35,581 nt of DNA, taken from Burkholderiales bacterium. Its GTDB lineage: Bacteria > Pseudomonadota > Gammaproteobacteria > Burkholderiales > Burkholderiaceae_C. The notes below the pieces were generated by a model. The model saw only the letters and a list, made by a program, of their open reading frames with translations. It was not told the origin of the DNA and ran no database searches. Of the stretch, positions 1 to 35,581 are shown piece by piece. The translations under genes were made by a program, and so were the position numbers. Position 1 is the stretch's first letter. Each line of letters starts with the position of its first letter. The stretch covers positions 1-35,581 of the forward strand of contig JAIXKR010000050.1 in assembly GCA_026932235.1 (NCBI GenBank), written 5' to 3'.

Positions 1-797
1 GTGAACTCCTGGCGGATGAACTCGGTGAGCATCGTCGCCAGGCCCTCGGAGGTCTTGAGCATCACGTTGCCGACGAAGCCGTCGCAGACGACGACGTCGC
101 TCGTGCCCTTGTAGATGTCGTTGCCCTCGACGTTGCCGATGAAATTCAGGTGGCCGGCGTCATGGGCCGCGCGAAGCAGTTCACCGGCCTGACGGATCGT
201 CTCGCCGCCCTTGATGATCTCCTCGCCGATGTTGAGCAGGCCGACCTTGGGCTCCCAGGACTCGTCGTCCTGCATCGCGGCGGCGAGCGCCGCGCCCATC
301 ACCGCGAACTGCAACAGGTGCTCGGCCGTGCAATCGACGTTGGCGCCGAGGTCGAGCACCGTTGTCGTGCGATCGGCCTGGTTGGGCATCGCGTAGGCGA
401 TCGCCGGGCGCTCGATGCCCTCCATCGTCTTCAGCACGTAGCGCGAAAGCGCCATCAGCGCGCCGGTGTTGCCGGCCGAGACACAGGCCTGTGCGGCCGG
501 TGGCAGCCCCTCGCGCGCCTTGAGCTGCGAGATCGCCACGCGCATCGACGAGTCGCGCTTGTGGCGCATCGCGGTCTCGATCGGGTCGTCCATCTCGACG
601 ACCTGGGTGGCGACGACGCGCGTGCAGCGCGGCCAGTCCTTCGCCTGGGACAGCACCGCCTCGGTGCCGACGAGAACCAGGCTTGCGTCCGGATGGCGGT
701 CGAGGAAGACGCGGCACGCCGGCATCGTGCTGGCAGGGCCGTGATCCCCGCCCATGCAGTCGACCGCCACGCACGCCGATGTCGTCGCCACGGACAC
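1..797 (-). CDS. plsX: Phosphate acyltransferase PlsX, C-terminus cut by window edge
   Basis: PlsX makes acyl-phosphate from acyl-ACP and inorganic phosphate, the first step of the PlsX/PlsY route to lysophosphatidic acid; it is a peripheral membrane enzyme. The translation has the family N-terminus ([12 protein letters not shown]) and the conserved stretches [38 protein letters not shown] and [13 protein letters not shown]. About 265 codons are visible of the usual 330-350; the rest lies beyond position 1. An in-frame TAG sits five codons upstream of GTG 797. A second GTG at 791 is eight bases from a GAGG and is an equally good start. It follows rpmF in the conserved yceD-rpmF-plsX order. 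Confidence 0.95.
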
Positions 798-865
798 AGC
801 CTCGAAGGCCTAGGATAGGGCTCGCGATTCAGCTGCTCGCGAGCCGCTGCGCATCGCGCCCGCGT

Positions 866-1048
866 TCAGGCGTCGGCCTTGGTCTTGACGACCTTGCGCC
901 CGCGGTAGAAACCGGTCGGGCTGATGTGGTGGCGCAGATGGACCTCGCCGGTCGTCGGCTCGATCGCGGTGCCGGGCACCGTCAGCGCCTGGTGCGAGCG
1001 GTGCATGCCGCGCTTGGACGGCGATTTCTTGTTCTGCTGAACGGCCAT
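866..1048 (-). CDS. rpmF: 50S ribosomal protein L32
   Basis: A 60-residue basic protein starting [19 protein letters not shown], the hallmark N-terminus of bacterial L32, with the family length and the [15 protein letters not shown]-terminal part. It is a structural protein of the large ribosomal subunit. A good AGGAG ribosome binding site lies about eight bases upstream of the ATG. The zinc-binding cysteines found in some L32 proteins are absent, so this is the Cys-minus form. It sits between yceD and plsX, linking ribosome and phospholipid synthesis as in most proteobacteria. Confidence 0.97.
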
Positions 1049-1142
1049 GGGGGAATCTCCTGCAATCGCGGCCCCGGGCGCACAAGGAGATGCGCCGGCT
1101 GATCAGGCCGCACGGCACCCGCATGGCGCCGAAAAGCCCTCT

Positions 1143-1151
1143 AGTATAGCA
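1143..1151 (-). promoter_or_regulatory. Extended -10 promoter upstream of rpmF-plsX
   Basis: On the minus strand the sequence reads TGCTATACT: a TG-n motif directly before a -10 hexamer matching TATAAT at five of six positions. No good -35 is visible, as expected for extended -10 promoters. It would start a leader of roughly 85-90 bases before rpmF and would give rpmF-plsX expression independent of yceD. The surrounding gap (1049-1209) shows no other feature. Confidence 0.5.
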
Positions 1152-1209
1152 GTGCAGGCCAATTTCGAGGCGTCAGTGCCCTCGGCGCAAGCACTTCGGG
1201 ACGCCAGGC

Positions 1210-1761
1210 TCAGTCGGAATCACGTCGCGCCCCGATCATCCCCGCCAGCGCGGCGAAGGGCTTGTCGCCGGCGGCCGATCCGTTGCCGCCGCCTTCCAAT
1301 GGCTGCGGACAGACCTCGTGCCGCGGCACCAGCGGCAGGTCCAGCAGCAGCTCGTCCTCCAGCAGCGCGTGCAGGTCGAGCTCGCGTTCGAGCACGAGCA
1401 CCTCGTGCTCGACCTCGGCATCGAGCAGTCGTGCCGTCTCCTCGTCCGCCACGAACTGGTAATCGCGCTCGAGCGTGAGGGTCTCATGCGTCGGCCCCAG
1501 GCAGCGCTGGCAGACGAGTGGGAGCACCGTCCGCGCCTCCAGATGCACCCAGGCCTGCGTCGCACCGCCACGCTGCGGGACCTCCTCACCCCGCACGGTC
1601 CAGTCCACCGCGCCCTGCACGGTGCCGTCGTGGCTCGCCGCCAGCGCGTCGCGCAGCCGCGTGAAGCCCGAGAGCGGCCACCGGCCGCTCAGCGTCGCGC
1701 CGTTCTTGGAGAAGGCCCGCGCGTCGAGGCGTCGAGGATTGAACTCAGGCGTCTTCTTCAT
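1210..1761 (-). CDS. yceD: DUF177/YceD family protein, 23S rRNA accumulation factor
   Basis: YceD proteins are needed for normal 23S rRNA accumulation; the molecular mechanism is not settled. The 183-residue product has the conserved CQRCLGP zinc-like motif in the middle, an acidic region, and the PLVPRHEVCPQP element near the C-terminus. I chose ATG 1761 (MKKTPEFNPRRLDARAF), which matches the usual start. A longer reading from 1794 would add eleven residues and overlap the maf start codon. The gene is divergent from maf, with only about 32 bases between starts, so promoters must lie inside the neighbouring coding sequences. Confidence 0.9.
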   Translation of the reverse strand: MKKTPEFNPRRLDARAFSKNGATLSGRWPLSGFTRLRDALAASHDGTVQGAVDWTVRGEEVPQRGGATQAWVHLEARTVLPLVCQRCLGPTHETLTLERDYQFVADEETARLLDAEVEHEVLVLERELDLHALLEDELLLDLPLVPRHEVCPQPLEGGGNGSAAGDKPFAALAGMIGARRDSD

Positions 1762-1793
1762 GTCCGGGTCAGTGTAGCCGGGGCAGTGGAACA

Positions 1794-2402
1794 ATGCCGC
1801 CGATGACGCGCCCCCCCTTGATCCTCGGCTCTACCTCGCGCTACCGCCGGGAGCTGCTGCAGCGCTTGCGCCTGCCGTTCGAAGCGGTCGCGCCGCAGGT
1901 CGACGAAACACCCCTCCCCGGCGAGGCACCCGCGGCGCTGGCGCAACGGCTTGCGCTGGCCAAGGCGCGTGAAGTCGCCGGCCGTCACCCGCAGGCCGTC
2001 GTCATCGGCTCGGATCAGGTCGCCGAACTCGACGGCGAGGCGATCGGCAAGCCCGGCACGCACGAGCGCGCCGTGGCGCAACTGCAGCGCATGAGCGGGC
2101 GCACGCTGGTGTTCCACACGGCGGTCGCCGTCGCCTGCATGGCCCAGGGCTTCGAGCGCGTCGAACTCGCCCCGGTGCGCGTGACCATGCGGCAGCTGCG
2201 CGCCGCGGAGATCGAGCGCTACCTGCGGCTCGAGCAGCCTTACGACTGTGCCGGCAGCGCGAAGTCCGAGACGCTCGGCATCGCGCTGCTCTCGGCGATC
2301 GAGAGCGACGATCCGACCGCGCTCGTCGGGCTGCCGCTGATCCGCACCTGCGCGCTGCTGCGCGAAGCGGGCCTGGACCCGCTCGCGGCAGCCGGGTCAT
2401 GA
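1794..2402 (+). CDS. maf: Maf-family nucleotide pyrophosphatase, YceF (m7GTP) type
   Basis: Maf proteins hydrolyse non-canonical or modified nucleoside triphosphates; the YceF subfamily prefers 7-methyl-GTP. Visible motifs are the N-terminal LILGSTSRYRRELL loop, DETP, VVIGSDQVAELDG with the catalytic Asp, IGKPGTHERAVAQL, and the YceF-type PYDCAGSAKSE motif followed by a DPTALVGLPL region. The length (202 residues) is typical. ATG 1803 (MTRPPLILGS) is an alternative start; neither has a strong Shine-Dalgarno sequence. Its stop overlaps the start of the next gene by ATGA, indicating translational coupling. Confidence 0.93.
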   Translation: MPPMTRPPLILGSTSRYRRELLQRLRLPFEAVAPQVDETPLPGEAPAALAQRLALAKAREVAGRHPQAVVIGSDQVAELDGEAIGKPGTHERAVAQLQRMSGRTLVFHTAVAVACMAQGFERVELAPVRVTMRQLRAAEIERYLRLEQPYDCAGSAKSETLGIALLSAIESDDPTALVGLPLIRTCALLREAGLDPLAAAGS

Positions 2403-3166
2403 ACGACGGCGCACCGGGACGGCTGCTGCTCGTTCCCAACACCCTGGACCACGGCAGCGATCCGGTGCCGATCGAGGCGGTGCTCGCGCGCGGCGTGCTC
2501 GAGCAGGCGGCCGCGCTGCGCCACTGGGTCGTCGAGGATGCCCGCAGCGCGCGCGCCTTCCTCAAGCGGGTCGGCGCGGTCACGCCGCTTGGCGCGCCGC
2601 TGCAGGAGATCACGATCGCCGAGCTGCCGCGCGCGCGCAAGGGCAGCGGCGAGCAAGCTCCTGCGTCGGCATGGACGGCGCTGCTGCAACCGGCACTGGC
2701 CGGGCACGACCTCGGCCTGCTCTCCGAAGCCGGCCTGCCTGCGGTGGCCGACCCTGGCGCCCAACTGGTCGCCGCAGCGCATGAGGCCGGCCTGCGCGTG
2801 CTGCCCCTGGCCGGGCCGAGTGCGCTGATGCTGGCCCTGGCCGCCAGCGGCCTGGACGGGCAGAGCTTCGCCTTCGTCGGCTACCTGCCGCAGGAAGCGC
2901 TTGCGCGCGAGCGCCGGCTGCGGGAACTGGAAGCGCTCTCGCGGCGGCAGCGTCAGACGCAGCTCTTCATCGAGACGCCCTACCGCAATGCAGCGCTCGC
3001 CGCGGCGCTGCTGGCCGCGCTGCAACCGTCGACGCGGCTGGCGATCGCCTGCGGGCTGACGCTGCCCAACGGCTTCAACCGCTGCTGTCGCGTGGCCGAT
3101 TGGCGTCGCACGCCACCGGCGATGCCCGACCGCCTTCCTGCCGTGTTCGCCCTGCTGGCCGACTGA
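2399..3166 (+). CDS. RsmI-like SAM-dependent methyltransferase (tetrapyrrole methylase family)
   Basis: A 255-residue protein of the tetrapyrrole methylase superfamily and a divergent relative of RsmI, the 16S rRNA C1402 2'-O-methyltransferase. Features are GRLLLVPNTL at the N-terminus (residues 7-16), the LLSEAGLPAVADPGAQLV segment (about 115-132) matching the family DAG(T/M)P-ADPG motif, LAGPSALMLALAASGL (about 140-155), and FVGYLPQ. It lacks the C-terminal extension of true RsmI. It commonly follows maf in betaproteobacteria. The specific substrate is unknown. It is convergent with rhlE; a 7-bp inverted repeat (CTGAACG, 3163-3169, with its complement at 3184-3190) spans the junction without a T-run. 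Confidence 0.85.
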   Translation: MNDGAPGRLLLVPNTLDHGSDPVPIEAVLARGVLEQAAALRHWVVEDARSARAFLKRVGAVTPLGAPLQEITIAELPRARKGSGEQAPASAWTALLQPALAGHDLGLLSEAGLPAVADPGAQLVAAAHEAGLRVLPLAGPSALMLALAASGLDGQSFAFVGYLPQEALARERRLRELEALSRRQRQTQLFIETPYRNAALAAALLAALQPSTRLAIACGLTLPNGFNRCCRVADWRRTPPAMPDRLPAVFALLAD

Positions 3167-3186
3167 ACGCCGGCTGCTCCTGCCGT

Positions 3187-4623
3187 TCAGCCGCCGAGCA
3201 GCGCGGCGACCTTGCGCTTCGGGCGGATGTTGGGCGTCTTCGCCGGCAACTCGGACTTGCCACGCTCCCAGGCCGGGCTGGCGTCGCCGGCCGGCTCCTC
3301 GTAGGGACGGTCGAAGAAGGGATCGTTCACCGGCGCCGACGCACTGCGCCGCGGCGGCGCCGCGGCACGGCCTTCGCGCCGGGCCCGACGCTCGTCGCCG
3401 CGGTCGTCGTCGCGCTGGCGGCGGCGCGGCCGCGTGTCCTCGAGCTCGAAGGGCTCGATCTCGATCTGCTTCTTGATCAGGCGCTCGATCTCGCCGATCT
3501 GGCGCGAATCGTCGCGCGTCACCAGCGTCACCGCCAGGCCCGAGGCGCCCGCCCGTCCGGTGCGGCCGATGCGATGCACGTAGTCCTCGGCGTTGAAGGG
3601 CACGTCGAAGTTGAAGACCGCGGGCAGGTCGGCGATATCCAGACCGCGCGCCGCGACGTCGGTGGCCACCAGCAGGTCGACCTCGCCGCGCTTGAAGGCG
3701 TCGAGCGACTTCAGCCGCTCGTCCTGCGACTTGTCGCCGTGCAGCGCCGCGGTCTTCAGGCCGTCGCGCTCGAAGGCGCGCGCCATGCGCGCCGCACCCA
3801 GCTTGGAGTTCAGGAAGACGATCGCCTGCGCCAGCTCACGCTCGCGCAGTATCTGCCGCACCGCGGCGCGCTTGTCGTCGTCGGCCACACGGTAGAAACG
3901 CTGCTCGACCGTCGACGCGGTGGCGTTCGGACGCGCGACCTCGACCGTGACCGGATCCTGCAGGTAGCTCTCGGCCAGACGCTTGATTTCCGGCGAGAAG
4001 GTGGCCGAGAAGAGCAGCGTCTGCCGCTGCCTGGGCAGGTAGGACAGGATGCGCTGCAGGTCGGGCAGGAAGCCGATGTCCAGCATGCGGTCGGCCTCGT
4101 CGAGCACGACGTACTCGACCTGGTTGAGGACCGCGTTCTTCGCCTCGATGTGGTCCAGCAGCCGCCCGGGGGTGGCGATCAGCACCTCGACGCCGGCCTT
4201 GAGCTGTGCGGTCTGCGGCTTCATGTCGACGCCGCCGAACACCACTGCCGAGCGCAGCTGCGTGTGCTGCGCGTAGTTCTTGACGTTGGCCGCAACCTGG
4301 TCGGCGAGCTCGCGCGTCGGTGCCAGGACCAGCGCACGCACCGGGTGCCGCGCCGGCGACATGCTCGCGTTCTCGTGACGCAGCATCTTCTGCAGCAGCG
4401 GCAGCGAGAAGGCCGCGGTCTTGCCGGTCCCGGTCTGCGCCGCCCCCATCACGTCGCGGCCGGCGAGCACGATCGGGATCGCCTTGGCCTGGATCGGGGT
4501 CATCGATTCGTAGCCCGAGTCGGCCACTGCGCGCAGGAGCTTGGCGTCCAGCGCCAAGCTGTCGAACCGCGCAGCGGGCGCGGTCACCGTTGAAACTTCA
4601 GTCACATTCGTATTATCCCGCAC
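3187..4623 (-). CDS. rhlE: DEAD-box ATP-dependent RNA helicase, RhlE type
   Basis: All superfamily 2 DEAD-box motifs are present in order: F-x17-TPIQAKAIP (Q motif), AQTGTGKT (Walker A), PTRELADQ, TPGRLLDHI, VLDEADRML, SATFSPEI, then in the second RecA domain ALHGDKSQDER, VATDVAARGLD and HRIGRTGRAG. After about residue 385 comes a basic Arg/Asp-rich tail ending in PKRKVAALLGG, typical of RhlE-type helicases in Burkholderiales. These act in rRNA maturation and RNA turnover. The longest start is GTG 4623. A GATAAT hexamer at 4612-4617 lies just inside it, so if that is a -10 box the real start is a few codons downstream. Confidence 0.95.
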   Translation of the reverse strand: MRDNTNVTEVSTVTAPAARFDSLALDAKLLRAVADSGYESMTPIQAKAIPIVLAGRDVMGAAQTGTGKTAAFSLPLLQKMLRHENASMSPARHPVRALVLAPTRELADQVAANVKNYAQHTQLRSAVVFGGVDMKPQTAQLKAGVEVLIATPGRLLDHIEAKNAVLNQVEYVVLDEADRMLDIGFLPDLQRILSYLPRQRQTLLFSATFSPEIKRLAESYLQDPVTVEVARPNATASTVEQRFYRVADDDKRAAVRQILRERELAQAIVFLNSKLGAARMARAFERDGLKTAALHGDKSQDERLKSLDAFKRGEVDLLVATDVAARGLDIADLPAVFNFDVPFNAEDYVHRIGRTGRAGASGLAVTLVTRDDSRQIGEIERLIKKQIEIEPFELEDTRPRRRQRDDDRGDERRARREGRAAAPPRRSASAPVNDPFFDRPYEEPAGDASPAWERGKSELPAKTPNIRPKRKVAALLGG

Positions 4624-4818
4624 GCCCGTCCTCGGGGCGCGAGGGAAGCGCGATCACCTGCAATGAAACGGTCTACCCGTCGACGCGTGCCGTTGTCGTT
4701 GCTTGTGCGCAACGGATCGCCGATCCGCTCGGCCTCGCGCGACCGATCCGACCCGACGCGAAAGCAACAGCAACGGAATTTGTAACCAGGAAAACCGCGG
4801 TGCGGCCGAAGCCTCTCT

Positions 4819-4824
4819 TAAAAT
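4819..4824 (+). promoter_or_regulatory. Possible -10 box before the glycosyltransferase genes
   Basis: The 211-base gap between rhlE and the glycosyltransferase gene (4624-4834) holds no gene. TAAAAT at this position matches the -10 consensus at five of six bases but has no clear -35, and it would leave an almost leaderless transcript for the ATG at 4835. Weak support only. Confidence 0.3.
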
Positions 4825-4834
4825 CCCGCGCGTC

Positions 4835-5914
4835 ATGAGTCTGTCGACAGCGCGAGCGGCCGAGCCGGAGAAGACCAAGAAGGGCCGCCCAACAGCATCG
4901 GTGGTCGATGCCCTGCTCTCGCCGTGGGAGGAATTCCGCCGCGTCATTCCGCTCGTCTCGCTGAAGACGCTGGGCCTGCGCGCGCACCCTTCGGTGCCCA
5001 AGGTCGCGGTGCTGATGTGCACGATGCAGGGGCAGCGCTTCCTGGCCGAGCAGCTCAACTCGATCGCGCTGCAAAGCCATCCGCGCTGGGCCATCTGGGC
5101 TTCCGACGACGGTTCGGGCGATCACACGCAAGCAATCCTGAGGTACTACCAGGCGCACTGGGGGCGGGACCGGATCTCCATCCACGACGGCCCGGCCGAA
5201 GGCTCGACGGCCAACTTCCTCTCACTCACCTGTCGCGCCGACATCGACGCCGACCATTTCGCCTACGCCGACCAGGACGATGTCTGGGAGTCGGACAAAC
5301 TGGAGCGCGCCGTCGAGTGGCTCAGCAGCGTCCCGGCGGACGTGCCGGCGCTCTACGGCTCGCGCACGCTGCTGGTCGACGCGCGCAACCAGCACATCGG
5401 CTACTCGTCGCTCTTCACGAAGGCACCGAGCTTTCGCAACGCGCTCGTGCAGAGCATCGCCGGCGGCAACACGATGGTCTTCAACCGCGCCGCGCGCGAC
5501 CTGCTGCGGCGGGCCGGCGAGGACGTCGAGGCGATCACGCACGACTGGTGGGCCTACATGCTCGTGACCGGCTGCGGTGGCCGCGTGCACTACGACCCCT
5601 ACCCGACCGTGCGCTACCGGCAGCACGAAGGCAACCAGTTCGGCTCCAACGCGACCATACTCGCCCAGGCGAGCCGCGCCCGCCAATTGCTTCAGGGCCG
5701 TTTCCGTGGCTGGGTCGATTCCAACCTGCGCGCGCTCTCGCGCGTCTATCCGATGCTCACGCCGGAGAACCAGCGCGTTCTCGACGCGTTCGTCGACGCG
5801 CGTCAGCGCCGCCTGCCGGGGCGGCTCGCCGGGCTGCGCGAGGCCGGCATTTTTCGCCAGACGCTGCTCGGCAACCTCGGGCTGACCGCTGCCGCGCTGA
5901 TCAATCGCCTGTGA
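4835..5914 (+). CDS. GT2-family glycosyltransferase (rhamnosyltransferase-like)
   Basis: This 359-residue protein has a GT-A fold N-terminal domain: VAVLMCTMQGQRFLAEQLNSI (about residues 56-76), ASDDGSGDHT as the nucleotide-sugar binding segment, and YADQDDVWESDKL as the metal-binding DxD region. That combination is typical of GT2 enzymes that add sugars to lipopolysaccharide or O-antigen. A C-terminal helical part follows RYRQHEGNQFGS. ATG 4835 is used because the upstream frame has no family similarity. No membrane segments are seen, so it probably acts at the cytoplasmic face. It is first in a three-gene + strand unit and overlaps the next start by GTGA. The sugar donor and acceptor are unknown. 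Confidence 0.88.
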   Translation: MSLSTARAAEPEKTKKGRPTASVVDALLSPWEEFRRVIPLVSLKTLGLRAHPSVPKVAVLMCTMQGQRFLAEQLNSIALQSHPRWAIWASDDGSGDHTQAILRYYQAHWGRDRISIHDGPAEGSTANFLSLTCRADIDADHFAYADQDDVWESDKLERAVEWLSSVPADVPALYGSRTLLVDARNQHIGYSSLFTKAPSFRNALVQSIAGGNTMVFNRAARDLLRRAGEDVEAITHDWWAYMLVTGCGGRVHYDPYPTVRYRQHEGNQFGSNATILAQASRARQLLQGRFRGWVDSNLRALSRVYPMLTPENQRVLDAFVDARQRRLPGRLAGLREAGIFRQTLLGNLGLTAAALINRL

Positions 5915-6918
5915 GGCCGGGGCCGGGAAGTGCGGCCCGTGGCCCTGTGACCCTCCCGGCTGCCTTGACCCCCGCGGGTTCGCCACCCTCCCCTGCCATC
6001 GGCGCCGCGACGACCGCCGCCGTGCTCGTCGTTCACGGCACGGTCGGCGAGCTGCAACCGGCGCTCGCCGCGCTGACCGCGCTGCTCGCACGCGTCGTTC
6101 TCGTCGACAACAACGAAGCGCCTTCGGCCGAGCTCGCGCGGCAGGCCAGTGCAGTGGGGGGCGTCGAACTGCTGCACCAAGGCAATCGCGGCGGCCTGGC
6201 CGGGGCCTACAACCGCGCGCTGCGCCATCTGCAGGAGGCAGTGGATGCCGCCGCCCTGACACCGCCGCGGCAGATCGTCTTCGTCGACCAGGACTCGGAC
6301 CCCGCGGTGCTCGGCGCCTTTCTCGCCGATCCCGAGGTGCGCGCGCTGCTCGCGCGCGACGACGTCGCCGCCGTGGCAGCGGCCTACCGCGACCGCGCGA
6401 CCGCGCTGCGCGCGCGCTACATCGAGCTCGGCCGCTGGCGGCTGCAGCACCTGCCGCGCGAGTTCGGCGGCTCGCGGCGCGTCGCCTTCGTGATCAACTC
6501 GATGTCGGTGTGGCGCCTCGACGCGCTGGCGCGGCTCGGCGACTTCGACGAGACGCTCGCGATCGACCATGTCGACACCGAGCATTGCCTGCGCGCACGC
6601 CGGCAAGGCCTTGCCGTCTGGGTGCACGGCAGCCACGTCTTCGCGCACGCGATCGGGCGCCGCAAGCGCTACCGCCTGTTCGGACGCGACCTGCAGGCCA
6701 CCGGCCACGGCCCGGCGCGGCGGCGGATGATCGGGCGCAACACGATGCTGCTGCTGCGCCGCTGGGGCGGGCGCGAACCGGCCTTCGCGCGCCTGTGCCT
6801 GCTGCGCCTGGCCTACGAGGCAACGGGCATCGTGCTGGCCGAGGAGCAGCGCGCGACCCGGCTTGCCGCGCTGCTGCGCGGCGCGCTCGAGGGTCTCTTC
6901 GCACGGCGTGCCCCATGA
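5911..6918 (+). CDS. GT2-family glycosyltransferase, RfbF/rhamnosyltransferase-like
   Basis: A second GT2 enzyme of 335 residues. The N-terminal Rossmann-like half contains VLVDNNEAPS, the HQGNRGGLAGAYNRAL segment and IVFVDQDSDP, the DxD-containing motif typical of RfbF-type dTDP-rhamnosyltransferases. AIDHVDTEHCLRARRQG in the middle matches the catalytic D-x-E-c-R region of the family. No ATG is suitably placed: GTG 5911 overlaps the previous stop (GTGA) and GTG 5947 is an alternative. The stop overlaps the next gene by ATGA. Its position predicts a role in O-antigen or capsule repeat assembly. The donor is inferred from motif resemblance only. Confidence 0.85.
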   Translation: MRPGPGSAARGPVTLPAALTPAGSPPSPAIGAATTAAVLVVHGTVGELQPALAALTALLARVVLVDNNEAPSAELARQASAVGGVELLHQGNRGGLAGAYNRALRHLQEAVDAAALTPPRQIVFVDQDSDPAVLGAFLADPEVRALLARDDVAAVAAAYRDRATALRARYIELGRWRLQHLPREFGGSRRVAFVINSMSVWRLDALARLGDFDETLAIDHVDTEHCLRARRQGLAVWVHGSHVFAHAIGRRKRYRLFGRDLQATGHGPARRRMIGRNTMLLLRRWGGREPAFARLCLLRLAYEATGIVLAEEQRATRLAALLRGALEGLFARRAP

Positions 6919-8120
6919 GCCTCGGATCGGCAGGCAAGCAGGGGCCGTGGTGGGCGGGCGCGAGCCCGCTGCTGGCCTGGGCGCTGTACCTGCCGCTGGG
7001 GGCGCGCTATGCGCTCGCGCTCGGCGCGGCCGGGCTCGCGACCCTTCAACTGCGGCGCGCCGGCCGCCTGCGCGCGGCGTTCGACAACCCCGCCGCGTGC
7101 GCTTGGCTGGCGCTGCTGGCCTGGCTGGCGCTGACGGCGCTGTGGTCGCCGGCCGATCCGGCGCGCATCGCCAGCCACCTGTGGACCTACGCACTGCCGC
7201 TGCTGCTGCCCTTGCTGGCCGCGGCGATGGACCCGGCCTGGGCGCAGCGCGCCCTGCAGCAGTTCGGCATCGCCTCCGCACTCGTCGGCGGCCTCTTCCT
7301 GCTGCACCGCCTCGGGCTGCCCGCGGAATCGGCGGCCTGGGAAAGCACCGTCGCCGCCAGCGGCAACCAGCGCATCGCCAACTCGATCCTGCTCGCCCTG
7401 GGCAGCGTGCTCGCGCTGTGGCAATGCGCGCAGGCCAGGGGCCGCCGGCGGGTACGGGCCGCCTGGATGCTCGCAGCGGCGCTGGCGGCGCTGGGCCTGG
7501 CGCTGCAGGACCGCCGCTCGGGCATGCTGCTGCTGCCGCTGCTGCTGCTCGTATGGATCCTGCGCAGCCAGCGCTCCCGGCTCGAGCGCCTGCTGCTGCT
7601 GGGCGCCCTGGCGCTGGCCTGCACGCTGGCCTGGATCGCCTCCGACGGCGTGCGCCAGCGCTTCGACGAAGGCTGGCGCGAACTGCAGGCCGACACCTCG
7701 ACCGACGCCGTCGCCACGAGCTGGGGGCAGCGCGTGCGCATGAACGTGCTGACCGCGCGCATGGTCTCCGAGCGGCCTTGGTTCGGGCATGGCGTGGGAA
7801 GCTGGATCCAGACCTGGCAGCAGCGCGTCACCCCCGGCACCGAGCTGCACGAGCACACCACGCCGCACAACGAGTACCTGCTCGTCGCCCAGCAGGGAGG
7901 CGCCGTCGCGCTGGTCCTGCTGCTGGCCGCAGGCGTGGTGACCTGGCGCCGGGCTCTGGCCGGCGGTGCTGCAGGCATCCCGCTGCTGCTGGCCTGCACC
8001 GCGATCGCCGCGACCGGCCTCTTCAACGCCGTGCTGCGCGACGCCAAGTTCTCGCTGCCGCTGCTGCTGCTGGCGGCGGCGGCGGCAGCAGCGGCCCGGC
8101 AGCCGTCGCCGCCCGACTGA
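6915..8120 (+). CDS. O-antigen ligase / polymerase family membrane protein (Wzy_C/WaaL-like)
   Basis: A 401-residue polytopic inner-membrane protein with about ten hydrophobic segments and one large periplasmic loop. The loop (about residues 270-325) carries RMVSERPWFGHGVGSW and HEHTTPHNEYLLVAQQGG, the conserved R...H-N-x-L signature of the Wzy_C family, which transfers or polymerises lipid-linked O-antigen. Ligases and polymerases of this family cannot be separated by eye; the linked ABC-2 exporter favours a WaaL-like ligase (inference). The C-terminus is a poly-Ala stretch. It is convergent with the PIG-L gene, with only six bases between stops, so no separate terminator fits. Confidence 0.87.
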   Translation: MSLGSAGKQGPWWAGASPLLAWALYLPLGARYALALGAAGLATLQLRRAGRLRAAFDNPAACAWLALLAWLALTALWSPADPARIASHLWTYALPLLLPLLAAAMDPAWAQRALQQFGIASALVGGLFLLHRLGLPAESAAWESTVAASGNQRIANSILLALGSVLALWQCAQARGRRRVRAAWMLAAALAALGLALQDRRSGMLLLPLLLLVWILRSQRSRLERLLLLGALALACTLAWIASDGVRQRFDEGWRELQADTSTDAVATSWGQRVRMNVLTARMVSERPWFGHGVGSWIQTWQQRVTPGTELHEHTTPHNEYLLVAQQGGAVALVLLLAAGVVTWRRALAGGAAGIPLLLACTAIAATGLFNAVLRDAKFSLPLLLLAAAAAAAARQPSPPD

Positions 8121-8126
8121 AGTCCG

Positions 8127-8876
8127 TCAGCCGGCCTCGACGCCCAGCCGCCGCGCCAGCTGCTGCCGGATCGACTCCAGCAGCGCCCCAGCCCCCTCGC
8201 GCGGTACGGGCCCGGCCCGCCACAGCGCCTCGGCATGCGTCACCGCGGCACCCAGCGTGTAGGCGCGATAGCGGTTGAGTGCCAGCACCTGCTCGTCGTA
8301 GCGCTGCACGCCCAGCTGCGAGCCGAAGCAGGCGATCGCCGCGCGCTTGCGCGCGAGCACCGGGGTGATGTCCACGAGCGCGTTGGGCATCAGCGCCTGC
8401 CCGACCTCGTAGAAGACGAGTTCGACCGCCGTGCCGGCGGCAGCGTCGATGGCCGCCCGGCAGACCGCGCGATGATCCGGATGCACCTCGAAGGGCGAGG
8501 GCGCCAGCAGCCACTGCGGCTGCTGCGCCTCGATGGCCTCGCGGATGCGCTGCGCCAGCGCGGCATCGGGCCGCAGGCCGCGATCGGGCAGGCGCCAGAA
8601 CTGCAGGGCCCGGCCTGCGGGGTCATGGCCCAGCGCCGCCGCCGCGGCGCGGCTCTCGCGCTCGCGCACCGCGGCCTCGCCGCCCGCGCCGCCATCGCTG
8701 ACGACGACGACGCAGGCCTCACCGCCCTGGTCCAGCGCCCGCGCGAGCGTGCCGCCGACGCCGAACACCTCGTCGTCGGGATGGGGCGCCAGCACCAGCA
8801 GGCGCCGTGCCGGCAGCGGCTCCAGGGGCCGGTAGGGAACGAGATCGGGCTCGGGAATGGGCTGCCAGGTCGTCAC
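8127..8876 (-). CDS. PIG-L/LmbE family deacetylase
   Basis: A 249-residue zinc-dependent N-deacetylase of the PIG-L family. The metal and catalytic motif APHPDDEVFGVGG is at about residues 29-41 and the second zinc ligand motif HPDH at about 132-135. Family members remove acetyl groups from N-acetyl sugars such as GlcNAc. The start is GTG 8876, twelve bases after the stop of the upstream gene, so it is the last gene of the minus-strand operon. Together with the GNAT-like neighbour it suggests editing of N-acyl groups on a surface glycan (inference). The substrate is unknown. Confidence 0.9.
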   Translation of the reverse strand: MTTWQPIPEPDLVPYRPLEPLPARRLLVLAPHPDDEVFGVGGTLARALDQGGEACVVVVSDGGAGGEAAVRERESRAAAAALGHDPAGRALQFWRLPDRGLRPDAALAQRIREAIEAQQPQWLLAPSPFEVHPDHRAVCRAAIDAAAGTAVELVFYEVGQALMPNALVDITPVLARKRAAIACFGSQLGVQRYDEQVLALNRYRAYTLGAAVTHAEALWRAGPVPREGAGALLESIRQQLARRLGVEAG

Positions 8877-8888
8877 GTCGTCTCGATG

Positions 8889-10367
8889 TCAGGTGAAGTC
8901 GGCATCGCCGCCCAGCAGGAACCAGCGATTCTCCAGCGCCGACGGCGGCAGCGCCGCGGTGTGCAGATTGCAGGGCACCTGGATCCCCGGATCACGCGTG
9001 CGCGGCAGTTCGCCGCGACCCGCGCCCAGGCGATGCGCCTGCGAAGCGGTGATCCAGCAGCGCAGCAGCGGCAGGCCGAGCTCCGCAGCCCGGGCGCGTG
9101 CCGCCGCGAGCGCGAGCGCGAAACGGCGCCCGGGCGCCACCAGGTCCAGCAGTTCCAGCGCGTCGGCATGGCGGCGCAGCGCCAGCACTGCCAGCGGACG
9201 GCTCCACCAGCGGCTCTTCACGAGCCACAGCTCGTAGTCGATGCCCGGGCGCTGCAGGTAGCGCCAGCCCAGCCAGCGCGCGTCGCGCACGCCCAGCACC
9301 ACGTCGCCCAGATCGGCGGCCATCGCCTGCCAGAGCGCATCGACGGCACGGTGCTGCACCGGCGGCAGCGCCCCAGCCTGCAGGCGCAGCGGCTCCAGGC
9401 GCCAGCCGGCAACTGCGCGGGCGCGGGCGCCGGATGCCGCTGGCCACTCCAGTTGCACGATGCGGTCGACCGCCGTGTACAGCTTCAAGCGATCGGCCAC
9501 GCCGTGGTGGCGGTCGCTCGGGAACCCGAAGCCCGCGGCGTGCGGCAGGCCATGCCCGATCTGTGTCTCGAGGAAGGTGGCAGCGATGCGTTGCATCGGC
9601 CCGCGTCGCGCGAGCGACCGGTTCGCCTTCGGCGCCACCATGACGTCGCAGACTTGGCAGCCCCAGGCGGGGCGACCGAAGAGCCGCAGCTCGCGGCTGA
9701 TGCCGCCGTAGTGCGCCACCAGCTCGCCCTCATGCTCCAGGCCGACGGCACGGCCACGGCCGTCGCCGTACTTCCAGGCCCAGTGCGCGGCCGTCATCGG
9801 ATGACCGAACACGGCTTCGAAGAGTCCACGCATCGCGCTGCTGCGCACCGGACCGACGTCCACCAGACGCGCCGGCGGCACGGCCGTCCGCTCCAGGCGC
9901 AAGCGAGCGATCGCCGCGCGGCCGGCGGCCAGGTCCTGCTCGCGCCGCTGCAGCTCGCGCTGCGCCGCCGCCGCGTCGAAGCCCTCGGCACGCAGCACGG
10001 CCGCATGCGCCTGCAGCGCCTGTCGCAGACGCTCCCGCCGCTGGCGCACCCCCGCCGCCGCGGCGACGCTCGCGCCGGCATCGGCATCGGCATCGGCCGC
10101 GGGCGCCCAGTCGTTGCGCTGCGCGATCGCCAGCACGTGCTCGCGCAGCAGGCGCGGCGGCGCGTCGCCGGCCTCACGCTGCAACGCCCACTCGCCAAGC
10201 CATTCGACCTCGACCAGGCCTTCGTCCGGCTCCAGCTGCCGCAGCAGCTCGGCGCCGTCGACCAGGCCCAGGGCCGCGCGCACCGGCGCGTCGAACACCA
10301 GCCCTGCCAGGGCCGCGGCCCGTTCCAGCAGCGGCGCCGCCAGCGCACCTTCCGGGCCAGGACTCAT
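8889..10367 (-). CDS. GNAT-fold acyltransferase-like protein in polysaccharide locus
   Basis: The 492-residue product has an N-terminal region of about 170 residues rich in Ala, Arg and Leu that looks helical, including an Ala-Asp repeat and an Arg-rich stretch. A GNAT-like domain follows from about residue 178 (MRGLFEAVFGHPM, HEGELVAHYGGISREL, VAPKANRSLARRGP, the last resembling the acyl-CoA pyrophosphate loop). The C-terminal half may hold a second GNAT-like lobe. Proteins of this type are common in exopolysaccharide clusters, but their substrate is undefined. ATG 10367 is preceded by GGAG at eight-base spacing, and the ORF upstream of it resembles no family. The ATPase gene lies 91 bases upstream. 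Confidence 0.7.
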   Translation of the reverse strand: MSPGPEGALAAPLLERAAALAGLVFDAPVRAALGLVDGAELLRQLEPDEGLVEVEWLGEWALQREAGDAPPRLLREHVLAIAQRNDWAPAADADADAGASVAAAAGVRQRRERLRQALQAHAAVLRAEGFDAAAAQRELQRREQDLAAGRAAIARLRLERTAVPPARLVDVGPVRSSAMRGLFEAVFGHPMTAAHWAWKYGDGRGRAVGLEHEGELVAHYGGISRELRLFGRPAWGCQVCDVMVAPKANRSLARRGPMQRIAATFLETQIGHGLPHAAGFGFPSDRHHGVADRLKLYTAVDRIVQLEWPAASGARARAVAGWRLEPLRLQAGALPPVQHRAVDALWQAMAADLGDVVLGVRDARWLGWRYLQRPGIDYELWLVKSRWWSRPLAVLALRRHADALELLDLVAPGRRFALALAAARARAAELGLPLLRCWITASQAHRLGAGRGELPRTRDPGIQVPCNLHTAALPPSALENRWFLLGGDADFT

Positions 10368-10458
10368 CGGGCCGGCTCCGCGCCGGCGCGCTCCGGCGCG
10401 AGCGTCTTGGAGCGGCCATATCCGTTCATCGGGCAACCTTCGCGCTGGCCCGGACGTT

Positions 10459-11667
10459 TCACGACCGGGCCTCGGCGCCCGTGTGCCAGCGCCGCGGCAG
10501 CGCCACGATGCCCTGCATGGCATCGGACTGGAAGACTTCGAACGCGGCGACATGCTCGGCCGCGGCCTGGATGTGAATCGCGCGCTCGCACAGCACGTAG
10601 GCCGACACCGTGTAGCGGCCCTTGAGCAGCGGCAAGGCCGGAAAGCGCAGGACGACCGCGAACGAGCCGTCGGCATCGCGCTGCAGGTCCACGGCGTCGA
10701 GCCAGCTGCCGGCACTGGCCACCGCACGGCCGTCGGCCCCGTGCACGATCACGCCGACCGTCGGCTCGGGCAGCGCCGGGTCGCTGCGCACGCGCAGGCG
10801 CAGCGCCAGGTCGTCGACGCCGCTGCGCAGTTCGAAGCCCTCGCGCACGGGCAGGATCTGCACGTCAACCAGCGTGGCCGCCGGGCTGTCGAAGCGGGCG
10901 GGCGCCGCGGGGTCCTGCGCTGCCGCCGCATCGTCGACCTCCATCCAGCCCTGGTATTCCATGCAGGCCTGCCGGGAGGAGCCGTCGAAGCGCACCGCGC
11001 CGTCATGCAGCCAGATCGCGCGCTCGCAGAGCTGCTCCACCTGGAACAGCGAATGCGAGCAGAAGAGGATCGTCGCGCCGCGCTCCTTGAGCGCCATGAT
11101 GCGCTCGAAGGACTTGCGCGCGAAGCTGCCGTCGCCCACCGACAGCGCCTCGTCGATGACGAGGATGTCGGGCTCGACGCTGGTAGCCATCGAGAACGCC
11201 AGGCGCACGAACATCCCGCTCGAATAGCTGCGCACCGGCTGGTCGATGAACTCGCCGATGCCCGCGAAGTCGATGATGGACGGCAGCCGCTGGCCCACCT
11301 GCGCCGCCGTCAGGCCCAGCAGCGGCCCGTTCAGGCGCACGTTCTCGCGTCCGGTCAGCTCCGGATCGAAGCCCGCCCCCAGCTCCAGCAGCGCAGCCAC
11401 GCGCCCGTGCACGCGCCGCTGCCCGCGCGTGGGCGCGACGACGCCGCAGATGACCTGCAGCAGCGTGGACTTGCCGGCGCCGTTGCGGCCGATGATGCCC
11501 ACCGTCTCGCCGCGGCGGATGCGCAGGTCGACGTGGCGCAGCGCATGGTGCTGCGGGCCTGGCCCCGCCCCCCCGCGCAACTGCTGCCACAGGCGCCGCC
11601 AGGGGCGCGACTCCAGCGAGTAGCTCTTGCCGATGTCGGCGAGCGCGATGACGGTGTCGTCCGCCAT
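10459..11667 (-). CDS. ABC-2 polysaccharide exporter ATPase with C-terminal Wzt-like domain
   Basis: The 402-residue protein has an N-terminal ATPase with GIIGRNGAGKST (Walker A), the short SYSSGMFVRLAFSMA signature typical of the Wzt/KpsT/TagH branch, and ILVIDEALSVGD (Walker B). An extra C-terminal region of about 150 residues (LVDVQILPVREGFELRSGVDDLALRLRV... onward) resembles the Wzt carbohydrate-binding domain, which reads the O-antigen terminus before export. It powers the permease encoded four bases upstream. A Wzt-type domain implies export of a finished, capped polysaccharide across the inner membrane. The sugar specificity cannot be read from sequence. Confidence 0.92.
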   Translation of the reverse strand: MADDTVIALADIGKSYSLESRPWRRLWQQLRGGAGPGPQHHALRHVDLRIRRGETVGIIGRNGAGKSTLLQVICGVVAPTRGQRRVHGRVAALLELGAGFDPELTGRENVRLNGPLLGLTAAQVGQRLPSIIDFAGIGEFIDQPVRSYSSGMFVRLAFSMATSVEPDILVIDEALSVGDGSFARKSFERIMALKERGATILFCSHSLFQVEQLCERAIWLHDGAVRFDGSSRQACMEYQGWMEVDDAAAAQDPAAPARFDSPAATLVDVQILPVREGFELRSGVDDLALRLRVRSDPALPEPTVGVIVHGADGRAVASAGSWLDAVDLQRDADGSFAVVLRFPALPLLKGRYTVSAYVLCERAIHIQAAAEHVAAFEVFQSDAMQGIVALPRRWHTGAEARS

Positions 11668-11671
11668 GGGC

Positions 11672-12481
11672 TCAGACGAGATCGGCAAAGCCCGGCCGAA
11701 GCCGCGTGAACAGCCAGGCCCCGGCGGCCCCCAGCACCGGCAGCGCCAGCGCCTGCGGCCATATCGCCGCCACGTCGACGGCATCGCCGAACCAGGCCGC
11801 GCGCGAAAGCTCGATCGGCGCCGTCAGCGGATTCCACTGCAGCACCCAGCGCAAGGCCTCGGGCGCGGCGGCGCTCGAATAGAACACCGGCGAGAGGAAC
11901 AGCAGGCCCGACACCAGCAGCGGCACCAAGTGCTGCAGGTCGCGGACGTACGCGCCGAGCGCGGCCAGCGCCAGCACCAGCACGTACTGCAGCGCCAGCA
12001 CCCACGCCAGCGCCAGCGGCAGTGCCAGCCAGGACGCCCGCGGCCCCTGGCCGGTGACGAGCAGCGCCGCCCCCAGCACCACCGTCTGCAGCAGCACGTG
12101 CACGCCCACCTGCATCACCAGCGCCACCACCAGCATCTCCAGCGGAAAGACGACGCGCTTGACGAGGTTGGCATGGTCCTGGATGAGCCGCGTGGCGCGC
12201 GTGGCCGCCTCCGCCACCGAGGTGAACACGATCAGCCCGGCGAACAGCCTCATCGCGTAGCCGATGCCGCCGCCGGCCGCATCGCCCGCCCAGCGGGCCT
12301 TGAACACGCCCTGGAACACGAAGGCGTAGATGGCCACCATGGCCAGCGGGCCCATCAGCGCCCAGGCCAGCCCGGCCACGCTCCCCCGGTAGCGGGCCAG
12401 CAGGTCACGGCGGGCCAGGGGCCACGCCAGGCGGATGCGGTCGACGCGGAGCCGCCGCATGCGCTCGAAGAACCGTCGCAC
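11672..12481 (-). CDS. ABC-2 type polysaccharide export permease (Wzm/KpsM-like)
   Basis: A 269-residue integral membrane protein of the ABC-2 family with about six transmembrane helices. The N-terminal amphipathic segment ARRDLLARYRGSVAGLAWALMGPL is the typical ABC-2 interface helix followed by TM1, and PVFYSSAAAPEALRWVLQWNPLTAPIELSR is the conserved end of the domain. It forms the transmembrane channel for polysaccharide with the ATPase encoded directly downstream. The start is GTG 12481; ATG 12460 is an alternative and neither has a clear ribosome binding site. Its stop is followed after four bases by the ATPase start. Confidence 0.92.
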   Translation of the reverse strand: MRRFFERMRRLRVDRIRLAWPLARRDLLARYRGSVAGLAWALMGPLAMVAIYAFVFQGVFKARWAGDAAGGGIGYAMRLFAGLIVFTSVAEAATRATRLIQDHANLVKRVVFPLEMLVVALVMQVGVHVLLQTVVLGAALLVTGQGPRASWLALPLALAWVLALQYVLVLALAALGAYVRDLQHLVPLLVSGLLFLSPVFYSSAAAPEALRWVLQWNPLTAPIELSRAAWFGDAVDVAAIWPQALALPVLGAAGAWLFTRLRPGFADLV

Positions 12482-12493
12482 GAGGAACGCCCC

Positions 12494-13357
12494 TCAACGC
12501 ACCTGGGCCGCCGACGAGATGCGCACCGCCGTCACGGGCACGTCGGGAAACCCGCCCTGGATCGGGGCGTCGTGCACCGGAACGGCAGCCACTTCGTCCA
12601 TGATCGCAAGGCCCTCGACGACGCGTCCGAAGACCGTGAACCCCTCGTCCCCCGTCCCGAAGTCGAACTGCGGGTTGTCGACGGTGTTGATCAGGAACAT
12701 CGAGTTCGGCGCCACCAGATCCCCGTCCCGGTACATCGCCAGCGTGCCGCGCAGGTTGGACAGCGTGCTGCGCTCCACCGGCAGATCAGGCAGCTTCAGC
12801 TCCTTGGCGACCAGTGCCTCGTCCGTCCCCACGCCATAGCCGCCGCCGAGGATCCCGATCCGTTGCACCACGCGGTGGAAGACGGAAGCGGCATAGAAGC
12901 CCGAATTGACGTTGGCCAGGAAGCGCGTGGCGGACAGCGGCGCGGCAACCGGGTCGACCTCGACGATGAGGCTGCCGCTGCGCGTACCGTCGGTGACGCC
13001 CAGCACCACGCGCGGCACGGGGATTTCGACCCGCAGCGAGCCCAGGCGCGTGCCGCCGTCCTTGCCCGCCAGGCCGACCACGATCGGCCCGAGCCCGCCG
13101 ACGACGCAGGTGAACTGCGCCACGGTCGCGGCGACGCCGACCGTGGCCAGGTCGGTGCACGGCCCTTCCACCCAGGCCTCGACCCCCTGGTCCAGGCCGT
13201 AGCCGTTGAAGGTGATGGTCATCGTCTGCGAAAAGCGCGCGCCGGTGGCGTTGGCGTTGCTCATCGACATCTCGCCGCTGCCGCCCCCGCAGGCCGCGAT
13301 CAGCGGCAGCAGCGCAAGCAGCGTCGCCCAGCGGCGCGCTTTGGAGTGTGCGTTCAT
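12494..13357 (-). CDS. Cyclophilin-like peptidyl-prolyl isomerase lipoprotein
   Basis: A 287-residue predicted lipoprotein: a basic N-terminus, a hydrophobic stretch and the lipobox IAAC, followed by GGGSG. Residues about 30-120 form an unassigned domain with two cysteines. The rest is cyclophilin-like, with FHRV, SNLRGTLAMYRDG, NSMFLINTVDNPQFDF and FTVFGRVVEG. The usual Gln of the FMIQGG motif is Leu here (GILGGG), so activity may be reduced. ATG 13357 gives a normal signal peptide; ATG 13393 is directly coupled to the TolC stop (TGAATG) and would add 12 residues. Its position behind the type I secretion genes suggests help in folding a secreted or outer-membrane client (inference). Confidence 0.82.
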   Translation of the reverse strand: MNAHSKARRWATLLALLPLIAACGGGSGEMSMSNANATGARFSQTMTITFNGYGLDQGVEAWVEGPCTDLATVGVAATVAQFTCVVGGLGPIVVGLAGKDGGTRLGSLRVEIPVPRVVLGVTDGTRSGSLIVEVDPVAAPLSATRFLANVNSGFYAASVFHRVVQRIGILGGGYGVGTDEALVAKELKLPDLPVERSTLSNLRGTLAMYRDGDLVAPNSMFLINTVDNPQFDFGTGDEGFTVFGRVVEGLAIMDEVAAVPVHDAPIQGGFPDVPVTAVRISSAAQVR

Positions 13358-13393
13358 CTCGGAAGAATGCGTCAGTCGGTGAAGATCGGACAT

Positions 13394-14782
13394 TCAGAAA
13401 TCCACGCGCACCGCCAGCTCCGCGGCAAGGCGGTCCACCACCTGCTGCATGGGCTCGCCGGCGAGCACCGACACCCGGCTGCGCGCCATCAGGTGCTCGT
13501 ACTGGGCCTGTGCCAGGTCGCGGCGCGCCGAGAGCAGGCGGCTGCGGGCCACGAGGACGTCGGACTGCGTTCCCAGGCCCGCGGCGAGCGCGCGCGTGGC
13601 GCCTTCGAGCGCCACTTCGCTGGCGGCCACGGCCTTGCGCAGCGCCTGCGTGCGCTGCGCCGCCGCGTCCGCGGACTGCAGCAGCCGGCGCAGTTCCACG
13701 CGCAGGTTGTCCTGCTCGGCGCGAAGATCCTCCGCGGCGCGCGCCGCGTCCAGCTCGGCCTGCCGCACCGAAGCGTCCACGCCGCCGCCGTTGAACAAGG
13801 GCACGGACAGCTGCACGCCCACGCTGAACAGGCGCGAGGTCTGGTCGAGGTTGGCCAGCGACTCGTTGCGGCTGCGCGTCACGCTGGCCACGGCATCGAC
13901 GCGCGGCAGATGCCCCGCCTGGTTGCGCCTGACCGCGAAGCGGGCCGAGTCCAGGGCCGCCAGGCGCATCCGTACGGCCGGGCTGTCGGCCAATGCCTGC
14001 TCGGTCTGGTCCCGCAGCGTCGTCAAAGGCACGGCCTGGGGCGCGAAGTCGGGTGGGACATCGTTGACGAACGCCGGCGTGCGGCCCGTCAGGCGCTGCA
14101 GCCGCGCCATCCCCAGCGCCAGGCGCTCATGCGCCTCGGCCTGCCGCACCCGGGCCAGCTCGAGCTCGGCCAGCGCCTGCGCCACGTCGGTGCGCGTGCC
14201 TTCGCCCAGGCGAAGCCGGTGCTCGGTGCGCCGGTGCTGCTCTTCCAGGGCCAGGACCTCCGCGGCGTTGAGCGCCAGCACCGCCCGCGCCTCGACCAGT
14301 TGCAGATAGGCTTGCACGAGCCGGTCGACCAGGTCCAGCCCACGCGCGCGCAGGCTCTCGTCCGCACCGCGCGCCTGGGCCTGCGCCTGGTCGAGCCGGC
14401 TCCAGGCCTCGTAGTTGAAGAGCGGCATGCGCAGCGACAGCGCCGCCTGGGGCGAGCGGTACTGCAGCCGCGCCGTCACCTCCTGGTCCGAGGCGTTGGG
14501 AAACGAGCGCGTCCCTTCGACCTCGCCGGTGCTGTAGCTCAGCGACGCCTGGGGCAGGAGCTGCGCGCGCGCGATGGGCACCCCCTGCTGGGCCGAATCG
14601 CGGTCGTACAGGGCCGCGCGGTACTGCGCGTCGTGCGCCAGCGCCGCGTCGAAGGCTTCGTTCAGGGTCATCGCGCGGGCCGGGAACGCCGCGCCGGCCG
14701 CCCACAGCGCCGCCGCCAGGGTCGCGCGGCAGCGCCGGCGCCGGGCGGCCGCGGCACGGGCCGCCGCATGGACCTTGTTCAT
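13394..14782 (-). CDS. TolC-family outer membrane channel of the type I secretion system
   Basis: The 462-residue product has an Arg-rich signal peptide (cleavage probably after FPARA) and two tandem TolC/OEP repeats, each with long helical stretches and short strand segments (SLSYSTGEVEG, LSLRMPLFNYEAWSRLDQA; VDAVASVTRSRNES, VGVQLSVPLFNGGGVDASVRQAELD). It forms the trimeric outer-membrane duct that docks on the HlyD adaptor. GAGGAG lies five bases before the ATG and overlaps the end of the hlyD-like gene, with a gap of only two bases. It is more like PrtF/RsaF-type T1SS channels than drug-efflux TolC, judging by context. Confidence 0.93.
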   Translation of the reverse strand: MNKVHAAARAAAARRRRCRATLAAALWAAGAAFPARAMTLNEAFDAALAHDAQYRAALYDRDSAQQGVPIARAQLLPQASLSYSTGEVEGTRSFPNASDQEVTARLQYRSPQAALSLRMPLFNYEAWSRLDQAQAQARGADESLRARGLDLVDRLVQAYLQLVEARAVLALNAAEVLALEEQHRRTEHRLRLGEGTRTDVAQALAELELARVRQAEAHERLALGMARLQRLTGRTPAFVNDVPPDFAPQAVPLTTLRDQTEQALADSPAVRMRLAALDSARFAVRRNQAGHLPRVDAVASVTRSRNESLANLDQTSRLFSVGVQLSVPLFNGGGVDASVRQAELDAARAAEDLRAEQDNLRVELRRLLQSADAAAQRTQALRKAVAASEVALEGATRALAAGLGTQSDVLVARSRLLSARRDLAQAQYEHLMARSRVSVLAGEPMQQVVDRLAAELAVRVDF

Positions 14783-14784
14783 GC

Positions 14785-16170
14785 TCACTCCTCGCTCATG
14801 GCCGTCGCCAGCCGCTTCAGCAAGGGGTGCACCAGGTAGGTCAGGAGTGAGCGCTCCCCGGTCTTGACCAGCACTTCGGCGTTCATGCCCGGCTGCAGCG
14901 TCCGCTTGCCCAGCACCTTGCGCCCCTCCTCGGTGAGCTCGATCCGCCCGAGGTAGTACATCATCGGGCCCATCGAGGTCTGCTCCGACAGCACGTCGGC
15001 GGACAGCGAGACGAGACGCCCCATGGCGACGAGCTGCGGCGCATCGGCGAAGGTGGAGAAGCGGACCTCGACCTCGTCGCCGGCCTGGACGCGATCGATC
15101 ACGTGCGTCGGGATGCGGGCGTCCAGCAGCAGGCGCTCGTCCTGCGGGACGATCTCGGTCAGCCGCTGGCCCGGCGTCACCACGGCGCCCGGGCCATGCA
15201 CCGCCAGGTCCAGGACATGGCCGGCCACCGGCGCCCGAATCTGCATGCGCTCGAGGTCCTCGGTCACTGCGCGCAGACGCTCCTGGTTGGCGTCCACCTC
15301 GCGCTTGATCTCGGCCAGTTGGCCCGAGGTCTCCTGCATGCGCTCCTGCTGCCGCTGCGCGATGCGCAGCCGCGTCTCGGCAATCGTGCTGCGGGCGCGC
15401 TGGATCGCCGACTGCTGATCGGCGATCGAGGCCCGCAGCTCGGCCTGCGCCTGCTGCAGTTGCAGCACCTGGTTGCGCGGCGCGAACCCGTCGGCCGCCA
15501 GGCCCTGGACGTTCTGGAGCTGCTGCGCCTGCAGCGCGGCCTGGCTGCTCCGGCTCTGCAGCACCAGTTCGACCGCGGCAATCTGGCCCTCGAGCCCCGT
15601 GATGGTCTGGTTGGCCGCGGCCACCTCGGCAGCGAGCGCGGCCCGCCGCGCCTGGAACAACTGCTCCTGCACCCGCATGTGCTCCGCGGCCATCGGGTCG
15701 CTGGAGCGCAGCAGGTCGGGATGGAAGCGGATCGACGGCGCGCCGGCGGCCTCGGCCAGCAGGCGGCTCTCCATGGCGCGCTGGGACAGGTAAGCTTGGC
15801 GGATGGTCTCCTGCTGGGCGCGAGCGGTCACGTCGTCGAGCTCGATCAGGACGTCTCCGGGCTCGACCAGCGCCCCTTCCCGGACGCGCACGGCCTTGAC
15901 CACGCCCCCCGACAGGTGCTGGACGAGCTTGCGCCGGGTCTCCACCGAAACCGTGGCCGGCGCGGGCACGCCCTCGTCCAGCGGGGCATAGGCGGCCCAG
16001 GCGAGGAAGAGCCCGAAGCCCACCACGAGGACCCAGAACCCCAGGCGGATGACCTGGCCGGTGTCGCTGCGCTTGGCGATCACCGCGGCGTCGCGGCGGG
16101 CTTCGTCGCCGGCGGCATCGGCATCGGCATCGGCCTGGCTGGAGGTGGCGGGGCGTGGGGTGGCGTTCAT
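14785..16170 (-). CDS. HlyD/PrtE-family type I secretion membrane fusion protein
   Basis: The adaptor of the T1SS (461 residues): a short cytoplasmic tail with an Ala-Asp repeat (ADADADA), one transmembrane helix (about residues 45-65), a lipoyl half (VQHLSGGVVKAVRVREGALVEPGDVLIELDD), a long coiled coil of Gln/Ala/Arg-rich helices (about 120-320), the second lipoyl half (IRAPVAGHVLDLAVHGPGAVVTPGQ), and a beta-barrel ending in LQPGMNAEVLVKTGERSLLTYLVHPL, the canonical HlyD C-terminus. It bridges ABC transporter and TolC-like channel in the periplasm. ATG 16170 overlaps the upstream stop as ATGA. Confidence 0.96.
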   Translation of the reverse strand: MNATPRPATSSQADADADAAGDEARRDAAVIAKRSDTGQVIRLGFWVLVVGFGLFLAWAAYAPLDEGVPAPATVSVETRRKLVQHLSGGVVKAVRVREGALVEPGDVLIELDDVTARAQQETIRQAYLSQRAMESRLLAEAAGAPSIRFHPDLLRSSDPMAAEHMRVQEQLFQARRAALAAEVAAANQTITGLEGQIAAVELVLQSRSSQAALQAQQLQNVQGLAADGFAPRNQVLQLQQAQAELRASIADQQSAIQRARSTIAETRLRIAQRQQERMQETSGQLAEIKREVDANQERLRAVTEDLERMQIRAPVAGHVLDLAVHGPGAVVTPGQRLTEIVPQDERLLLDARIPTHVIDRVQAGDEVEVRFSTFADAPQLVAMGRLVSLSADVLSEQTSMGPMMYYLGRIELTEEGRKVLGKRTLQPGMNAEVLVKTGERSLLTYLVHPLLKRLATAMSEE

Positions 16171-17933
16171 GGGGTGGGGGTCGCGGCGGCACTGGGCGCC
16201 GGATGCTGAATCTTGGCCAGTTGGGCGATGCGCCCGCCCTGCAGGACGAGCAGGCGATCCGCCACGCCCAGCAGGTGCGGCTGGTGCACGATCATGAAGA
16301 CGGTCCGGCGCTGGGCCTTGAGCTCGGCGACCGCGCGCAGGAGCGCCATCTCCCCGACATCGTCGAGGTTCGAGGTCGGCTCGTCCAGGACGACGATCCG
16401 GGGGTCGCCCAGGATCGCCCGCGCCAGGCCGATGCGCTGGCGCTGGCCACCGGAGAGGAAGGCTCCGGCCTCGCCCATCGGCGTGTCGTAGCCGCGCGGC
16501 AACCGCAGGATCATGTCGTGGATGCCGCAGCGCCGGGCCGCAGTGACCACCTGCTCCTCCATGTCGGGCGCGAAGCGCGCGATGTTCTCGGCGATGCTGC
16601 CGTCGAAGAGCTCGATGTCCTGCGGCAGGTAACCCACGTGCCGGCCCAGCGCCTGGCGCGACCACTGCGCCAGCGGCACGCCGTCGAGCAGCACCTGCTC
16701 CTGCGTGTCCGGCCACAGGCCGAGCAGGCAGCGCGCCAGCGTCGACTTGCCCGCGCCCGACGGGCCGGCCACGGCGATCACCTCGCCGGGGCCGAACTCG
16801 GCATTCAGTCCGTCGAGGATGGGCGCGGGCCGCCCGGGCGCGCGGGCGCTCAGGTCACGCAGCGTGATGCGGCCCTCGATCTGCTCGGCCGCGTGCGCGG
16901 CGGCGCGGGGCGGATTGCGCTCCATCAGGACGCGCAGACGGGCGTAGGCGGCGCGGGCGTCGAGCATCGGTCGCCAGCTCTGCACGATGAGGCCGATGGG
17001 CCGCAGCGCATTGGACATCAGCGCGTTGCAGGCGATCATCGCGCCGGCGCTGATGTCGCCCTCGATCGCCAGCACCGCCCCCAGCGCCAGCACCAGCGAG
17101 CCCTGCGCGTACTGCACGAACTTGATCAGGGCCTGCAGCCGGTGCCCGGCATGCGCGGCCTCGCGCGTGGTGTCGTCCACCCGGTCGTGCAGCTCGATCC
17201 AGCGCGCGCGCAGATGGCCGAGCATCCCCATCGCGTAGACGGCCTCGGCGTTGCGCAGCTTGCCCTGCAGGTACTGGTGGTTCTTGAGCAGCGACTGCTG
17301 GGCGCTGCGGTGCCGCGGGCCGACGAAGTGGTTGCCGACCAGCGCGATGGCCAGGGTCAGCAGCACGAAGAATGCCGCCAGCCAGCCCAGCCAGGGGTGG
17401 ATCAGGTAGAGCGCGGCGGCGTAGATGAAGACCCAGGGCGCGTCGACGACGGCGAACGCCCCGTTGCCCGTCAGGAACTGCCGCAGCTGCGTCAGGTCGC
17501 TGAAGGCCTGGCTGCCCTGGCTGGTGCGCCCGCGGAGCTGGTCGTCGAAGCTGGCGCCGAACAGCAGCGGTTGCGCCAGCTCGTCGAAGCGGGTGCCGGC
17601 GCGCACGAGAAGCCGCGAACGTGCCCAGTCCGCGAACCCCATCACCAGGAAGAGGACCAGCGCGATGAATGACAACGCCGCAAGCGTGTACTCACTGTTG
17701 CTTGCAAACACACGATCGAAGACCTGGATCATGTAGAGCGTCGGCGTGAGCATCAGCAGGTTGCTCACGAGCCCGAACAGCGCCACCCAGAAAAGCTCGG
17801 CACGAAAACGCCGCAGGATCGGCCAGAGGGGATGGACCCCCTTGGCCGGCACGGGTGCGGGCGTGTCCGGGGCGGCGGGAGTCGCCGCAGCGGCCGGCAC
17901 GGCCGGCGCGCCCGCCGGAATCGCGGCGGTCAT
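16167..17933 (-). CDS. Type I secretion ABC transporter (PrtD-like), second of a tandem pair
   Basis: A 588-residue half-transporter: an Ala/Pro-rich N-terminal tail, a six-helix type I exporter membrane domain starting about residue 40 (LMLTPTLYMIQVFDRV is typical of PrtD/RsaD), and a nucleotide-binding domain with GPSGAGKST, QDIELFDGSIAENI, LSGGQRQRIGLARA, VVLDEPTSNLD and a His switch in IVHQP. All catalytic residues are present. No peptidase or CLD domain is seen at the N-terminus, as expected for the PrtD group. GGAGG lies six bases from the ATG, and the start overlaps the stop of the other ABC gene by ATGA. It may be homodimeric or pair with its neighbour. Confidence 0.95.
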   Translation of the reverse strand: MTAAIPAGAPAVPAAAATPAAPDTPAPVPAKGVHPLWPILRRFRAELFWVALFGLVSNLLMLTPTLYMIQVFDRVFASNSEYTLAALSFIALVLFLVMGFADWARSRLLVRAGTRFDELAQPLLFGASFDDQLRGRTSQGSQAFSDLTQLRQFLTGNGAFAVVDAPWVFIYAAALYLIHPWLGWLAAFFVLLTLAIALVGNHFVGPRHRSAQQSLLKNHQYLQGKLRNAEAVYAMGMLGHLRARWIELHDRVDDTTREAAHAGHRLQALIKFVQYAQGSLVLALGAVLAIEGDISAGAMIACNALMSNALRPIGLIVQSWRPMLDARAAYARLRVLMERNPPRAAAHAAEQIEGRITLRDLSARAPGRPAPILDGLNAEFGPGEVIAVAGPSGAGKSTLARCLLGLWPDTQEQVLLDGVPLAQWSRQALGRHVGYLPQDIELFDGSIAENIARFAPDMEEQVVTAARRCGIHDMILRLPRGYDTPMGEAGAFLSGGQRQRIGLARAILGDPRIVVLDEPTSNLDDVGEMALLRAVAELKAQRRTVFMIVHQPHLLGVADRLLVLQGGRIAQLAKIQHPAPSAAATPTP

Positions 17934-19732
17934 TGCAGACCTCCGGCAGCGGGCAGGGGATTGACGGCCAGCCGCGCGGGCCCCGGCGGCTGCGGCGCGG
18001 CCTGCTGTTGCGCGCGATGCTGCTCGTTGGCCTTGGCCAGGGCGGCGAGCACGTCGTCACGGGGGCCGTGCATGGCGACCTGGCCTTCGCGCATGAGGAC
18101 GATCTTGTCGGTGGCGGGCATCAAGGTGTTGCGGTGGGTGATGGCCAGCACCGTCACCCCCTCGCTCTTCAGCCGTTGCAGCAGGGCCAGCAGCGCCTGG
18201 TCGCCGGCCTGGTCGAGGCTGGAGTTGGGCTCGTCCAGCACCACCAGCCGCGGCTTGCCGTACAGGGCGCGCGCCAGCCCAAGGCGCTGGCGCTGGCCGC
18301 CGGAGAGCACGGCGCCGTCGTCGCCGATGCGCTCGTCGAGGCCGGCAGGCAGTTGCTCGACCGCCTCGGTGAGCCCCACGCGCTCGAGGGCGTCGCGCAC
18401 GGCGGCTTCGTCCACCGGCCCGAAGCGGGCGACGTTCTCCGCCACCGTGCCCTCGAAGAGCTCGACGTTCTGCGGCAGGTAGCCGATGCAGGGCCCGAGC
18501 TCCGCCTTGTTCCAGGTGTGCACGTCGGCGCCGTCGAGCCTGACCTTGCCGACGAGGCAAGGCCAGACGCCCACGAGCAGGCGCGCCAGCGTGCTCTTGC
18601 CCGCGGCGGTGGGGCCGACGATCAGCGTGAGCTCCCCGGGCTTGGCCGCGAAGCTCACGTTGCGCAGGATCTGCGTGGTCTGCCCCGGCGCCACGGCCGT
18701 GACCGCCTCGACGGTCAGGTGGCCCTGCGGCGCCGGCAGGGGCATTCCCGGCTCCGGCTCGTCGTGGCCGGCGAGCAGGTTGCGCAGGCGGTCGCGGGCA
18801 TCGCGCGCGTTGATTACCAGGCGCCAGTTCTGCACGAGCTGCGCCAGCGGCTGCAAGGCCTTGCCGCCGAAGATCGAGGCGACGATGACCATGCCTACGC
18901 CGCCCCACAGGCCGCCGTGCAGGGCGATCCAGGCGCCGGCGCCGAGCAGGATCGAGCCTTGCAGCGTCTGCAGCAGCTTGGCCGCGGCCGAGGTCAGGCC
19001 GGCGTAGTCCGATGCTTCCGCCTGGCGCGCGAGGAAGCGGCGCTGCTTGGCATGCCAGCGGCCGAAGACGTGCTGCTGCATGCCCATGGCCTCGATGACC
19101 TGGGCGTTGCGCAGGACGGCGTTGAGGTGATTGGTGGCGTCGATCGAGGCGGTGGTGGCCTGGCCCAGCAGCGGCATGGTCCGGCGCTCGGTCAGCCAGC
19201 CGAGCCAGACCTGCACCCCCGCGCCGACCACGGCCACCGCGCCGAGCATGGGACCGAGCGCGAAGAGCACGAGCATGCAGAGCACGGCCACCGGCAGGTC
19301 CATGGCGGCGGTGATGACCGGCGAGGCGATGAAGTCGCGCAGCGTCTTCAGGTCGGTGAAGGGCTGCGCCGTGCCCCCCGGACGGTGACGCAGGTTGGCA
19401 TCGAAGGCCGCGCCGAAGAGGCGCAGGCGCAGGCGCTTCTCGAAATCGGCGCTGGCCGACTGGAGCAGGTGCTGGCGCACGAGGTCCAGCACCTCGACGA
19501 GCACGTAGACGCTCGTCACCATCACCACCAGCCAGGCGAGGGTCACGTGGCTGCGGCTGTTGATGACGCGCCCGTACACCTCGAACATGTACCAGGACGG
19601 GATCAGCAGCAGCGAGCCGGTCACGAAGCTGAGCCAGGCGACGTGCAGGATGAGCTTGCGCTGCGCGGCGAACGCCGCGCGCAGGGGGCTGTCGGCCGCG
19701 CGCGGCGGCGCGGATGCGGGGGCTTGGCTCAT
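17930..19732 (-). CDS. Type I secretion ABC transporter (PrtD-like), first of a tandem pair
   Basis: A 600-residue paralogue of the next gene with the same layout: membrane domain (LLLIPSWYMFEVYGRVINSRS) and ATPase domain with GPTAAGKST (Walker A), QNVELFEGTVAENV, LSGGQRQRLGLARA, VVLDEPNSSLD and a switch His in ITHRN. The Walker A loop differs from the usual SGAGKST but keeps GxxxxGKST. A Gln/Pro-rich tail follows the ATPase. The start overlaps the stop of the TnpB-like gene (ATGA). Two adjacent complete PrtD-type ABC proteins with one adaptor suggest either a heterodimer or two substrates; sequence does not decide which. Confidence 0.94.
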   Translation of the reverse strand: MSQAPASAPPRAADSPLRAAFAAQRKLILHVAWLSFVTGSLLLIPSWYMFEVYGRVINSRSHVTLAWLVVMVTSVYVLVEVLDLVRQHLLQSASADFEKRLRLRLFGAAFDANLRHRPGGTAQPFTDLKTLRDFIASPVITAAMDLPVAVLCMLVLFALGPMLGAVAVVGAGVQVWLGWLTERRTMPLLGQATTASIDATNHLNAVLRNAQVIEAMGMQQHVFGRWHAKQRRFLARQAEASDYAGLTSAAAKLLQTLQGSILLGAGAWIALHGGLWGGVGMVIVASIFGGKALQPLAQLVQNWRLVINARDARDRLRNLLAGHDEPEPGMPLPAPQGHLTVEAVTAVAPGQTTQILRNVSFAAKPGELTLIVGPTAAGKSTLARLLVGVWPCLVGKVRLDGADVHTWNKAELGPCIGYLPQNVELFEGTVAENVARFGPVDEAAVRDALERVGLTEAVEQLPAGLDERIGDDGAVLSGGQRQRLGLARALYGKPRLVVLDEPNSSLDQAGDQALLALLQRLKSEGVTVLAITHRNTLMPATDKIVLMREGQVAMHGPRDDVLAALAKANEQHRAQQQAAPQPPGPARLAVNPLPAAGGLQ

Positions 19733-20415
19733 TGGAGGCGTGGCGTAGGCGTGGAGCCGGGCGCCGGACCGCCGGACGCGGCGTCGGGATGCACCCCCGG
19801 CAGGGTCGCCTCGTCCGCGGCGGCCGGCGGCGGGGCATCGACCCGGATGAAGGCCGGCAGGACTTCTTCCTTCGGGAGCGCCTGGCCCGGCGCCGCGGCG
19901 GCGAGGAAGAAGTCGAGCACGTATTCGCCTTGGCGACGATGGAGCAGGATCTCGACCAGGCGCTCGGCCGCCAGGCGCGTCTCGTCCCCGGGCGCGAGCG
20001 CGATCTCGAAGCGGATGCGCCCGTCCAGCGTGAACAGCGACGCCTGCCGGTTGCGGATGCTCAGCGTGTGGCGGTCGAAATAGACCGGCGCTTCACGGTC
20101 GAACTGCACGCGCGGCAAGGGCGCGGCGCCCAGCGCCTGCAGCGAATACGGACTGCCGCGCCCCTGGTACACCGCCCGGCACGCGCGGGAGACGGCGTGG
20201 ATGACGTTGCAGGCCATCTGCGAGCCCAGCCCCGGATGGCGCGAGCGCAGCTCGCGGTACGCCATGTGATGCAGCGCGACGCGGTTCCAGCAGCGGGTCT
20301 GCTGCGCCAGGGCGGCGACTTCGTTGCAGGCGCTGGCGAACGCCTCCTGCAGGCGCACCAGGCGCTCGCGGTCCTCGGGCGTGGGATACAGGCGAACGCG
20401 CAAGCGATTATTCAT
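19729..20415 (-). CDS. TnpB/OrfB-derived protein lacking the RuvC nuclease half
   Basis: A 228-residue protein whose sequence follows the N-terminal half of IS200/IS605 OrfB (TnpB). Residues 5-40 match the start (LRVRLYPTPEDRERL, then SACNEVA). Residues 42-82 match the helical segment (WNRVALHHMAYRELR, then GLGSQMACNVIHAVSRA). Residues 108-172 match the beta-rich WED part (VYFDRHTLSI, SLFTLDGRIRF, then LLHRRQGEYVLDFFL). TnpB proteins normally continue into a RuvC domain (GVDxG) and a Cys4 zinc finger; here a Pro/Ala-rich tail of about 55 residues ends the protein. No nuclease residues are present, so it cannot cut DNA in the usual way. Frame is intact and the stop overlaps the ABC gene by ATGA, arguing for a kept function rather than debris. 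A regulatory or RNA-binding role is inference. Family assignment is from remembered motifs. Confidence 0.72.
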   Translation of the reverse strand: MNNRLRVRLYPTPEDRERLVRLQEAFASACNEVAALAQQTRCWNRVALHHMAYRELRSRHPGLGSQMACNVIHAVSRACRAVYQGRGSPYSLQALGAAPLPRVQFDREAPVYFDRHTLSIRNRQASLFTLDGRIRFEIALAPGDETRLAAERLVEILLHRRQGEYVLDFFLAAAAPGQALPKEEVLPAFIRVDAPPPAAADEATLPGVHPDAASGGPAPGSTPTPRLQ

Positions 20416-20438
20416 ATAGGAGACGTATCCTATATGAA
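20411..20438. promoter_or_regulatory. Perfect 11-bp dyad over the start codon and putative -10 of the TnpB-like gene
   Basis: The arm TTCATATAGGA at 20411-20421 is repeated perfectly in inverted form at 20428-20438, with a six-base spacer. The proximal arm contains the ATG at 20415. It is strikingly AT-rich against this GC-rich background. It could be an operator for a dimeric regulator, or an RNA hairpin hiding the start codon. Confidence 0.75.
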
Positions 20439-20456
20439 ATTCACGGCCGGCAGCAA
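20429..20456 (-). promoter_or_regulatory. Candidate sigma-70 promoter of the T1SS operon
   Basis: On the minus strand TTGCTG (20451-20456) is followed after 16 bases by TATAGG (20429-20434). Transcription would begin near 20422, giving a leader of only about seven bases and no Shine-Dalgarno sequence before ATG 20415. The -10 lies inside the dyad, so a protein bound there would block initiation. Confidence 0.4.
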
Positions 20457-20620
20457 GAGCCGGTGAGAGCAGGCCGCCTCAGCCGTTGCGCCCCGGCGAC
20501 AGCTCCGCCTGCGTTCGACTCGGAGTGAAACGCCCATGAATCAGGAGCCGCCTGGGAGCGACCGGCATCGAATGAACTCACGCGAATTCTCGACAAACCG
20601 GCCACAACGAGCTGCGGCGT

Positions 20621-20646
20621 AGTCCAGCGAAGTTCGGTGCTGGACT
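20621..20646. repeat. Inverted repeat, 8-bp arms
   Basis: AGTCCAGC at 20621-20628 and its exact complement at 20639-20646 flank a ten-base spacer. It lies in the non-coding stretch between the RTX terminator and the T1SS operon. No T-run follows on either strand, so it is not an obvious terminator; it could be an operator or part of an RNA fold. The rest of 20457-20669 shows no convincing gene. Confidence 0.5.
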
Positions 20647-20669
20647 CGCGCTGAAATCGGGATGCCAGA

Positions 20670-20690
20670 GTGCGCCCATGCTGGGCGCAC
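20670..20690. repeat. Inverted repeat, 9-bp arms, next to the terminator
   Basis: GTGCGCCCA and TGGGCGCAC flank a three-base loop. On the minus strand it follows directly after the T-run of the terminator at 20693-20720, so it could be a second, T-less stem backing up that terminator or a separate regulatory dyad. Confidence 0.55.
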
Positions 20691-20692
20691 AT

Positions 20693-20720
20693 AAAAAAGC
20701 GCGCTGCCGAAGCAGCGCGC
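20693..20720 (-). terminator. Rho-independent terminator of the RTX/S-layer-like gene
   Basis: On the minus strand GCGCGCTGC, a TTCG loop and GCAGCGCGC form a perfect 9-bp GC-rich stem with a stabilising UUCG tetraloop, followed by six Ts. It lies about 90 bases after the stop at 20809. It separates the highly expressed-type RTX gene from the secretion operon. Confidence 0.92.
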
Positions 20721-20808
20721 CGGGATTCATCCGCCCCGCAAGCCGCGCCGTGGGGTGCGCGGAGTGCAGGGCAGGCCGCCGCCGCAGCGGACGGCGGCCG
20801 GGCCGGGA

Positions 20809-23800
20809 TCAGCCGACGAAGTTGTCGGCCGTCAGCGTGGCCCACAGCGTGTCGGCGAGGTCGATCGTGCCCGCCAGGGTGGCGGTCACGCTGCCTGCGC
20901 CGGTGCCGGCGGCATCAACGACCTGGTACACCTTGCCGATGTTGGTCGCCGTGTCGACCGCCACGTAGACGTGCGTCTGCGCGGTGGCCGAATCGGTGTA
21001 CAGCCCGGCGACGAGCTCGGCGGTGCCGTTGATCGTCGTGACGAGATCGCCGACGTTGATCGACTTGTTGACGTTGAACGCGGTGCTCAGCGTCGTGCCG
21101 CCCAGGGCGCCGAAGTGCAGCATGTCGCCACCGGTGGCCAGCGCGCCGGCCTTGAAGTGGACGACCGTGTCGTTGCCGAAGCCAGCCTGGAAGACCACGG
21201 TGTCGTTGCTCGAGGTCAGCGCGGTCAGGCCCTCGGTGGTGCCGAGCACGATGACGTCGTTGCCGCTGTCGCCGGAGATCGTGTTGTCGCTCGTGGTCAG
21301 GCTGGCCGCGCCGGTGACCAGGGCGTTGCCGCCGAAGGCGCCGGTCTCGGCGATCTGGTCGACGTAGTCGCCCTTCGTGTCGAAGGACGACTTGGCCGCC
21401 GTCATCGCCGTCAGCACCGCCGCGTCGGTCGCCGTCACCCCGTAGACCTGGGCGGCGCCCGTGATCTCGGTGGTGTTGAGCGTGCCGGCCGCGGGCAGGG
21501 TGATCGCCACGCCGAGGTTGGCGTTGCTCATCACGCCGTCGATCAGCGAGGTCACGACCAGCGTGTTTGCCGGGCCGTCGGTGGCGACGATGAGCTTGCT
21601 CAGCACCGGATCGTTGTTGATCGCGTTCTTGATCGCCTGATTGACCTGCAGGTCGCTGGTCTTGTAGCCGGTGTTGGGCACATCGGCCGTGGCGGTGAGA
21701 CCCTTGAACGTGACCGTCAGCTTCGCGTTGAAGAAGTTGTAGCTGTTGTTCGCGTCCGACTTCAGGTCATTGACGTTGCGCTCGTCGTTGACGTTCAGGA
21801 CATAGCCGGTGCCCGGGGTGGTCGTCACGTCCTTCTGGTTGGCCGTGTTGAACACCCAGACGGCACGGCTGCTGGCCATACCGACGCCGCCGCCGTTCGG
21901 CGAGGCCGCGGCCGCGGCCGCGGCCTGTTCGGCAGCCAGCGCCGTCGCAGCGACGACCGCCTGCAGGTTGGCCTGCTCCAGCGCCTGTTCGGCGATACGG
22001 TTGCCGTTGGTGAACTGCAGCGCGGTGATTTCCCGGTCGACGTCCTGCTTCTCGTCGTTGGTGATGTTGTCACCGACCTGGATGCCGCCGACGATTGCCG
22101 CAGCGGTGACAGGAGCCAGGTTCACGGCCGGAATCACGTAACCGCCCGCCGCGGCGGTAGCGATGAAGGCGTTGATCTGCGCCTGGGCGTTGTCGATCAG
22201 GATCTGGGCGTTCAACTCGGACGTGCCGATGGCCAGAGCGCCCTTCAGGGTGGCCAGCGTCGACTGGATGCCGTTCAGCGTGTCGATGTGGTCCCTGTTG
22301 AAGTTCGACAGCGCGTTTCGCGCTGCCGTCGCCGCGTTGGCCGTCTCCGGCGCGCCCACGGCGTCATTCACGTGCACGTTCGAAGCGTTCGCCACGTCGT
22401 TGGGGTCTGCGCCCACGATGTTCGCCGCGTTACGAACCGCCGTGTTGTTGGCCGTGATCGCATTCGTGAGCGCCGCGTTGAACGCGATGTTCGCGTTGTT
22501 CGCGGTGTTGATGTCCACGTCCAGCAGCAGCGCGAGAGCATCCACGCCGGCTTGCGTGATGTTCGGGCCCCAGGCGAGCGCGGCCCAGTAACCGGCAGCA
22601 GTCGCATTGTTCAGCGCGACAGCGTCCGGATCGCCCCAGGCACCGGCCTGCCACGCCGCGGTAAAGGCCGCGACCGCCGCTTCGGGCGTCGTGCCGACTC
22701 CCAGCCCCGCCTTCAGGGCCTGCAGCGCTGCAAGCACGTTGGCCGAACCGATGACGTCACCTTCGCCCGGAGCGCCCGTCGAGCCGCCGTTGACGGCAAG
22801 GGTGGCGTTCACCACGGTCGCCTGGGTGGCGTTCAGCAGGGTGGCTTGCTGAGTCCAGTTGGCTTCCGCAGCGGCAGCCGTGGCGGCGGCCAGCTTGGCC
22901 GCGGCGACGTAGGTTTCCAGCAGCGCATTGCCGGCATTGAAGTCGGCCAAGGTCAGGTTACCGGCAACCGCCGCACCCCAGGTGACCGTCTGCGCGGGCG
23001 CAGCGAGGGTCGCGGGCAGCGCGGACAGCACGTTGCCGGTGGTGGTGTTGTAGGCGGCAGCCAGGGCCATGGCCTGCGCGTTGGTCAAGGCGCCGTTGCC
23101 CAGAGCCGTCACGATGGCCGCCTGGATGGCGGCACGCGTGGGCTGGGCGTCAAGACCGGCGGTCGGGGCAGCGGGATCGTTCCACTCGACCGGAGTGGTC
23201 AGGTCCAGCAGGTTCAAGTTCGTCACCACAGCGGCCGTCTTGACCGCATCGGTGTTGTTCTTGAGCGTCCGCGCGGCCAGCGCGGATGCCAGCTCGGCCG
23301 CTTCCGCCGCCTGGTAGGCAGCACCGGCAGCGCTCGCCTGGCCGTTGCCGGCGTTGAGCTCCTGCACGCCGCTGTTGTCGGCGTAGATTGTGTCGTTGCC
23401 GGCGCCGCCGTTGATCTTGAAGTCGCCGGCACCCGGGGTGCGGATGGTGTCGTTGCCATCGCCGCCATTGACGGTGATGTTGGCGTTGAGCTTCTGGTTG
23501 GTGTACCAGGCCTGCATGCCGCCGACCAGGGCGTAGGGCTCGCTGCCGCGCTCGATGGCGACGTTGAGCTGGTCATCGCCGCCGTTGCCGTTGACCGTGA
23601 ACGTGAAGTCCTCGCGGCCCGTCACGATGGTGTTGCGGCTGGCGGTCACGCCGGCATCCAGGCGCACGAAGATCTGGTCGTTGGCCTGGCCGCCGCTGTA
23701 CTCGACGTGCACGTTGTCGCCGGCCGGCAGGGCCTGGATGTCGCGCAGGTTCAGGTACTTGGCGACTGCCGCGCCGCCGAAGCTGGCGCTGTAGGTCAGC

Positions 23801-25569
23801 TCGCCGCGCATCGCCGAGCCGTCGATCAGGCGGACGTCGTTGAAGCCGTAGCGGTTCTGCGCAGCCGTCATGCCCGGCAGCAGGTCAGTGACTGCCGCCG
23901 CGTTCAGGGCGCCCAGATCGACGCCGGCGGTGAACAGGTTGGCGCCGTTGGCGAGCGTCGTGCCCATCACGCTGAGCTTGCCGGCGTCCTTGACCGTCGT
24001 GACGTAGGCGTTGCTGTTGCTCGTCGTCTGGCCGTTTTGCAGCGTGACTTCGCGCAGCGTGTTGTTGGTCGAGCTGATGGTCTGCAGCTTGCTGTTGTCG
24101 CGAACCTCGATCTCGAAACGCTGCACGCCCTGCGAGGAGGAGGTGGCGCCGGTGGACAGGCCGCCGACGACCAGGTCGCCGCCGGTGGAGCCGCGGCCGA
24201 CGTCGTCGAGCACGATGGTCGAGGTGACGAGCGAGGACGTGGACGTCGTGCCGGTCGTGTAGTTCGTGTAGAAGTTGGATTGCGGCGGCGCGGTGCCTTC
24301 GGCCAGCCAGCCCGAGCCGTCCGGCGTCGTGAAGGTGGCGGCACTCTTGGTCGTCAGCACGATCTCGTTGCCGGTGACGGCCTGGCGCGAGTCGGGATCG
24401 ACCACGGTGAACGCGGCACCCACGGTGGCGGTGGCGGCACCGGCACCCAGTTCGGCGTCCAGCGCGGCCTGGAAGGCGGCAGCCAGCTCGACGTAGGTCT
24501 GCGCGTCTTGGATCGCGGCGGACTTGAGGTCGACGGTGCGGGAAACGCCGTTGATCGTCACCGTGAACTTGAAGCCGCCGTAGTTGCTGTCCTTCAGCGG
24601 GGCCTCGCCCTTGGCGGCGGCCACCGTGTCCATCACCCTCAGGTTGATCGACGAGCTGGAGCTGACCTGGTTGCGCAGCGAGTACTGGTCGAAGTACACG
24701 CCCATGTCGACGTTGCCCGGATCCGATTCGACGAAGGCGATCGTGATGTCCTTCGTGATCTGGCTGGCCTGGATGCGGACGTCCTCGACGATGAGGTCGG
24801 CGCGGCTGTTGTACGACTCGTACCAGTTGACGCCGTCCATGCGCTGGGCGTCGATTTTCACGCCGGCCCGGCCGGCGACGTTGTTGTCGCCGTTGTCGGT
24901 CGTGTTGCGCGTCTGCGCGCGAACGGCAAAGGCTTCGACGTTCACCGTCTCGGGGGCCACCGCAAAGGGCGATGCCTGCATGTCGGCTTCGAGGCGGTCG
25001 TAGCCGGCACCGCCGTCGATCCAGTCGGCGGACTGCAGCGTGTTCGCGGTGTCGACGATGCGCGCGACGATCTTGTCGTCGCCGGCGGTGCCGGTCAGGA
25101 AGTCGCGGCCCAGGCCCAGTTCCAGCGTCTGGCCGGAGCCGAAGTCGCGGTCGGCCGTGCCCGGGGTCTTGCCGTAGGTGACGGCGGCGGCGATGCGGCC
25201 GTTGAAGGCATTGGCGGCAGCGCCATAGACCGGGTCGGCGGTCATGCCGGAGAACAGGCCGACGGCGTCGGAGATCGCCACGCCCTTGTTGCCGGCGCCA
25301 GCGCCGGCCATCATGGCCACCAGGTAGTCAACGGCGTCGGAGGCGCCGGTGGTGATGCCGAGGTTCTGCACCACGGCAGCGGCCACGGCGGCGTCGGACC
25401 AGTTGCCGAAGTCGCGGTTGTAGACGGCCTTGATGACGGAATCGACGCCGCCACCGGACATGTTTGCTTCGGTCAGCACCTCAGACATGGTGCCGTAGCC
25501 GAGCTGGAGGCCATAGAGGGCCGCGGCGGCACGCGCGACCACGGTTGAGGAGAGACTGGGAAGTGCCAT
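20809..25569 (-). CDS. Giant RTX/S-layer-like protein, T1SS substrate
   Basis: A 1586-residue Ala/Thr/Asn-rich acidic protein in which I found no cysteine and no N-terminal signal peptide, as in T1SS-exported S-layer proteins such as RsaA. Residues 1-130 look helical (possible anchor). Gly/Asp calcium-type repeats occur at about 158-167 (LTGTAGDDKI), 693-730 (GGDGNDTIRT, GGAGNDTIYADN) and 1430-1443 (ISGDSGNDVIVLG). Beta-rich, Ser/Thr-rich sequence fills 170-690. An Ala-rich helical segment spans about 735-1225. The C-terminus, ending GTIDLADTLWATLTADNFVG, looks like the uncleaved secretion signal. AGGAG lies eight bases before the ATG. The T1SS genes just downstream are its likely exporter. 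Function as S-layer versus adhesin is inference; no enzymatic domain is visible. Confidence 0.85.
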   Translation of the reverse strand: MALPSLSSTVVARAAAALYGLQLGYGTMSEVLTEANMSGGGVDSVIKAVYNRDFGNWSDAAVAAAVVQNLGITTGASDAVDYLVAMMAGAGAGNKGVAISDAVGLFSGMTADPVYGAAANAFNGRIAAAVTYGKTPGTADRDFGSGQTLELGLGRDFLTGTAGDDKIVARIVDTANTLQSADWIDGGAGYDRLEADMQASPFAVAPETVNVEAFAVRAQTRNTTDNGDNNVAGRAGVKIDAQRMDGVNWYESYNSRADLIVEDVRIQASQITKDITIAFVESDPGNVDMGVYFDQYSLRNQVSSSSSINLRVMDTVAAAKGEAPLKDSNYGGFKFTVTINGVSRTVDLKSAAIQDAQTYVELAAAFQAALDAELGAGAATATVGAAFTVVDPDSRQAVTGNEIVLTTKSAATFTTPDGSGWLAEGTAPPQSNFYTNYTTGTTSTSSLVTSTIVLDDVGRGSTGGDLVVGGLSTGATSSSQGVQRFEIEVRDNSKLQTISSTNNTLREVTLQNGQTTSNSNAYVTTVKDAGKLSVMGTTLANGANLFTAGVDLGALNAAAVTDLLPGMTAAQNRYGFNDVRLIDGSAMRGELTYSASFGGAAVAKYLNLRDIQALPAGDNVHVEYSGGQANDQIFVRLDAGVTASRNTIVTGREDFTFTVNGNGGDDQLNVAIERGSEPYALVGGMQAWYTNQKLNANITVNGGDGNDTIRTPGAGDFKINGGAGNDTIYADNSGVQELNAGNGQASAAGAAYQAAEAAELASALAARTLKNNTDAVKTAAVVTNLNLLDLTTPVEWNDPAAPTAGLDAQPTRAAIQAAIVTALGNGALTNAQAMALAAAYNTTTGNVLSALPATLAAPAQTVTWGAAVAGNLTLADFNAGNALLETYVAAAKLAAATAAAAEANWTQQATLLNATQATVVNATLAVNGGSTGAPGEGDVIGSANVLAALQALKAGLGVGTTPEAAVAAFTAAWQAGAWGDPDAVALNNATAAGYWAALAWGPNITQAGVDALALLLDVDINTANNANIAFNAALTNAITANNTAVRNAANIVGADPNDVANASNVHVNDAVGAPETANAATAARNALSNFNRDHIDTLNGIQSTLATLKGALAIGTSELNAQILIDNAQAQINAFIATAAAGGYVIPAVNLAPVTAAAIVGGIQVGDNITNDEKQDVDREITALQFTNGNRIAEQALEQANLQAVVAATALAAEQAAAAAAASPNGGGVGMASSRAVWVFNTANQKDVTTTPGTGYVLNVNDERNVNDLKSDANNSYNFFNAKLTVTFKGLTATADVPNTGYKTSDLQVNQAIKNAINNDPVLSKLIVATDGPANTLVVTSLIDGVMSNANLGVAITLPAAGTLNTTEITGAAQVYGVTATDAAVLTAMTAAKSSFDTKGDYVDQIAETGAFGGNALVTGAASLTTSDNTISGDSGNDVIVLGTTEGLTALTSSNDTVVFQAGFGNDTVVHFKAGALATGGDMLHFGALGGTTLSTAFNVNKSINVGDLVTTINGTAELVAGLYTDSATAQTHVYVAVDTATNIGKVYQVVDAAGTGAGSVTATLAGTIDLADTLWATLTADNFVG

Positions 25570-26039
25570 TCAATGCGCTCCTGATTAGGGTACGTAAAGT
25601 GATTTCCTGAGACGGAAACCGAAGGGAATGGTCCGCGCGGGCCCGGCCACGGGCCGTGCGGCGGCCGACGGACGGCGCAGCGCGGAACGGGGATGAGACT
25701 GCTGGATCATGCGCTTCGGAGTTTGCCGACCGGACTCCGGAGACCATGTGACCACCATCACATGGTTGCCCGAATTCTGTCCCGTGGCGCGGATGCACGG
25801 GCGACGCCGGAACGCCACACGGACACCACTGCCCCGGGCCGGGGAAGCGGCGCGATTATGACCCCTGTTCGAGGGGGTTCTCCGTCGATGAATACCGGCG
25901 TTGGAAGCCCGGCTGCGCTGGAGTTGCACGAATGCAACAAAGCGGACGCCTCCGGACCGCGGCGGGCTCATGAGCGAATGCGGCGCCGCCACTTTGCCCC
26001 TCCGCGGGGGGCGGCCGGCAAGGCCGGCCTTGGGGGCGC
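25570..26039 (-). other. 470-bp regulatory region upstream of the RTX gene
   Basis: No gene is seen here. It holds a Crp-type palindrome (25743-25766), a weaker inverted repeat CGGAGT/ACTCCG (25717-25739) and the RTX ribosome binding site. Two -10 candidates on the minus strand are CAAACT at 25720-25725, which would place the Crp box near -41.5, and CATGAT at 25706-25711, which would place it near -55. At the far end a 7-bp GC stem (26013-26029) follows the upstream gene but lacks a T-run, so it is at best a weak terminator. A leader of roughly 130-150 bases is implied for the RTX mRNA. Confidence 0.6.
25743..25766. promoter_or_regulatory. Perfect Crp-type binding site upstream of the RTX gene
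   Basis: TGTGA at 25747-25751, six bases, then TCACA at 25758-25762: an exact match to the CRP core consensus TGTGA-N6-TCACA. The symmetry extends to 9-bp perfect arms (ACCATGTGA with TCACATGGT). Its centre lies about 185 bp upstream of the RTX start codon. A Crp-family gene with a matching recognition helix is encoded at 31195. Confidence 0.8.
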
Positions 26040-27521
26040 TCACCAGGGCCAGCGCAGTCCGGCGTAGACCGTGCTTCCCCGGCGCTCGAACAAGGTCAGG
26101 TTGCTGGTCTGCCGGTAGTGGCCCAGGCGCAACACCAGCTCGGCGCCCGGCAGGTGCGAGGAGCCCAGCTCGCGCGCGGCTTCCAGGTTCACGAAGAGCT
26201 GCTGCTGCCAGCGCACCGCGTTGTCCTCGAGCAGGGGACTGTAGCCCTCGCGGTCGCGCAGGCGCTGGCCGCCGACGCTCAGCTCGATGCGGTGCAGGGC
26301 GTCGGGCCGGTGCTCGACGCGCAGGGTCAGGCCCTGGCCGCGCTGGCGGCCGCCGGGACGGTCGTCCTGCCGCGGCTCGTCCAGCAGGCCGTAGGCGTCG
26401 AGCGTCCAGGACCAGTCGCGATGCCCTTCGGGCTGGCAATGCAGCCGCCAGCCGGCCTGCACGGCCTGGCTGTCGGCGGAATGCGTGCGGCGCTGCCGGC
26501 GCAGCGCGGCTTCGAGCTGCACGAGCTGCCTGCAATCCGCACCCTGGTGCTCGAGGCCGGCGCGGCCCCGCCAGAGCGCGTAGGGCTCGGCCAGCGGGCC
26601 GCCGAACCAGGCGCTTTCGACCTGGACCAGGGCGGTCCAGCCGTTCCAGTGCCCGGCGTAGCTGGCGGCGGCCTGGAGCTGGTGCCAGTCGGTGTCCGAG
26701 CGACCCGGCGAGTGACGGGCCAGCGCGCTGAGCCCGGCGCGCAGGGTGCGGCCGGCGGCGGGCAGCCACGCCGCCTGCCAGAGGACCTCGGCCCTGAGCG
26801 CCATGCCCCGGCGCGGCACGGTGTCCACGGGCAGGACGACCGGCCCTTCGGGCGCGGTCAGCTCCAGCTCACGCAGGCGCGGCAGGAAGTCGAGGTTGTC
26901 GTCGTAGCCCAGGAGGACGGCGGCCTCTCCCCGGCTGGCGCTGCGCAGCAGGTTGCCAGACGGGCCGCGCGACGACGACGGCTCCCTGCCCAGGGCGACG
27001 AGGGGCAGGCGCAGCCGGGCGCCAGGCTCGGCCGCGGCCAGGATGCGCGTGCGCAGCGCGGCGGGGACGTCCGCGCGGCCGGCCCAGGCGCGGGCGAGAT
27101 CACGCAGCGCCGTCGGCTCGCCCAGGGCGGCCAGGGCCAGCGCGTGATCGGCGAGCGCGCCGGGCTGGTCGGGGTCGAGCATCAGCGCGCGCTCGAGCCA
27201 GGTGCGGGCCTGCTCGGCGTCGCCGTCGTCGAGCCAGAGCGCGCCCAGGGCGGCCAGGAAGCCGGCGTCGTCGATGCAGGCATCGCGGGCGGCATCGAGC
27301 CGCCGCAGGTGCAGGCGTCGCTCGAGCACCCCATCCGGCCAGGGCCTGGGCACCAGCCGGGCACAGTCGCGGGCGGGGCCGGCAGCAGGCTCGGCGACGG
27401 CGGGGATGGGGGCGGCGAGCGGGACCGGCTGCGCCCAGGCCGGCCCTTGCACCAGAGCCCACGCCAAGGCCAGCCACGCCGCCCGCCGCAGGGTGGCCGA
27501 TGCTGCGGCCGCTGACCTCAC
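26040..27521 (-). CDS. TPR plus outer-membrane beta-barrel protein, Slam/DUF560-like
   Basis: A 493-residue protein with a signal peptide (hydrophobic stretch, cleavage probably after AWA), a periplasmic TPR-like helical region at about 50-170 (ACIDDAGFLAALGALWLDDGDAEQARTWLERALMLDP is a clear TPR) and a C-terminal region of about 290 residues with alternating amphipathic strands, beginning near VLLGYDDNLDF and ending in aromatic Trp (VYAGLRWPW), as outer-membrane barrels do. TPR plus barrel at this length fits the Slam (surface lipoprotein assembly modulator) type XI transporters; the assignment is from layout and a few motifs only. GTG 27521 overlaps the cyclase stop as GTGA. The partner would be the FecR-domain protein two genes upstream. 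Confidence 0.7.
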   Translation of the reverse strand: MRSAAAASATLRRAAWLALAWALVQGPAWAQPVPLAAPIPAVAEPAAGPARDCARLVPRPWPDGVLERRLHLRRLDAARDACIDDAGFLAALGALWLDDGDAEQARTWLERALMLDPDQPGALADHALALAALGEPTALRDLARAWAGRADVPAALRTRILAAAEPGARLRLPLVALGREPSSSRGPSGNLLRSASRGEAAVLLGYDDNLDFLPRLRELELTAPEGPVVLPVDTVPRRGMALRAEVLWQAAWLPAAGRTLRAGLSALARHSPGRSDTDWHQLQAAASYAGHWNGWTALVQVESAWFGGPLAEPYALWRGRAGLEHQGADCRQLVQLEAALRRQRRTHSADSQAVQAGWRLHCQPEGHRDWSWTLDAYGLLDEPRQDDRPGGRQRGQGLTLRVEHRPDALHRIELSVGGQRLRDREGYSPLLEDNAVRWQQQLFVNLEAARELGSSHLPGAELVLRLGHYRQTSNLTLFERRGSTVYAGLRWPW

Positions 27522-29680
27522 CGGTCGGATGGGCCGAAGCCTGTACCCGGCGCTGCCGGGTGGCCCGCGCCGCCCACGGCGGCGACCAGCGCGTGCGCGA
27601 GCCGCCAGGACGATTCCTCCCGCTGCCGGTCCGGCGCCGGGGCGGCGGCGGCGGCGGCCCAGACGGGATCGACCGGCGCCAGGTCGGCCCAGGCCACGGG
27701 GACGAAGAGCGGGTAGTGCCGCCCGAGGCCTTCCAGGAGATAGTCGCCCAGCGGCTCGGTACGCCCGGCATCGAGCTGCGCGGCCAGCCGGGGCCCGACC
27801 AGGATGGGCATGGAGAGGTCGGCGGTCATCTGCTGGATGCGCATCGCCACGCTCACGGGCTCGCCCAGCGAGGCATGGGTGCGCCGGCGCTCCGGGCCGA
27901 AGGAGCCGACGATCGCTGCGCCGCTTTCGACACCCACGCCGAGCGCCAGCGGCTGGACCGGACCGGCATCGGTGGTGAGCGCGCTGGCGGCCAGCAGGCC
28001 GCGCGTGGCGGCCAGCAGCTCGCACGCCGCGGCCAGCGCCTGCTCGGGGTGGGCGGCACAGGGCGAGACGGCGTTCCAGACGGCGACGATGGAGTCGCCG
28101 GCCACGCGCTCGACCACGCCGCCGTGGCGCTCGACCACGTCGACGGCGATGGTGCTGAAGACGTGCAGCAGGGCGACCGTGGCGTCGGGCGGCCGGTGCG
28201 CGGCGAACGCCGAAAAATTGCGGATGTCGGCCACCAGCACGCTGATGTCGCGCCGCTCGACCTGGACCTTGCCGGTGGGCTCGAGGCTCATCAGGCGCTG
28301 CGCCACCGGCCGCGGGAGATAGGCTCCGAGGTGCGCGCTCAGGCGCTCGCGCTGCAGCAGGGCCTGCGCGTGCTCGCCCGCGGCCAGCGCCGACGCCGCC
28401 AGCAGCACGAACAAGACCGGCAGAACCCAGGGGAGCCAGAGGTCCGCTGCCAGCAGCAGGCCCGAGGCGCCGATCCAGATGAGGCCCGCCGCCGCCAGCC
28501 CCATCAAGGGCAGGCGGCGCGCGGCGCGACCCCGCGCGCCGCCCACGAGGCCCAGCATCGCGACGGCCGCGGCCAGGCCCGCCAGCACCTGGAAGGCGGT
28601 GGCACCCACCGGCGTATAGGGGATGCGGCGGTCGAGCAGACCGGCGATGACCTGCGCATGCACCTCCAGGCCGCCGGCGACCGAGGCCAGGGGGGTGGCG
28701 ACGACGTCGCCGGCACCGAAAGCCGTGGCGCCGACGAGGACCATCGCGCCCCGCAGCAGCCGGGGATCGGCCTCGCCGCGCAGGACCTGGACCGCGGGAA
28801 TCGAGACGAAGGACTTGCGCGCGATCCGGTAGGGCACGCGCATCTGGCCCTGCGCGTCGAGCGGAACGACCAGGCCGGGCACGCTGGCGCTGGACAGCCA
28901 GGCCGCCGGCGCCAGCCAGCCCGTGGGCAGGCCGTGTGCGTCGGCCCGCGACCACTGCCAATCGGGGTGCAGGGCGCCGGTGCCGGCCTGCGGCGCCTCG
29001 GGCTGCGCCACGCGCCAGATGGCGTTGAGGGCGAGACTGGCGTAGGCGGCATCGTGATAGCAGACGAGCCCGGGCAGTTGCCGCACGACGCCGTCGCCTT
29101 CGATCAGCGGCGTCATGTGGCCGACCGCGGGCCGCGCCGCCAGCAGCTCGGACGTGGTTCCGTAGGCGCCATGCCCCAGGGGCGCGAACGACGGGCACCC
29201 GGGCTCGCGCAGCGCGCCGGCGACTTCGCCGATGGCCGGCGCCACGGACGGGTCGAGCGAGAACACCTGCCCCAGCACGGTGGGGCCGTGGGCCAGCGCC
29301 GAAGCGAGCTGCGCGTCGCCGTCCCGCGGCTCGGCAAAGCCGATGTCGAAAATCTGCACCGCCACCCCGGCCTGGGCCAGGCGCTGCGCCAGCGCGGCCG
29401 TGGTCGAGCGCGGCCAGGGCCACGGGCCGACTTCGCGCAGGCTGGCTTCGTCGATGTCGACGACGACGACGCGGCTTTCGGCCTGCGCATCGGCGCCAGC
29501 GCCGATGCGCCAGGCCAGGTCTCCGGCGGCGGCTTCGACGGCCGCGGGGAAACCCGGCGCCAGCCATCGCACCAGCAAGGTGGCCGCCAGCGCCAGCAGC
29601 AGCGCGGCGCCCCGCACCTGCCAGGACCGGCGCCCGAGCAAGGACGTCACGGTCGCGCGCGCCACACGTCCTGCCCGCAT
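27518..29680 (-). CDS. CHASE2-domain class III nucleotide cyclase, catalytic site divergent
   Basis: The 720-residue product has a TM helix (about 22-45), a periplasmic CHASE2 sensor domain (about 65-340, VVVVDIDEASLREVGPWPWPR being typical), three TM helices (about 345-450) and a cytoplasmic class III cyclase domain (about 485-640). Both metal Asp residues are kept (VADIRNF, AGDSIVAVW) and so is the transition-state Arg. However, the base-selecting Lys is Arg (ERVAGD), the Thr/Asp seven residues before the catalytic Asn is Ala, and that Asn is Ser (GEPVSVAMR). It may make cAMP poorly, use another nucleotide, or only bind one. It lies between fecR and the TPR-barrel gene, overlapping the latter. 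Confidence 0.88.
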   Translation of the reverse strand: MRAGRVARATVTSLLGRRSWQVRGAALLLALAATLLVRWLAPGFPAAVEAAAGDLAWRIGAGADAQAESRVVVVDIDEASLREVGPWPWPRSTTAALAQRLAQAGVAVQIFDIGFAEPRDGDAQLASALAHGPTVLGQVFSLDPSVAPAIGEVAGALREPGCPSFAPLGHGAYGTTSELLAARPAVGHMTPLIEGDGVVRQLPGLVCYHDAAYASLALNAIWRVAQPEAPQAGTGALHPDWQWSRADAHGLPTGWLAPAAWLSSASVPGLVVPLDAQGQMRVPYRIARKSFVSIPAVQVLRGEADPRLLRGAMVLVGATAFGAGDVVATPLASVAGGLEVHAQVIAGLLDRRIPYTPVGATAFQVLAGLAAAVAMLGLVGGARGRAARRLPLMGLAAAGLIWIGASGLLLAADLWLPWVLPVLFVLLAASALAAGEHAQALLQRERLSAHLGAYLPRPVAQRLMSLEPTGKVQVERRDISVLVADIRNFSAFAAHRPPDATVALLHVFSTIAVDVVERHGGVVERVAGDSIVAVWNAVSPCAAHPEQALAAACELLAATRGLLAASALTTDAGPVQPLALGVGVESGAAIVGSFGPERRRTHASLGEPVSVAMRIQQMTADLSMPILVGPRLAAQLDAGRTEPLGDYLLEGLGRHYPLFVPVAWADLAPVDPVWAAAAAAPAPDRQREESSWRLAHALVAAVGGAGHPAAPGTGFGPSDR

Positions 29681-29708
29681 TGCCCGTTGCGCCGATCGGC
29701 CGGTGGGC

Positions 29709-31061
29709 TCAACGCCCCGGACTCACGCCCCAGAGCGTCTGGCCCTTGAAAACGCCGTTGTCGACATTGCGCACGAAGAGGTAGCCCGCCTCGGTACCGT
29801 CCGTGGCCACGGCGCCGGCGACCGTCTGGGTGGCATCGCGAACCGCGAAGATCCCGTTGGAGCCGATGTCCCCGCCGGCACGCAGCTCGGTGCTGCCGCC
29901 GCTGGCGGAGGACAGCAGCAGCGCGGTTGCAAAGCTGCGCCGCGCGAAGTCGATCGTGAACTCGCCGCCGACGCTGGCCGCCTCCTTGAGGCCGCCAGCC
30001 TCGAAGCTGGCGCTGGCCCGCGTGAGGCGGAAGTCGACCGATGCGTTAAGCGAGTCCGGGAACAGCGGTCCGGATGCCTTCGGGTCGGCACGGTAGAGGT
30101 AGAGACCGGCCTCCGAATCGCCGATGCCGGTGTAGTGCCGCCCGAGCGCGGCAAGCGACACCGGGGCGGTGATCTGGTTGAATTCGTCCGTCCCGATGCC
30201 CCACCGGCCCCAGACCAGCTCCGAGGTCAGTTCAGGCCGGCGATTCAGGTCCAGCGGGATGTGGACCTTGGCCAGGTTCAGCAAGTCGGCCGCCGTCCGG
30301 TCGTTGGCGCCGTAGGCCGGGGCATCGCCCTCGGGGCGGTTGCGATGGGCGTCTCCGGGCTTGGCCGCGGACGCCGTGACGACCACGGCCTCGGCAAGCG
30401 GAATCAGCCGGGGATGGCTGTCGCCGGGCGCGAGTTCGGCGACCATGCGGCCCATGTTGGCGGAGAGGATGCGCGCGTCGTCGCCGCCGCAGGGGCCCAG
30501 GGCCTGCGCCCGGCAGCCGGGCGACTGCGCCGGGCCGACCACGATCGCGCCCTGCGCCACGGTGGCGCGCACGCCGTCGGGGTCAGCGTACACGACGAAG
30601 TCCGTGCCGCGCACGCCGATGGCGGCAATCGGGGTATTGAGTCGGAAGCGGGATTTGTCGACTGCGGTCGCGGCGCCGGAGATCGAGCGGCTGGCGCCAT
30701 GGTCCAGCTTCAGCCGCACTTCGCTTGCCGCGGGGTCGCGCGCGTCGTAGCGATAGGCCTGGACCTCGAGCATGCTTTCGGGCCGCACGCTGACGACACC
30801 GTTGTCGACGAAGCGCACGTGCACGTGGCCGTTGCCGGCCGTCTGGATGCGGTCGCCGACGCCGATCCCGGCGCCCCGGCGCAGCACGTCGCGCTGGCCG
30901 TCGGCGCGGATCACGTGCGCCTCGCCGATCACCAGGCTGACCTGGCCGACTTGGGTTTGGGCCGCGGCGATGCCGCAGCCGGCGGCGCCGATGGCCAGTG
31001 CGAGCTGATGAACCAGCCGGCGGGCGTTCCGTCCTCGGGCGGTGTGGGGCAAGAACGTCAT
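29709..31061 (-). CDS. FecR-domain secreted protein with C-terminal beta-rich (TbpB-like) domain
   Basis: A 450-residue exported protein: signal peptide cleaved probably after AIGAAGCGIAAA, a FecR domain (about residues 40-190; VSLVIGEAHVIRADGQ, GDRIQTAGNGHVHVRFVDNGVVSVRPES, IAAIGVRGTDFVVY), a linker, and a C-terminal half of about 150 residues with GGEFTIDFARRSFATALLL, AGGDIGSNGIFAV and EAGYLFVRN, which resembles the eight-stranded barrel of TbpB-type proteins. This is not the FecR sigma regulator: there is no transmembrane anchor and no sigma factor nearby. A strong AGGAGG lies seven bases before the ATG. It is first in a FecR-cyclase-TPR-barrel unit divergent from crp. The role is unknown; a Slam-type cargo is a hypothesis. 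Confidence 0.78.
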   Translation of the reverse strand: MTFLPHTARGRNARRLVHQLALAIGAAGCGIAAAQTQVGQVSLVIGEAHVIRADGQRDVLRRGAGIGVGDRIQTAGNGHVHVRFVDNGVVSVRPESMLEVQAYRYDARDPAASEVRLKLDHGASRSISGAATAVDKSRFRLNTPIAAIGVRGTDFVVYADPDGVRATVAQGAIVVGPAQSPGCRAQALGPCGGDDARILSANMGRMVAELAPGDSHPRLIPLAEAVVVTASAAKPGDAHRNRPEGDAPAYGANDRTAADLLNLAKVHIPLDLNRRPELTSELVWGRWGIGTDEFNQITAPVSLAALGRHYTGIGDSEAGLYLYRADPKASGPLFPDSLNASVDFRLTRASASFEAGGLKEAASVGGEFTIDFARRSFATALLLSSASGGSTELRAGGDIGSNGIFAVRDATQTVAGAVATDGTEAGYLFVRNVDNGVFKGQTLWGVSPGR

Positions 31062-31107
31062 CGGATTCCTCCTGGCGCGCGGAGGCGGACTTCGCGCACG
31101 ATGGCAG

Positions 31108-31113
31108 ACAATA
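31108..31113 (-). promoter_or_regulatory. Possible -10 box of the fecR unit
   Basis: Minus-strand TATTGT matches four of six -10 positions and lies about 40 bases from the centre of the Crp-like site at 31140-31159. That geometry suits activator-dependent initiation, but no -35 is recognisable. Confidence 0.3.
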
Positions 31114-31139
31114 CATCTTCGGCCCGGCGCGCGCGGCGC

Positions 31140-31159
31140 GATGTGCGCTGCATCACATC
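31140..31159. promoter_or_regulatory. Crp-type binding site between fecR and crp
   Basis: TGTGC (31142-31146), six bases, TCACA (31153-31157): one mismatch to TGTGA-N6-TCACA, with symmetric outer arms GATGTG and CACATC. It is the only notable dyad in the 133-bp divergent intergenic region. The centre is 45 bp before the crp ATG and 88 bp before the fecR ATG, so it could serve autoregulation and control of the fecR unit together. Confidence 0.65.
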
Positions 31160-31194
31160 GCCGGCCGGTTCAGCGCAGTACAAGGCGCGCTTCG

Positions 31195-31893
31195 ATGCCC
31201 ATCCTGATACCGATCCTTCAGCGCCTGCGCCTGTTCGATCAACTGCCTCCCGAGAAGATCGCCGAATATTCCCAATCGATGTCCGAGCGGCGCGTCGAGC
31301 GGCGGCAAGTCGTCGTCAAGCGGGGCGAGGCCGATGCAGGGCTCGGCTTCCTGATCGAGGGCCGGCTGCAAACGGTGAATTTTACGCTCGACGGCCGCGA
31401 AGTCGGCCTCGAGTTCGTCACCGAGGGCGACTTCTTCGGGGAATTGGCGGTGATCGACGGGCAGGCCGCGCCCGAATACATCATCGCGGTGGCCCCATCG
31501 CGCCTGACCTTTCTCGCCCGCGACCGCGCACGCGAGCTGATGTTCTCCTCGCCCCGCAGCGCCGAGGCCGTCGCGGGGCGGCTCGCCGAGCGCCTGCGCC
31601 GGGCGGCCAGCCAACGCGCGGTGCTCGCGCTGCCGAGTTCGTTCCAGCGGGTGTGCGCCCAACTGGTGCTGCTGGCGGTCCAGGCCGGCGACGGCCGGCG
31701 CCTGATCGCGATGCCGCCGACGCACCAGGAGATCGCGATCATGGTCAACACCAGCCGCGAGACGGTGACGCGGACGCTGCAGTTCCTGCAAGGCATGAAG
31801 GTCATCGTGCGCACCAGCGACGCGCTCGTGGTCGAGGAGCCCGGCACGCTGCAGGACGCCGCCGACGGCAAGCTGGCGCCGGGCAAGGGCTGA
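31195..31893 (+). CDS. Crp/Fnr-family transcriptional regulator
   Basis: A 232-residue protein with a cyclic-nucleotide-binding-type beta-roll (about 10-125; VKRGEADAGLGFLIEGRLQ, EGDFFGELAVIDG) and a C-terminal winged helix-turn-helix (THQEIAIMVNTSRETVTRTLQFLQ, about 178-201). The recognition helix keeps R-E-x-x-x-R as in E. coli CRP, predicting TGTGA half sites. The phosphate-binding cassette has GEL but not the Arg-Ser pair that holds cAMP (here Pro-Glu), so the ligand is uncertain. Only one Cys is present, which excludes an Fnr-type iron-sulfur cluster. The longer upstream frame does not resemble the family; ATG 31195 has a weak AAGG at nine bases. A Crp-type site lies directly upstream. 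Confidence 0.9.
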   Translation: MPILIPILQRLRLFDQLPPEKIAEYSQSMSERRVERRQVVVKRGEADAGLGFLIEGRLQTVNFTLDGREVGLEFVTEGDFFGELAVIDGQAAPEYIIAVAPSRLTFLARDRARELMFSSPRSAEAVAGRLAERLRRAASQRAVLALPSSFQRVCAQLVLLAVQAGDGRRLIAMPPTHQEIAIMVNTSRETVTRTLQFLQGMKVIVRTSDALVVEEPGTLQDAADGKLAPGKG

Positions 31894-31937
31894 CCCGGGT
31901 AGGATTGGCGTTCCACCCGCCGCCGATGAGGTCCGCG

Positions 31938-32171
31938 ATGAACTGGAGACCGTTGATCAGCGTCGATCCGGAGGTCATGCACGGAACCGTTTGCTTCCGA
32001 GGTACACGCATACCCGTGTCCGTGGTGCTGGACAACCTGGCCGCGGGCGAGTCGGCCGAGACCATCCTCGACGAGTACCCGAGCCTCGAGCCGGCGCACA
32101 TCCCCGCAGCCCTCGCCTACGCCGCGGAACTCGCGCGCGAGCGCATCCTCCCCGTTCCGGAGCAGGCCTAG
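31938..32171 (+). CDS. DUF433 antitoxin-like protein
   Basis: A 77-residue protein starting MNWRPLISVDPEVMHGTVCFRGTRIPVSVVLDNLAAGES, a textbook DUF433 sequence; this is a winged-helix DNA-binding family usually paired with DUF5615 PIN-like toxins. GAGG lies six bases before ATG 31938; ATG 31926 would add four residues. It follows crp after about 45 bases. Only a stub of the expected toxin gene follows, so this looks like an orphaned antitoxin. Confidence 0.88.
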   Translation: MNWRPLISVDPEVMHGTVCFRGTRIPVSVVLDNLAAGESAETILDEYPSLEPAHIPAALAYAAELARERILPVPEQA

Positions 32172-32177
32172 AACACG

Positions 32178-32240
32178 GTGCCTCTTCGCTTCAAGCTCGA
32201 CGAGAACCTGCCTCGCAGGGTCGTGCCTGCATTGCTCGGA
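32178..32240 (+). pseudogene. Remnant of DUF5615 PIN-like toxin gene
   Basis: Six bases after the DUF433 stop, GTG 32178 opens a frame reading PLRFKLDENLPRRVVPALL, the typical N-terminus of DUF5615 toxins with the first catalytic Asp (LDEN). Similarity ends after about 20 codons; the frame then runs antisense into the capD-like gene. The other PIN acidic residues are missing, so the toxin is not functional. The break lies close to the 3' end of the polysaccharide block and may mark a recombination junction. Confidence 0.7.
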
Positions 32241-32259
32241 GTGACGGGAGCAACGCCAG

Positions 32260-34134
32260 TCACGGCGCCCGGAACTCCGGCACCACGACCGCCAACGCCG
32301 TCCGCACGGCCTCATCGTCCGGCGCCGCGCCGGGACGCCGGGCAAGCTCGAGCAGCCCCTCGATCGGCCCGTGCGTGTTCGTCAGGCGCGCGATGCGCAG
32401 GCGCTCGACCGCGGTGGGCAGCGTCGCGTCGGCATCGGCCAGCAGTTCCTCGTAGAGCTTCTCGCCCGGACGCAGGCCGGTGAAGACGATGGGGATCTCC
32501 TGCGGCGTGTGGCCGGCCATGCGGATGAGGTCGCGCGCGAGGTCGGCGATCCTCACCGGCTGGCCCATGTCGAGCACCAGCACCTGGCCGCTCTCGCCGA
32601 TGGCCGCGGCCTGCAGCACGAGGCGCGCGGCCTCGGGGATGGTCATGAAGTAGCGGATGATCTCCGGGTGCGTGACGGTGACGGGCCCGCCGCGCGCGAT
32701 CTGCGCCTTGAACTTGGGGATGACGCTGCCGCTGGAACCCAGCACGTTGCCGAAGCGCACCGCGATGAAGCGCGTGCCGGCAAAGCGCGGCACGAGCGCG
32801 GAGAGCGCCATCTCGGCGGCGCGCTTGCTCGCCCCCATCACGTTGGTCGGGTTGACGGCCTTGTCGGTGCTGATGAGGACGAAGCGCGACACGCCGGCCT
32901 CGGCGGCGGCGAGCGCGGCGTTCCAGGTGCCCAGGGTGTTGTTGCGCAGCGCGGCGAAGGCGTTGTGGTCCTCCATCAGCGGCACGTGCTTGTAGGCGGC
33001 GGCGTGCAGCACGAGCTGCGGGCGCCAGCGGGCGAGGATCTGGCGCATCTGGGCCAGGTCGCGCACGTCGCCGATGAGGCGCACGAGTTCGATCGCCGGA
33101 TGGCTGGCCGAGAGTTCCTGCTCGATCGTGTAGAGGTTGAATTCGCTCAGCTCGACGAGTACGAGGCGCAGCGGCGCGTAGCGCGCGAGCTGGCGGCAGA
33201 GCTCGCTGCCGATGCTGCCGCCGGCGCCGGTGACGAGCACGGTGGCGCCGCGCAGGATGTCGGCGATGCCGGCCTCGTCGAGCTGCACCGGCGCGCGCCC
33301 GAGCAGGTCCTCGGGCTCGATGCGGCGCAGGCGCTCCAGGCTGCGGCCCTCGCGCAGCTCCTCGATCGTCGGCACCGTGAGCACCGGCAGCCCGGTGTCG
33401 GAGGCGAGCTCGAGCGCGCGGCGGCGCTGCTCGGGCGTGGCCGAGGGCAGCGCGACGATGACGTGCGTGGCGGTGCCGCGCAGCACCGGGTCGGCGATGG
33501 CGGCCAGGGGCCCGAGCACGCGCACGTCGCCGATGCGCGTGCCCTGCTTTCCCGGGTCGTCGTCGAGCAGGCCCAGCACCGCCCAGCCCTGCTCGTGGAT
33601 GCCGGCGAGCATCATGCGTGCCGCAGCGCCCGCGCCCATGACGATGGCGCGGCGCGCGCGCGCGGCGTCGACCGCGGTGTGCAGGCGCAGCTGTTCCCAC
33701 AGCATGCGGTAGACGATGCGCACGAGCACCAGGCCCATCAGCGTGACGACGGGGTGCAGCGCCAGCACCGCACGCGGCACCTCGCGCAGGCCCGCGCCCA
33801 TCACCAGCGCCGCGGCCAGCGTGCCGACGACGAAACAGGCCAGCGTCAGCCGCTGCACTTCGGCGAAGCCCGTGAAGCGCCAGAGGTTGTGCGGCAGCCG
33901 CAGTGCCGCCAGCGCGAGCAGGTAGAGCAGCACGACGGCGGCGAGCACCGCACCGTCGTAGCCCGGGCGCGCGCTCAGCCAGCGCTCGAAACCCAGGCGG
34001 AAGAGGTAGGTGGCGTTCCAGGCGAGCACGACGACGAGCGCGTCGACGAGCAGCGACAGCGGCACGCGATGCGGACGCAGCCGCGCCAGCAGCGCGTCCA
34101 GGCGCTGCCAGGCGGCGAGCGCTGCCGGCCTCAT
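32260..34134 (-). CDS. CapD/WbpM-type membrane nucleotide-sugar 4,6-dehydratase
   Basis: A 624-residue protein with four N-terminal transmembrane helices (about 20-130), a first Rossmann-like region (AIVMGAGAAARMML, about 158) and a catalytic SDR domain with VLVTGAGGSIGSELCRQL (about 287), GDVRD, HAAAYKHVPLME, STDKAVNPTNVMGASKR and RFGNVLGSSGSVIP. These are the hallmarks of long-form UDP-GlcNAc C6-dehydratases such as WbpM/CapD, which make 4-keto-6-deoxy sugars for QuiNAc, FucNAc or bacillosamine. ATG 34134 overlaps the upstream stop (ATGA). It works with the adjacent phosphoglycosyl transferase and DegT aminotransferase in making amino-deoxy sugars for a surface glycan. Confidence 0.93.
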   Translation of the reverse strand: MRPAALAAWQRLDALLARLRPHRVPLSLLVDALVVVLAWNATYLFRLGFERWLSARPGYDGAVLAAVVLLYLLALAALRLPHNLWRFTGFAEVQRLTLACFVVGTLAAALVMGAGLREVPRAVLALHPVVTLMGLVLVRIVYRMLWEQLRLHTAVDAARARRAIVMGAGAAARMMLAGIHEQGWAVLGLLDDDPGKQGTRIGDVRVLGPLAAIADPVLRGTATHVIVALPSATPEQRRRALELASDTGLPVLTVPTIEELREGRSLERLRRIEPEDLLGRAPVQLDEAGIADILRGATVLVTGAGGSIGSELCRQLARYAPLRLVLVELSEFNLYTIEQELSASHPAIELVRLIGDVRDLAQMRQILARWRPQLVLHAAAYKHVPLMEDHNAFAALRNNTLGTWNAALAAAEAGVSRFVLISTDKAVNPTNVMGASKRAAEMALSALVPRFAGTRFIAVRFGNVLGSSGSVIPKFKAQIARGGPVTVTHPEIIRYFMTIPEAARLVLQAAAIGESGQVLVLDMGQPVRIADLARDLIRMAGHTPQEIPIVFTGLRPGEKLYEELLADADATLPTAVERLRIARLTNTHGPIEGLLELARRPGAAPDDEAVRTALAVVVPEFRAP

Positions 34135-34745
34135 GCGCCCTGCTCCCGGCGCAGGCCGAGCAGCGCGCCAAGCGTGCGCGCGATGACGCCGAGGTCGCTC
34201 CACAGCGTGGCGCGTTCGGCGTAGTCGACGGCGGCCTGCAGCTTTCGCGGCAGGATGCGCTCGACGTACTCGCGCTCGGGGTCGGCGGCGGCGGCCAGCA
34301 ACGCCGCCTCGTCCAGGTGCAGCAGCGAAGAGGGGTCGGTGATTCCCGGGCGCAGCGCCAGCGCGCGCGCGCGCAGCGCCGGCGGATAGTGCTGCACGTA
34401 CTTCGGCACCTCGGGCCGCGGGCCGACCAGGCTCATGTGTCCTTGCAGCACGTCGATGAGCTGCGGCAGTTCATCGAGCCGCGTGCGGCGCAGCCAGCGG
34501 CCACTGCGCGTGATGCGCGCGTCCGCGCCCACGGTCAGCGGCGGCCCGAGCGCGGCGGCATCGGCGACCATGCTGCGGAACTTGTGGATGCGAAAGAGGC
34601 GCCCGAAGCGGCCGACGCGCGCCTGGCGAAAGAACACCGGCCCGGGCGAATCGAGCCGGACGATGAGCGCGAGCACGAGCAGCAGCGGCGACAGCAGCAC
34701 GAGGGCCAGCGCCGCGCCGAATACATCGAAGGCGCGCTTGGGCAT
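34131..34745 (-). CDS. Initiating phosphoglycosyl transferase (PglC/WcaJ sugar-transferase family)
   Basis: A 204-residue monotopic enzyme: an N-terminal hydrophobic re-entrant segment (FDVFGAALALVLLSPLLLVLALIV), then SPGPVFFRQARVGRFGRLFRIHKFRSM with the basic FRxxRVG/KFRSM motifs, TRLDELPQLIDVLQGHMSLVGPRPE (the catalytic DE and the VGPRPE loop), and PGITDPSS. It transfers a sugar phosphate to undecaprenyl phosphate to start glycan assembly. The length matches the minimal PglC type. It is encoded just before, and overlaps, the dehydratase that probably makes its sugar donor. Confidence 0.93.
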   Translation of the reverse strand: MPKRAFDVFGAALALVLLSPLLLVLALIVRLDSPGPVFFRQARVGRFGRLFRIHKFRSMVADAAALGPPLTVGADARITRSGRWLRRTRLDELPQLIDVLQGHMSLVGPRPEVPKYVQHYPPALRARALALRPGITDPSSLLHLDEAALLAAAADPEREYVERILPRKLQAAVDYAERATLWSDLGVIARTLGALLGLRREQGA

Positions 34746-34767
34746 GGGCGCGAGAGCACCGAGGGCC

Positions 34768-35331
34768 TCAGTCCGCAGGCGGGTCGACGCCGTCGAAGAC
34801 CTGCGCCAGCGGCACGCTGCAGCCGATGCTGGCGGCTTCCAGCAGCGGGCCCGCGCTCATGTCGTGCAGCACCCAGTGCCCCTCGTCGTTGCGCCGGAAG
34901 CCTTCCACGCTGCGCGTCTCGGGGTCGATGAGGATGTACTCGCGCAGCGAGCTCAGGCGCCGGTAGACGGCGAACTTGACGCCGCGGTCATAGGCCTGGG
35001 TCGTGGGCGACAAGACCTCGACGACCAGGATCGGGGCGCGGAAGATCATCTCGGTGGCCAAGTCGCCGCGGTCGCAGGTGACCATGAGGTCGGGGTAGAA
35101 GACCGCGTCGCCCTCGACCTGCAGCTTCATGCCCTCGGAAAAGACGCGGCAGGGGGAACCGGCCAGATGATTGCCAAAGTGGCGCGAGAGGTTGGCGACC
35201 ACGCAGCCATGCGCACGCCGCGCCCCGACCATGGCGAAGACCTCGCCCCGGAAGTACTCGTTCTTCCCCGGCTGCTGGTTCTCCCAGGCCAGATAGTCGT
35301 CCAGACTCATGTGCTGCTGCGCCTGGGCCAT
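34768..35331 (-). CDS. Uma2 (DUF820) family protein
   Basis: A 187-residue protein with the Uma2 restriction-endonuclease-like fold: MSLDDYLAWENQ, the FRGEVFAM segment, VFYPDLMVTCD and PILVVEVLSPTTQAYDRGVKFAVYRRLSSLREYILID, giving the PD-(D/E)xK-like acidic/Lys set (D, E-V-L-S, K). ATG 35331 is chosen because GGAGG sits eight bases upstream; GTG 35340 overlaps that GGAGG. The family is abundant in cyanobacteria and some proteobacteria; its function is not established. It sits as an apparent insertion between two sugar-biosynthesis genes. Confidence 0.88.
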   Translation of the reverse strand: MAQAQQHMSLDDYLAWENQQPGKNEYFRGEVFAMVGARRAHGCVVANLSRHFGNHLAGSPCRVFSEGMKLQVEGDAVFYPDLMVTCDRGDLATEMIFRAPILVVEVLSPTTQAYDRGVKFAVYRRLSSLREYILIDPETRSVEGFRRNDEGHWVLHDMSAGPLLEAASIGCSVPLAQVFDGVDPPAD

Positions 35332-35381
35332 CGTCGTCACCTCCGCAGCCGCGATTGTGCCGCCGGGCCCGCGCCGCCGGC

Positions 35382-35581
35382 TCAGGCCTGCAGCAGCGCG
35401 CGCACGGCCTCGAGCACGCGCTCGACGTCGGCATCGCTCATGCGCGTGTAGATGGGCAGGCTCACCAGGCCCTCGTAGGCGCGCTGGCTGTGGGGGAACT
35501 GCTCCGGGCGCAGCGCGTAGCGCGCACGCCAGTAGGGGTGCAGGTGCAGCGGGATGTAGTGCACGCTGCAGCCGATGCCGC
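35382..35581 (-). CDS. DegT/DnrJ/EryC1-family aminotransferase, C-terminus only
   Basis: About 66 residues of the C-terminus are visible: GIGCSVHYIPLHLHPYWR, then LPIYTRMSDADVERVLEAVRALL. The VHYIPLHLHP segment and the LPIYxxMSDADVxxV ending are typical of PLP-dependent sugar aminotransferases (PglE/WecE type) that aminate 4-keto-6-deoxy sugars. It fits downstream of the CapD-like dehydratase in the pathway. The rest, including the PLP lysine, lies outside the window. Confidence 0.9.
   Translation of the reverse strand, partial: GIGCSVHYIPLHLHPYWRARYALRPEQFPHSQRAYEGLVSLPIYTRMSDADVERVLEAVRALLQA

What the first reader, a model, noticed from the sequence alone, without database searches (positions are those of the whole stretch)
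19729..20415. Nuclease-less TnpB-like protein embedded in a type I secretion operon
The 228-residue protein tracks the N-terminal half of TnpB/OrfB (LRVRLYPTPE, LHHMAYRELR, SQMACNVIHAV, FTLDGRIRF, GEYVLDFFL) and then stops before RuvC and the zinc finger. The frame is intact, it overlaps the first ABC exporter gene by ATGA, and no transposon genes lie nearby. Known nuclease-dead TnpB relatives (TldRs) act as RNA-guided repressors of surface-structure genes such as flagellin, but they keep a RuvC-fold remnant; loss of the entire RuvC half is more extreme. A domesticated regulator of S-layer or secretion genes is a hypothesis.
Basis: partly seen in the sequence, partly recalled or inferred. Interest (0 to 1): 0.85.

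Follow-up and report, generated by a model that had tools for sequence, protein, structure and literature searches.

The report
Half-TnpB regulator of protein export
A gene that looks like the DNA-reading half of a transposon's RNA-guided nuclease, with the cutting half gone, recurs inside a protein-export operon in many betaproteobacteria, together with a conserved DNA site built on the transposon's own target motif, so it is probably a transposon part reused as a gene regulator.

Summary
The 228-aa protein is the WED-REC half of a Cas12f-like TnpB, RuvC/TNB missing (AlphaFold2 pLDDT 89.5; Foldseek ranks 1-38 all TnpB/Cas12-type; hhalign E 1.8e-32). It is no decaying fragment: 16 of 16 protein-found loci with readable downstream DNA have a type I secretion ABC gene next, and no Pfam or NCBIfam model reaches its cut-off for the window protein. 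It occurs at 17 of 17 protein-found genes (inverted, direct or merged); where tolC precedes tnpN it sits upstream of tolC. The outer pentamer TTCAT also precedes 12 of 12 intact left ends of related TnpB elements. Most likely mechanism: a TAM-reading module turned into a dedicated, probably RNA-free, operator-binding autorepressor of the exporter operon. Binding, repression and RNA independence are inferred, not shown. RNA guidance by a distant guide is the main rival.

The parts
19729..20415 (-). Half-TnpB gene (called tnpN here): WED-REC domains only, 228 aa
20411..20438 (.). Operator-like inverted repeat TTCATATAGGA-N6-TCCTATATGAA at the start of tnpN
   Evidence: Whole own genome: the 11-mer with up to 1 mismatch occurs only here (two arms) and at the paralogous operon on contig C45 (the reversed control pattern also gave 2 forward and 2 reverse hits)
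20428..20438 (-). Upstream arm (TTCATATAGGA on the coding strand of tnpN); in most relatives it lies just before the -10-like box
20411..20421 (+). Downstream arm, which contains the ATG (20413-20415) and covers the expected transcription start
   Evidence: the transcription start is inferred
20698..20721 (-). Terminator-like hairpin between the giant-protein gene and tnpN, suggesting separate transcription
   Evidence: 1 found; shuffles mean 0.4, sd 0.6
17930..19732 (-). First type I secretion ABC permease/ATPase, PrtD type; its ATG overlaps the tnpN stop (ATGA)
   Evidence: TIGR01842, 582 bits, cut-off 510
16167..17933 (-). Second type I secretion ABC permease/ATPase, PrtD type
   Evidence: TIGR01842, 585 bits
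14785..16170 (-). HlyD-type periplasmic adaptor (start approximate)
   Evidence: (TIGR01843, 333 bits)
13394..14788 (-). TolC-type outer membrane efflux protein (start approximate)
   Evidence: PF02321 OEP, E 9e-55
20809..25569 (-). Giant 1586-aa protein, likely T1SS substrate (inference; no family model or PDB relative found)
   Evidence: homologues upstream of tnpN in some relatives

Best explanation
The protein is an exapted TnpB that has lost the nuclease lobe (RuvC, TNB). It keeps the WED-REC cleft that in TnpB reads the target-adjacent motif (TAM) as double-stranded DNA. It binds copies of TTCATATAGGA (TAM-like TTCAT plus ATAGGA) at the promoter of its own operon. One copy usually lies just upstream of the -10 box and another over the start site and start codon. 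It thereby blocks RNA polymerase and holds the type I exporter (ABC proteins, HlyD, TolC) at a set level, an autorepressor loop. Shown by computation: fold and homology, loss of the nuclease half, linkage to the exporter genes, site conservation, movement of the site to the front of tolC where tolC precedes tnpN, and identity of its outer pentamer with the motif preceding related TnpB elements. Inferred: that this protein binds the site, that binding needs no RNA, and that the effect is repression rather than activation.
For: Fold: AF2 pLDDT 89.5, pTM 0.81; Foldseek AsCas12f 8j3r E 6e-7, ISDra2 TnpB 8h1j and 8exa E 1e-4; hhalign E 1.8e-32. In ISDra2 TnpB the TAM duplex lies in the WED/REC cleft and the RNA scaffold on WED plus RuvC (PMC10097598, passages), so the retained half is the TAM reader. 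Linkage: 16 of 16 protein-found loci with downstream sequence have an ABC gene next; 65 of 66 complete site-found genes do, and the other has 53 bases left. Site: present in 17 of 17 protein-found genes, as 8 inverted pairs (one with a mismatch), 5 merged palindromes (one with a mismatch) and 4 direct repeats (one copy with a mismatch). In three genomes where tolC precedes tnpN the site is upstream of tolC, not at tnpN (G195, G155; G200, merged form). Same-genus genomes: exact 11-mer in 6 of 7 with the gene, all 11 copies at the gene, and in 1 of 53 without it. TAM link: TTCAT precedes 12 of 12 intact left ends of related TnpB elements in three genomes. Geometry: -10-like TAnnnT in 63 of 66, starting 16-17 nt after the start of the upstream arm in 47 and ending 10-11 nt before the ATG in 42.
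Against: No binding or expression data. The 11-mer is longer than a 5-bp TAM, so protein-only reading needs six more bases; TAM plus 6 equals the TldR seed length (PMC13418256, passages), which fits RNA guidance too. The window's own site has a 6-nt spacer without a -10 box, and a consensus scan found no promoter there; a TAGGAT overlapping the upstream arm, 11 nt before the ATG, is only a by-eye substitute. Arm spacing (10-27 nt in 66 loci) and orientation vary, unusual for a classical dimeric repressor. In G366 both copies appear (by eye) to lie upstream of the -10, which activation could equally explain. How common TTCAT is among other TnpBs was not measured. That tolC is the first transcribed gene in G195, G155 and G200 is inferred from gene order.
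Confidence: 0.45

Rival explanations
1. RNA-guided, TldR-like: the protein still loads a short guide RNA made elsewhere in the genome, with a fixed AUAGGA seed, and represses at TTCAT (TAM) plus seed.
For: TTCAT+ATAGGA is exactly TAM plus the 6-nt seed reported for TldR. WED contacts part of the guide scaffold in TnpB.
Against: RuvC, the other half of the scaffold-binding surface, is gone. Nothing guide-like was found beside the gene: ATAGGA/TCCTAT outside the operator occurs 20 times in 66 loci with no shared place; no rise of synonymous-site conservation at the tnpN 3' end (0.96-1.13 in the well-populated windows; mid-gene windows reach 1.30); no Rfam match in 12.5 kb of the window; in the own genome ATAGGAKACGTM has no exact match beyond the two arms, and three 1-mismatch hits against three in the reversed control. 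Merged sites change the bases after TTCAT. A guide that does not match beyond the seed would have escaped these tests.
Confidence: 0.2
2. The conserved site is read by another transcription factor (or RNA polymerase alone), and the half-TnpB does something else in the operon, for example as an RNA- or ssDNA-binding protein or assembly factor of the exporter.
For: No direct evidence ties protein to site; the site overlaps core promoter elements.
Against: Site and gene co-occur closely, the exact 11-mer occurs only at this gene in gene-bearing same-genus genomes, and its outer pentamer equals the motif preceding TnpB relatives.
Confidence: 0.12
3. Same DNA-binding module, but as an activator that helps RNA polymerase at a weak -35 promoter.
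For: By eye most promoters lack a good -35 beside the upstream arm; in G366 (L159, L193) both direct copies appear to lie upstream of the -10.
Against: In the inverted-pair loci one arm contains the start codon, and four of the five merged palindromes lie over it, the place for a repressor.
Confidence: 0.1
4. mRNA-level control: the inverted repeat folds as an RNA hairpin over the start codon.
For: The arms are complementary and include the ATG.
Against: Four protein-found genes have direct, not inverted, repeats; in G195 and G155 the pair lies upstream of tolC; the -10-like box lies between the arms in 63 of 66 loci, so the upstream arm would not be transcribed.
Confidence: 0.02
5. A decaying IS200/IS605 fragment that chanced to sit upstream of ABC genes.
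For: Full-length TnpB relatives exist in the same order.
Against: Intact frames of about 194-239 aa, 53% mean column identity over 62 sequences, conserved neighbour, one compatible origin in the tree.
Confidence: 0.01

Closest known systems
TldR (TnpB-like nuclease-dead repressors)
   Same: TnpB-derived, nuclease-inactive, linked to genes of the cell surface, probably acting at a promoter next to a TAM
   Different: TldRs have an inactivated RuvC domain and use a guide RNA encoded beside the gene (PMC13418256, passages). Here the whole RuvC/TNB half is missing, no guide was found, and the evident target is the gene's own operon through a fixed site.
IS200/IS605 TnpB of a Cas12f-like kind (G107 L182, Methylomarinovum tepidoasis plasmid L200, G153, G078, G208)
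   Same: WED-REC sequence (hhalign E 1.8e-32); TTCAT precedes the elements in G153, G078 and G208
   Different: The two tested (L182, L200) carry RuvC and TNB domains (PF01385, PF07282); they lie in IS elements, tnpA annotated beside the L200 gene.
Cas12f (type V-F effector)
   Same: Top PDB fold matches; PADLOC Cas12f profile hits the window protein, E 1.6e-5, and 2 of 62 members
   Different: No RuvC here; CRISPR arrays were not sought.
Classical autoregulatory bacterial repressors (general class, recalled)
   Same: Site overlaps the promoter and start of the regulator's own operon
   Different: WED-REC fold; site units are asymmetric, inverted or direct, with variable spacing.

Membership tests
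TnpB | WED and REC domains | tested here: met
   AF2 model and Foldseek; hhalign
TnpB | RuvC nuclease domain and TNB/zinc ribbon | tested here: not met
   The frame ends; no PF01385/PF07282 match for the window protein or among the 12 families listed for the 62 members, while two full-length relatives match both
TnpB | Location in an IS200/IS605 or IS607 element with ends | tested here: not met
   Next gene is an exporter ABC gene in 16 of 16 testable loci; element ends and tnpA were not searched for systematically, none was recognised by eye in the ORF lists around the T1SS-linked genes
TldR | Nuclease-inactive TnpB relative linked to non-transposon genes | tested here: met
   (nuclease loss inferred from domain absence)
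TldR | Retained, mutated RuvC domain | tested here: not met
   the hhalign match ends at residue 174
TldR | Guide RNA encoded next to the gene | tested here: inconclusive
   No candidate found, but an unlinked RNA cannot be excluded
TldR | Binding to a TAM-flanked promoter target and repression | not testable with these tools
   A TTCAT-bearing promoter site exists; binding and repression need experiments
Cas12f | RuvC nuclease | tested here: not met
Cas12f | CRISPR array | not tested
   Arrays were not searched for

The most novel reading that the evidence does not exclude
A TnpB/Cas12-type WED-REC lobe has become an RNA-independent, sequence-specific transcription factor: the TAM reader of a transposon nuclease, freed of guide RNA and nuclease, with its TAM enlarged into an 11-bp operator, controls (represses or activates) a type I secretion operon across Betaproteobacteria. 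That would be a DNA-binding regulator class born from RNA-guided machinery by deletion of the RNA-guided part.
Probability: 0.55. Interest if true: 0.93.

Novelty: new variant of a known kind. Interest (0 to 1): 0.86.

Why it matters
The TnpB exaptations I know of (Cas12, TldR) keep RNA guidance. This family keeps only the half that reads the TAM, together with a fixed site whose outer pentamer is that TAM-like motif. It makes a clean, testable case of how an RNA-guided nuclease could turn into an ordinary DNA-binding protein. It also offers a natural minimal TAM-reading module for asking what WED-REC can recognise alone, and gives a family without a Pfam or NCBIfam model a predicted function in controlling protein export.

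Tried and rejected
PHROGs gave nothing, Rfam nothing. A weak NCBIfam hit to 'putative anti-sigmaE' (26 of 62 members, best E 0.0011) covers about 40 N-terminal residues in the two members looked at that show it and was set aside. The left end of the single-copy G107 element suggests GTCAT by eye and is not counted; the Methylomarinovum left end was not resolved. Two weak protein matches, G010 (E 8.5e-4) and G447 (E 6e-7 over 55 positions), were not classed and are left out of the counts; G010 stands among the 53 genomes without the gene. The own-genome paralogue row in the tree was mis-framed by me and should be ignored; two TnpB rows there (G153, G288) are cut by contig ends, long branches are present and the bootstrap had not settled. 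The deficit of ATAGGA in loci (20 seen, 135 expected from base composition) was not followed; codon bias may explain it. A rise in synonymous identity inside ABC1 (1.50, columns 141-150) had no control and is not used. Mapping of published TAM-contact residues onto this protein was tried only by eye and is not used.
Full report
What is there. The ORF at 19729-20415 is on the minus strand, 228 codons, intact, and its stop overlaps the start of the first ABC gene by ATGA. The genes read tnpN (my name), two PrtD-type ABC proteins, HlyD and TolC. A 1586-aa protein without a family model lies upstream in the same direction, with a terminator-like hairpin between it and tnpN.

It is a TnpB half. One sequence alone gives weak hits (PADLOC Cas12f E 1.6e-5 over residues 1-182). 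A 62-member alignment (A1, mean column identity 53%) gave an AF2 model with pLDDT 89.5. Foldseek ranks 1-38 in the PDB are all Cas12, TnpB, TranC or Fanzor entries, 21 at E <= 0.001. hhalign against eight TnpBs gives probability 99.9 and E 1.8e-32 over residues 2-174. Two full-length relatives tested carry OrfB_IS605 and TNB domains; neither domain is among the families listed for the 62 members. In a published TnpB structure WED is residues 1-12 and 117-176, REC 13-116, RuvC 185-326 and 360-375; the TAM duplex sits in the WED/REC cleft and the RNA scaffold on WED plus RuvC (PMC10097598, passages seen).

It is a conserved operon member. Searching by protein or profile, 11 of 100 relatives, 16 of 399 genomes of the order and 2 of 369 of the class match, the own genome included each time; part of these are TnpBs in IS elements or fragments (G078, G208, G107, G153, G070, G288) and two weak matches (G010, G447) were not classed. 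Of 18 T1SS-type loci examined for context, 16 have sequence beyond the tnpN stop, and all 16 have an ABC gene next; the stop overlaps as ATGA in 8 of these 16. Seven TnpBs, two of them cut by contig ends, fall on one side of one branch (100/96), so a single origin of the half-TnpBs is compatible with the data (rough tree).

The site. An 11-mer, TTCATATAGGA, marks the gene or operon start. In the window it forms an inverted pair 6 nt apart with the ATG inside one arm. In the whole own genome, with up to one mismatch, it occurs only here and at the paralogous operon on C45. Because later loci were fetched by the site itself, the fair test is the 17 genes found by protein. Eight have the inverted pair (one arm of G034 with one mismatch). 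Five have a merged palindrome TTCATATATGAA (G200 with one mismatch). Four have direct repeats (one copy of G299 with a mismatch). Thus 17 of 17 (the two G011 contigs are counted as one gene, and the G034 contig ends at the tnpN stop, so its ABC gene is not seen). In G195, G155 and G200 tolC precedes tnpN on the same strand, and the site is upstream of tolC, about 1.5 kb from tnpN in G195. Site position therefore seems to follow the operon promoter. Direct repeats and varying spacing argue against a hairpin and against a rigid symmetric dimer site; the unit looks like an asymmetric 11-mer.

Site and gene go together. In 60 genomes of the genus, 7 have the gene. The exact 11-mer is in 6 of these 7, all 11 copies at the gene (the seventh, G050, has the merged form), and in 1 of 53 without the gene, as a single copy. 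Of the other 40 genomes in that search, 8 have an exact match; G060 carries the gene with the pair at it, and the other seven hold unpaired copies, probably chance. In a search of 13 more or repeated genomes, the exact copies in G293, G366, G155, G195, G060 and G299 are all at the operon; G329, G200 and G752, with merged sites, have none; of the four TnpB-only genomes G153 has one elsewhere and G107, G078 and G208 none. Of these 80: 66 hold a complete homologue starting at the arm's ATG and 5 a homologue cut by the locus edge, L082 a homologue beside a three-arm site, L040 and L098 the first 28 and 18 residues, L077 too little to say, and 5 none (L050, L061, L072, L110, Clostridia by title; L100, Candidatus Eisenbacteria). 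By record title the rest are mostly betaproteobacterial; five say only Proteobacteria and L085 says Crocinitomicaceae. Of the 66 complete genes, 65 have an ABC gene downstream and the last has 53 bases of sequence left; in 48 of 64 where a start could be placed it lies 4 nt inside the tnpN end.

Promoter geometry. In 63 of 66 loci the best -10-like hexamer between the arms is TAnnnT; it starts 16-17 nt after the start of the upstream arm in 47 of 66 and ends 10-11 nt before the ATG in 42 of 66 (the best hexamer was chosen by score, so the clustering is the evidence, not the match). By eye a few have TTGAC abutting the upstream arm (L060, L067, L088, L101). One arm therefore seems to fill the -35/-10 spacer and the other the start region, as expected for a repressor site. 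The window itself lacks a clear -10 in its short spacer and a consensus scan finds no promoter.

The TAM link. Multi-copy TnpB elements related to this family were compared in three genomes. Of 7 copies in G078, 6 have an intact left end, and all 6 are preceded by TTCAT. All 3 in G208 and all 3 in G153 are too. That makes 12 of 12, with different DNA outside. In IS200/IS605 elements this is where the target/TAM lies (established knowledge); no empty site was checked. The same pentamer is the outer edge of each operator arm. How often other TnpBs use TTCAT was not measured.

Is it RNA-guided? TAM plus six bases equals the TldR seed length (PMC13418256, passages seen), so the question is open. 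Against it: no ATAGGA at a shared place outside the operator in 66 loci, no rise of synonymous conservation at the tnpN 3' end, no Rfam match, no exact guide-like match elsewhere in the own genome, and the absence of the RuvC half of the scaffold-binding surface.

Literature. Searches of an open-access library (listings of titles and abstract starts, capped at 15 of 2,994, 15 of 19, 12 of 19 and 8 of 124) listed no paper on a RuvC-less TnpB regulator or on TnpB as part of a type I secretion operon. PMC8987985 (passages) reviews exaptation of mobile elements without such a case in the passages shown. Most subscription papers are not in that library.

Verdict. A real, widespread family without a Pfam or NCBIfam model: a TnpB half reused, most likely as an autorepressor of a type I secretion operon that reads a TAM-derived operator. 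Domestication and site linkage are well supported. DNA binding, repression and RNA independence are inference.

Noticed in passing
window 26040-31061 (minus): Upstream of the giant protein lie a TPR protein (weak match), a CHASE2-guanylate cyclase protein and a FecR protein; by eye a similar order precedes the homologous operon in L020, suggesting a conserved signalling and secretion locus.
   Followed up: partly
G000 contig C45 (L027, 9112-13602): The same genome has a second, diverged copy of giant protein, half-TnpB and exporter, with the merged site TTCATATATGAA after TTGACA-N17-TACGCT.
   Followed up: partly
window 10459-13393 (minus): Downstream of the exporter lie a cyclophilin-type prolyl isomerase and a Wzm/Wzt-like polysaccharide ABC exporter; by eye Wzt-like genes also lie near in L022 and L027.
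   Followed up: no
L182 near 4717 (minus), start of the full-length TnpB of G107: The start region of this full-length TnpB reads CTTTATATGAA, i.e. contains TATATGAA, the core of the operator arm; a hint that autoregulation predates loss of RuvC, or chance.
   Followed up: no
L049, L089 and L082 (upstream of tnpN): Two of 66 promoters carry a third, direct copy of the 11-mer 14 or 16 bp upstream of the first; L082 has three arms as well.
   Followed up: partly
L085 4827-5423: A MAG labelled Crocinitomicaceae (Bacteroidota) carries the member placed nearest to the TnpBs, with the same site and T1SS neighbours; binning error or transfer outside Betaproteobacteria.
   Followed up: no
window 20809-25569 and L044: The giant proteins share a conserved C-terminus (71% identity with L044 over about 200 residues), perhaps the type I secretion signal.
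   Followed up: no
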